Assembly: GCA_007693325.1 (NCBI GenBank)
Contig: REDW01000128.1
Span: 1-44,828, forward strand
DNA from: Spirochaetaceae bacterium
Lineage (GTDB): Bacteria; Spirochaetota; Spirochaetia; DSM-27196; PWMO01
DNA length: 44,828 nucleotides
Direction of reading: 5' to 3'
Of this stretch, positions 1 to 44,828 are shown piece after piece; position 1 is the stretch's first letter; every line of letters begins with the position of its first letter. Made by a program: the position numbers and the translations under genes. The notes beneath the pieces are model-generated. The model was not told the DNA's origin. It saw only the letters and a program-made list of their open reading frames with translations, and did not search any database.

Positions 1-32
1 AGACGGTGATGAAGTGCCGGAAAGGCGGGATT

Positions 33-740
33 TCACAAGGCCGCTGACACGTCCTCGGCAATCAACGGGTTGCGCCGGCTTCGTATGAGCCTTGATCTGC
101 GGTGAACGATAGACAGCACCTGCCCGGCCAATCCAATCGCCAGTGCAAGCACGAATCCCACCGCGAGGGAGAGCTTCTTGTGGGAAGGCATGTAATGCCA
201 GAACGCGGTCCAGAAGCTGCGCGCGGAACGTCGGAGATCAAACTGCGCCGGAAGCGCCAGAGTCTGTTCGCCGCCAGTCGCGAAGAATGCTACCTGTGCG
301 TTCTCGATCGTTGATTCCCGCTTTCCGTCGTACTCAATCCATACGTGAGTGGGAGAAACGGCGATGTGGTATGGGGTATTGCGAGAATCCAGGACGGAAG
401 CGAGCACCACAAGGCGCGTCTTGCAGTCTCCCGCCATGTGCGAGAATGCCTCCGCCACGGTAGGAAAGTACCAGGGCTTGCCGAAGGTAACCCAATCGTA
501 TTGATAGGGGAACAGCTCATTCACCCTGAGATCGATTTCCGCAGTTTCGTTCAGATCGGCGAAAAGGTGGGCGTGCTGCCGCGCGTATTCTGCGTCTACC
601 GGGGGCCGGAAGACACGATAGATACTCGTTACAAGGTCAGCCGGTTCCGGGTAGAGCGCGAAGAGCACCCAAGCGAGAAAGAAGAGAATCGCCGGAAGCC
701 ACAAGGACCTTCTCCGGCCGGTCGTGTCATTTATCTGCAA
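33..740 (-). CDS. Membrane-anchored transglutaminase-like protein
   Basis: A 235-residue protein with two predicted membrane segments (about residues 13-30 and 190-210) flanking a soluble domain. The soluble part carries a transglutaminase/cysteine-protease-like signature: Cys106 in GDCKTR, followed by His132 in SPTHVWIEYDGK, with an acidic residue (Glu136 or Asp138) as a possible third catalytic residue. The basic segment RRRSLW precedes the first membrane helix. The frame opens with TTG at 740, with a GGGG stretch four bases upstream; no in-frame ATG fits. The substrate is unknown. Such domains often act as bacterial proteases, amidases or crosslinkers at the cell envelope. It stands alone and is divergent from the next gene, with a phased direct-repeat array between them. 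The fold assignment rests on motifs only. Confidence 0.6.
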   Translation of the reverse strand: MQINDTTGRRRSLWLPAILFFLAWVLFALYPEPADLVTSIYRVFRPPVDAEYARQHAHLFADLNETAEIDLRVNELFPYQYDWVTFGKPWYFPTVAEAFSHMAGDCKTRLVVLASVLDSRNTPYHIAVSPTHVWIEYDGKRESTIENAQVAFFATGGEQTLALPAQFDLRRSARSFWTAFWHYMPSHKKLSLAVGFVLALAIGLAGQVLSIVHRRSRLIRSRRNPLIAEDVSAAL

Positions 741-784
741 CTATCCCCATCCCTTTGACTAATTTGCCCCGGCAAACGGGAAAT

Positions 785-824
785 GTCAAGATTGTGTCAA
801 GAATTGTTTAAGAAACCGTCAAGA
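785..824. promoter_or_regulatory. 11-bp-phased direct repeats, candidate OmpR/PhoB-type box
   Basis: GTCAAGA occurs at 785-791, 796-802 and 818-824. A degenerate copy, TTTAAGA, sits at 807-813, so four repeat units start exactly every 11 bases. The pair at 784-801 (TGTCA repeated at 11-base distance) resembles the Pho-box layout, and OmpR-family regulators are known to bind direct repeats of about one helical turn. On the minus strand the first repeat supplies a perfect TTGACA -35 (789-784) for the gene ending at 33, with only a weak -10 (CAAATT, 766-761). An OmpR-family regulator is encoded 2 kb away. That it binds here is inference. Confidence 0.5.
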
Positions 825-956
825 CAGGAACCGGGGGGGGGTGCAGACATTTTCTTAAGCCCGCTGACGCCGCAAATCCCAGGCTGCTTCGATTCTCAGT
901 GCTGGACGCCAGGCCGTGGCTTATGGCATGCTGCTGATAACGTATGAGGTAATCCG

Positions 957-1532
957 ATGCCAAGAATTGCACCAAAACCGTTGTCGCGCTACCCCTGGTA
1001 TTTGCGGCTGATGTATGCCCGGCAGCGGCGCGTGTACGGTGGGCACCTGGTGCCTACCCTTGTCTGGGGCAGAGTGCCCGTTTTGCTGCGCCGTTTTCTG
1101 ATCTTTTTTGCCGGCTTCGAACGCCGGCGTTCAGCGCTGGATCCGGTGCTGCGTGCCCTGATAACCGTACGGGTCTCCCAGATCAACTGGTGCGCATTCT
1201 GCGTAGACTTCAATGCCGCGCGGGTCCTGAGCCACGGAGACCACGAAGAGAAGCTGAGTCAGCTCGCATCATTTCGCGACAGCGGCATCTTTTCCGAAGC
1301 AGAGAAACTGGCGCTGGAGTACGCCGAGGTCATCACCCGCAGCGACGTACAGGTTGATGATGAGCTCTTTGCGCGGCTGCGCCGGCACTACGGCGAAGAC
1401 GCCATAGTCGAGCTGACCGGGCTGATCGCGTTCCAGAACATGTCGAGCAAGTTCAACGCCGCGCTTGATATCGAGCCGCAGGGTCTGTGTCGGATTCAGA
1501 CCCGTCTGTTGCCCTCCCAAGGGGAACCGTGA
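957..1532 (+). CDS. Carboxymuconolactone decarboxylase / AhpD-like protein
   Basis: A 191-residue cytoplasmic protein of the carboxymuconolactone decarboxylase/AhpD superfamily. The diagnostic segment is VSQINWCAFCVDFNAARVL (about residues 79-97), giving a CxxC redox pair followed by the conserved region with a histidine about ten residues later (LSHGDHE). The C-terminal motif FNAALDIEPQGLC matches the usual family ending. Members act as peroxidase-linked alkylhydroperoxidases or decarboxylases; the CxxC favours a redox role, and the substrate is not predictable. The start ATG has GAGG seven bases upstream (946-949). Its last 80 bases overlap the 3' end of the histidine-kinase gene on the other strand. 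Confidence 0.8.
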   Translation: MPRIAPKPLSRYPWYLRLMYARQRRVYGGHLVPTLVWGRVPVLLRRFLIFFAGFERRRSALDPVLRALITVRVSQINWCAFCVDFNAARVLSHGDHEEKLSQLASFRDSGIFSEAEKLALEYAEVITRSDVQVDDELFARLRRHYGEDAIVELTGLIAFQNMSSKFNAALDIEPQGLCRIQTRLLPSQGEP

Positions 1533-2844
1533 AGGTGAAACGGCTGCCGCCTTCGGCTCGCGCCGCAGCGCTTATCGTTCCTCCGTGCGCCTCTACCAGG
1601 TAACGGCAGATTGTCAGGCCCAGACCGCTGCCACCGGTAGCCCTTGCACGCGACCGGTCTACGCGGTAGAAGCGATCAAAGATTCTGCTCATATCCTGCT
1701 CAGGTACGCCAGTGCCGCTATCGGCTACCGTCACAAGCATGCGATCCGGCTCCAGTTCCACTGAGAGCGTAACCTTGTCACCTCGTTCAGAATGCGTTAG
1801 CGCATTGTCTATCAGGTTTCTCAGGACCTGCGCGATGCGCTGCGAATCAACCTGGACCTCGGGTAGCTCTTCGGCGGGCACTTGAATTGCCAGCTCAACG
1901 CCCTTTGCCTTCGCTGCCCTGTCTGCGGTAGCTATCGCCTGGCTCACCAGTGCCGTCATATCGGCCGGTCGCCGCAGCAGTGTCAGACCGCCGGCGTCGG
2001 CAAGCGCCAACTCGTGCAGATCTTCAACCAGACGGTGCAGCAACCCGGCATCTTCTTTGACCGCTGCCACGGCTTCACCCGAGCTTACCAGGCCGTCCTC
2101 CGCCGCCTCGAGGTAACCTCGTATATTGGAAAGCGGAGTACGTAGCTCGTGAGCTGTGTCCGCAACAAAATTGCGGCGTAACTGCGCGGCGTGTTCCAGG
2201 TCACGCGCCATACCGTTGAACGCCTGGGCCAGTTCCCCGAACTCTCCCTTGTCACGCAGTTGAACGTTGTCGGAGAAATCCCCCCGGCCGATGCGCCGCG
2301 TTGCGTTCAACAGAACCCGTACCGGAGCCGAAATCCTGCGGGAGATTACCGTACTCAGGATAAGTGCTGCGGCAAGGGCCAGCATACTGCCCCAGAACAG
2401 GAAGAAGTTGATCGAGCGAGCGAGTTCCTGTTGATACGCCGTCTCGACCGTAGGTTCGCCTTCTACGTAGAGGGTCCCCAGCTGCACGTTGTTCTGGTCT
2501 GAAATGAGCTCACGCTGCGGCCACTCGGGCATGAAATAGCGGCCAACCAGCCCGTCGTGAGAATCCGCAATTACAACGCCGTCAGGATCGGTCAATATTA
2601 CTCGCTGCCCGGAAAGGACTCCCATTTCCTCTATGTAGTAATGAACACCATCCCAACTCCCGCCGCGAGTGTAGTAACCGTGAAGCCAGTGTTCCATCCG
2701 GGTAAGGTAGAGCTGTTCGGTTCGTTCTGCATAGGTTTCCATCTCTTGCTCTGCGCCCTGCATCACAAAGAGCGAAATTGTGCCTACCGCCACCAGAATC
2801 ACAATCGAGAAGCCGGCAAACAGATTGAGTTGGAATGTGCGCAT
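1453..2844 (-). CDS. Sensor histidine kinase (HAMP, HisKA, HATPase)
   Basis: About 463 residues. Order: membrane helix 1 (about 8-30), extracytoplasmic sensor of about 125 residues, membrane helix 2 (about 147-167), HAMP (RRISAPVRVLL onward), HisKA with H-box ADTAHELRTPLSNIRGYLEA, N-box QVLRNLIDNALTHS, G1 box DSGTGVP and G2 box GSGLGLTICR. It should autophosphorylate on the H-box histidine and pass phosphate to the regulator encoded just upstream. The ATG at 2844 overlaps the regulator's TGA by one base (TGATG), so the pair is translationally coupled; a TTG one codon earlier is less likely. The BaeS/ResE/PhoR-like layout does not identify the signal. The C-terminus extends about 25 residues past the usual end and overlaps the convergent neighbour. 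Confidence 0.93.
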   Translation of the reverse strand: MRTFQLNLFAGFSIVILVAVGTISLFVMQGAEQEMETYAERTEQLYLTRMEHWLHGYYTRGGSWDGVHYYIEEMGVLSGQRVILTDPDGVVIADSHDGLVGRYFMPEWPQRELISDQNNVQLGTLYVEGEPTVETAYQQELARSINFFLFWGSMLALAAALILSTVISRRISAPVRVLLNATRRIGRGDFSDNVQLRDKGEFGELAQAFNGMARDLEHAAQLRRNFVADTAHELRTPLSNIRGYLEAAEDGLVSSGEAVAAVKEDAGLLHRLVEDLHELALADAGGLTLLRRPADMTALVSQAIATADRAAKAKGVELAIQVPAEELPEVQVDSQRIAQVLRNLIDNALTHSERGDKVTLSVELEPDRMLVTVADSGTGVPEQDMSRIFDRFYRVDRSRARATGGSGLGLTICRYLVEAHGGTISAAARAEGGSRFTFTVPLGRATDGSESDTDPAARYQARR

Positions 2845-3545
2845 CAAGCCGCCTCGGGCGCAAACGTGTAGCCTACACCGTAGACCGTCTTGATATATAC
2901 CGGCCGTGCGGGATCATCCTCTATCTTGCGGCGCAGATTGCGGATGTGAACGTCGATCGTTCGTTGCAGCCCCTCGTAGTCATAGCCAAATACGCGCTGC
3001 ACCAATTGCTCCCTATCAAATACACGCCGCGGCTCCCTGATCATGGCCCCGAGCAAACGAAACTCCACCGGAGTGATATCAAGAAGCCTCGAGCCCAACC
3101 GAACCTCGTGCCTCTGGAAGTTCAGTGTCAGTTCTCCGCAGCTGACTTCATCCGGTCCACGGAATACCGCCTCGGCAGGAAGTCGCCGAACCACTGCGCG
3201 CACCCGTGCCAGCAGCTCTCGCGGACTGAAGGGCTTGACTACGTAGTCGTCTGCTCCTGCTTCAAGACCACCCACCCTGTCTTCCAGGGCTACCCGTGCT
3301 GTGAGCATGATAATTGCCGCCTCTGATTCTGCGCGGAGCGTGCGGCACACTTCCACCCCGCTGATGCCCGGCAGCATGAGGTCAAGCACAATGACTTCGG
3401 GATGGGTATCCCGTGCCAGCCGCAGCGCCGAAGGACCGTCATAGGCGCATATCACGCGAAACCCGTCCTGTTCCAGGTACAACCTGATGAGTCTGACCGT
3501 CTTACGATCATCATCTACAACCAGTATCTTCCTGCCCGCCGCCAT
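2844..3545 (-). CDS. OmpR/PhoB-family response regulator
   Basis: A 233-residue two-domain regulator. The receiver domain has the acidic pair at DDD near residue 11, the phosphoacceptor Asp in VLDLMLPG (about residue 56), Thr in MLTAR and Lys in VVKPFSPRELL. The C-terminal winged helix ends in RTIDVHIRNLRRKIEDD and the beta-hairpin VYGVGYTF, typical of Trans_reg_C. It is the cognate partner of the kinase that follows with a one-base overlap. The start ATG is preceded by GAAGGG at a normal distance, and a TATAAT -10 lies on the minus strand at 3585-3580. Targets are unknown; the phased repeats at 785-824 are a candidate site. Confidence 0.93.
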   Translation of the reverse strand: MAAGRKILVVDDDRKTVRLIRLYLEQDGFRVICAYDGPSALRLARDTHPEVIVLDLMLPGISGVEVCRTLRAESEAAIIMLTARVALEDRVGGLEAGADDYVVKPFSPRELLARVRAVVRRLPAEAVFRGPDEVSCGELTLNFQRHEVRLGSRLLDITPVEFRLLGAMIREPRRVFDREQLVQRVFGYDYEGLQRTIDVHIRNLRRKIEDDPARPVYIKTVYGVGYTFAPEAA

Positions 3546-3579
3546 AGATTACCCTTCGAGATAAACATTACACCGATCA

Positions 3580-3608
3580 ATTATAGCAGCAATACATACG
3601 CTTGTATT
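3580..3608 (-). promoter_or_regulatory. Promoter region of the two-component operon with inverted repeat
   Basis: A TATAAT -10 (3585-3580, minus strand) lies about 35 bases before the regulator start codon. The -35 is poor. A six-base inverted repeat, AATACA-tacgct-TGTATT (3591-3608), covers the spacer and -35 area and is followed by a run of T on the plus strand. It could be an operator or a small AT-rich terminator for upstream plus-strand transcription. The sequence does not decide between these. Confidence 0.4.
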
Positions 3609-3742
3609 TTTTTCTCAAAGAGCAGCAAGAGTACATCAGTTCTTCATAACTTCGGGGTACTGTTGGTCCAGTTCATGAGTAAAACCAGCCGGCACCGCGT
3701 GCCTGAGGCACCCGAGTTCCGGTAGATCAACGGAGGGAAGTT

Positions 3743-4330
3743 ATGAAGAGATACATGCTGCGTTTGGGAGTACCGATTGTGCTGGCCGTCATTGTGGGTC
3801 TGGCCGTAGTTGCCTGTGGCGGACCTGCACCGCCGAGGGTACGACTGGAGATCACATCGCCGGCTTCCAGGGCGGAGACCGGTGCCGCAGAGGTAACGGT
3901 AACCGGAATTGTCTCCGACGCGTCGGCCACGGTGAAGATCAACGATGCTACCGCTGCGGTTGCTGGTGACGGCTCGTTCTCGCATACGATGCCGCTACCG
4001 TATGGCACCACTCGCATCTCGGTTGCCGCCGAAGTGGCTGGTCAATCTCCAATCACCAGGACTTTGAACGTCACGCGCAAACTGGCGCTGAACGTCAGCT
4101 CTCCGGAGGATAACAGCGTTGTTGCGCAAAACCCCGTGACAGTGGCGGGAACGGTATCTGATGCCGCAGCCAAGGTCTATGTGGCCGGCAGCGAGGTTCG
4201 AGTTGCCGATGACGGATCGTTCTCAACAGATCTGCCGTTGCACTATGCCGAGACCGTGATCAAGGTAACGGCACAGCTCGAGGGTACCGATCCGCTGTCC
4301 ACCCTGGTCACGGTAACCCGCGCGCGCTAA
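3743..4330 (+). CDS. Small lipoprotein with two Ig-like repeats
   Basis: A 195-residue exported lipoprotein. The N-terminus MKRYMLRLG is followed by a hydrophobic stretch and the lipobox VVAC (Cys about residue 28), then GGPAPP. The mature part is two tandem beta-sandwich repeats of about 80 residues that share SPASRAE/SPEDNSV, VTVTGIVSDASATVKI / VTVAGTVSDAAAKVYV, and DGSFS. They resemble bacterial Ig-like or glucodextranase-type domains seen in surface adhesive or scaffold proteins. No enzymatic motif is visible. The start has GGAGGG (3732-3737) five bases upstream. It is divergent from the two-component operon and followed by two hairpins. Membrane anchoring is well supported; the function is unknown. 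Confidence 0.75.
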   Translation: MKRYMLRLGVPIVLAVIVGLAVVACGGPAPPRVRLEITSPASRAETGAAEVTVTGIVSDASATVKINDATAAVAGDGSFSHTMPLPYGTTRISVAAEVAGQSPITRTLNVTRKLALNVSSPEDNSVVAQNPVTVAGTVSDAAAKVYVAGSEVRVADDGSFSTDLPLHYAETVIKVTAQLEGTDPLSTLVTVTRAR

Positions 4331-4342
4331 CACCGCTGCTTT

Positions 4343-4394
4343 GCCTCGATCCCGAGGCTCAAACCCCAACACGCCGGTCTGCTGTGCAGACCGG
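4343..4394. terminator. Two tandem hairpins after the lipoprotein gene
   Basis: Two perfect inverted repeats follow the stop codon at 4330: GCCTCG-atcc-CGAGGC (4343-4358) and CCGGTCTGC-tgt-GCAGACCGG (4374-4394). Neither is followed by a long T run, but both are strong GC hairpins between convergent genes and probably stop transcription from either side. Confidence 0.5.
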
Positions 4395-4754
4395 TGCCAC
4401 CGGGGCGCGAGTCGACTACAAACTCCACGGTTGCAGACTGACCTGCAGCCGTTAGATTGCATCGTACTCGCAAGACAGTAGCATTCCAGAGTTGGTTCCC
4501 AGCCCGTCGGCACAAGCAAGATCACGCACCTGCACTTCAACGCCGGTTGCGCGTTAGCGCAAGGCTCAGGTCAATCAGGCGGTGGTCCGGCAGCAGTTGT
4601 CGGCGCGCGTCCCTGGCCAGCGCGAGGTCCAGATCGCTGTCGGCGTACGCTATACCGGGACAATCTCACCGGCTCCGTCGGCTGAACCGCTTCACAAGTC
4701 CGTTCCGCTCCGAGCGCAACAACCCGGGTTAGCGGGTCGTACGCGCTGTTGCCG
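4395..4754. other. 360-base gap without a convincing gene
   Basis: This gap lies between the hairpins and the stop of the RND-TolC frame. On the minus strand short frames change repeatedly; for example a stretch reading PGIAYADSDLDLALARD switches to another frame after a stop near 4540. That could be decayed coding sequence, but I recognise no family in any frame. No tRNA, promoter or repeat was found. Confidence 0.3.
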
Positions 4755-7700
4755 CTACAGCGCGCCGGCTATAACGTACTCGAGCTCGCTGAGGGCGCGC
4801 TCGAGCTGGTAGCGCGACTCCAGCACCGCGGCGTGCGCCTCTATGCGCGCGAGCTCGGCGGTCAGTTTAGCCTCGCGACTGATGGTCTCGCTCTGATACG
4901 CGGCCCGCGCACTGCGGGCTCGCTCATCGGCGTGCGCGGCTTCAGCTGCACGGCGCCGGCGCGTTGCATCGGCGCTGCGTACCGCTGCCACTGCCCGCTG
5001 GACCGCCAGCGCACGCGAGCGGCTGTATTCCGCGGCGCCGCTGTGGGCCAGTTCGGCGGCAAGCTCGGCCTGCTCGATCCGGCCGGCGCTTTGTCCGCCG
5101 TCGAACAGCTGCAGTTCTCCGGCAATCGTAAGCCGCCACTCCCAGTCGGCATCCTCGCGCCAGCGGTCTTCAATCGCGGGGAGCCTCCTGCTGGTAGTCT
5201 CCAGATTGAACTCCAGTCCCACCTGCGGCAGCAGATTACGTTGCGCGCGGGCGGCAGCCGCCGCAGCCTCGGCACGCCGGGCCTGCAGATAGAGTGCGGC
5301 GAGGCTCGGAGACTCGAGCATGGCGCGTTGGGTGAGCTCAGCCTGGTCCAGTTCGGGTACATCGCTGCGAAAATCCGATGTCAACTGCGAGGCTTGCGGT
5401 CTGTCTATGCGGCAGTAGAACGCCAACCCTTCGCGGGCGCTACCCCCGGACTGCTCCGCCTCAATCAGGCGCGCGGAGAGCTCAGCCTGCAGCGCCTGCG
5501 CTTCGAGTACCGCTTGGGCAACCAGACGCCCCTCCTGGTATCCGGCACGCCGGTCGGCCACCACCTGGTCTACCAGTTCAGCCATCTCGCGTAGCAGAAC
5601 CTGTGACTCCTCGGCAAAGCGCGCCGCGAAGTACAGCTCGCGTACCTCGAGACGCAGCTCGTGCTCGGTCTGCTGCAGCTCGACCTGCCGCGCTTGCTGC
5701 TCGAAGCGCGCGGCCTCGATTGAGCGCGAAATCCGTCCCCAGGTGAAGACCGGCTGGCGCAGCGTAGCGGTGGCCCCATACACCGTGCTCGGCAGGTCAA
5801 GGTCGATATCGAGCGGCTGTGCCGGAATAGGGATCGGCTGTGTTGGCAGTGAAGGGCCGAATTCCCCCGGCTCGATCACCGTCACGGCGCCTGCGGGAAG
5901 CTCAAAGCTCTCGGATGAGTAGCCGAGCCTGCTGGCGCTCAAGCGTAGCGCTACGCTCGGGGCGCGTTCAGCACGCGCCGTGCGATACGCGGCTTCGCTC
6001 TGCAGAACGTTCAGCCTGCCGCGCCGCGCTGCATCCGAGTCCTGCAGCGCACGCGCCTCCAGGTCTTCCACGCTGAACTCGACTGCGTACGGCCGGTCTG
6101 TTTCCAGCCCGCCGGCAGCCTGCTGAGCAGCGGACTGCGGCGCAGCAAGCAGCAGCCCGAGCCCAGCAAGCACTACTGTCAGCCCATTGGTAAAACCCCG
6201 TGGCGCAACGCTGCCGGTAGCACCGGCAGCGTTGCCGTCACCGTCTCCGCGGTTACGCTGCCGCTCGATGAAGCGTTCGATAGCATAATACAGTGTGGGT
6301 ATCAGTGCCAGGGTTATCAGCGTTGAGCTGAACAGACCGCCAACCACGGCGCGCCCAATCGGGTAGCGCAGCTCTGCGCCAACACCGATTCCAAGCGCCA
6401 TCGGTAGCAGTGCCAGCAGCGTGGTGGCTGACGTCATCAGAACCGGTTTGAGCCGTGTCTTGCCTCCGCGGATAACCGCGGTCCTGAGATCGATGCCGCG
6501 CCGGCGCAGGATATTCATGTAGTCTATCAGTACAATAGCGTTGTTGACCACCAGGCCCACCAGCAGGATCGCACCCACAAACGAAAGAATGTTGAACGTT
6601 GAGTTGGTGATGATCAGCGCCGCCACCAGACCGATAATTGCAAACGGAACCGAGAACATCACAATCAACGGATCGACAAACGACTCAAACTGACTTGCCA
6701 TTACCATGTACACCAGCAACGCGGCCAGCAGCAGGGCAAAGAAGAGGCTTTCAAAGCTCTCCTGCATCTCTTCGGCGGCGCCGGTGAAGTTCACCGTTAT
6801 CCCGGCGGGCGGTTCTCCCATCGCCTCAACCCTGGTCTGGATGTCGTTCATCACCCTGTTCAGCGCTCGTTCCCCGGTGAGGTTGGCGAGAACGTTGACG
6901 TTACGCACACGGTCCAGACGGCGGATCGCGTCGGGCGCGATGTCCTCGCGGAAGTCCACCACGTTTTCTATCGGGACCCGATTCCCCTCGGGGGTACGAA
7001 AGAAGATGCTGCGCAGCGCGTCACGGTTGTTGCGGTCTTCCTCGCGCAGCATCAGCCAGACATCGTAGCGCGATTCCTGTTCACTGAAGCGCGAGACCTC
7101 GCTGCCGTGATAGGCGGTGCGTATGGTCTGTGCCACCTCCAGCGGCCGCAGTCCGCGCCGCACCGCTTCACTGCGCCGCAACCGCAGTTGCAGCTCGCGC
7201 GCCCCGTCGCGGGTATCGGTCCTTACGTTGCGTGCCCCGGAGACATCTGCCACAGCCTGGCGCACGCGTTCGCCGTAGCGACGCAGCTCATCAAAGTCAT
7301 CGCCGGTCAGCTCGACAACTAACGGGCTGGTCACACCGCTCGCGGACTGGGCTATTGCAGCCATCCCCTGGATTTCAACGTTGTAGTCCAGATCCATCAA
7401 TTCGCGGCCGATCCTGCGGTCGATCTCATTGGTGATACTCCAGATATCGCGTCGCCGTGTCTGTACGTCGGCAAGCCTTACGTGAACCGTGGCGGTGTTG
7501 TTGCCGCGGCCGCTGCCGCCGCCCTGCAGCATTGCGCCGCCGCCAATAACCGATGAAAGCGCCACGATGTAGCCGTCGGACTCTTCGCGGATGATGCTTT
7601 CGACCTCGTCTACCCGCCGGGCGGTGGCCGCGGCACTCGAGTCGATGCGGGTGCGGAAGTTGACCACAAAGCTGCCCTCATCGGCCTCCGGCAGAAACTC

Positions 7701-9416
7701 CATTCCCAGCAACAGTATCGAGGCGACCGAGAGTGCCAACAGCAGCACCGCCGATACGATCACTACTGCAATGTTTGACAACGCCCACTCCAGCAGACGC
7801 TCGTAGCCGTCATCCAGCGCTCGCAGCACCCGTTGGACACGTGCAGCCACGCTGTTTAACAGCGCGGAGCGGCTTTCAATTTCCAGATCCGCAAGTGACA
7901 GCTCGGCGTCCTGCCGGTCGGCACCCGTCTGCAGCCCCGCGGCATCGATGCGCAGGAAACGCGAGCACAGTACCGGCATCAGGCTTATTGCAGCGGCCAG
8001 CGAGACAAACAGTGAAAACGCTATCGTTAGCGAGAGATCCTCGAACAGGATACCGGCGATGCCCTCAACGTAGAGCATCGGCAGAAATACCGCCATCGAT
8101 GTGAGAGTCGACGCGGTGATTGCAGTCGAGACCTCCTCGGCACCGCTGACTGCGGCCTCAAAGCGGTCCAGTCCGTTAAGCTGCTTGCGGTAAATCGATT
8201 CCAGTACAACGATCGAGTTATCAACAAACATTCCAATTGCCAGCGTAATCCCCATCAGCGATGTAATATTGAGCGTCATTCCACCGAAGTCGATAAGAGT
8301 GAAGGTCGACACCACTGCAACGGGGATCACCAGCGAGATTATCACTGTGCTGCGCAGGTTGCGCAGAAAGACAAGCAGGACAAATATCGCCAGAATACCG
8401 CCCTGCCAGGCTGCGTTGACCACTCCGCCGATAGAGTCGCGCACCTGGTCGGCCTGGTTGACCTGCACCTCTATCTGTAATGAAGGAGGCAGGCTGCGCT
8501 GCAGGATGTGCAGGCGCCCGAGCACCTCATCATTTACATCAACGGTATTGTAGCCGGGTTGCTTGTGCACCTCGATCCGCAGTCCCTCGCGGTCTGCCGC
8601 GCGTACAAACTCCTGCTGCGGCTTGAAATCCATCTCGATTGTGGCAAGATCACCGAGAAAGATCGGCACACCCGCGCGCGATGCAACCAGCACCTGCTCG
8701 ATATCCGCAACCGATTCAAACTCGCCGATGGTGCGCAGCGAAAGCTCGTAATCTCCGAGTTCCATGCGCCCACCGGGCAGCGTCACGTTCTCGCCCTCGA
8801 ATGCTCGTAACACCTCGCTGACCGCCACCGCGTGGCGTCCCAGAGCATCGAGATTGAGACGCACCATAACGGCGGCTTCACGCCCGCCGAATAGATCTAC
8901 CTGGGCCACCCCTGCAACCCGCTCGATCTGCGGCGAGACCCGGTCTTCTACCAGACGCCGCACATCCATCCCCTCGGCGCTCGAGAGGACGTTGAGCTCC
9001 AGCGTGGGGTAGAGCCCGCCCTCAAATTTGAACAGCTGCGGCCGTTCGGCACGCGGCGGCAGCGTGTCTTCGATTGCGTTGAGCGCCTCGCGGACATCGA
9101 TCAGGGCCATGTCGATATCGGTGTCCGATGCGAAGTTCATGCGCACCGTTGAGAGTCCTTCACGCGAGGTGGAGTTGATGTGTTCCAGACCGTTGATACC
9201 CGAAACCGCGTCCTCGATCTCGACGGTTACATCGGATTCGACTTCAAAGGGCCCAACCCCCGGATACGGCGTGAACGCAACTATGGCCGGCAGGGTAGCT
9301 TCGGGAAACAGCTCCTGCCCGATGCGGTTCAGCGATATAATGCCTATTGTAAACAGGCCCGCGAAAATCATGACCACCGTAACCGGTCGCTGAACCGAAA
9401 ATGCCGAGATACTCAT
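4755..9416 (-). CDS. RND efflux pump fused in frame to a TolC-like outer membrane factor
   Basis: One uninterrupted frame of 1553 codons. Residues 1 to about 1045 are an HAE1/AcrB-type RND transporter: first helix after SVQRPVTVV, the proton-relay helix GMFVDNSIVVLES (Asp then Asn instead of Asp-Asp), large periplasmic loops and the final helices ending near LYYAIERFIERQR. A linker rich in Gly, Asp and Ala (about 1050-1070) leads to a signal-peptide-like hydrophobic segment (TVVLAGLGLLLAA, about 1080-1092) with an AQQA-like cleavage region. Residues about 1105-1553 form an outer-membrane-factor domain with two long coiled-coil repeats rich in Ala, Glu and Arg. The start overlaps the adaptor gene's stop (ATGA). 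Pump and channel are normally separate proteins, so the fusion is unusual. Drug or solvent export is the likely role. Confidence 0.9.
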   Translation of the reverse strand: MSISAFSVQRPVTVVMIFAGLFTIGIISLNRIGQELFPEATLPAIVAFTPYPGVGPFEVESDVTVEIEDAVSGINGLEHINSTSREGLSTVRMNFASDTDIDMALIDVREALNAIEDTLPPRAERPQLFKFEGGLYPTLELNVLSSAEGMDVRRLVEDRVSPQIERVAGVAQVDLFGGREAAVMVRLNLDALGRHAVAVSEVLRAFEGENVTLPGGRMELGDYELSLRTIGEFESVADIEQVLVASRAGVPIFLGDLATIEMDFKPQQEFVRAADREGLRIEVHKQPGYNTVDVNDEVLGRLHILQRSLPPSLQIEVQVNQADQVRDSIGGVVNAAWQGGILAIFVLLVFLRNLRSTVIISLVIPVAVVSTFTLIDFGGMTLNITSLMGITLAIGMFVDNSIVVLESIYRKQLNGLDRFEAAVSGAEEVSTAITASTLTSMAVFLPMLYVEGIAGILFEDLSLTIAFSLFVSLAAAISLMPVLCSRFLRIDAAGLQTGADRQDAELSLADLEIESRSALLNSVAARVQRVLRALDDGYERLLEWALSNIAVVIVSAVLLLALSVASILLLGMEFLPEADEGSFVVNFRTRIDSSAAATARRVDEVESIIREESDGYIVALSSVIGGGAMLQGGGSGRGNNTATVHVRLADVQTRRRDIWSITNEIDRRIGRELMDLDYNVEIQGMAAIAQSASGVTSPLVVELTGDDFDELRRYGERVRQAVADVSGARNVRTDTRDGARELQLRLRRSEAVRRGLRPLEVAQTIRTAYHGSEVSRFSEQESRYDVWLMLREEDRNNRDALRSIFFRTPEGNRVPIENVVDFREDIAPDAIRRLDRVRNVNVLANLTGERALNRVMNDIQTRVEAMGEPPAGITVNFTGAAEEMQESFESLFFALLLAALLVYMVMASQFESFVDPLIVMFSVPFAIIGLVAALIITNSTFNILSFVGAILLVGLVVNNAIVLIDYMNILRRRGIDLRTAVIRGGKTRLKPVLMTSATTLLALLPMALGIGVGAELRYPIGRAVVGGLFSSTLITLALIPTLYYAIERFIERQRNRGDGDGNAAGATGSVAPRGFTNGLTVVLAGLGLLLAAPQSAAQQAAGGLETDRPYAVEFSVEDLEARALQDSDAARRGRLNVLQSEAAYRTARAERAPSVALRLSASRLGYSSESFELPAGAVTVIEPGEFGPSLPTQPIPIPAQPLDIDLDLPSTVYGATATLRQPVFTWGRISRSIEAARFEQQARQVELQQTEHELRLEVRELYFAARFAEESQVLLREMAELVDQVVADRRAGYQEGRLVAQAVLEAQALQAELSARLIEAEQSGGSAREGLAFYCRIDRPQASQLTSDFRSDVPELDQAELTQRAMLESPSLAALYLQARRAEAAAAAARAQRNLLPQVGLEFNLETTSRRLPAIEDRWREDADWEWRLTIAGELQLFDGGQSAGRIEQAELAAELAHSGAAEYSRSRALAVQRAVAAVRSADATRRRRAAEAAHADERARSARAAYQSETISREAKLTAELARIEAHAAVLESRYQLERALSELEYVIAGAL

Positions 9417-10750
9417 GAGCCGTTTGCACCGCCCTGGGCACCGCGCCGCACCGTCTGTCCATCTTCGAGAAACGCGTTGCCGCGTACAATGACTTCAAGG
9501 TCATCCTGATGCTCCCACGCTTCGAGCCCGCAGCGCAGTTCTACCATGCCGTCCTGCTCGATACCTGGCTCCACCTCCACCATATGCGCGGTGCCGTGAG
9601 ACCCGGCCGCTTCGCCGTCGTTGGCGGGCTCAAACAGGAAGACCACCGCCTGGCCGCCGCGACGCACAACAGCCGTCCGCGGTACCGTCAGCGCGTCGGC
9701 AGCCTCGCGCACGGTGACGTAGGCGTTAACAAACATGCCGCCGCGCAGATCGCCGTACGGATTATCGATCAGAGCCTCGATCATGAAAGCGCCCGACTCG
9801 GGCGACACGGTGCGGCCAACCCGGCTCACCTGCCCGTGGTATTCAATGTCATCACCGAGCGCCGACGGCACCACCGCAACAGCGATTTCAGCGCCCGAAC
9901 GGTCAAGCTGGATGAAGCGGCCGTAGTGGCGTTCGGGAACCGGTAACTCGAGCTTGATTCGCTGATCGCCCACCAGGATTGCAACCGCAGTGGCCGTATC
10001 AACGGTGTCACCCACGGCAACCGGCAGTTCGGCCACGGTTCCGGCAACCGGCGCGGTTACCCGCGCATCGCCGGCACGCAGGCGTGCAAGCTCCCAGCGG
10101 TTCTCTGCGGCCTGGAGGTTGGCCTCGAGAGCCTCGATCTCCTCCTCGGTCGCGCCGTCTTCCAGCATTGTGAGTTCACGGCGCGCGTTCTCCACCGCGG
10201 TGTGCGCCCGCGCCACCTCGTTCTCGGTCTGCTCGAACTCACTGCGCGAGATCACGTCATCCGCAAACAGAGATCTGGCACGTTCGAAAGCGTTTTCAGC
10301 AACCCGCAGGTCTTCCTCTGCCTGCGCCACCGTTGCGCGGGCGGATTCCAGCTCCTGCCGGCGGGCACCGCGGCGGGCACGCCGCAATTCGGCCGCCGCG
10401 GCGTTGCGGGCAGCCTCCGCCTGGCGCATTTCCAGTTGCACCGTCCGGTCATCGATGCTCACAAGGATGTCATCACGCTGAACCGGATCGTTCTCGCGCA
10501 CGTGCACGTGTTCTACGCGGCCGGCAAGCTTTGGCAGCACTGCGGTGTGGCGCTCAGCCCGCAGCGTACCGGGGTAGCGCAACCGCTCGCGCAGCGTGCG
10601 GTACTCGATGGCAACGCTGCTCACCGCGGGGACCGCCGCCGGCTCCTCGGGATCCAGAATAGCCGTCACTACCTGCAGCAGCGGTATACCGAGAAAAACA
10701 AGCAGCGCCGCAATGGCGCCCCACAGCAGCCGCCGGCCGGCGGTAGTCAA
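9413..10750 (-). CDS. RND periplasmic adaptor (membrane fusion protein, HlyD/AcrA family)
   Basis: A 445-residue adaptor that would link the inner-membrane pump to the outer-membrane channel. It has an N-terminal membrane anchor (LLWGAIAALLVFLGIPLLQV), a first lipoyl half (AVLPKLAGRVEHVHVRENDPV), a long alpha-hairpin coiled coil of about 120 residues rich in Ala, Glu and Arg, a second lipoyl half (DARVTAPVAGTVAELPVAVGD), then beta-barrel and membrane-proximal domains. It is the first gene of a two-gene efflux operon and overlaps the pump frame by four bases. The start appears to be TTG, with AGGAGG (10761-10756) five bases upstream; no in-frame ATG is available nearby. Confidence 0.93.
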   Translation of the reverse strand: MTTAGRRLLWGAIAALLVFLGIPLLQVVTAILDPEEPAAVPAVSSVAIEYRTLRERLRYPGTLRAERHTAVLPKLAGRVEHVHVRENDPVQRDDILVSIDDRTVQLEMRQAEAARNAAAAELRRARRGARRQELESARATVAQAEEDLRVAENAFERARSLFADDVISRSEFEQTENEVARAHTAVENARRELTMLEDGATEEEIEALEANLQAAENRWELARLRAGDARVTAPVAGTVAELPVAVGDTVDTATAVAILVGDQRIKLELPVPERHYGRFIQLDRSGAEIAVAVVPSALGDDIEYHGQVSRVGRTVSPESGAFMIEALIDNPYGDLRGGMFVNAYVTVREAADALTVPRTAVVRRGGQAVVFLFEPANDGEAAGSHGTAHMVEVEPGIEQDGMVELRCGLEAWEHQDDLEVIVRGNAFLEDGQTVRRGAQGGANGS

Positions 10751-10772
10751 TGATGCCTCCTGTTATGTCTCA

Positions 10773-10801
10773 AGGATAGTGCGAGAACTGCGCTGCAGCA
10801 A
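10773..10801 (-). promoter_or_regulatory. Predicted promoter of the efflux operon
   Basis: On the minus strand TTGCTG (10801-10796) and TATCCT (10778-10773) are separated by 17 bases. They lie just upstream of the AGGAGG ribosome-binding site of the adaptor gene. This is consistent with a sigma-70-type promoter. Confidence 0.5.
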
Positions 10802-10835
10802 GCCCGTGCGCGTGAAACTCCGCAGATATTTTTCT

Positions 10836-10863
10836 TTGTCCGATCCGGGAACCGTGCTATTAT
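10836..10863 (+). promoter_or_regulatory. Predicted promoter of the nucleobase permease
   Basis: TTGTCC (10836-10841) and TATTAT (10858-10863), separated by 16 bases, precede the permease gene by 48 bases. The ribosome-binding site GGAGG is at 10899-10903. Confidence 0.55.
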
Positions 10864-10910
10864 TGGGTGCTTCAAAAATGACCCAGCTACGAGAGTGAGG
10901 AGGGAAACGC

Positions 10911-12464
10911 ATGGCTTCGGTAGAGTATCCTTTATTTCGTAAGGATGATGTAAACGGATTCTGGGCCCTGTTCCAGAACAACCTGGCAAACTTCGCCTGG
11001 CTGTCGATCACGATGGTCGGTATGGGGTTTCCGCCGGCGATTGTATTCGGACGCATGATCCCCGGGGCAGCAATCGCTGTTGCGGCCGGCAACTTCTACT
11101 ACGCCAACATGGCCAAGCGCCTGGCGATCAAGGAGGGACGTACAGACGTCACCGCACTGTCGTACGGCTTGAGCACTCCGGTTCAGTTCATCTACATGGT
11201 GATCATTGCCGGTGGCGCACTCTCTGTTACCGGAGACCACGAGACCGCCTGGCAGATTGCGGTTGCCGCCTGCGTACTGGGCGGGCTGATCGAGGTGCTC
11301 GGCGGTTTCATAGGACGGGCGGTCAGAACGTTTCTGCCGCGTGCCGCCATGCTCGGTGCCCTGGCCGGTGTGGCGCTGACCTTCATTGCCGGCGAGCTCT
11401 TCTTCAAGACCTTCGCTGCACCGATTGTAGGTTCGGTGGTGCTGGTAATTATCATGATCGGACTGATCTCGCGTGCGGCAATGCCGTTCAAGATCCCTTC
11501 AGCGCTGCTGGCGATTGTACTCGGTACCGTGCTGGCCTACCTGCTGGGTGTATCGGATCCGGCAAACGTAGCCGCCGCTGCCGGCGATCTGGGAATCTAC
11601 ATCCCGCTGCCAACGCTGGCCGCGTTCCAGGGGCTTGGCCTGCTGTTCGGTGAGTATTCCTACCTGCTGGCGGTTATCATCCCGATCTCGGTCTACAACT
11701 TTGTTGAGACGATGAACAACGTCGAGGCGGTTTCGGCCCTCGGTGATGATTACGATGTCAGGGAGTCGCAGTTTGCAGACGGCGCCGGAACTATCCTGGG
11801 CGCGCTGTTTGGCGGCATTCTGCCCACCACCGTCTACATTGCCTCGGTAGGCGCCAAGGAAATGAACGCCGGCCGCGGTTACTCGATCCTCAACGGTGGG
11901 GTCTTCCTGGTGGCCGCAGCGCTGGGCCTGGTAGGTGCGGTCTCGCGCATCATTCCGATTGAAGTCATCGCGCCGATCCTGGTCTACGTTGGTATTGTGA
12001 TGGTGGCCAACGCCTTCATCAAGTCGCCGCACCGCCACGCGCCTGCGGTAGCGTTGGCAATGATTCCGTACTTCGCCAACTACCTGGGCACCCGCATAAA
12101 CCGCGGCGAGATCGACGCTTTTCCGTCCGGTGCAGCCATACTTCACGACATCTCTCCGGCAATCATGCCACTGACGCAAGGCGCCATGTTTACCGCACTG
12201 CTGTGGGGTGCAATCACGGTCTTCCTGATCGACAGGCAGTACAAGAAAGCCTCAGCAATAGGTCTTACGATGGCGGTAATGGCGGCCTTTGGCCTGATGC
12301 ACGCACCGCGGCTGCAGTTCATGGGCGGAGGGCTGCAGAACGAGTTTGTTATCGGATACCTCATCGTAGCCGTGTTCTGCTTCGGGTTCAGCTACCTCAG
12401 GACGCCCGAGGTTACCCCTGACCGTTCCGAAACGGTTTCAGAGAGCGGACAGCACCCGATCTGA
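10911..12464 (+). CDS. NCS2/AzgA-type nucleobase permease
   Basis: A 517-residue polytopic inner-membrane protein with about 12-14 hydrophobic segments. The centre reads VYNFVETMNNVEAVSALGDD followed by QFADGAGTILGALFGG and TTVYIASVGAKEMNAGRGYS. This resembles the AzgA branch of the NCS2 purine/xanthine/uracil permeases, where the conserved substrate-binding Glu and the DGxGT segment occur. It would import a purine or related base with protons. It has GGAGG seven bases before the ATG and a likely promoter. A strong hairpin follows the gene. The substrate cannot be read from sequence; the purine cluster downstream makes a purine or ureide plausible. Confidence 0.8.
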   Translation: MASVEYPLFRKDDVNGFWALFQNNLANFAWLSITMVGMGFPPAIVFGRMIPGAAIAVAAGNFYYANMAKRLAIKEGRTDVTALSYGLSTPVQFIYMVIIAGGALSVTGDHETAWQIAVAACVLGGLIEVLGGFIGRAVRTFLPRAAMLGALAGVALTFIAGELFFKTFAAPIVGSVVLVIIMIGLISRAAMPFKIPSALLAIVLGTVLAYLLGVSDPANVAAAAGDLGIYIPLPTLAAFQGLGLLFGEYSYLLAVIIPISVYNFVETMNNVEAVSALGDDYDVRESQFADGAGTILGALFGGILPTTVYIASVGAKEMNAGRGYSILNGGVFLVAAALGLVGAVSRIIPIEVIAPILVYVGIVMVANAFIKSPHRHAPAVALAMIPYFANYLGTRINRGEIDAFPSGAAILHDISPAIMPLTQGAMFTALLWGAITVFLIDRQYKKASAIGLTMAVMAAFGLMHAPRLQFMGGGLQNEFVIGYLIVAVFCFGFSYLRTPEVTPDRSETVSESGQHPI

Positions 12465-12470
12465 TTATCG

Positions 12471-12494
12471 CGGGCCACCAGCAATGGTGGCCCG
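12471..12494. terminator. Hairpin between permease and MFS genes
   Basis: CGGGCCACC-agcaat-GGTGGCCCG is a perfect nine-base stem with a six-base loop, starting six bases after the permease stop codon. It lacks a T run, so it may be a terminator or an RNA-stabilising stem that lowers MFS expression. The upstream ATG of the next frame (12484) lies in its loop and stem, which argues against that ATG being used. Confidence 0.55.
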
Positions 12495-12516
12495 TCTGCA
12501 ATCCGTTGAACACTCC

Positions 12517-13680
12517 ATGAAACTCTATCAGGGCTGGAAAGTCGCCATCGCCGGCATGGGAATCAACTTCCTGGTCGGTATCTCGTACGCCTGGAGCATC
12601 TACGCCCGCGGACTAAGCCGCGAGCTGGGCTGGTCGCAGGCCGAAACCGCCCTGCCCTACACGGTGTTCATTGTGTGCTACGCGGTCTCGATGGTGGCGG
12701 CCGGCAGAGCGCAGGACCGTCTGGGACCGCGGCCGGTTGTTACCGTTGGCGCGCTCCTGGTGGGATCGGCGTTTCTCGTCAGCGCCTTTATGGTACGCCC
12801 CCTGCCGATGGCGCTTGTCTGGGGAGGTCTGTTTGGTACGGGACTGGCGGCGTGCTTCGGATCGGTTACACCGGCAGCCATGAAATGGTTCCCACCGCGC
12901 AGTCGTGGGTTGGTTGCCGGCGTTGTGGTGACCGGCGTTGGCCTTTCGGCAATCGTCATGTCTCCGCTGGTGCACGTGCTGGTGCAGCAGAGCGTGACAA
13001 CCGCTTTTGTGGTAAGCGGCCTCATGCTGCTGATCGGCACGCTGCTGTTATCCCGCTGGGTCTCCAACCCACCTCAGCTCGATCAGCAGCAGCCGCACGG
13101 TTCCCCTGAGGTGCCGTGGTACCGCGTGCTGCGAGACCACCGCTTCGGGCTGTTGTGGCTGATGTTTCTGCTATCGACCACTTCCGGCCTGACCTTTGCC
13201 ACGCATCTGGACCGCATAGCGCGGGTTCAGGCGTCTCTGCACGAGGGATTTCTGACGGTCTCCTTGTTTGCGCTGTTCAACGCTATTGGCCGTCCGCTCG
13301 GTGGCATTGTCTCGGACCGCATCGGGCGCACCCGGTCTATGACGCTGACCTTTGCATTTATGACTTTGATGCTGTTGCTGTCGCTGGTGGCGTACAACGC
13401 AGTACTGCTTTCGCTGGCGGTGGCCATGATCGGTCTGGGCTACGGTACGATATTCAGCCTCTTTCCGGCCGCTACGGTCACGTTCTTTGGCGAGAAGCGT
13501 TTTGGACTCTACTACGGCCTGGTGTTCACTGCTATCGGCGGCGCCGGTATCTATCCGCTGCTGGCCGGGCACCTGTTTGACCGCCTGGGCAACTTCACGC
13601 TGGCACTCGGCCTTCCGGCGCTATTCTGTGCCATTGCGGCGTTGCTGTCGCTGCGCCTGTCGCGGTTGAATCCTCAGTAG
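12517..13680 (+). CDS. MFS transporter, OFA (oxalate/formate antiporter) type
   Basis: About 387 residues with 12 hydrophobic segments. The N-terminal segment YQGWKVAIAGMGINFLVGIS followed by YAWSIYARGLSRELGWSQAE and the loop AGRAQDRLGPRPVVTVG are typical of the OFA family, and a second DRIGRTRSM-type loop marks the C-terminal half. OFA members exchange or import carboxylates; the substrate here is unknown. I place the start at ATG 12517 (MKLYQGWKV), where family similarity begins. The upstream ATG at 12484 sits inside a perfect hairpin. Neither start has a good Shine-Dalgarno sequence. Its 3' end overlaps the convergent tupC-like gene by seven bases. Confidence 0.83.
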   Translation: MKLYQGWKVAIAGMGINFLVGISYAWSIYARGLSRELGWSQAETALPYTVFIVCYAVSMVAAGRAQDRLGPRPVVTVGALLVGSAFLVSAFMVRPLPMALVWGGLFGTGLAACFGSVTPAAMKWFPPRSRGLVAGVVVTGVGLSAIVMSPLVHVLVQQSVTTAFVVSGLMLLIGTLLLSRWVSNPPQLDQQQPHGSPEVPWYRVLRDHRFGLLWLMFLLSTTSGLTFATHLDRIARVQASLHEGFLTVSLFALFNAIGRPLGGIVSDRIGRTRSMTLTFAFMTLMLLLSLVAYNAVLLSLAVAMIGLGYGTIFSLFPAATVTFFGEKRFGLYYGLVFTAIGGAGIYPLLAGHLFDRLGNFTLALGLPALFCAIAALLSLRLSRLNPQ

Positions 13681-14678
13681 AGCTCAACCGCCGACGCCTT
13701 GAACGTCACCCACAAGCGGCTTCCCGTGCGCAGCCGCAATTGGTCCACCGAGCGATGCGTCACCGTCGACACAAGCCGGCAGCCGCAGTCGATCTCGACT
13801 CGTGCCAGCTCGCCGGCAGTCAACTCGACCGCGCGCACATCGCCCTGCAGTCGGTTCTGCGCGCTGGTGACCGTCGCCTCAGCCGACAGGATGATGTCAT
13901 CCATGCGGACCACCGCGGTGGTATATTGACCGCGGGCTGCCGGGCAGAAGATTTGCGGACCGCCGCTGACCTGGAAACGCCCGATGTGCTCGTCTCCCGG
14001 ATCGAGAGTCCAGCCGCGCAGGATGTTGACGGCAACCGGCCGCAGCCGCCCCTCTTTCATCGGCACAATTCGATCGGCAAGCCGATAGGCAGAGGGCAGA
14101 TTATGCGTACTCATAATGACGCTGCGACCGCACTCGGCCTGCCAGCGCAGCACGCGCTCCACCGCAGCAATTGAGGCAGCATCGATGTTGGATGTTGGCT
14201 CGTCCAGCAGCAGCACCTGCGGTTGCAGTACCAGCGCGCGCGCAATGGCCGCACGCTGCTTCTCACCACCGGAGAGTGACGGCGCCCAGCGCCGCGCCAG
14301 CTGCTCCAGCCCCACCTGCTCCAGCGCCGCCAGCGTACGTTGGCGCACATCGTGCCGCGGCAGTCGGCGGATTCTCAGCGGCCACGCCACGTTGGCGTAG
14401 ACGCTCTCGGCAAACAGGTAGGGGCGCTGGTGCACCAACAGCGCCGGACCGTTGTGCACCCCGACCGATCCGCCGTCCGGTATCAGCAATCCCGCCAGCA
14501 GTTTGAGCAGCGTTGTCTTGCCGCAGCCGTTATCGCCGATCAATACCATGATCTCGGACGCCTGGGCTGTCAGAGACTCGATCTGCAGCAGCGCCTGGTC
14601 ACCAAACTGCGCCTGGTCGGCGTTGCCGCTGTCGGGGTAGCTGAAACGCAAGCCGTGAAGTTCAATTGCCGGGCTCAT
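13674..14678 (-). CDS. tupC: Tungstate/molybdate ABC transporter ATP-binding protein
   Basis: A 334-residue ATPase. Walker A GDNGCGKTT, Q-loop VHQRPYLF, ABC signature LSGGEKQR, Walker B VLLLDEP and switch His in MSTHNLPS are all visible in the first 220 residues. The last about 70 residues look like a TOBE/Mop oxyanion-binding domain (RLQGDVRAVELTAGELARVEI). It energises uptake through the permease encoded just before it, with a four-base ATGA overlap. The association with a TupA-type binding protein and a tungsten oxidoreductase favours tungstate. It is the last gene of the operon regulator-tupA-tupB-tupC. Confidence 0.9.
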   Translation of the reverse strand: MSPAIELHGLRFSYPDSGNADQAQFGDQALLQIESLTAQASEIMVLIGDNGCGKTTLLKLLAGLLIPDGGSVGVHNGPALLVHQRPYLFAESVYANVAWPLRIRRLPRHDVRQRTLAALEQVGLEQLARRWAPSLSGGEKQRAAIARALVLQPQVLLLDEPTSNIDAASIAAVERVLRWQAECGRSVIMSTHNLPSAYRLADRIVPMKEGRLRPVAVNILRGWTLDPGDEHIGRFQVSGGPQIFCPAARGQYTTAVVRMDDIILSAEATVTSAQNRLQGDVRAVELTAGELARVEIDCGCRLVSTVTHRSVDQLRLRTGSRLWVTFKASAVELY

Positions 14679-15376
14679 ATGGTCCTGTTCCCCGGCCGGA
14701 AGCGGATCAGATAGTTGAGCCCGAAATTGACACCGAAGGCCACCGTCATCAGCACAATGCCCAGCGCCACCGAGAGGGCAAAGGCGCCCTTCTGGGTCTC
14801 CAGCGCAATGGCGGTAGTGATGGTGCGCGTATACCAGCGTATGTTGCCGCCGAGCATCATGGCCGTTCCCACCTCGCCAACCACACGCCCAAAGGCGGTC
14901 AGAATTGCTGATACCACCGCGATGCGTCCCTCGCGTACGATCTTGACGCTACGCTGCAGCCGCGTTGCACCCAGCGTCTGCAAGGTTTCGGCCAGCTCGG
15001 GATCAAGCCGGGCAAGCCCGCCATAGACCAGTGAGACAACAATCGGCAGCGCCAGGACCGCCTGGCCGATGATCACCGCGGTAGGGGTGAACATCAGCCC
15101 AAGGCCACCGAGCGGTCCGGAGCGCGACAGCAGCGAGAACACCAGCAGTCCTACCACCACCGTCGGCAGTCCCATCAGGGTGTGGGTTGCCGCTACAACG
15201 CTGCGTTTGGCGGGAAACTCGCGAAACGCAAACAGCACGCCTATCGGGGTACCGATCAGCGCCGCTATCAGCGTTGAGGCGATGGCGAAGTGCAGCGAGT
15301 TGAAGGTTATCGCGGCCAACTCACGATCCCAGACCACGAGCAGCCGCAACGCCTCGATCAACGAAGCAAGATTCAT
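14675..15376 (-). CDS. tupB: Tungstate ABC transporter permease
   Basis: A 233-residue inner-membrane permease with five to six hydrophobic segments. It carries the EAA-type cytoplasmic loop ELAETLQTLGATRLQRSVKIV that docks onto the ATPase, then a conserved TupB-like stretch GRVVGEVGTAMMLGGNI. The permease of this family is encoded between the binding protein and the ATPase in the same order as here. The stop overlaps the ATPase start by four bases, and 18 bases separate it from the tupA stop. Substrate assignment follows from the binding protein and neighbours. Confidence 0.9.
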   Translation of the reverse strand: MNLASLIEALRLLVVWDRELAAITFNSLHFAIASTLIAALIGTPIGVLFAFREFPAKRSVVAATHTLMGLPTVVVGLLVFSLLSRSGPLGGLGLMFTPTAVIIGQAVLALPIVVSLVYGGLARLDPELAETLQTLGATRLQRSVKIVREGRIAVVSAILTAFGRVVGEVGTAMMLGGNIRWYTRTITTAIALETQKGAFALSVALGIVLMTVAFGVNFGLNYLIRFRPGNRTI

Positions 15377-15394
15377 ACCGCAGAGGTTATCGCA

Positions 15395-16234
15395 TTAATC
15401 GCCGTCAGGGAAGAACAGCTGCTGACCGCGTACGCGATAGCCGGCAATCAGCGCTTGTCCCTGTGAGGAAGTTACGTGCCTGATCAGCGCCTGCGCAAGT
15501 TCCAGCCTGACGTGCGGATGACGTTGAGGGTTGACCGCAATGATGCCATAAGGATTGAACAGCAACGCGTCACCCTCAAACAGCACGCCAATCTCAACAT
15601 CGCCAGTATAGGAGAGATAGGTGCCGCGGTCAGCCAACGTGTAGGCCTGCCGCTCGGTGGCCAGCGTGATCACCGCCCCCATTCCCTGGCCGACTTCGCG
15701 ATACCAGGCGCCGGCGGTGTCAGCACCCGCGAGGTCCCAGATCTCACGTTCCTTGACGTGCGTTCCCGAGTTGTCGCCGCGCGAAATGAACTCCGCCCGT
15801 GCAGTGGCAATTCGCGCAAACGCCTCGCTGACCTCTGCTGCGCCACCCACCCCGGCCGGATCTTCTGCGGGCCCCAGCACCACGAAGTCATTGTACATGA
15901 AATGGACCCGTTCAACTCCGTAACCGTCGGCCACAAAGGCGCGCTCTAGTTGCGGCGCGTGTACCATCAGGACATCGGCGTCGCCGCTGCGTCCGATCTG
16001 CAGCGCCTGCCCGGTACCAACGGCAATCACATCCACGACCGCGTTGTGGCGCGCTTCAAACGGCGGCAGTAGTTCGGCCAGCAGACCGCTGTTCTCGGTG
16101 CTGGTAGTGGTGGCCAGCACCAGCCGCGTTGCTTCTGCGCGTTGCCGCCGTCCGGCTGCGAATAGCGGCGGGGTGCTGAACGCCAACGCCGCCATCAACA
16201 GCAAAGTCATTGCCATTGACGTCTTTGCAATCAT
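15395..16234 (-). CDS. tupA: Tungstate-binding periplasmic protein
   Basis: A 279-residue exported binding protein. A signal peptide (MTLLLMAALAFSTPPLFAAG) precedes the mature start. The hallmark TTTSTENSGLL segment (about residues 42-52), the oxyanion-binding TTTS of TupA-type proteins, is intact, as is the second lobe motif FISRGDNSGTHVKEREIW. It should capture tungstate at the membrane and hand it to TupB. AAGGAAAG lies just upstream of the ATG. The closest relative in this window is the C-terminal half of the adjacent regulator, with which it shares block after block, so one probably arose from the other. Confidence 0.9.
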   Translation of the reverse strand: MIAKTSMAMTLLLMAALAFSTPPLFAAGRRQRAEATRLVLATTTSTENSGLLAELLPPFEARHNAVVDVIAVGTGQALQIGRSGDADVLMVHAPQLERAFVADGYGVERVHFMYNDFVVLGPAEDPAGVGGAAEVSEAFARIATARAEFISRGDNSGTHVKEREIWDLAGADTAGAWYREVGQGMGAVITLATERQAYTLADRGTYLSYTGDVEIGVLFEGDALLFNPYGIIAVNPQRHPHVRLELAQALIRHVTSSQGQALIAGYRVRGQQLFFPDGD

Positions 16235-16266
16235 GCTTGTCTTTCCTTACACCAGCCGGGTTTTTT

Positions 16267-17433
16267 CTATGTACACGGTTGAAACAGCGCAACTCCCTGT
16301 GAGTCGACTGCGGCGGTGCGCACAATATCCCACTTATGCTGCCGGAACCAGTTGATGAACTCTCCGGCGCAGCGGTAGCCGGCCGCGTCTGCCACGCCGG
16401 AACTCACACGCAGAATCGAGAACAGGTCGTCCATGGAGCTGTTCCGGCTGTCCTCTGGATCGCGGTACAATACCGCGAGCTCTGCGCCAAGTCCCCATCG
16501 GCGTACGGTTGCATTGTCCACCAGCGTGTAGGCGTGCTCGCCGGCGGCCTGCTGCAGCAGAGCACGATTTCCGCTGCCGCGGCAGTTGCGGTACCACCGC
16601 GGTTGCGGGCTCACGCCTGCAGCGTTCCACAACGCCTGCTCGCGGATATGAGTGCCGGAGAAGTCACTTCGACTGATGAACCCTGTCCCGCTGCGCGCAA
16701 CGCGCCGCATCGCCTCCAACGGGTCGCCCGCGCCGGCTGCCTCGCCAACTGCCGCCGGATCAGACCGCGGGCCAACGATCACGAAACGGCTGCGCATCAT
16801 CGGAATGACGGTCTCGCCCCAGCCCTGTTCTACAAAGGCGTGTTCCAGTTCGGGGGCGTGGGTCAGCGCCAGGTCTATCCGGCCGCTCTTGGAGAGTTCC
16901 AGTGCAGCACCGCTGCCCGCAGCAACGTGTCCCAGCCGCACCCCTGTCTCGGCGTAGAACGCCTGGGCGATTGTGTCGATCAGCCCGGTCTCAACCGACT
17001 CCAGAGTAGCCGCCACGAAGAGCAGCGGCACGCTTTCGGCGCGTCCACGCGGGGTATTGGGCCGGTCCACGCCGGCTGCCGCCGCAGTAACGGCCGCCTG
17101 CGGGTCGCTACGCAGGCTCTCATCGACCCTCGCGCTGATCTGCGTCAACTCGCGCCGCACGGCGTCTCCGTAATCAGTCAGTCGGCTACCCCCGCCGGCT
17201 GCACCACCAACGGTGGTGTCGACCAGCCGCGCGCCGAGCTGTAGTGTGGCAGCCGCCACCACCCCCCAGGCGTGGCGATACGAGTGGCCGAGACGGCGCG
17301 CGGCCGCACTCAGCGACTCACCGCGCGAGATTCCGTCCAGCAGATCGCGCAGGGTAGCGGCCGAGAGCTCCCCGGAGTGCAATTGCAGCCGTAATTCGGC
17401 GCGGACGTGCTGTGCCAGTTCACCGGACACCAC
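16267..17433 (-). CDS. ModE-type HTH fused to a TupA-like binding domain; tungstate-responsive regulator (predicted)
   Basis: A 388-residue protein without signal peptide or membrane segment. Residues about 10-105 match the ModE N-terminal winged helix: SLSAAARRLGHSYRHAWGVV and, after a glycine-rich wing, SRLTDYGDAVRRE. Instead of ModE's Mop/TOBE domain, residues about 130-388 form a TupA-like domain: LLFVAATLESVETG where TupA has TTTSTENSG, ALTHAPELEHAFVEQGWG, FISRSDFSGTHIREQALW and HAYTLVDNAT. It probably binds tungstate or molybdate in the cytosol and represses the tup operon it heads. The start is GTG with GGAG five bases upstream. A ModE-like palindrome overlaps its promoter. Ligand and direction of control are inferred. 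Confidence 0.85.
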   Translation of the reverse strand: MVSGELAQHVRAELRLQLHSGELSAATLRDLLDGISRGESLSAAARRLGHSYRHAWGVVAAATLQLGARLVDTTVGGAAGGGSRLTDYGDAVRRELTQISARVDESLRSDPQAAVTAAAAGVDRPNTPRGRAESVPLLFVAATLESVETGLIDTIAQAFYAETGVRLGHVAAGSGAALELSKSGRIDLALTHAPELEHAFVEQGWGETVIPMMRSRFVIVGPRSDPAAVGEAAGAGDPLEAMRRVARSGTGFISRSDFSGTHIREQALWNAAGVSPQPRWYRNCRGSGNRALLQQAAGEHAYTLVDNATVRRWGLGAELAVLYRDPEDSRNSSMDDLFSILRVSSGVADAAGYRCAGEFINWFRQHKWDIVRTAAVDSQGVALFQPCT

Positions 17434-17523
17434 GGTAACTCCAGCGCAAAGAGTTTGACCCTGGTGAGACTCCTATTACCATTCTCATCCGTTCCTCCCG
17501 TTCCTCGGCAACGTACCGTGCGC

Positions 17524-17552
17524 ATCATACCAGCTCTGATATCGTTATGCAA
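17524..17552 (-). promoter_or_regulatory. Predicted promoter of the regulator-tupABC operon
   Basis: On the minus strand TTGCAT (17552-17547), a 17-base spacer and TATGAT (17529-17524) preceded by TGG (extended -10) form a likely promoter about 90 bases before the GTG start. The -35 lies inside the palindrome at 17541-17568. Confidence 0.55.
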
Positions 17553-17568
17553 TCGTTAACATAACGCT
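17541..17568. promoter_or_regulatory. ModE-like operator
   Basis: ATCGTTATG (17541-17549) and CATAACGCT (17560-17568) form an inverted repeat matching at eight of nine positions (CGTTATG/CATAACG is perfect). The layout resembles the E. coli ModE site, which has ATCG-TATA-type arms and a central gap. It lies between the divergent regulator and radical SAM genes and covers the -35 of the tup operon. It is therefore the natural target of the ModE-HTH regulator encoded alongside. Confidence 0.65.
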
Positions 17569-17635
17569 GAGCAGAATACCGCTTGCGACCGCGCTCTGCC
17601 GGCTATGCCGGCGTATTTGACCGTCCGAGTAATAT

Positions 17636-18808
17636 ATGATAGTGTTCACCCAAGGTATTGACGTGAGCTACCATAACACCACCCCTTCCCGGGAGGTCTA
17701 TCCCTTCTCCGGCGGGGAGCTTGTGCTGTACAAGAGCGACAAACTCGAGAAACTCTACATCGAGCTTACCAGTCGCTGTAATTTCAGCTGCCGCATGTGT
17801 TTTCGCAACAACTTCAGTGCCGAGTTCGGCAGCATGCCTGACCGGGTGCTGGACGCGCTGCTGCAACAGATCGGCTCGCTGCCGCACCTCAAGGCGGCGC
17901 TGATCGGCGGAATTGGCGAGCCGCTGCTGCATCCGCGCCTCCGCGAGGTTGTGACGGCACTTAAACAGCGCGGCACCGTTGTAGACGTGCAGACAAACGG
18001 TGTACTGCTGGATGACGAGCTTATCGATTTCCTGCTGCAGCAGGAAATCGACCGAATCGTCACCAGCTACGAGTGTGGTGCGGTCGGCCACGTGCAGGCC
18101 ACCGGACTGAAGACCACCATCAGCAAGATAGCCAAACGCCGGCGCGCCCACCGCGGCGGCAACTCGCGCGCCAATCATCCGCGTATCACACTTGAATGGA
18201 TCCTCACCGCCGACACGCTTGACCGGCTGTCCAGCGAAGCCAGAGAGATGGTGGCGCTGGGTGTCAACGAGTTCATCCTCTCCAACCTGCTGCCGATGGA
18301 AGAATCGATGGCGGCAGATTCCCTGATCTTCAGCCGGCACACCGGCAGACAGAACCGTGTAGCGTGGAAGAACCAGGGAGACATCCTGGAGCCGTTCATC
18401 GACGCGTTGCGTTACCGGGCCAAGGTCCAACGCCCGGAGTTCCACCTGCGTACAGAACGCCGCTGCAGCTTCGTGGACAACAACGCGGCCGTCATCCGTC
18501 ACGACGGTGAGGTCGCTCCGTGCTACCGCCTGTTGCACGAGAGCCGCGAGTACTACCAGGGGCGCTGGCGCGCCGTGATGCCGCAGTCATACGGCAACAT
18601 CGCCGACAGCGCTGTCAACGAGATCTGGAACAGCCGCGATTACTTGTGGTTTCGCCATCAGGTGGGCAACAAGCTCTACCCTTCGTGTCCCGATTGCGAA
18701 CTGCGCGACGGTTGCGACTACCTTGCCGATACTACCGCCGATTGCTACGCCAACAGTCCCTCGTGTGCAGACTGCCTGTGGGACCGCCAGATTCTGATCT
18801 GCCCTTAG
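17636..18808 (+). CDS. Radical SAM maturase of a tungsten-cofactor oxidoreductase
   Basis: A 390-residue radical SAM/SPASM protein. The CNFSCRMC motif (CxxxCxxC, about residues 49-56) binds the SAM cluster. The C-terminal part has CSF...CYR, CPDCELRDGC and CADCLWDRQILICP, a SPASM-like set that ends in the CLW-x-CP tail typical of maturases encoded beside aldehyde ferredoxin oxidoreductases. The oxidoreductase gene follows it. The exact chemistry of this maturase family is not established to my knowledge. Start: ATG 17636 has no Shine-Dalgarno, whereas the in-frame GTG at 17663 (codon 10) has AAGG seven bases upstream and may be the true start. The tup operator lies about 70-95 bases upstream. 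Confidence 0.87.
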   Translation: MIVFTQGIDVSYHNTTPSREVYPFSGGELVLYKSDKLEKLYIELTSRCNFSCRMCFRNNFSAEFGSMPDRVLDALLQQIGSLPHLKAALIGGIGEPLLHPRLREVVTALKQRGTVVDVQTNGVLLDDELIDFLLQQEIDRIVTSYECGAVGHVQATGLKTTISKIAKRRRAHRGGNSRANHPRITLEWILTADTLDRLSSEAREMVALGVNEFILSNLLPMEESMAADSLIFSRHTGRQNRVAWKNQGDILEPFIDALRYRAKVQRPEFHLRTERRCSFVDNNAAVIRHDGEVAPCYRLLHESREYYQGRWRAVMPQSYGNIADSAVNEIWNSRDYLWFRHQVGNKLYPSCPDCELRDGCDYLADTTADCYANSPSCADCLWDRQILICP

Positions 18809-18813
18809 TTAGG

Positions 18814-19078
18814 AATCGATACAGCAGTTCGCATTTTGACCGTGTGGCGCCTCGGGCACCCTGGGCTGTCTGTCTGCAGCAGCGAAGCCAGGCGTCGCGT
18901 TTGTCTGCACGGAGTCGGTTGGCAGACCAGATACGGTGCGCCGCGCCCGAGAGTGCCCCTCGGAGCGTCTCCGCAGGCTTTGCGAGGACAAGCGAAGAGG
19001 GGCACTCTCGTGGCAGGCGCGCAGCCAAACGATGCCAACCGACTCCGTGCGGTCAAAACGAGAACCGCTGGAATCGAT
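18814..19078. repeat. About 264-base imperfect palindromic element
   Basis: Nested inverted repeats are centred near 18979. Outer arms: AATCGAT-aCAGC-aGTTC-TTTTGACCG (18814-18842) against its near complement (19050-19078). Middle arms: GCACGGAGTCGGTTGGCA (18907-18924) and its perfect complement (19033-19050). Inner arms: CGAGAGTGCCCCTC (18948-18961) and its perfect complement (18997-19010). The left arm holds about 63 extra bases (18843-18905) absent from the right arm. The centre has further small hairpins. No transposase or real ORF is present. It may be a non-autonomous mobile repeat, or a very strong terminator between the maturase and oxidoreductase genes. Confidence 0.75.
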
Positions 19079-19087
19079 AAATTTTTC

Positions 19088-19116
19088 TTGACGGCAGGAT
19101 ATATTCGTGGAATAAT
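19088..19116 (+). promoter_or_regulatory. Predicted promoter of the aldehyde oxidoreductase gene
   Basis: TTGACG (19088-19093) and AATAAT (19111-19116) with a 17-base spacer lie directly after the palindromic element. They would start a transcript near 19123 with a leader of about 150 bases that contains the riboswitch candidate. Confidence 0.6.
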
Positions 19117-19153
19117 CAGCTATTAGCGATCTCTGAAATCTGTTGTTGCTAAC

Positions 19154-19248
19154 GAGTGCTCCCGGTTGTGGTAGCGCTCTACGCAGGCAGATCGCCAGGG
19201 TTCGCGGGGAAACCCGTGGGCCTCCCGTAATGGAAAGGAGACATTCTC
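19154..19248 (+). ncRNA. Putative Moco-family riboswitch (Moco or Tuco RNA)
   Basis: The leader of the tungsten oxidoreductase gene can fold with an outer stem joining GAG-TG-CTCC (19154-19162) to GGAG-a-CA-tt-CTC (19237-19248). Inside are GTAG-cgct-CTAC, GGC-agat-cGCC, and a six-base stem CGCGGG-GAAA-CCCGTG (19203-19218) capped by a GNRA tetraloop and followed by GGCCTCCCG and GGAAAGGAGAC. To my recollection these GCCTCC/GGAAAGGAGAC blocks and the GNRA stem match the conserved core of the Moco RNA motif, which precedes molybdenum- and tungsten-cofactor genes. The GGAGG of the gene lies 12 bases downstream, so control of translation is plausible. Confidence 0.72.
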
Positions 19249-19272
19249 AAATTCATTTGTGGAGGTGTGCAC

Positions 19273-21075
19273 ATGGCGTTCATGGGTACCATGCTGAGAG
19301 TTAACCTGACTGACGGTACGATCAAGAAGGATCCTACCCCGATCGAACTGGCAAAGAAATACGTTGGTGGACGCGGACTGGCAACGCGGCTGCTGATGAA
19401 CGAGGTCGACCCCACCATAGATGCACTGTCACCGGACAACAAGCTGATCTTCGCTACCGGCCCGCTCAGCAACACCAATGCTCCAACCGGCGGTCGCTAC
19501 ATGGTGATCACCAAGGGCCCGTTGACCGGAGGCATCGCCTCCAGCAACTCCGGCGGAGAATGGGGTGCGTACCTCAAGAAGGCCGGCTACGACCTGGTAA
19601 TACTGGAAGGCAAGTCACCAAAGCCGGTCTATCTTTCGGTGATGGAAGACGACGTCCAGATCAAGGACGCCGCCCACGTCTGGGGCAAGCGCGTCCCCGA
19701 GACAACCGATACGCTGATCGCCGAATCCGGCCAGAAAAAAGCCAAGGTCAGCTGCATTGGGCCCGCCGGCGAGAATCTGGTCATGTTCGCCTCGATCATG
19801 AATGAGAAACATAGAGCGGCCGGCCGCACCGGGGTCGGCGCGGTGATGGGCAGCAAGAACCTTAAGGCGATTGTGGTGCACGGCAACAAGAAATCACCGA
19901 TTCCCGACCCCGACGCCTTTCGAGATCTAGTCAAAGGAAAGATTGCCACGATCAAGGCCAACGGCATTACCGGCGAGGGCTTGCCCAAACTGGGGACCAA
20001 GGTGCTGGACAACATCATAAACGAAAACGGCATGTACCCTTCGCGCAATTTCCAGGACGTTATGTACGACGGCACCTCACACATGTCCGGTGAAGCGCTG
20101 GTGGAAAAGGGCTACCTCAAGCGCAACAGTGGCTGCTACATGTGCCCAATAGCCTGCGCACGTAACGTTGAGCTGCCCAACGGGCGCAAAGGAGAGGGAC
20201 CTGAGTACGAGACCGGCTGGGCTTTCGGACCGCTGCTGGGCTTTCACGATCTGAACGTGATCTGTGATGCCAACTTCCTTTGCAACGATCTCGGCCTGGA
20301 CACAATCTCGGCCGGCGTGACCATCGCCTGCGCAATGGAGATGTATGAGAAGGGCTACATAAAGAAGGAAGAACTGGACAATGGACCGGAGCTCACCTTT
20401 GGCAATTCCGAAGCGCTGCCGTACTATCTGTATAAGATGGCCTACCGCGAAGGAATCGGAGACAAACTTGCCCAGGGTTCCTTCCGCTTTGCCACCAGTT
20501 ACGGCTGCCCGGAGTTCTCCATGACCTGCAAGAAGCAGGAGCTACCCGCCTACGACCCGCGGGGCGTTCAGGGTATGGGGATGTCCTACGCGGTAGGCAA
20601 CCGGGGCGGCGACCACGTACGCAGCTACCTCATCGCTCCAGAAATTCTCGGTTCACCGGAGAAACTGGACCCTCAGGCTGTCGAGGGCAAGATGCAGTGG
20701 TTGTTCATCTTCCAGAACCTGACTGCGGTGATCGACTCTTCGGGGCTCTGTCTATTCACCTCCTTTGCTCTCGGGGCCGATGACTACGCGGACATGCTCA
20801 ATGCCGCCACCGGTTTTGAACTGACCACCGCGCAGTGGCTTGAGGCCGGTGAACGCATCTGGAACATGGAACGCAACTTCAACCTCCTGGCAGGAATTGG
20901 CCCGGAAACCGATACGTTGCCCAGGCGGTTTTTTGACGAACCGGCGCAACGCGGCCCCAACAAGGGCAAGGTGCACCGGCTACCGGAGATGCTGCCCGAG
21001 TATTACCAGCTTCGCGGTTGGAACGCTGACGGCACCATGCCGCAGGCCAAACTCGAAGCCCTGGGTATTGAGTAG
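19273..21075 (+). CDS. aor: Tungsten-containing aldehyde ferredoxin oxidoreductase
   Basis: A 600-residue enzyme of the AOR family, which oxidises aldehydes to acids and passes electrons to ferredoxin using a tungsten bis-pyranopterin. Cluster ligands fall at Cys288, Cys291, Cys295 (CYMCPIAC) and Cys493 (DSSGLC), almost the same numbering as the Pyrococcus furiosus enzyme (288, 291, 295, 494 as I recall). Pterin motifs NDLGLDTISAG and DSSGLC are present, as is GRTGVGAVMGSKNLKA. The start is ATG 19273, seven bases after GGAGG (19261-19265); the GTG at 19267 is too close to it. It has its own promoter and riboswitch-like leader, is preceded by its maturase gene and followed by a MoaD gene. The aldehyde substrate is unknown. 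Confidence 0.95.
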   Translation: MAFMGTMLRVNLTDGTIKKDPTPIELAKKYVGGRGLATRLLMNEVDPTIDALSPDNKLIFATGPLSNTNAPTGGRYMVITKGPLTGGIASSNSGGEWGAYLKKAGYDLVILEGKSPKPVYLSVMEDDVQIKDAAHVWGKRVPETTDTLIAESGQKKAKVSCIGPAGENLVMFASIMNEKHRAAGRTGVGAVMGSKNLKAIVVHGNKKSPIPDPDAFRDLVKGKIATIKANGITGEGLPKLGTKVLDNIINENGMYPSRNFQDVMYDGTSHMSGEALVEKGYLKRNSGCYMCPIACARNVELPNGRKGEGPEYETGWAFGPLLGFHDLNVICDANFLCNDLGLDTISAGVTIACAMEMYEKGYIKKEELDNGPELTFGNSEALPYYLYKMAYREGIGDKLAQGSFRFATSYGCPEFSMTCKKQELPAYDPRGVQGMGMSYAVGNRGGDHVRSYLIAPEILGSPEKLDPQAVEGKMQWLFIFQNLTAVIDSSGLCLFTSFALGADDYADMLNAATGFELTTAQWLEAGERIWNMERNFNLLAGIGPETDTLPRRFFDEPAQRGPNKGKVHRLPEMLPEYYQLRGWNADGTMPQAKLEALGIE

Positions 21076-21083
21076 GACCTGCG

Positions 21084-21362
21084 ATGACGGTCAAGTTTTT
21101 TGCCACCCTCAAGCTCAAGCTTGGGGTGGCATCGGTAGAAGTCGACGCTGAGCCGGGGCTCAGCGTCGGCCAGGCGATAAAACGCGCCGAACAATCAACC
21201 GGGCGCTCTTTCTGGTCCGAAATCTTTGACCAGCAGGGTAAGACGTTCCCCGGAGGCATGGTTCTGCTGGACGGTGCCAACATTGCGCATCAGAATGGCG
21301 TCGACACACCGGTCGGAGATGCCGAGACAATTTCCGTCTTTCCGCCCGCCGGAGGCGGCTGA
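21084..21362 (+). CDS. MoaD/ThiS-family sulfur carrier linked to the tungsten enzyme
   Basis: A 92-residue beta-grasp protein ending in PPAGGG, the Gly-Gly tail that is adenylated by a MoeB-type E1 and then carries the thiocarboxylate for dithiolene formation. It begins eight bases after the oxidoreductase stop and is probably co-transcribed with it. A second MoaD is encoded at 25324, next to MoaE, so this copy may serve the tungsten cofactor specifically. The gene that converges on it from the other side encodes an E1-like protein, its likely partner. Confidence 0.87.
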   Translation: MTVKFFATLKLKLGVASVEVDAEPGLSVGQAIKRAEQSTGRSFWSEIFDQQGKTFPGGMVLLDGANIAHQNGVDTPVGDAETISVFPPAGGG

Positions 21363-21371
21363 ACCGGCGCT

Positions 21372-22130
21372 TCAACTCTGCAGCGTGATTATCTCGTGTT
21401 GCTGATGCATACCGTCAATCACCAGGATTCTTCCCACCAGCATTGCACCGGTTCCCGCGTCGCACCAGCGCACAAACTCAGCCACCTGTGCCGCAGCCAC
21501 CAGCGCTACAACGTGCGGCATTATCGGTTTGCCTTCGGCTTCCTGGTGCGCACGTTCATCAAAGCCCGGCCCGAAAACAGCGCGATAGCCCCCGCCGCCG
21601 GGCGCAAGGGTCGACACCTGACCAAACCAGCCCTCGGCGCCGCCGTGTATCAGCGGCAGCCCGCCGGCCGCAGCGGCATTCTGGTCACCGGCCTCACGCC
21701 CGGCTGTCCGGCTGCCTTCGGCAGCGTTCTGCAGCGCAGCCTCCAGCGCCGCACGTGCACCAAAGCTGTCGAGGCAATCAAAGCAGATATCGGCGTGCGG
21801 CAGCCGGCTGCTGCCGGTAATGCGTTCCTGCCGCACTTCGAGCTCAACGTCGGGATTTATCTCGTGCAGCCGCTGGCGTGCAACCTCCACCTTGGGCCGT
21901 CCCAGGTCGGCCGGCGTGTAGAGCACCTGCCGGTTGAGATCCGGCGCATCTATCACCCCGGGATCGCGGATAATCAGTGTGGCGATGCCCAGCCTGACCA
22001 GCAGCATGGCAACGTTGCAACCCAGACCGCCTGCACCGACCAGCAGAACACGTGCCGAACGCAGCCGCCGCATGCCCTGGTCACTCAAGAGCGGACGGTG
22101 ACGGGCGTATCGGTCATTGGTAGCTGTCAT
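21372..22130 (-). CDS. ThiF/MoeB/HesA-family E1-like adenylyltransferase
   Basis: A 252-residue protein with the E1 nucleotide-binding core: RYARHRPLL at the N-terminus, VLLVGAGGLGCNVAMLLVRLG (about residues 29-49), RDPGVIDAPDLNRQVLY with the conserved Asp and Arg, and DCLDSFGARAAL. It should adenylate the C-terminal glycine of a MoaD protein. I see no pair of CxxC zinc-ligand motifs, which many MoeB/ThiF proteins have, and the C-terminal region is short. A run of Ala, Gly and Glu near residues 138-160 interrupts the core and may be an insertion. It is convergent with the first moaD (nine bases between stops) and divergent from moeA. Confidence 0.83.
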   Translation of the reverse strand: MTATNDRYARHRPLLSDQGMRRLRSARVLLVGAGGLGCNVAMLLVRLGIATLIIRDPGVIDAPDLNRQVLYTPADLGRPKVEVARQRLHEINPDVELEVRQERITGSSRLPHADICFDCLDSFGARAALEAALQNAAEGSRTAGREAGDQNAAAAGGLPLIHGGAEGWFGQVSTLAPGGGGYRAVFGPGFDERAHQEAEGKPIMPHVVALVAAAQVAEFVRWCDAGTGAMLVGRILVIDGMHQQHEIITLQS

Positions 22131-22160
22131 GATTGAACTCTACTGCAGCACTAACCTACT

Positions 22161-22190
22161 TTACAAGCCGTACGGACCCGGTGTTATACT
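22161..22190 (+). promoter_or_regulatory. Predicted promoter of the moeA-moaA-moaC operon
   Basis: TTACAA (22161-22166) and TATACT (22185-22190) are separated by 18 bases and lie 19 bases before the moeA start. The leader would be very short, about ten bases. Confidence 0.5.
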
Positions 22191-22208
22191 CAGGCGCAGA
22201 GAGCCGCC

Positions 22209-23405
22209 ATGAAACCGCACACCAGTTTTCTGCCGCACCAAGCGCTTGAGAAAGTTCTGCACGGCGTAACGCCTCTGGCCGTGGAAGAGGTCACCCTCGA
22301 GCGGGCGTTGTACCGCGTGCTGGCAGAGCCTCTCGATGCCCGTCTGCAAGACCCGCGGTTCAACAAGTCTGCGGTTGACGGCATCGGCATCCGCGGCGAC
22401 GACGATTCACCGGTGTTTGAGGTGACGGCAGAGATTGCCGCTGGTGACGGAACCGCTCACCGCCTGCAGCGCGGCCAGGCGGTGCGCATCATGACCGGCG
22501 CACCGGTTCCGCCCGAGGTTTCCCGGGTAATCAAGCTCGAGAACTGCAGCTTTGACGGCAGTTGCGCGCGGGTGGTGCAACCGGAACGCATCAGCAACAT
22601 AGCAATGCAGGGTGAGAACATACGCGTGGGCCAGCCGCTGCTGTCACCGAGGCGATTACAGCCGCCGGACATCGGTGTGCTGGCGTCGCAGGGCTACCGC
22701 ACGCTATTGGTCCACCGAAAGCCGCGCGTAGCGGTCATTGCCACCGGCGACGAAATCTATCCCGCAGACGCCGAATTGCCGCCGGCGGGAATCTACGACA
22801 GCAACAGCCATCAGCTATCGGCGTTTGCCCGCGACGCGTACGCCGACGTTACCAATCTGGGCATTGTCGGGGACAGTCCGGACCGCATCCGCGCGGCGTT
22901 GCGCGAGGCCGTGTCCGCTCACGATGTGGTCATGCTCTCAGGAGGGGTCTCTATGGGAGATCTGGACTTTGTCCCCGAGGCGCTGTCAGAGATTGGTGCC
23001 GAAACCGTATTCCACGGCCTGGCGATGAAACCCGGCAGACCAACGCTCTACGCAGTTCTACACGACGCTGTGCGTGTCAGCCGCATTTTCGGCCTGCCGG
23101 GTAATCCGATTTCAACCGCTGTCCAGTTCGAGCTTCTGGTGCGGCCACTGATATGGGCGCTCGAGGGCGCCACGTATGTGCCGCGCGAAGCGTGGCTGCC
23201 GCTGCCGGACGGCTACAGGAGAGCAAACGCAGAGCGGCACGAGTTCCGGCCGGGTGTCTACCGCGATGGCAGCGTGGTACCTCTGGCGTACAAGGGTTCC
23301 GGGCACATAAGTGTGCTGGCAGAAGCCACACTGTTTTTTGCTATCGAGCCTGGAGTCCATTCAGTCGAACCGGGGAGTAAGGTGCATGTTCGATTCATTC
23401 GGTAG
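22209..23405 (+). CDS. moeA: Molybdopterin molybdenumtransferase
   Basis: A 398-residue MoeA protein that inserts molybdate or tungstate into adenylylated pyranopterin. Diagnostic segments: FNKSAVDGIGIRGDD, RIMTGAPVPPEVSRVIKLE, ATGDEIYPADAELPPAGIYD with NSHQL, SGGVSMGDLDFVPEAL, KPGRPTLYAV and GLPGNPISTAVQFELLVRP. Domain IV (about residues 330-398) ends in the usual small beta barrel. Tungsten users often carry more than one MoeA; only one is seen in this window. It heads a plus-strand operon with moaA, moaC, mobB, a small ORF, moaD and moaE. The Shine-Dalgarno is weak (AGAG). Its last 20 bases overlap moaA. Confidence 0.95.
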   Translation: MKPHTSFLPHQALEKVLHGVTPLAVEEVTLERALYRVLAEPLDARLQDPRFNKSAVDGIGIRGDDDSPVFEVTAEIAAGDGTAHRLQRGQAVRIMTGAPVPPEVSRVIKLENCSFDGSCARVVQPERISNIAMQGENIRVGQPLLSPRRLQPPDIGVLASQGYRTLLVHRKPRVAVIATGDEIYPADAELPPAGIYDSNSHQLSAFARDAYADVTNLGIVGDSPDRIRAALREAVSAHDVVMLSGGVSMGDLDFVPEALSEIGAETVFHGLAMKPGRPTLYAVLHDAVRVSRIFGLPGNPISTAVQFELLVRPLIWALEGATYVPREAWLPLPDGYRRANAERHEFRPGVYRDGSVVPLAYKGSGHISVLAEATLFFAIEPGVHSVEPGSKVHVRFIR

Positions 23406-24186
23406 GCGGATAGACTATCTGCGTATTTCGGTGACCGACCGCTGCAATCTGCGCTGCAGCTACTGCATGCCGTGTGGCCACTTCAAACCGCTCACCGAGC
23501 AGCGTATTCTCAGCTACGAAGAGATCCTGTCCGTGGTCAAGGCGGCTGCCCGGCTGGGTATCAATAAGATCCGTCTCACCGGCGGAGAGCCGCTGACCAG
23601 ACGCGGTGTGGTTAACCTGGTAGAGTCAATTGCCGACGTGCCGGGGATCATCACGGTTGCTATGACCACCAACGGTGTGCTTCTGCCCCGCTACGCATCC
23701 GAGCTGAAGGCCGCCGGACTCGATGTTGTCAACGTTTCACTGGATACAATGGACCCCGAGCGCTTCCGACGCGTGACCCGTGGCGGACAGCTGCAGAGCG
23801 TCATAGACGGAATACTCTGCGCTCGTGACGCCGGCATCGAGCGCATCAAGGTCAACACGGTGGTTGGCCCGGATACTCCTCCCAGCGATCTCAAGGCGGT
23901 ACAGGACTTCTGCTCTTCCCACGGACTGCTGCACCAGCGAATAGCACTCTACAGCCTGGAGAGCGACAAGCACGACAACCACGACTGTGACCGCCCGTTG
24001 CCGTGCGAACAGTGCAATAGAATCAGACTGATGGCTACCGGTATCCTCAAACCGTGTCTGCACTCCAATGAAGAGGTCCAGCTCGACCCACAGAATCCGG
24101 AGGCCAGCATTCTGCGCACCGTGGCCCTGAAGCCCGAGCGCGGCACGGTATGCACCAACCGCTCCATGGTGGAGATTGGAGGCTGA
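23386..24186 (+). CDS. moaA: GTP 3',8-cyclase, unusually short
   Basis: A 266-residue radical SAM enzyme for the first step of pyranopterin synthesis. The N-terminal cluster motif is CNLRCSYC, followed by LTGGEPL and TTNGVLL. The C-terminal cluster motif is CEQC-NRIR-x9-C, keeping the spacing C-x2-C-x13-C. The protein ends in Gly-Gly, as functional MoaA does. About 60 residues usually found between the barrel and the second cluster (the RFIE-MP region onward) are missing and replaced by a short segment rich in Asp and His. I start at ATG 23386, which has GGGGAG and AAGG upstream and overlaps moeA by 20 bases; the longer frame from 23311 lacks family similarity. Confidence 0.9.
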   Translation: MFDSFGRRIDYLRISVTDRCNLRCSYCMPCGHFKPLTEQRILSYEEILSVVKAAARLGINKIRLTGGEPLTRRGVVNLVESIADVPGIITVAMTTNGVLLPRYASELKAAGLDVVNVSLDTMDPERFRRVTRGGQLQSVIDGILCARDAGIERIKVNTVVGPDTPPSDLKAVQDFCSSHGLLHQRIALYSLESDKHDNHDCDRPLPCEQCNRIRLMATGILKPCLHSNEEVQLDPQNPEASILRTVALKPERGTVCTNRSMVEIGG

Positions 24187-24187
24187 G

Positions 24188-24652
24188 ATGGGCACGTCTG
24201 ATCACTTGAGCCACGTTGACCGCGACGGACGCGCACGCATGGTGGACGTATCGGCCAAGCCGGCGCTGCGGCGCAGCGCTACCGCACAAGGATTCATCGC
24301 GCTTTCGCAACAGACAGTAGAGCTGGTGCGCGACAACGGAATCAAGAAAGGAGATGTGCTGGCGGTTGCAAAACTGGCGGGAATCATGGGCGCCAAGCAG
24401 ACCGCCGGGCTGATCCCGCTGTGCCACCAGGTTGAGATAGAGTTTGTCGACGTCCAGCTGCAGCTGCAGCCAAGCGGGATTGCAATCGAGGCTGTGGCAC
24501 GCTGCACAGACAAGACCGGCATCGAGATGGAAGCGCTGACGGCGGTTGCGGTGGCAGCGCTGGCGGTATACGACATGTGCAAGGCGGTTGACAAGGCAAT
24601 GCGCATCGGGCCAATTGAACTGGTGCAGAAGACCAAGGAACCGGCGGCGTGA
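24188..24652 (+). CDS. moaC: Cyclic pyranopterin monophosphate synthase
   Basis: A 154-residue MoaC protein that rearranges the MoaA product to cyclic pyranopterin monophosphate. Conserved segments: ARMVDVSAKP, KLAGIMGAKQTAGLIPLCHQ, TDKTGIEMEALTAVAVAAL and YDMCKAVDKAM with the catalytic Lys and Asp. The start is ATG 24188: GGAGG (24178-24182) lies five bases upstream, one base after the moaA stop codon. A TTG four codons earlier is less likely. It forms a tight operon with moaA and mobB. Confidence 0.95.
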   Translation: MGTSDHLSHVDRDGRARMVDVSAKPALRRSATAQGFIALSQQTVELVRDNGIKKGDVLAVAKLAGIMGAKQTAGLIPLCHQVEIEFVDVQLQLQPSGIAIEAVARCTDKTGIEMEALTAVAVAALAVYDMCKAVDKAMRIGPIELVQKTKEPAA

Positions 24653-25107
24653 AGACAATCTCTATTGTGGGTTACTCAAACAGCGGCAAGAGTACCGTTG
24701 CCTGCGCAATTGTGGCCGAAGCTGCCCGACGCGGCATGGCCGCCGCCGCCATCAAGATTGGCCGTCACAGCACAAAGGGCAGCCCGGCGCAACACGACAG
24801 CGAACGCCTGGCTGCCGCCGGTGCGGACCCGGTGGTATATCGCGGACCGGACGGCTGGAACCTGCAGATCAGCCAGCCGCTGGAAGAGCGTGACCAGCCG
24901 TTACACATTCCCGCCTGGCTGACCGCTGCGCTTGACGGCGTTGACCTGCTGGTAGTCGAAGGCCGACGGGTACACGGTGCGGCGCTGATACAGACGGTGG
25001 GTGCCAATGGAGAATACAAGCTGGCACCCGAGTTGTGTGACCTGGTACTGGATTACGTACCCGGAGACCCGCTTCCCGCCGGCGTGTTGCGGCTGTTGGC
25101 GGACTGA
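24649..25107 (+). CDS. mobB: Molybdopterin-guanine dinucleotide accessory GTPase
   Basis: A 152-residue MobB-type P-loop protein. Walker A is GYSNSGKST at residues 8-16; KIGRHSTKGSP and DLLVVEGRRVHGAALIQTV match the conserved region around the Walker B strand. MobB binds GTP and helps nucleotide attachment to the cofactor. No MobA or MocA is seen in this window, so the nucleotide partner must lie elsewhere. The start is GTG overlapping the moaC stop by four bases (GTGA). The gene sits in the moeA-moaE operon. Confidence 0.88.
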   Translation: MKTISIVGYSNSGKSTVACAIVAEAARRGMAAAAIKIGRHSTKGSPAQHDSERLAAAGADPVVYRGPDGWNLQISQPLEERDQPLHIPAWLTAALDGVDLLVVEGRRVHGAALIQTVGANGEYKLAPELCDLVLDYVPGDPLPAGVLRLLAD

Positions 25108-25132
25108 ATCATATCTATGCAAGGAGAAACGC

Positions 25133-25324
25133 ATGGCACACAGAGATAGCGCGGCTAACCGCGAGGTGACACTGGCAATCGACGGGGTTCCGCTACAGTT
25201 GAACGGCTTCGTCAAGGACGTCTTTCAGGAAGTTGTTGTGGGGCTGGTGCGCAGTCTTGGCGACGAGGATCCGCAGGGGCGGATCGAACTGCTGGTCTCC
25301 GCCGCGGACAGCGGGAACAGCTGA
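25133..25324 (+). CDS. Small protein of unknown function in the cofactor operon
   Basis: A 63-residue acidic protein with no membrane segment and no cysteine. It is likely translated: AAGGAG (25121-25126) is six bases before the ATG, and its stop overlaps the following moaD start (TGATG). The sequence has the look of a short beta-alpha unit (VTLAIDGVPLQLNGFV, then FVKDVFQEVVVGLVRSLGDE). I do not recognise the family. Position between mobB and moaD suggests a role in pterin-cofactor synthesis or sulfur-carrier handling. Confidence 0.7.
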   Translation: MAHRDSAANREVTLAIDGVPLQLNGFVKDVFQEVVVGLVRSLGDEDPQGRIELLVSAADSGNS

Positions 25325-25587
25325 TGACTACCAGCCGTAACAGCGTGCACCCGGTAGTGGTGCGCTATTTTGGTCCGCTACTGGACGTTACCGGCACTGC
25401 CGAGGAGACGCTCGAGCTGGCACTACCGGCGCGCGTCAACGACATCGAACGCCAGATCCAACGCAGCCGTCCCGGGTTGGAACTGCACCGCTATAGAATT
25501 GCGGTGGACGAAGCGTTTCGCGATGGCGGCGACAGCATCGAGCAGGCACGCGAGATTGCGCTGTTGCCGGCGTTCTCGGGCGGCTGA
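25324..25587 (+). CDS. moaD: MoaD-type molybdopterin synthase small subunit
   Basis: An 87-residue beta-grasp protein starting VVVRYFGPLLDVTGTAEETL and ending LLPAFSGG. The Gly-Gly C-terminus accepts the thiocarboxylate sulfur used by MoaE. Its start overlaps the preceding small gene by one base, and its stop is two bases before moaE, so the two synthase subunits are coupled. It is clearly distinct from the MoaD encoded after the tungsten oxidoreductase. Confidence 0.9.
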   Translation: MTTSRNSVHPVVVRYFGPLLDVTGTAEETLELALPARVNDIERQIQRSRPGLELHRYRIAVDEAFRDGGDSIEQAREIALLPAFSGG

Positions 25588-25589
25588 GC

Positions 25590-26060
25590 GTGGCCGGCGG
25601 CAACACTCCTCTGCCTGCGGCTCGTCTGGACCCCGAAGCGGTCTTCGTTGAGGGGCCGATTGCCCCACACGCGCTGACCGCGTGTTACCGGCGCTTTGCG
25701 GCAAACAGCGCTGTTGGCGCAGAGCTGGTGTTCCTCGGGCAGGTGCGTGCCGACCGGATTGACGCCGGCACCGTGGCCGGCATTGAGTACACCGCGCACC
25801 GCAGCATGGCGCTGCAGGCCTTCAACACAGTGATCGAACGTGTAGCAGGCCAGACGGAACTGATAGACGTCGAGGTGCGCCACAGCCTGGGCTACGTTCC
25901 GGTTGGCGGAGCGTCGCTGTTGATTGCGGTAGCTACCGGCCACCGCGACCAGGCCTACCGCGCGTCACGCGCCATCCTGGAAGCGATCAAACAGGAAGTG
26001 CCGATCTACGGCCGTGAAATCACTACCGGCCAGCAATCGAGCTGGAAAATAAACCGCTAG
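25590..26060 (+). CDS. moaE: Molybdopterin synthase catalytic subunit
   Basis: A 156-residue MoaE protein that transfers two sulfurs onto cyclic pyranopterin. FLGQVRAD, IEYTAHRSMA, HSLGYVPVGGASLLIAVATGHR and AIKQEVPIYGREI follow the family order. The first active-site Lys (AIKQE) is present, but the second, usually in a WK-E segment, reads YGRE here, so a residue considered catalytic in E. coli MoaE appears replaced. The start is GTG, two bases after the moaD stop. The gene ends four bases before the convergent mogA stop. Confidence 0.9.
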   Translation: MAGGNTPLPAARLDPEAVFVEGPIAPHALTACYRRFAANSAVGAELVFLGQVRADRIDAGTVAGIEYTAHRSMALQAFNTVIERVAGQTELIDVEVRHSLGYVPVGGASLLIAVATGHRDQAYRASRAILEAIKQEVPIYGREITTGQQSSWKINR

Positions 26061-26064
26061 CGCT

Positions 26065-26601
26065 TCAGCGGGCGTGTGGCGGGCGAAACGCCTGCACCAC
26101 CGTCGGGTTGGTCTCCAGCCGTGGCCCACCGATAAGCTCGATGGCGTAGGGTACCGCGGCAAACACCGCGGCGAGGCAGTCTGCTATCGCCGACGGATTC
26201 CCCGGCAGGTTCATCACCAGCGATCTGCCGCGCACCCCGGCGGTCTGCCGCGACAGAATCGCTGTTGGCACCGACTTCAGCGACACCGCGCGCATAAGTT
26301 CACCAAACCCCGGAAGCATCCGGCTGCACGCAGCCTCGGTTGCCTCGGGGGTAACGTCACGCGGCGCCGGCCCGGTTCCACCGGTGGTAATCACCAGCGC
26401 ACAGCTCTCGCTGTCGCACAATTCCTCGATTGCACGGCGGATCGCGGGGATCTCATCGGGGACAACCCGCGTACAGGCGCTCCAGCTGCTGCTCAGAGCT
26501 GCTTCAAGCCACCGCGTGACCGCGGGCCCGCCGCGGTCAACGTAGTCACCGCTGCTGGCGCGGTCCGAGACGGTCACTATCCCGATTGGCACTGCTTGCA
26601 T
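26065..26601 (-). CDS. mogA: Molybdopterin adenylyltransferase
   Basis: A 178-residue MogA/MoaB-family protein that adenylylates pyranopterin before metal insertion by MoeA. Hallmarks: IGIVTVSDRASSGDYVDRGG, ITTGGTGPAPRDVTPEATEA and VMNLPGNPSAIADCL. It begins eight bases after the stop of the purine permease gene on the same strand, so it is probably co-transcribed with that permease rather than with the other moa genes, which are convergent. This arrangement would link cofactor production to purine use. Confidence 0.93.
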   Translation of the reverse strand: MQAVPIGIVTVSDRASSGDYVDRGGPAVTRWLEAALSSSWSACTRVVPDEIPAIRRAIEELCDSESCALVITTGGTGPAPRDVTPEATEAACSRMLPGFGELMRAVSLKSVPTAILSRQTAGVRGRSLVMNLPGNPSAIADCLAAVFAAVPYAIELIGGPRLETNPTVVQAFRPPHAR

Positions 26602-26609
26602 GCCGCCGC

Positions 26610-28034
26610 TCAGCCCTCCTGCAGACCCATCACATCCTGAGAAGGATCCGGCGAAATCTTCTGGTTGGAGATCTCGCGCGGCAGCACGATGTTCAAGAGG
26701 ATTGCAGTCAATCCACCGGTGGTGATCGGGCTGGCAAACATCGAGCGGAAGAAATCCGAGAACGGATTGAGAATCTCAGGGGTGAATACCACTCCGAGCC
26801 CGAGGCCGAGGCTGATGGCTATGATCAGCACCCCGCGGCGATTGAACGTCGATGTTGAGATGATGCGGATGCCGCTGGCGGCAATTGTGCCAGCCATGAC
26901 CAGCATGGCGCCGCCGATAACCGGAGGCGGAATGATGCTGAAAACACCGCCGACAATCGGGAAGATGCCGAACAGCGCCAGAAACAGCGCAATGAAGTAG
27001 CCGACGTAGCGGCTGGCTACACCGGTCATCTGGATAACGCCGTTATTCTGGCTGAACGTGGTGTTGGGGAAACTGTTGAAAACCGCCGCAATTGCGGAGT
27101 TCACACCGTCTCCGAGAATACCGCCGGCAATGCGGTCGATATAGGTCTTGCCCTCCACCGGTTCACCGGAGATCATGCTGGTGGCGGTAAGGTCACCTAT
27201 CGATTCAACCGTAGTGATCAGGTAGAGCAGCGCCATCGGCAGCACGTAGGGCCACGCGATCGAAATCCCGTAGCGGAAGGGTATTGGCGGCGTCACCACG
27301 CTCATCTGACCAATAGCGGTGATATCGACAATCCCGACAAACATCGCCACCACGTAGCCTACCATCATACCCAGAAAGATCGATCCCATCCGCAGCCAGA
27401 TGTTCCTGCTGCGGTTGAACACCACAATACCCGCCAGGACGATGCCGGCCAGCATCAGATTCTGCGCCGAGGCAAATGCCTCCGGTCGGTTGGCCTGCAG
27501 CCACGCGCCTCCACCGGCATCGCGTATGCCTACCGTGATCAGGTTGATCCCGATCAACAGCACAACGGTACCGCTGACCAGCGGCGTGATGATTCTGCGT
27601 AGAAAGGGTATGAATCGGCTGAAGATCATTTCAACCGGGGCGGTGATCAGACAGGTTCCGACAATCGCTGCCATGATCTGCTCCTGTGTTCCGCCCTGGT
27701 TCTTGACGTAGAACCCGATCGCAATGATCGTGGCCAGAAACGTGAAGCTGGTACCCTGAATCGAGAGCAGCCCCGAGCCAACCGGCCCAAACTTGCGAAT
27801 CTGGATAAAGGTAGCCACCCCGGACACCAGCAGCGACATCGATACCAGATACGCTCTCATCGACGGATCAAACCCCAGCGCACCGGAGATTACTATCGCC
27901 GGCGTCACAATACCAATGAAGATGGCAGCCAGATGCTGCAGCGCAGCAACCACCGCCTTGCCCGCTTGCGGACGGTCCTCCAGCCGGTAGATCAGATCGA
28001 CAATACCGGTACCAGTGCCTTGTTCGTCGCTCAT
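26610..28034 (-). CDS. NCS2-family xanthine/urate/uracil permease
   Basis: About 474 residues with roughly 12-14 hydrophobic segments. The NCS2 signature QNNGVIQMTGVASRYVGY and the substrate-binding segment TTVESIGDLTATS are present, as is the early SIQGTSFTFLA loop. It would import xanthine, urate or a related base by proton symport. Start: ATG 28034 has GGGAG about eight bases upstream; the ATG at 28049 is less well placed. It lies downstream of ygfK and ssnA on the same strand but has its own predicted promoter, and it is followed by mogA. The neighbouring purine genes support a purine substrate. Confidence 0.92.
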   Translation of the reverse strand: MSDEQGTGTGIVDLIYRLEDRPQAGKAVVAALQHLAAIFIGIVTPAIVISGALGFDPSMRAYLVSMSLLVSGVATFIQIRKFGPVGSGLLSIQGTSFTFLATIIAIGFYVKNQGGTQEQIMAAIVGTCLITAPVEMIFSRFIPFLRRIITPLVSGTVVLLIGINLITVGIRDAGGGAWLQANRPEAFASAQNLMLAGIVLAGIVVFNRSRNIWLRMGSIFLGMMVGYVVAMFVGIVDITAIGQMSVVTPPIPFRYGISIAWPYVLPMALLYLITTVESIGDLTATSMISGEPVEGKTYIDRIAGGILGDGVNSAIAAVFNSFPNTTFSQNNGVIQMTGVASRYVGYFIALFLALFGIFPIVGGVFSIIPPPVIGGAMLVMAGTIAASGIRIISTSTFNRRGVLIIAISLGLGLGVVFTPEILNPFSDFFRSMFASPITTGGLTAILLNIVLPREISNQKISPDPSQDVMGLQEG

Positions 28035-28077
28035 ACGCGTTGCTCCCATAAAAGAGTATCAGGATTTGTCGGTAGCC

Positions 28078-28107
28078 AGTATACGCGCCGCATTGCTGAC
28101 TTGTAAA
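28078..28107 (-). promoter_or_regulatory. Predicted promoter of the permease-mogA unit
   Basis: On the minus strand TTTACA (28107-28102) and TATACT (28083-28078) are separated by 18 bases. A small hairpin, AGCCAA-ataa-TTGGCT, just upstream (28124-28109 on the minus strand) could end the ssnA transcript. Confidence 0.55.
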
Positions 28108-28129
28108 GCCAATTATTTGGCTAGCTGCG

Positions 28130-29473
28130 TTACGGCTGGATTTCGTCTATTCGCTGCCACAGCTGCTCGGCCTGTTGGCGCGCGTCGCGATAGATTTCGG
28201 CGGTGTCAAACGGAAACTCGCGCTCTTCGTAGACAAGCTTGCCGTTGATGATCACGCTGCGCGTAATCGAGGCGTCCATGCCGAACACCAGGTGCCCGGC
28301 GACGTTATCCGCCAGCAGCGGCGTGGGCGGGTCGTAGTCGGCAATCACGATATCGGCGCGGTAGCCGGGCTCCAGCCGGCCGAACCTGGCGTCAAAGTTG
28401 CGTTCGAGGATGCGATTGCCCGCCGCCAACGCCTTCAGAAAGTCCGGCGGCCACCACGGTCCGTGCGCGTCCTTGTGCTTGAAATAGGCGTGTTTGAGTT
28501 CGGTAAACATGTCGCCGCCGATCCCGTCGCTGCCAAGCGCAACGTTGCGGTATTGGGGCAGCCGGCTATTGTATCCCACGCCGTTGTTCATGTTGCTGCG
28601 GGCGTTATGCACCAGGAACACATCGCGCTGATTCAGCAACTCGATTTCCTCGGCGTTGAGAAAAATAGCGTGCGCCAGAATGGTCCTGGAATCCAGCAGC
28701 CCATGGCGGTCCAGCCGCGGCACAATATCGCTGCCGTAGATCAGGTGCGAATGGCTGACGTCAAACGCCCCCTCGGCCACGTGCAGGTGCAGCCCGCGCC
28801 CGGTGGTGCGCAATGCCTCGGCTATGGCTTCCAGCCCCTCCTGCGGCAGAGTAAACGGAGCGTGCCCGCCCACGTGGCACTCAAACAGCCCGCTCCAGCT
28901 GCCGTCGGCCTTCGCGGCGTCTATGCGGCGCGCAAAGTCGATGTTTTCCTGCACCCCGGCCAGCATGTCGGCGCGCCCGTGGCGATCGGTAACCTCGTAG
29001 CAGCTGGCGCCGCGAATACCAACGGTCTCGAACGCACGCCGCAGGGTATCGAGCGAGCCCGCGATGAAGCCGGGGCTGGCGTGGTGGTCGATGACCGCGG
29101 TTGTGCCGGCGCGGATGGCGTCCAGATTGCAGACCATTGCCGATGCGTAGAGGCTCTCCTCGGTAACCGCGCGGTCCAGACGCCACCACAGATTCTTGAG
29201 AACACTCACAAAATCGGGGGTCGGACCGATCCTGGCCATGATGCCGCGCGCCAGACCCGAGTAGTAGTGGTGATGGCTGCAGACGATCCCCGGATAGACC
29301 AACCGGCCATCGGCCTCGATGACTTTGTCCGGCTTGCCCCCGGACAGCGCCGCTGCGGTTTCTGCTTGGGTGCCTACCGCCTTGATGCTGTCGCCGTCGA
29401 TCACAATATCGACGCCGGGCCGAATGCGCGGCGGATCAAACTCCAGCGCGGTAGCGTTTCTGATCAGAATCAT
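28130..29473 (-). CDS. ssnA: SsnA-type aminohydrolase
   Basis: A 447-residue amidohydrolase-superfamily enzyme. Metal and catalytic motifs: SHHHYYSG (HxH, about residues 66-73), FECHVGGHAPFTL, LHLHVAEGAFD, LAHAIFL and the Asp in LGSDGIGGD. Together with the ygfK gene it matches the SsnA proteins found beside YgfK and YgeW-X-Y in anaerobic purine-use clusters, where it is thought to deaminate or hydrolyse a purine-derived ring. It starts inside the ygfK stop (ATGA overlap), so the two are translationally coupled. The exact substrate is unknown. Confidence 0.92.
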   Translation of the reverse strand: MILIRNATALEFDPPRIRPGVDIVIDGDSIKAVGTQAETAAALSGGKPDKVIEADGRLVYPGIVCSHHHYYSGLARGIMARIGPTPDFVSVLKNLWWRLDRAVTEESLYASAMVCNLDAIRAGTTAVIDHHASPGFIAGSLDTLRRAFETVGIRGASCYEVTDRHGRADMLAGVQENIDFARRIDAAKADGSWSGLFECHVGGHAPFTLPQEGLEAIAEALRTTGRGLHLHVAEGAFDVSHSHLIYGSDIVPRLDRHGLLDSRTILAHAIFLNAEEIELLNQRDVFLVHNARSNMNNGVGYNSRLPQYRNVALGSDGIGGDMFTELKHAYFKHKDAHGPWWPPDFLKALAAGNRILERNFDARFGRLEPGYRADIVIADYDPPTPLLADNVAGHLVFGMDASITRSVIINGKLVYEEREFPFDTAEIYRDARQQAEQLWQRIDEIQP

Positions 29474-32400
29474 CGCATGGCCTCCATCTGCTCAAACAGC
29501 TGCGGCCGCTGCTGATACAGGATTTCGAACAGACGCCGCAGGCGCTCCGCATCGGCCGAAGAGCCGCCGGCTCCGATCCCGTCCGTTCCGTTCTCGATTC
29601 TGCCGTTGCGCAACGGCAGTTGCGCGACTGTGCCGTCCAGACGCGTCCAGACACTATCGCCCTGCAGCAGCCAGCCGTCGTTGCGGCTGTTGTCAAAGTC
29701 CTGGCGCGAGTTGAATAGCGTCGGTTTATCGCGGTACGGTACTTTGTCGCTCCAGGGACAGAAATGTCCGCAGTTGCCGCACTCGTTGCAGTAGGCATCC
29801 AGATGCACAATCTGGAACGGATCGTTGAACAGATGGTCTGAGGCGGTTGGAACAGTGATGTTGGCTCGGTTTGGACAAACCTCAACACATTTGTTGCAGA
29901 CGTAGCTGCACTCCAGGCAGCGGCTGTACTCGGTAGCGGCAAACTGCGCCGCATCGCTGTAGCTGCGGGGATCGGGCTGCTCCACAATGGTGATTTTGCG
30001 CCGGCTGATCTGTTCCAGCTGCCGCTGCAGGTCAAACCGCGGCAGCTTCTCATCGCGCCGCCAGGCCGCGTCGGCCTTGCGGGTTATTGCATCCGCGGCA
30101 CGTCGGCCGGATGCGATGCACTGCACTACCGTAGAAGGTCCACTGCGCGCATCTCCACCGAGATAGACATCCTCCAATTGGGTTTCAAGAGTCTGCGGAT
30201 TGGTCCGTGGAAAACCGGAGTCGCCCAGCGGAATGCCGAATGCGCTGAGCACCTGCAGGTCAACGCGTTCACCGATAGCGGTAATCAGCGTATCGGCAAC
30301 CATTGTCTCGGTTACATCGGTGGCGTGCGGACGCCGGCGGCCGGAATCGTCGGGCTCACCGAGCTCCATCACGCGAACCCTCAGCTCGCCGTCTTTACCA
30401 ATCTGCTCGGGATTACGCAGAAAATGGAAGGTGACTCCGTCGGCGAGGGCGTTCTCGTACTCCTCGCGGTCGGCGGGCATTTCGGCTTCGCTGCGGCGAT
30501 AGAGCACGCTGACCTGCGTTACCCCCGGCAGAGTAACCGCGGCGCGCGCTGCATCCATGGCAGTGTTGCCGCCGCCTACCACCACCACCTTCGAGCCAAC
30601 TTCGACTACCTTCTGATTACCGCGGTAGCCCCACAGAAAATCGAGCGAGCGTACCACCCGCGATGTGTCACCGCGCAATTCCAGTTCGGTTCCAACCTCG
30701 GCACCGATTGCCACAAAAATTGGCCCGTATCCCTGCTCGCGCAGCGCCGCGGCGGTCAGCTGCCTATCGGCGCCGAACACAAACTGCACGCCCTCTGCGG
30801 CAATGAACTCGATATCGCGCTCGATAGCCTCAACCGGAAGGCGAAAATGCGGGATGACGTTGCGAACCACCCCGCCGGCGTTTGCTTCTCGCTCAAAAAC
30901 AGTTACCGCAAATCCCTCGCGTGCCAGGAAGTAAGCGGCCGACAACCCTGCCGGACCAGCGCCGATGATCGCGCACTTTTGGCTGCGCGTGACCCCGGGC
31001 TTCTGCCGAGTGCGGCGATACTCTTCTGTTCCGCGCTCAACCGCGATCTTCTTCAGCTCGCGAATATTTAGACAGCCTTCGTAATCCAGCCGCGTGCAGG
31101 CAAACTGGCACTGATGGTCACAGATGTGGCCGGTGATAGACGGCAGAGCGTTGCGCTCGTAGATCAGCTCCAGAGCCTCACCGTAGCGCTCTTCGCCCAC
31201 CAGACGGATGTACTCCGGCACGTGCTGGCCGATAGGACACGCGGCTACACACGGCGCCTGGTAGCAATCGTAGCGCGGCAACTCGCCGTCGATACGCACC
31301 TGGTCGTTGCCGCGAAAGCGCTTATGTACGCTGCGATCGCCGAGCGCCTGCTCTGCCAGACGAGTCAGCGCGGCAACATCGATCCGTTGCGTCTGCCAGT
31401 CGGCAACCTGTTCCAGCTGTCGGGCGATCTGCAGCTGGCGTCCGTAGCCGCCGGGCTTGAGCAGCACCGTACACAGGGTCAGAGGGCGGATCCCGGTACT
31501 CAGTACCGCGGCGGCGTTGTGAACGGTTATACCGGCGCAGTACGAGATCGGCAGGTCACCGTCAAACTCCTGCGACAGCCGGGCTGCCAGATTGATTGCC
31601 AGCGGGTAGAGCGCACGCCCGGAAAGATACATCTGATCTCCCGGCAGCCGGCCGCGATTGTTGCGCACCGCCAGCGTGTTGGTCAGCTTGACACCAAAGC
31701 CGCGCCCGATTGAAGCGGCGGTCCGGCGCAGGCGTGTCAGAATGCCTACGGCGTCGGGGTACTTCAGGTCGTGATCGAAGCCGTCGCGGTCGAGCTGCAC
31801 GTAATCGTAGCCCAGTCGGTCCAGAATCGAGCGTACGTCCTGGTAGCCCAGCAGTGTCGGATTAAGCTTGACGCAGGTATCGAGCCGCTTCTCGCTGAGC
31901 ATGTAGCGGCAGATCGACTCGATCTCGTCGGGCGGGCAGCCGTGCATGGTGGACAGCGTAACGCTGCTACAGATCGGCCCGGAAGCGCGTTCACGCACGC
32001 GGGCCGTAGCGTCCGGTGCAGGTTTCAGCCCGCTGCCGGCAAGCAGCTCGGGCAGCATCGATTCCATCTCGTCCAGCCAGCCCTGAAACAGCGCCTCGCC
32101 GCGCGGGTCTGTCATACGCGCGATGAACTGCTGCATCGGCTGCTGCTCGATGCCTTCCATATTGTAGCCAACGCTCATGTTGAAGATAAACGAGCGTCCA
32201 TCGCTGCCGCTCCGGCCGCCACCGAGACCCCACAGCTCCTCGATCAGATGCAGCGCTATCCAGGCGCGTGCGTACTCCTGCCACGCTTTGTCGAGACTGA
32301 GCTCGGTGGACCACTCGGTGTTGTAGGCCTCGTCGGTAGCATCGATGCACGGCTTCTCGATTTCCAGCGAGTCGAGTATCTGAACCGTCTTCAGCTCGAT

Positions 32401-32637
32401 GAAACGGCTGCCGCTCAGGTAGGCCGCAACGATGTTCTGCGAAAGCTGTGTGTGCGGGCCGGCGGCGGGGCCAAGCGGCAGATCGCACTGCTCGCGCATA
32501 ATCGATACACGGCGCTGGTCAGCCTTGCGGTACCAGAGGCTCTGGTGAAGCCCAAACACCGACCGCGAAGCGCGATATTCTTCCATTATTCTCGTCAATA
32601 ACTGCCCGAACGGCAGTAACTGCATTTTGTCACCCAT
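29470..32637 (-). CDS. ygfK: YgfK-type iron-sulfur flavoprotein (putative selenate reductase subunit)
   Basis: About 1055 residues. An N-terminal dihydroorotate-dehydrogenase-like barrel holds LSTMHGCPPDEIESICRYML. A glutamate-synthase-like iron-sulfur domain starts at about 458 (CYQAPCVAACP, CDHQCQFACTR). An FAD/NAD domain follows with AIIGAGPAGLSAAYFLA (about 555) and VVVGGGNTAMDAARAA. The C-terminus has two 4Fe-4S motifs, CLECSYVCNKCVEVCP and CNECGNCGHFCP. The name selenate reductase is historical; the family co-occurs with selenium-dependent molybdenum hydroxylases and probably reduces a purine-derived intermediate or supplies electrons. ATG 32637 has AGGAG seven bases upstream. It heads ygfK-ssnA and is divergent from the hydantoinase-like gene. 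Confidence 0.93.
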   Translation of the reverse strand: MGDKMQLLPFGQLLTRIMEEYRASRSVFGLHQSLWYRKADQRRVSIMREQCDLPLGPAAGPHTQLSQNIVAAYLSGSRFIELKTVQILDSLEIEKPCIDATDEAYNTEWSTELSLDKAWQEYARAWIALHLIEELWGLGGGRSGSDGRSFIFNMSVGYNMEGIEQQPMQQFIARMTDPRGEALFQGWLDEMESMLPELLAGSGLKPAPDATARVRERASGPICSSVTLSTMHGCPPDEIESICRYMLSEKRLDTCVKLNPTLLGYQDVRSILDRLGYDYVQLDRDGFDHDLKYPDAVGILTRLRRTAASIGRGFGVKLTNTLAVRNNRGRLPGDQMYLSGRALYPLAINLAARLSQEFDGDLPISYCAGITVHNAAAVLSTGIRPLTLCTVLLKPGGYGRQLQIARQLEQVADWQTQRIDVAALTRLAEQALGDRSVHKRFRGNDQVRIDGELPRYDCYQAPCVAACPIGQHVPEYIRLVGEERYGEALELIYERNALPSITGHICDHQCQFACTRLDYEGCLNIRELKKIAVERGTEEYRRTRQKPGVTRSQKCAIIGAGPAGLSAAYFLAREGFAVTVFEREANAGGVVRNVIPHFRLPVEAIERDIEFIAAEGVQFVFGADRQLTAAALREQGYGPIFVAIGAEVGTELELRGDTSRVVRSLDFLWGYRGNQKVVEVGSKVVVVGGGNTAMDAARAAVTLPGVTQVSVLYRRSEAEMPADREEYENALADGVTFHFLRNPEQIGKDGELRVRVMELGEPDDSGRRRPHATDVTETMVADTLITAIGERVDLQVLSAFGIPLGDSGFPRTNPQTLETQLEDVYLGGDARSGPSTVVQCIASGRRAADAITRKADAAWRRDEKLPRFDLQRQLEQISRRKITIVEQPDPRSYSDAAQFAATEYSRCLECSYVCNKCVEVCPNRANITVPTASDHLFNDPFQIVHLDAYCNECGNCGHFCPWSDKVPYRDKPTLFNSRQDFDNSRNDGWLLQGDSVWTRLDGTVAQLPLRNGRIENGTDGIGAGGSSADAERLRRLFEILYQQRPQLFEQMEAMR

Positions 32638-32655
32638 TGTCAAACTCCTGCCGGA

Positions 32656-32664
32656 ATTGTATCA
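32656..32664 (-). promoter_or_regulatory. Extended -10 element of the ygfK operon
   Basis: The minus strand reads TGATACAAT at 32664-32656, an extended -10 (TGnTACAAT). It has no good -35 and lies about 20 bases before the ygfK start codon, so the leader would be very short. Confidence 0.4.
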
Positions 32665-32763
32665 CCGTTGCGCCGGGTGCGCCACGACGATCTGCCGCAG
32701 TTGTGCCGTTTGATGACTGTTTTGCTTCTCAACCGGCCGATTATGGTCTATGATCAAAGAACA

Positions 32764-34119
32764 ATGATCGTCCGAAACGCACAACTCGCCCTACCAAACG
32801 CCGATTCACCGGTTGGTGGGGATCTACGCATCAAAGACGGACTGATCCGCGAGATTGGCACCGCGCTCTCGGGATCAGATGAGGCAATAGACGCCGAGGG
32901 ACTGCTGGTGATGCCCGGCGCCATCGACCCGCACGTCCACTTCTTTGATCCCGGGTACAATCACAAGGAAGACTTCTACCACGGAACCGCGGCATCGGCC
33001 AGTGGCGGAGTGACTACCGTAATCGATATGCCCGATACCTCGGACCCGGCGGCAATCGACGCCGCCAGCATTCGCGCCAAGCGTGATCACGTTGCCGCGC
33101 GCGCCGTGATTGACTTTGGGTTCTTCGGCGGTATCTCGGGTCTGCTCTGCGATGACAGGCTGGAGCAGCGCATCGCCGAGATGTCCACCGAGGTATGCGG
33201 GATCAAGACCTATGCAACCTCCGGTGCCGAGCACTTCCCGCGCGTCTCGCACTACCAGTACTGGAGGATCCTCGAGCTGACGCGCAAGCACAACTGCATC
33301 GTGCTGGTACACGCCGAGGACTTTGACTACGTCAACGGGGCAACCCCGGATGCACGCGCCGGCGGCGACGGCGGAATGCAGTTCTACCGCTCGCGGCCCG
33401 AGATTGCCGAGACCCTGTCGGTCTTCTCGGTTAGCGAGATCGCCGAGCAACTCGGTGCGCAGATGCACATCGTACACCTCGGGACCGCACGCGCCGCGGA
33501 AATTGTAGCAGGGCGGCGCTTCTCCAGCGGTGAGACCTGTCCGCAGTACCTCGAGTTTGACTGCAACGACTTTGAACGAATTGGTGCAGCTCTCAAGATC
33601 ACGCCGCCGGTCAAGGGGCCGCAGAATAAAGCGGCACTGTGGCGCATGCTCGCCGAGGGTGCTATCGATTTTGTGGCATCCGATCACGCGCCGGGAACGG
33701 TTGAAGAGAAGAGCACCGGCAGCATCTGGACCGACTACGCCGGCATTCCCGGCGGTCCGATCCTGTTTCCGTACGTCTTTTCCGAAGGCTATCTGGCGGG
33801 GCGCTTCGGCTTGAAGCGCCTGTTGCAGATCTGCAGTCAAGCCGCCGCCGAGCGCTACCGCATAGCCGACCGCAAGGGATCGATAGCCGTCGGCAAAGAC
33901 GCAGATCTGGTCTTTGTCGATCCCGACGGAACAACGCTGATTCGGGGCGCGGATTCACTGTCAAAGGGAAAGGTGACGCCCTACGAAGGGCGCACGCTGC
34001 GCGGCAGAGTGATCAGAACGATGCTGCGAGGCAACACGGTTTATCATGCCGATCAGGGGATCCTGAGCGAACCGGGAAGCGGCGCGTTTGTGCGTCCCAA
34101 CCTGGACGATTCACAATAG
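32764..34119 (+). CDS. Hydantoinase/allantoinase-like cyclic amidohydrolase
   Basis: A 451-residue metal-dependent cyclic amidohydrolase of the dihydropyrimidinase/allantoinase group. Metal ligands: PGAIDPHVHFFDPG (HxH), the carboxylated Lys in CGIKTYATS, His in VLVHAEDFD, His in MHIVHLGTA and Asp in FVASDHAPG. HKEDFYHGTAASASGGVTTV resembles allantoinases. It should open a hydantoin or ureide ring by hydrolysis. In anaerobic purine clusters a hydantoinase-like gene accompanies ssnA, ygfK and ygeWXY. I place the start at ATG 32764 (MIVRNAQLAL), where similarity begins; a -10-like TATGAT ends ten bases upstream and no Shine-Dalgarno is visible. The substrate is unproven. Confidence 0.87.
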   Translation: MIVRNAQLALPNADSPVGGDLRIKDGLIREIGTALSGSDEAIDAEGLLVMPGAIDPHVHFFDPGYNHKEDFYHGTAASASGGVTTVIDMPDTSDPAAIDAASIRAKRDHVAARAVIDFGFFGGISGLLCDDRLEQRIAEMSTEVCGIKTYATSGAEHFPRVSHYQYWRILELTRKHNCIVLVHAEDFDYVNGATPDARAGGDGGMQFYRSRPEIAETLSVFSVSEIAEQLGAQMHIVHLGTARAAEIVAGRRFSSGETCPQYLEFDCNDFERIGAALKITPPVKGPQNKAALWRMLAEGAIDFVASDHAPGTVEEKSTGSIWTDYAGIPGGPILFPYVFSEGYLAGRFGLKRLLQICSQAAAERYRIADRKGSIAVGKDADLVFVDPDGTTLIRGADSLSKGKVTPYEGRTLRGRVIRTMLRGNTVYHADQGILSEPGSGAFVRPNLDDSQ

Positions 34120-34137
34120 TCTACAAGAGTCTACAAG
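34118..34137. repeat. Tandem 10-base repeat
   Basis: AGTCTACAAG occurs twice in direct succession (34118-34127, 34128-34137), starting within the stop codon of the amidohydrolase gene. A degenerate third copy begins at 34138. It may come from slipped replication; no function is evident. Confidence 0.7.
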
Positions 34138-34167
34138 CAATCTACCGAAGAAGGGAGTACGACGGAC

Positions 34168-35364
34168 ATGACAAAACACGAACAGGTTCTCAAACTGTCG
34201 CGGCAGTACGCTGAGGACACAACAGCTGACCTGGCCAGGCTGGTGCAGACCCGCTCCTTTGGCGGCGAAGAAGGCGCCGTCCTGGCAGAGATCGAAAAGC
34301 TGTGTCGCGGCTACGGCTTTGACGAAGTGCGCTACGATGGACTGGGCAACCTCATCTGCCGCGTAGGCAACGGCCCCAGGTCAATTGCAATCGACGCCCA
34401 CGTTGATACCGTGCTGGTTGGTGACGAGTCACAGTGGACCCGCGACCCCTTCTCGGGCGTGGTTGAAGACGGCTGGTTGCACGGGCGCGGCTCGTCAGAT
34501 CAGAAGGGTGGTGCTGCCTCCATGATCAGCGCCGGGCGCATTCTCAAAGAAATGAAGTATGACGGCCCCTACTCGGTCTATTTCACGTTCACCGTCTTTG
34601 AGGAAGACTGCGACGGCATGTGCTGGCGCTACCTTATAGAGGAAGAGAAGCTCGTGCCGGATTTTGCGGTCTCCACCGAGCCAACCAGCTGCAACCTCTA
34701 TCGCGGCCAACGCGGGCGGATGGAGATGGAGGTCTTCTTCAAGGGAATCTCGTGTCACGGCAGCGCGCCCGAGCGCGGTGTAAACGCATCCTACAAGGCT
34801 GCCCGCACGATACTGGCACTCGAGCAACTGAACGAGAAGCTGCCGCCCGATGAAGACGGCTTTCTGGGCAAGGGCACAATTGTGGTCAGCCAGGTGCAGG
34901 CCAACGGACCGTCGCAGTGCGCGGTCCCCGACCAGGCACGGCTGTACATCGATCGCCGGCTTACCTGGGGCGAGACCAAGGAGCTGGCCGTACAGCAGGT
35001 TATGCAGGCAGGAGGAGACGAGGTCGACCGGGTTGAAATCCCCCAGTACAGCAACACCAGCTGGAAGGGTACCACCTACGGTCAAGAGCTCTACTTCCCC
35101 ACCTGGAAGATCGATGCCGATCACCCGCTGGTTCAGTCCGGTGTTGCCGCGTATCGCGGACTCTTTGACAGGGACCCGCTGGTCGACAAGTGGACCTTTT
35201 CCACCAACGGAGTCTCAATCTGCGGTATGCACAAGATTCCATTGATCGGGTTTGGCCCCGGAGACGAAGACCAGGCACACGCGCCGAATGAAAAACTGCG
35301 CGTTGCCGACCTGCCAATAGCAGCGGCGTTCTACGCCGCGTTGGCATACGAACTGCCGCAATAG
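34168..35364 (+). CDS. ygeY: YgeY-family M20 hydrolase
   Basis: A 398-residue zinc hydrolase of the M20 peptidase fold. Ligands and catalytic residues: IDAHVDTVLVGD (His, catalytic Asp), GRGSSDQKGG (bridging Asp), TVFEEDCDG (catalytic Glu pair) and the distal His in QAHAPNEK. The dimerisation-domain motif SCHGSAPERGVNA is also present. It matches YgeY, the hydrolase named for its link with selenium-dependent molybdenum hydroxylases and likely to cleave a carbamoyl or ureido intermediate of purine breakdown. GGGAG lies about 11 bases before the ATG. It follows the hydantoinase-like gene and precedes the hydroxylase gene on the same strand, so these form one operon. Confidence 0.93.
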   Translation: MTKHEQVLKLSRQYAEDTTADLARLVQTRSFGGEEGAVLAEIEKLCRGYGFDEVRYDGLGNLICRVGNGPRSIAIDAHVDTVLVGDESQWTRDPFSGVVEDGWLHGRGSSDQKGGAASMISAGRILKEMKYDGPYSVYFTFTVFEEDCDGMCWRYLIEEEKLVPDFAVSTEPTSCNLYRGQRGRMEMEVFFKGISCHGSAPERGVNASYKAARTILALEQLNEKLPPDEDGFLGKGTIVVSQVQANGPSQCAVPDQARLYIDRRLTWGETKELAVQQVMQAGGDEVDRVEIPQYSNTSWKGTTYGQELYFPTWKIDADHPLVQSGVAAYRGLFDRDPLVDKWTFSTNGVSICGMHKIPLIGFGPGDEDQAHAPNEKLRVADLPIAAAFYAALAYELPQ

Positions 35365-35389
35365 TCAGCGGCACACACGGGGGTAGGTT

Positions 35390-38191
35390 GTGAAAACGGC
35401 GCTTGTCTTTACGCTGAATGGAACCAGAGTTGAAGCAGACCCTCAGCCGAGCCGTACGCTGCTGGAGTGGCTGCGCGACGAGCGCGGCCTGATCGGTACC
35501 AAGAACGGCTGCGGCGTAGGCCAATGCGGTGCGTGCAGCGTGCTGATAGACGGAACGGTCAGACGCGCCTGCGTTGTGAAGCTTTCAAGCGTCGGCGGCA
35601 GCGTCATCGAGACCATCGAGTCGCTGGGCAGCGCCGACGAGCTAGACCCGATTCAGCAGGCATTTGTAGCCGAAGGCGCCGTGCAGTGCGGTTTCTGCAC
35701 CCCCGGGATGGTGATGGCGGGCAAGGCGCTGCTTGCGGCCAACCCGCAACCGAGCGAAACCGACATCCGCCAGGCGTTGCAGCCCAATCTGTGTCGCTGC
35801 ACCGGCTATACGTCGATCATCCGCGCGCTACAGCGCGCCGCGGGCCTGCCGATACAGGCAGCCGACGGTACAACCTCACGCCCGTCGGACGCAGCTGGAG
35901 ACGGTGGACCGCCGCAATCCGGCACGCAGGCTGGTCCGGACAGCAGCGAGCAGCCCGGCGCGGCATCGACTACGGCTACGGCTACGGTAACCAAACCTGA
36001 ACTTGCCACCGCCACCTGGTCGGTTGTGGGCACCTCCCCGGTGCGCAAAGACGCGGTGGCCAAAGTACGGGGAGAACGCGTCTTTGCTGACGACTACAAC
36101 GTTCCCGATCAGCTCTACGGCGCCTTTGCCTTCAGCGAGCAGCACCACGCCCGCGTGACTGCGCTTGACTGCAGTGCCGCAGAAGCGGTGCCGGGTGTGG
36201 TGCGCGTATTGACCGCCGCGGACATCCCCGGGCGCAACGGCTTTGGGCTGCAACTGCCGCACCAGCCGGTGTTTGCCGATACGGTAGTGCGCTACCGCGG
36301 CGAACCACTGGCGCTGGTGGTGGCCGAAACCGTGCGTGCGGCGCGCAAGGCGGCACGGCTGGTCAGCGCACGCTACGAGCCGTTGCCGGTGTTGCACAAC
36401 CCCGACGAGGCGCTGGCCGAAGGCGCGCCGCAGTTGCACCAGGAAGGCAACACAGCCGAGACCATGCGCTTCCGCCGCGGTGACGTGGACCGCGCTTTCG
36501 CCGAGGCCGACGTGGTGGTGGAAGGAGAATACTGTACTCCCTCTGTTGAACACGCCTACCTGGAACCCGAAAGCTGCCTGGCGGTTCCGGCGGACTCACC
36601 CAGGATTACGGTCTACAGCGCCAATCAGGGTTCCGGTGCGTTTCGCGACATGATTGCCGCCAGCCTGGCAATTGACCCCGCAGACGTGCGCGTGATCTTC
36701 ACGCCCGCCGGCGGCGGTTTTGGCGGCAAAGAGGAGCCTACGGTGCAGATTCAGGCCTGCCTGGCAGCACTGCTGCTGCAGCGGCCGGTCAAACTGACGC
36801 TGGATCGCAGCGCTTCTGTACGGATAAGCACCAAGCGTCACGCAGCGCGGATCAGAATGCGTCACGCTGTCAAGCGCGACGGCACGCTGCTGGGAATAGA
36901 AACCTACACCGTCTGCGACGCCGGCGCCTACCTTTCACTGACCCGACCGGTCATCTTTCGCACCGTAGTCATGGCGGGGGGACCATACCAGATCCCCAAC
37001 GCGCGGTTGGAGTCACACGGTGTCTACACCAACACTAATCCTGCCGGAGCGTTTCGCGGCTTCGGCAGCACCCAGATCTGTTACGCCTCCGAGCTGCAGA
37101 TGGACAAGATTGCAGACCAGCTCGGCATCGACCCGATCGAGTTGCGACGCAGGAACGCGCTGGCCCCCGGCAAGACTACCACTATGGGGCATCGGCTTTC
37201 ATCGGGGGTTGGCTACCTCGCTACGGTGGATCGGGTGGCCGAGGCACTGGAGATCGCGCGCAACACCATCGAGCCCGCGCCCGGCAAGCGTCTCGGCGTC
37301 GGGTTTGCCAGCGCGTACAAGAACGTCGGCATCGGAAAGGGATTGCCCGATGAGGCCTCGGCGGCAATTGAGCTGGGTCCCGGCGGACAGTTCACCGTCT
37401 ACGTGGGAGCAACCGATATCGGTCAGGGCTCGGACACCGTTATGGCGCAGATTGCCGCGGACACGCTCGGAGTAGCGTACGAGACGGTATCGGTTGTATC
37501 GAGCGACACCGCGCGCTGTCCGGACGCCGGCATGACCACCGCGTCGCGCCAGACCTACATCAGCGGTAACGCCGTGGCGTGTGCTGCGCGGACGCTCAAG
37601 TCGCGGCTGGACCAACTCGGCGGTACACCGGCAGAGATCTACGCCGCAACCGCAGACCCGGCGCAGTTGCGCGTCGAGGAACGCTATCGCCCGCCGGCAA
37701 CTGCTAAACCACCGGAGGTTTTTGAAGAAGCCGATACGTCGGGCCCCGAGGGGCTAGCGGTGCATTTCAACTACTGCTACACAACAATGGCGGCGATCAT
37801 CGAAATTGCTCCCGACGGTGGAGATCTCAAGGTGCTGAAGCTGATTACCGCGCAGGATGTCGGACGCGCACTGCACCCACAGAATGTGTACGGACAGATC
37901 GAAGGCGCAGCGGTCATGGGCTACGGCTTCGGCGTCTCGGAACGGTTTGAATGCGGGCGTAACGGCAAGGCGACGCTTTCGCTGGATGCGCTGGGGCTGC
38001 CGCGCAGTCTGGATTCACCGGCGCTGCAGAGCTTCATTGTTGAGGAGCCGGCCGCCGATGGCCCGTTTGGAGCCAAGGGCCTGGGCGAGATTCCACTCAA
38101 TCCGGCGGCTCCAGCGATAGCGGCGGCCATTCACAACGCCATCGGGCGCTATATCGACACACTCCCGCTCGGCGAGGCGCTCCCCGGTTAA
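35390..38191 (+). CDS. xdhD: Fused iron-sulfur/molybdenum hydroxylase, XdhD type (xanthine-dehydrogenase family)
   Basis: A 933-residue fusion of a small iron-sulfur subunit and the large molybdenum subunit. 2Fe-2S ligands: Cys41, Cys46, Cys49, Cys61 in the plant-type domain and Cys100, Cys103, Cys135, Cys137 in the helical domain. A low-complexity linker rich in Ala, Thr and Ser (about 150-200) joins it to the molybdenum domain, with GGGFGGKEE, EHAYLEPE, GAFRGFGSTQ and the catalytic Glu in GAKGLGEIP. Length and layout match E. coli XdhD/YgfN. It lacks an FAD domain. The substrate is probably xanthine, hypoxanthine or a related purine. The GTG start follows TAGG. Dependence on labile selenium is common in this subgroup but cannot be seen here. 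Confidence 0.93.
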   Translation: MKTALVFTLNGTRVEADPQPSRTLLEWLRDERGLIGTKNGCGVGQCGACSVLIDGTVRRACVVKLSSVGGSVIETIESLGSADELDPIQQAFVAEGAVQCGFCTPGMVMAGKALLAANPQPSETDIRQALQPNLCRCTGYTSIIRALQRAAGLPIQAADGTTSRPSDAAGDGGPPQSGTQAGPDSSEQPGAASTTATATVTKPELATATWSVVGTSPVRKDAVAKVRGERVFADDYNVPDQLYGAFAFSEQHHARVTALDCSAAEAVPGVVRVLTAADIPGRNGFGLQLPHQPVFADTVVRYRGEPLALVVAETVRAARKAARLVSARYEPLPVLHNPDEALAEGAPQLHQEGNTAETMRFRRGDVDRAFAEADVVVEGEYCTPSVEHAYLEPESCLAVPADSPRITVYSANQGSGAFRDMIAASLAIDPADVRVIFTPAGGGFGGKEEPTVQIQACLAALLLQRPVKLTLDRSASVRISTKRHAARIRMRHAVKRDGTLLGIETYTVCDAGAYLSLTRPVIFRTVVMAGGPYQIPNARLESHGVYTNTNPAGAFRGFGSTQICYASELQMDKIADQLGIDPIELRRRNALAPGKTTTMGHRLSSGVGYLATVDRVAEALEIARNTIEPAPGKRLGVGFASAYKNVGIGKGLPDEASAAIELGPGGQFTVYVGATDIGQGSDTVMAQIAADTLGVAYETVSVVSSDTARCPDAGMTTASRQTYISGNAVACAARTLKSRLDQLGGTPAEIYAATADPAQLRVEERYRPPATAKPPEVFEEADTSGPEGLAVHFNYCYTTMAAIIEIAPDGGDLKVLKLITAQDVGRALHPQNVYGQIEGAAVMGYGFGVSERFECGRNGKATLSLDALGLPRSLDSPALQSFIVEEPAADGPFGAKGLGEIPLNPAAPAIAAAIHNAIGRYIDTLPLGEALPG

Positions 38192-38208
38192 ACGCCGTCA
38201 GCCGGCAG

Positions 38209-38227
38209 CGCGCCGGCAGCCGGCGCG
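38209..38227. terminator. Hairpin between convergent xdhD and PLP-enzyme genes
   Basis: CGCGCCGG-cag-CCGGCGCG is a perfect eight-base stem with a three-base loop between two convergent stop codons (38191 and 38244). There is no T run on either side. It is a likely bidirectional terminator. Confidence 0.5.
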
Positions 38228-38243
38228 ATATCGTGGCAGCGCG

Positions 38244-39704
38244 CTACGAAGCGACCTCGCGGTTGAACTCATCGATCATCTCATCGATCCTGGTCACGCT
38301 CTGCTGGACGTCGGTCCAGTATTCGGGATCGTACCACTGGGCATTGAGTTCCTCACTGGTCTTGCCCTGCTGTTCGATCCAGGTGTAGTACTTGAGGTTA
38401 TGCACCCGCAGCCGCTCGTAGTAGGTCAGCTCGAGCGCGTTTTCGATTCCCTGGTGCTCGATGGCGCCTGCCATCGCGCGCGCTGCTGCCAGCTCGCTCA
38501 AGGCACCCTCGGACGCAACCAGATCATCTACGCGCGACTGGTAGAGCTGCATAGAATCGGTAAACGCGGTAACCAGGACATCGTTGCTGCCGAGTTCCCA
38601 GTAGCGCGCGGCCTTGATAGCTGAAAGCAGGTTGGCAATCCCCGATATTCCCAGCTTGTCGAGCACCGCGATGGTGGCGGAGTCCACACCGATATCTGTC
38701 AGATAGGAGTGGCCCGCCGGTTCGTTGAATACGCGCATCAGGTCGATGCAGTCCTGGTCATGGATTCCGGTGATCATATCGGTGTTACGCACGTTGTGAA
38801 TCCACGGCACGTGCTTGTCGCCGATGCCCTCGATGCGGTGATCACCAAAACCGTTACGCAGCAGCGTTGGACACTGCAGCGCCTCCGAGGCAATGATCTT
38901 GCTGGTTGGATAGAGCTGCTTCAGCAGATCCCCGGCAGCCAGCGTGCCGCCGGACCCGGTGGTTGCGGTGAACCCCGCGTAGCGCGCGCCATTGGCACAC
39001 GCCGCCGCTATTACCTCGGCCAGCGCGTTTCCGGTCACCTCGTAGTGCCACAGGTAATTGCCCAGTTCAGCAAACTGGTTGAAGATCACCACGTCGTCAC
39101 CGCGCTCGCGATCTATCTGGTGACAGGCGTCAAAAATCTCTTTGACGTTGCTTTCGGTTCCCGGAGTCGAGATCACCTCACCGGCAATCTGCTTGAGCCA
39201 CTCGAAGCGTTCGCGGCTCATACCCTCAGGCAGAATGGCGATCGATTCGCAGCCGAGCAGCGCCGAGTTGTACGCCCCGCCGCGGCAGTAGTTGCCGGTA
39301 GACGGCCAGACGGCCTTCTGGCGCTGCGAGTCGAAGCTGCCGCTTATGAGCGCCGGCGCCAGACAGCCGTAGGTGGCGCCTACCTTGTGCGCGCCGGTGG
39401 GAAACCAGTGCCCCACCAGGCCGATGATGCGCGCCGCTACGCCGGTCAAAGCCGAGGGGAGCTCAATGGCGTTGACTGCTGCGTAGCCGCCGCCATGTTC
39501 TACCGGCTCGTTCTTCCAGGTGATGCGAAACAGGTTGGCAGGGTCCACATCCCACAATCCCACGCTCTTGAGCCGCTCCTTGATCTGCTGTCCGATAGCG
39601 GCGGGATTGCGCAGCTCACCAAACGTGGGCAGGACTACACCCCGCTCGCGACAGCGAGCAATATTCTTCTTGCGGATGTCCGCATTGCCTTTCAGATTAA
39701 TCAT
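38244..39704 (-). CDS. Fold-type II PLP-dependent enzyme of unknown substrate
   Basis: A 486-residue enzyme of the tryptophan-synthase-beta/cysteine-synthase superfamily. The PLP lysine is probably in PTGAHKVGATYG (about residues 102-113); the phosphate-binding loop is TGSGGTLAAG, and STGNYCRGGAYNS replaces the usual S-x-GN loop. It is longer than typical cysteine synthases, with a C-terminal extension rich in Glu and Tyr. It lies divergent from ygeW, with a TATAGT -10 on the minus strand (39741-39736), and is surrounded by purine-catabolic genes. It is clearly different from the YgeX encoded nearby. A lyase or beta-replacement step on an amino acid such as diaminopropionate or carbamoylated serine would fit, but this is speculation. 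Confidence 0.8.
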   Translation of the reverse strand: MINLKGNADIRKKNIARCRERGVVLPTFGELRNPAAIGQQIKERLKSVGLWDVDPANLFRITWKNEPVEHGGGYAAVNAIELPSALTGVAARIIGLVGHWFPTGAHKVGATYGCLAPALISGSFDSQRQKAVWPSTGNYCRGGAYNSALLGCESIAILPEGMSRERFEWLKQIAGEVISTPGTESNVKEIFDACHQIDRERGDDVVIFNQFAELGNYLWHYEVTGNALAEVIAAACANGARYAGFTATTGSGGTLAAGDLLKQLYPTSKIIASEALQCPTLLRNGFGDHRIEGIGDKHVPWIHNVRNTDMITGIHDQDCIDLMRVFNEPAGHSYLTDIGVDSATIAVLDKLGISGIANLLSAIKAARYWELGSNDVLVTAFTDSMQLYQSRVDDLVASEGALSELAAARAMAGAIEHQGIENALELTYYERLRVHNLKYYTWIEQQGKTSEELNAQWYDPEYWTDVQQSVTRIDEMIDEFNREVAS

Positions 39705-39778
39705 GGCGCACCTCTTCTGCTGAATCGTATCTGCTACTATAGCTCACAACGAGCGGCCTGGCTACCAGAAAACAGGAC

Positions 39779-39807
39779 TTGGCCGCTACACTATAGCCGG
39801 ATATAAT
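39779..39807 (+). promoter_or_regulatory. Predicted promoter of ygeW; transcript may be leaderless
   Basis: TTGGCC (39779-39784) and a perfect TATAAT (39802-39807) are separated by 17 bases. The ygeW ATG begins at 39814, seven bases after the -10, about where transcription would start. Confidence 0.6.
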
Positions 39808-39813
39808 GCACGC

Positions 39814-41016
39814 ATGGATAAAACAGGCATCGAGCGTCAGATAGACGCACTTGAAAAGAGCGAGCATCACAAGATGTTCGGTGGGGACTTTTTGCTGACG
39901 TGGCAGAAGTCCGAAGATGAGTTACGCGCGGTACTGGCCGTATCCGAGACGTTGAAGCAGCTGCGCAGCGCCAATATCTCGCCGCGCGTCTTTGACTCCG
40001 GGTTGGCAGTGTCGCTGTTTCGCGATAACTCAACGCGTACCCGCTTCAGCTTTGCCAGCGCGGCCAACCTGCTGGGTCTGGCGGTGCAGGATCTCGATGA
40101 AGCCAAGAGCCAGATTGCGCACGGTGAAACCGTTCGCGAAACCGCGGTGATGATATCCTTCCTGAGCGAAGTCATCGGCATCCGTGACGATATGTATCTT
40201 GGAGCCGGTCACGAGTACATGGTCGAGGTTGGCGAGTCGCTCAGCAGCGCCTGCAACGCCGGCCTGCTTGAACGCCGCCCGGCGATAGTCAACCTGCAGT
40301 GCGACCGTGACCACCCCACCCAGGCGATGGCGGACCTTCAGCATCTGGCCAACGAATTCGGCGGTGTGGACAAATTGCGCGGCAAGAAAATCGCGATGAC
40401 CTGGGCCTACTCGCCGTCCTACGGCAAACCGCTGTCGGTGCCTCAGGGCATCATCGGGCTGATGACGCGCTTTGGCATGGATGTACGCCTGGCGTACCCC
40501 GAAGGCTATAATCTGATCCCCGAGATCGAGCAGCACGCCGCGCAGTCTGCATCCCAGTCCGGCGGCTCGTTCTCTGTCAGTCATTCGATGGATGAGGCGT
40601 TTGCCGACGCCGACATCGTCTACCCCAAGAGCTGGGCACCGTATCACGTGATGCAGCAGCGCACGGACCTGCTACGCGCTGGTGACAGCTCCGGACTCGC
40701 GTCACTCGAGCAGAGCTGCCTGGCTATGAACAAGCGCTTCATCGACTGGGAGTGTACCGAAGAAAAGATGAAGCAAACCGCCGGCGGCCGCGCGCTCTAT
40801 ATGCACTGCCTGCCGGCCGACATCTCCGGGGTCAGCTGCGAGCGCGGTGAGGTTGCCGCCGATGTCTTTGAAGCGCAGCGCGATGCCACATATCGCGAAG
40901 CCGGCTACAAGCCCTACATCATTGCCGCAATGATTCTGATGGCCAAGTTCAAACAGCCGGCAACCGTGCTGCGCGATCTGCTCACACGGAACACAACGCG
41001 CGTTCATCCGGGCTGA
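39814..41016 (+). CDS. ygeW: YgeW-type (knotted) carbamoyltransferase
   Basis: A 400-residue member of the aspartate/ornithine carbamoyltransferase fold. The carbamoyl-phosphate loop is SLFRDNSTRTRFSF. The sequence then follows E. coli YgeW closely in several blocks I recall: LDEAKSQIAHGETVRETA, VNLQCDRDHPTQAMADL, MTWAYSPSYGKPLSVPQG and YMHCLPADISGVSCERG. In purine degradation it is thought to run toward carbamoyl phosphate from a carbamoylated amine, giving ATP with carbamate kinase. The acceptor or donor amine is not proven. No Shine-Dalgarno is visible, and the promoter lies directly against the ATG. It converges with ygeX across a 24-base palindrome. Confidence 0.95.
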   Translation: MDKTGIERQIDALEKSEHHKMFGGDFLLTWQKSEDELRAVLAVSETLKQLRSANISPRVFDSGLAVSLFRDNSTRTRFSFASAANLLGLAVQDLDEAKSQIAHGETVRETAVMISFLSEVIGIRDDMYLGAGHEYMVEVGESLSSACNAGLLERRPAIVNLQCDRDHPTQAMADLQHLANEFGGVDKLRGKKIAMTWAYSPSYGKPLSVPQGIIGLMTRFGMDVRLAYPEGYNLIPEIEQHAAQSASQSGGSFSVSHSMDEAFADADIVYPKSWAPYHVMQQRTDLLRAGDSSGLASLEQSCLAMNKRFIDWECTEEKMKQTAGGRALYMHCLPADISGVSCERGEVAADVFEAQRDATYREAGYKPYIIAAMILMAKFKQPATVLRDLLTRNTTRVHPG

Positions 41017-41022
41017 ACCGGT

Positions 41023-41046
41023 CGCGGCGGTAGCGCTACCGCCGCG
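41023..41046. terminator. 24-base perfect palindrome between ygeW and ygeX
   Basis: CGCGGCGGTAGC followed directly by GCTACCGCCGCG is a perfect 12-base inverted repeat lying seven bases after the ygeW stop and covering the ygeX stop codon (41038-41036). It is a probable bidirectional terminator, without T runs. Confidence 0.6.
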
Positions 41047-42277
41047 CGGCCTCCCACGCAGCCGGGTAGAGCCGTTCGTCTATTACCCGGCGGTAGTGAT
41101 CGGGATCGGTGTCGCCCTCGGTTGACACGATCAACAGCTGCGAGTCAGTACCAAGGCCCAGTGTACCGCGCACCGCCGCATAGGACCTGTCGTGCTCGAG
41201 GGCCAGCACCAGCCCTACCGCTGCAGCCGCGCTCTCACCGGCCACCAGCGCCGGGTCAGCGGCACGCGGCGCCGCGAGGGCGCGCATACCGCTGGCCGCA
41301 ATAGAATCTGCTACACGGAAGTAGAGATCGGCGTGATCTCGCAATATCGGCCAGGCCAGCCGGTTTGGCTCGCCGCACGCAAGGCCGGCCATGATCGAAG
41401 GCATTTCGCCGCCGATGTCGTGCGGCTCACCGTCGCCGGCAGCTACCGAAGCGTAGTAACAGGCAGCCTCGGTGGGCTCGATCACCGAAGTCCGCGGACG
41501 ACGCTCACCGTAGTGCGAGGCCAGTAGTCCCGCCGCCCCGCCGGCAAACGAACCGACCCCGGCCTGCAGAAACGCGTGCGACGGAAACTCCACACCGGCG
41601 GCCGCAGCCTGCTCTACCGCCTCGTGCATGACAACCGCGTAGCCCTGCATGATCCACAGCGGAATGTCACGGTAGCCTTCCCAGGCGGTATCCTGCACAA
41701 TAACCCCGCCATGACGCTCCATGTAGGCGCGCGCGGTGCGGATAGTCTCGTCGTAGTTGCCGTCGGTCACGTGCACTTCGGCGCCCTCTTTTTCAATGTT
41801 GGCAACGCGTGCCGCAACCGTTCCCCTGGGCATAAAGACAACCGCCCGGTGACCGAGCTCGCGCGCGCTCCAGGCAACCGCGCGGCCGTGGTTACCGTCG
41901 GTTGCGGTCACAAAGGTAACCGTGCCCAGCGCTCGGCGCGCCGCGGGCTCGTTCAAGCGCGTAAAGCTGAGCTCGGAGGGTTTGATACCCAGCACATCGC
42001 CGAGATAGCGTGCAATAGCGTAGGAGCCGCCCAGCACTTTGAACGAGTTCAGATCGAAGCGCCTGGACTCATCCTTGACCCATACCCCGGCCACTCCCAG
42101 CTCTGCTGCAAGGCCGGGCAGCGCTACCAGCGGCGTCGGCTGGTATTGGCGGAACGTCTGATGAAACCGGCGCACCGCACCGATAGTCGCAGCGGAAAAA
42201 TCATGGCTCAGCGGCTGTGGAGCTACCGGATAGCGCTTCCTCTCGACAAACTCAATCTCGACTGCGGTTGACTGCAT
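41036..42277 (-). CDS. ygeX: Diaminopropionate ammonia-lyase
   Basis: A 413-residue fold-type II PLP enzyme that splits 2,3-diaminopropionate into pyruvate and two ammonia. Matches to E. coli YgeX as I recall it: VKDESRRFDLNSFKVLGGSY with the PLP Lys, TATDGNHGRAVAW, VQDTAWEGYRDIPLWIMQGY, IMAGLACGEPN, and ISTEGDTDPDHYR near the end. In the purine route it would deliver carbon to pyruvate. It is convergent with ygeW and divergent from the xdhA-like gene. The ATG at 42277 gives an N-terminus about 15 residues longer than E. coli YgeX. Confidence 0.95.
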   Translation of the reverse strand: MQSTAVEIEFVERKRYPVAPQPLSHDFSAATIGAVRRFHQTFRQYQPTPLVALPGLAAELGVAGVWVKDESRRFDLNSFKVLGGSYAIARYLGDVLGIKPSELSFTRLNEPAARRALGTVTFVTATDGNHGRAVAWSARELGHRAVVFMPRGTVAARVANIEKEGAEVHVTDGNYDETIRTARAYMERHGGVIVQDTAWEGYRDIPLWIMQGYAVVMHEAVEQAAAAGVEFPSHAFLQAGVGSFAGGAAGLLASHYGERRPRTSVIEPTEAACYYASVAAGDGEPHDIGGEMPSIMAGLACGEPNRLAWPILRDHADLYFRVADSIAASGMRALAAPRAADPALVAGESAAAAVGLVLALEHDRSYAAVRGTLGLGTDSQLLIVSTEGDTDPDHYRRVIDERLYPAAWEAARR

Positions 42278-42313
42278 ACCGTGATTATGCGCGAAAAAAA
42301 CCGCAGGTCAAGG

Positions 42314-42342
42314 TTTACTTTTGCACTGAAAAGCGGCACAAT
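42314..42342 (+). promoter_or_regulatory. Predicted promoter of the xdhA-xdhC unit
   Basis: TTTACT (42314-42319) and CACAAT (42337-42342) are separated by 17 bases. GGAGG (42352-42356) and the ATG at 42361 follow directly. Confidence 0.4.
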
Positions 42343-42360
42343 TTTATTAGCGGAGGCGTT

Positions 42361-44520
42361 ATGAACAAGAATCCAATTAGTACGGCGGTTCAACGCGTCG
42401 ATTCCCACGGCAAGACCTCCGGCGAGACCAAGTACCTGGCCGATTTCTACTACCCCGATATGCTGTACGCCCGCTGCGTACGTTCAACGCGTTCGCGTGC
42501 CCGGATTCTCGCCGTGCGTGTACCCGAGCTGCCCGAAGGCTACTACTATGTCGATCATCGTGATATTCCCGAGGGCGGAGAGAACTGCGTGGCTATGATC
42601 AACCGTGATTGGCGCGCATTTGCCGCCGACCTGACCAGCTTCTACGGTGAGACCATCGGCATGCTGGTAGGACCGGATCGCAGCCGGATCCTGCAGATCA
42701 TGGAATCAATCGAGGTTGAGTACGAGGACCTCGAGCCTGCGGTGAATATCGATGAATCGCTGGCTCTCAAAGGAGGCCCGATTTACGGCTCAGACAACCT
42801 TTTTGCCGAGATCAACCTCACCAAGGGCGATCCGGACGCAGCGTTTGCCCGCGCGGCCAGAGTTGTTGAGGGAACCTTTGAATCCGGCGCTCAGGAGCAC
42901 GTCTATCTCGAACCGCAGGCGCTCTGCGGTACCCTCGAGGACGGCAAGCTCACCATTCACGCCTCTACCCAGTGCCCGTTCTACATCCGGCATTCGGTGG
43001 CAGAAGCGCTGGGCTGGCCGGCAGATGACGTACGCGTCCGCCAGACGGTAACCGGCGGCGGATTTGGCGGCAAAGAGCACTATCCGGATGTACTGGCGGT
43101 GCCGCTGGCGGTGGCCACGCTCAAGATCGGCAAACCGATACAGCTCGTCCTGCCTCGCGAAGAAGACCTGGAGGTGACCAGCAAGCGCCACCCCAGCCGC
43201 ATCACGCTACGCACGGCACTGGATTCCGACGGCCGAATTCTCGGCATGCAGCTCGATACCATCATAGACGCCGGCGCCTATGAAAGCTCCTCTCGCGTAG
43301 TACTGCAGCGGGCGGTTTTCACCGGCATTGGGGTCTACGATATCCCGAGCGTACGCGCGCATGGAAGAGCGGTTGCCACCAATACGGTTCCCGCAGATGC
43401 GTTTCGCGGTTTTGGCGCACCGCAGGGCCTGTTTGCTATCGAGATGCACATGAGCCAGATCGCGCAGGAGCTCGGCATCGACGAGGACGAGTTCCGCCGG
43501 CGCTACTTCGTGCGCCGCAACAGCGCCACCATAACCAACGGCCACATTCCCGAAGACGTCAAGCTCAACGAGTTGCTCGAGCGTGTCAAGCAGCTTTCAG
43601 ATTACGACCGCAAGAAACGCAGCTACACCCGCGGCAGCGGACGCGGCATCGCGCTCTCATTTGTGCAGCACGGCAGCGGTTTCACCGGCTCCGGTGAGCG
43701 CGATATCATCAAGGCGCGCGTGCGGCTGCGGCGTACCGAGGATGACGTTATAGAAGTCTGCGCGTCAAACGTCGAGATCGGTCAGGGAGTCGACACAACC
43801 TTCCGTAAGATTGTTGCCGACGTCATGGAAATCCCCTATACCGAAGTACAACTGCTCAACACCAATACCGACCTCACCCCGGATTCAGGCCCGACCTGCG
43901 CTTCGCGTTCGGTGGGCGTGGTTGGCTACCTGCTGCAGGAAGGCGCCAGGAAGCTCAAAGCGCGCGCCAACGAACCGGGCCCCATCGAGGTCGAGCAGGA
44001 GTACCGGCAGCCGCCGGAGATCCGCTGGGACGCCGAAACGCTGCAAGGCGACGCCTACCCGTCTTTCGGCTGGGGCGTCACCTGCATTGAAGTGCAGATA
44101 GACCCCGTTACGCTGGAGGCCGGCGTGACCGGTATCTGGGCGGCATTTGATATCGGCCGCGCAATCGATGAGCTGGTAATCCAGGGGCAGATCGACGGCG
44201 GCATAGTGCAGGGACTGGGCTACGCCCAGATCGAGAAGCTCGAGAGCAGCAACGGCCGCTTCCAGCAGATAACCATGGCCGACTACGTGATACCAACCTC
44301 GCTTGACTACCCGTCAATCAGCAGCTGCCTGGTAGACAATCCCTATCCCTACGGACCATCGGGCGCCAAGGGCGCCGGGGAAGTAGTGTTTGACGGCGCA
44401 GCGCCTGCTTTTACGCTGGCGCTGCAACACGCCTTTGACCTGCCGTTCAGGCGGATCCCGGTCACACCCGAGTATATTCTGGAGGTGAAGAAGCATGCGC
44501 GAAATCCGGTTCACGCTTAA
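42361..44520 (+). CDS. Xanthine-dehydrogenase-family molybdenum-binding subunit
   Basis: A 719-residue large subunit of a molybdenum hydroxylase (XdhA/CoxL group). Cofactor motifs: TVTGGGFGGKEHYPD, EHVYLEPQALCG, DAFRGFGAPQG and the catalytic Glu in GAKGAGEVVFDG. GRGIALSFVQHGSGF, VEIGQGVDTTF and SGPTCASRSV are the usual pterin and dinucleotide contacts. It lacks the AYRGAG-type signature with an active-site Cys that marks CO dehydrogenases. It should hydroxylate a purine or other N-heterocycle. Start ATG 42361 has GGAGG four bases upstream; the longer frame from 42217 would run antisense into ygeX. An iron-sulfur subunit gene overlaps its 3' end; no FAD subunit gene lies in the window. Confidence 0.92.
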   Translation: MNKNPISTAVQRVDSHGKTSGETKYLADFYYPDMLYARCVRSTRSRARILAVRVPELPEGYYYVDHRDIPEGGENCVAMINRDWRAFAADLTSFYGETIGMLVGPDRSRILQIMESIEVEYEDLEPAVNIDESLALKGGPIYGSDNLFAEINLTKGDPDAAFARAARVVEGTFESGAQEHVYLEPQALCGTLEDGKLTIHASTQCPFYIRHSVAEALGWPADDVRVRQTVTGGGFGGKEHYPDVLAVPLAVATLKIGKPIQLVLPREEDLEVTSKRHPSRITLRTALDSDGRILGMQLDTIIDAGAYESSSRVVLQRAVFTGIGVYDIPSVRAHGRAVATNTVPADAFRGFGAPQGLFAIEMHMSQIAQELGIDEDEFRRRYFVRRNSATITNGHIPEDVKLNELLERVKQLSDYDRKKRSYTRGSGRGIALSFVQHGSGFTGSGERDIIKARVRLRRTEDDVIEVCASNVEIGQGVDTTFRKIVADVMEIPYTEVQLLNTNTDLTPDSGPTCASRSVGVVGYLLQEGARKLKARANEPGPIEVEQEYRQPPEIRWDAETLQGDAYPSFGWGVTCIEVQIDPVTLEAGVTGIWAAFDIGRAIDELVIQGQIDGGIVQGLGYAQIEKLESSNGRFQQITMADYVIPTSLDYPSISSCLVDNPYPYGPSGAKGAGEVVFDGAAPAFTLALQHAFDLPFRRIPVTPEYILEVKKHARNPVHA

Positions 44521-44828
44521 CGGCCGCGAAGTATCCACCAGCGCACACCCTATGGCCCGCCTGATCGACGTGCTGCGCGATGAGTTTCGCATGACCGGTG
44601 TCAAAGAAGGCTGTGGCGAAGGAGAGTGCGGCGCGTGTTCGATTCTCAAGGACGGCCGCATCGTCAACTCATGTATCCTGGCCGTTGGCATGATAGAAGG
44701 CGCGGTGCTGGAAACCCCTGAAGGTATCGCCGCAACCGATCGGGGGCGCGCGATCAACGCAGGCTACGCGGAGGCCGGTGCGGTGCAGTGCGGTTTCTGC
44801 ATGACCGGGATGGCAGTCGCCACCGAGG
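44495..44828 (+). CDS. 2Fe-2S subunit of the molybdenum hydroxylase (partial, cut by window end)
   Basis: The first 111 codons of a small iron-sulfur subunit (XdhC/CoxS type). Cys40, Cys45, Cys48 and Cys60 form the plant-type cluster (EGCGEGECGACS), and Cys99 and Cys102 (VQCGFCMTGM) begin the second cluster; the remaining CxC ligands lie beyond the window. It passes electrons from the molybdenum centre toward FAD or ferredoxin. ATG 44495 has GGAGG (44481-44485) nine bases upstream and overlaps the large-subunit gene by 26 bases, so the two are translated together. Confidence 0.93.
   Translation, partial: MREIRFTLNGREVSTSAHPMARLIDVLRDEFRMTGVKEGCGEGECGACSILKDGRIVNSCILAVGMIEGAVLETPEGIAATDRGRAINAGYAEAGAVQCGFCMTGMAVATE

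Follow-up and report, generated by a model that had tools for sequence, protein, structure and literature searches.

A ModE-type DNA-binding domain fused to a TupA-family domain as a putative one-component regulator of the tup operon in a spirochaete lineage

We describe a fusion protein in which a ModE-type winged helix is joined to a TupA-family binding-protein domain, encoded ahead of tupABC in a 44,828-nt contig from a Spirochaetaceae bacterium (the whole of this stretch is hereafter the window). Its role as a one-component regulator of tup is well supported by the conserved architecture, a predicted ModE-type operator on the tup promoter and a matched predicted fold. The protein had previously been proposed to be a one-protein tungstate sensor-regulator; architecture, operator and fold bear out the regulator of tup, while tungstate is a plausible ligand judging from the residues of the binding pocket.

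It is poorly understood how bacteria distinguish intracellular tungsten from molybdenum. In the fusion, the place of the TOBE sensor of ModE is taken by a domain whose family includes tungstate-selective proteins of picomolar affinity. The fusion also shows that the DNA-binding head of ModE, along with its operator, lends itself to use with another sensor. The protein is small and probably soluble, so that its ligand, affinity and response are directly measurable, and it could become part of a tungstate biosensor.

Results

Gene, operon and domain architecture

The fusion gene begins with a GTG codon, with GGAG located 5 bases 5' of it (17439-17442), and it is, as the preliminary description had stated, the first gene of the tup operon, which is tight and has the order fusion-tupA-tupB-tupC (gaps of 32, 18 and -4 nt). 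The features are listed in Table 1.

Table 1. Location of the fusion gene, its domains, the neighbouring tungsten genes and the predicted regulatory elements in the window
Feature	Position	Strand	Basis
ModE-HTH + TupA-like fusion regulator gene, 388 aa	16267..17433	-	ORF reading and profile matches
ModE-type winged helix, residues 31-110	17104..17343	-	helix SYRHAW, wing GG-GGG-S-LT; TIGR00637; model near ModE, tied with LysR DNA-binding domains
TupA-family binding-protein domain, residues 138-366	16336..17022	-	NF041772, PF12849, 3lr1/5my5 fold match
tupA, periplasmic tungstate-binding protein, TTTS motif intact	15395..16234	-	NF041772 E=7e-67
tupB, permease	14675..15376	-	NF041773 E=1e-56
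tupC, ATPase, TOBE at C-terminus	13674..14678	-	PF00005 and PF03459
Tungsten-cofactor oxidoreductase radical-SAM maturase, divergent from fusion	17636..18808	+	TIGR04317 E=4e-103
Tungsten aldehyde ferredoxin oxidoreductase (AOR)	19267..21075	+	PF01314/PF02730
ModE-type operator CGTTATGCAATCGTTAACATAACG, predicted	17543..17566	.	CGTTAT-N12-ATAACG palindrome, divergent intergenic region
-35-like TTGCAT of tup promoter, within operator	17547..17552	-	five-locus comparison
-10-like TATGAT of tup promoter, 17-bp spacer	17524..17529	-	five-locus comparison

The ModE repressor-domain profile (TIGR00637) matched residues 31-110 of the fusion with E=1.7e-13, at 50.4 of 98.5 bits and thus under its curated cut-off, and the TupA profile (NF041772) matched residues 138-366 with E=6e-28. 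PF12849 reached 64.6 bits against a cut-off of 27. No TOBE domain was detected in the fusion protein at E<=1 in a scan that, with the same settings, detected the one in tupC. These matches agree with the earlier view that the ModE winged helix is present and that a TupA-like domain takes the place of Mop/TOBE, and the alignment also agrees that the blocks FISR-D-SGTH, HAPELE/HAPQLE and AYTL are common to the fusion and TupA. According to the ORF reading, the protein opens with the HTH domain and has no signal peptide. The nearest solved structures by sequence were the TupA-type 3lr1, 3muq and 5my5, and for the N-terminus the ModE structures 2ijl and 1b9m.

Comparison of the window with genome G003 gave dN/dS of about 0.2 for the fusion gene, indicating purifying selection. 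This also holds for the sensor half, since its dN was 0.101 for a dS of 0.58 (dN/dS about 0.17).

A full-length AlphaFold model was built from the five fusion sequences found (see below), with a mean pLDDT of 71, that is, modest confidence. Its C-terminal half matched the two-lobe fold of TupA from Geobacter (3lr1; Z 20.0, rmsd 3.9, 230 residues) and from D. alaskensis (5my5; Z 19.3, rmsd 3.3, 233 residues), as the preliminary description would predict, and ModA-type proteins scored below TupA (Z 13-15). The N-terminal part, modelled separately (pLDDT 75), resembled ModE of E. coli (1b9m/1o7l) and A. tumefaciens (2ijl) with Z of 10.1-10.3, tied with LysR DNA-binding domains; here the sequence profile decides and favours ModE. 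It should be noted that LysR-type regulators likewise combine an HTH_1-type domain with a following two-lobe effector domain. However, the LysR profiles stayed below cut-off on the fusion (HTH_1, 21.9 of 26.6 bits; LysR_substrate, 17.1 of 28), and both the profiles and the predicted fold of the effector half rank nearer to ModE and TupA.

Distribution and origin of the sensor half

The full fusion was found beside tup genes at five loci, in 5 of the 46 genomes of the order, representing three genera and three families; the other four proteins share 81, 60, 55 and 48% identity with that of the window. Wider sampling, across 395 genomes from the class and 393 from the phylum, gave no further fusion; TupA on its own is common in these samples. 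A single-protein search of 84,980 species genomes, by a method that reaches close relatives only, returned HTH-level matches only, so fusions in other phyla are possible. Plasmid records contained TupA-like matches, none of them spanning 80% of the fusion. Within the genomes searched, the fusion is therefore a conserved yet lineage-restricted protein.

The sensor domain had been taken for a cytosolic copy of the periplasmic binding protein of the same operon, suggesting that a transporter binding protein was recruited as a sensor. The two share only 34% identity. Moreover, a tree of 40 binding-protein domains grouped all five fused domains together (100/100) and separately from the operon TupAs, and a constraint placing them in one clade with the order's operon TupAs was rejected (p-AU 0.0009). 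The sensor half was therefore not copied from the neighbouring gene, and a recent duplication of tupA is excluded by this test, with some caution as long branches are involved. From these sequences, it appears to be an older TupA relative with a long separate history, whose exact root is made unsure by the long branches.

In the same family, two lipoprotein-like TupA relatives (L070 in G535 and L071 in G458) carry TVG or TIG instead of the TTS of the TTTS motif. They sit apart from the main TupA group and possibly form another subfamily.

A ModE-type operator on the tup promoter

The predicted operator, CGTTATGCAATCGTTAACATAACG, agrees with the E. coli ModE consensus ATCGNTATATA-N6-TATATANCGAT (PMC545781) in its outer blocks and spacing. 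Without mismatch, CGTTAT-N12-ATAACG is present as a single copy in the 3.47-Mb genome, at 17543-17566 of the window; it is also exact at the G003, G002 and G024 fusion loci and has one mismatch in G045. The extended palindrome CGTTATGCAA-N4-TTGCATAACG, with <=2 mismatches, was found in three of the 46 genomes, each time at the fusion locus, with 0 control hits. A chance match was considered and is ruled out by the uniqueness in the genome and the recurrence at fusion loci. Palindromes with up to three mismatches occur at chance level in the window and were excluded from the evidence.

At all five fusion loci, the downstream half of the operator (TTGCAT) lies 17-18 bp before a TATAAT-like hexamer (TATGAT, TATGAT, TATATT, TATAAT and TACATT), this -10 element being 13-14 bases past the operator. 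None of 20,000 shuffles reached this operator/-10 arrangement for the five loci, and 5 of 20,000 did for the three most distant ones. The tup promoter was identified from this five-locus comparison; a sigma-70 scan of 17380-17720 returned one weak site only, on the + strand. In G045, the operator and promoter are placed between the fusion gene and tupA, directly before tupA, and the conserved feature is therefore the control of tup. Among these loci, the window and G003 have the maturase gene in divergent orientation and G024 has a co-directional gene upstream of the fusion; no conserved promoter of the maturase gene was detected. An operator placed over the -35 element is the usual layout of a repressor. 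Given that the operator covers the tup -35, we infer a repressor geometry, which points to repression of tup.

G004, a draft genome of the same genus, provides a candidate natural loss. Its maturase, tupABC and AOR genes are present and 88-99% identical, while the regulator is cut by an internal deletion to an 87-aa frame (L031 7804-8005) and the operator spacer is 10 bp, against 12 bp elsewhere. As both regulator and operator are degraded, this fits a regulator-operator pair, a reading to be taken with caution in a fragmented draft.

The sequence CGTTATGCAAGTTATGCATAACG, with a spacer of 11, was observed in G055 (L038 9525-9547) at the start of a MobA/MobB-like gene; the same contig also bears a weak ModE-HTH match.

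The sensor pocket and its ligand

For comparison of the pockets, 5my5 was numbered with TTTS as 9-12, by which R118, T124, D170 and H59 match the positions named in PMC5517513. Of the eight pocket residues published for TupA, five (T10, H59, R118, T124 and D170) are retained by every one of the five fusions, and the lobe-B pocket residues are invariant among fusions down to 47% identity. The other three are consistently replaced, one of them by Glu: T9 by A/V, T11 by L/Y and S12 by E in 5/5 fusions, whereas TTTS is found in nearly all of 35 TupAs. The difference in the oxyanion loop pointed out earlier (AATLESVETG in the fusion, TTTSTENSG in TupA) is thus confirmed. The fusions also have fixed residues of their own at several further positions where TupA is invariant, such as R185, R214, S215 and R311/R312; D52 to R and N82 to S are among the changes.

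Mutation of R118 to E or Q in TupA abolishes or weakens the binding of tungstate, and molybdate is no longer bound by any of the three R118 mutants (PMC5517513). The Kd of TupA for tungstate is picomolar and that of ModE is near 0.8 uM (PMC5517513, PMC11980592), so a cytoplasmic sensor may be expected to be weaker than TupA. As judged from the residues, the half of the pocket that is retained speaks for an anion as ligand and the half that is replaced for a change in affinity or ligand choice; the Glu at S12 could block an oxyanion. Given that T9, T11 and S12 are replaced and R118, T124, D170 and H59 kept, sensing of tungstate or molybdate by the fusion is plausible.

According to the ORF reading, the window also encodes xanthine-dehydrogenase-like proteins, whose known relatives use molybdenum. 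TupABC may therefore supply the cell with both of them, tungsten and molybdenum, which leaves molybdate as a live alternative ligand of the fusion. In the genome of the window, we found no ModE-type HTH other than that of the fusion, and no PF12727 domain, ModA or WtpA.

Discussion

Proposed mode of action

With a ModE/TupA fusion and a ModE-type operator on the tup promoter, the system is very probably a one-protein switch of tungsten/molybdenum uptake. We favour, with reasonable but not high confidence, a one-component repressor of the fusion-tupABC operon in which it is itself encoded, with a probable further action on the divergent maturase gene. The fusion would bind the operator as a dimer, and its TupA-type domain would be a cytoplasmic receptor of tungstate (or molybdate), binding it less tightly than the periplasmic TupA does and by means of the kept lobe-B residues and the rebuilt lobe-A loop. 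The ligand would close the two lobes and thereby set the DNA-binding heads, turning uptake off in metal-replete cells.

It is also possible, if rather unlikely, that tup is controlled through the same operator while the pocket reads neither free tungstate nor free molybdate but, for instance, a pyranopterin-metal intermediate or another anion. The identical alteration of T9, T11 and S12 in 5/5 fusions, the new residues fixed at TupA-invariant positions and the long separate history of the fused domains in the tree are all in its favour. However, R118, which was tested by mutagenesis in TupA (PMC5517513), T124, D170 and H59 are kept in 5/5, and the gene context is that of tungsten uptake and tungstoenzyme maturation. 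In a related form, which we hold to be similarly doubtful, the TupA-type half would have been rebuilt as a cytoplasmic sensor of tungsten in a form different from free tungstate, or as a discriminator between W and Mo; if true, the fusion would be a lineage-specific regulator of tungsten status, not of the transported ion.

That the protein is mainly an activator, acting at the shared operator in its apo or ligand-bound form to raise transcription of tup and of the maturase gene, seems improbable. Some targets are activated by E. coli ModE (PMC11980592) and the maturase gene is divergent in the window and G003, but an operator over the tup -35 in 5/5 genomes has the usual geometry of a repressor. 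It is most improbable that the binding-protein half has lost ligand binding and serves a ligand-independent autorepressor or a dimerisation or interaction scaffold: the TTTS motif is indeed gone, with Glu at the serine position, but a dead domain should drift, and here dN/dS is low in the sensor half and the lobe-B residues are invariant.

Comparison with known systems

A modE gene lies 5' of tupABC in Geobacter bemidjiensis (PMC2996986). The fusion shares with ModE, the molybdate repressor of E. coli, the winged-helix DNA-binding domain, the CGNTAT...ATANCG palindrome with the same spacing, and a site beside a transporter of group-6 oxyanions; it differs by its two-lobe TupA-type domain in place of the TOBE/Mop ligand domain. 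With TupA (5my5, 3lr1), it shares the fold and R118, T124, D170, H59 and T10, whereas TupA has a signal peptide and TTTS, and the fusion has an attached DNA-binding domain, no signal peptide and a replaced TTTS.

TaoR has a PBP-like domain of the PF12727 type, a profile that reaches 13.6 bits on the fusion, below its cut-off of 27. In the accounts available, TaoR is an HTH + PBP-like regulator associated with the tungsten aldehyde oxidoreductase and with the uptake of tungstate (PMC11980592, PMC10102598), and the work describing it (Rajeev et al. 2019) is also cited for tupR of Desulfovibrio vulgaris. TaoR, the nearest concept among known systems, resembles the fusion in joining an HTH to a PBP-like domain and in its tungsten-linked regulation, and is, as far as these accounts go, a tungsten precedent with different parts for the earlier remark that such combinations are known. 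By description, TaoR-like proteins consist of HTH_17 and a PBP-like domain, whereas the fusion consists of ModE/HTH_1 and a PF12849 TupA-type domain and has a ModE-type operator; HTH_17 was not detected in it at E<=1.

Proteins of Advenella (L021) and Ferrovum (L020) also combine a ModE-like HTH with a binding-protein-like domain without signal peptide, but they carry as sensor PF12727, a relative of the PBP domain found fused to MoeA, and not TupA. In L021, the next downstream gene is not a tup gene but encodes a radical-SAM MoaA-like protein. The literature covered, which lies mostly outside subscription papers, yielded no account of a ModE-TupA fusion. The idea of a tungsten regulator made of an HTH and a PBP-like domain is already known; the novelty lies in joining the ModE head, along with the ModE operator, to a TupA-family sensor whose pocket is rebuilt.

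Other genes of the window

Near the tup operon, MoeA-like and MoaA-like genes (22209-24186, +) stand beside the AOR and MoaD/ThiF-like genes and make up a local pyranopterin-cofactor set. On the other side, a frame of 1553 aa (4755-9416, -; ORF reading) looks like an RND efflux permease running into a TolC-like outer-membrane factor, possibly a gene fusion or a frame-joined pair, and adjoins a membrane-fusion protein (9413-10750). A run of purine/xanthine-type genes (26610-44520; ORF reading) includes a uracil-xanthine permease-like gene, amidohydrolases, a YgfK-like oxidoreductase and two xanthine-dehydrogenase-like Mo proteins, together with carbamoyltransferase and ammonia-lyase-like genes.
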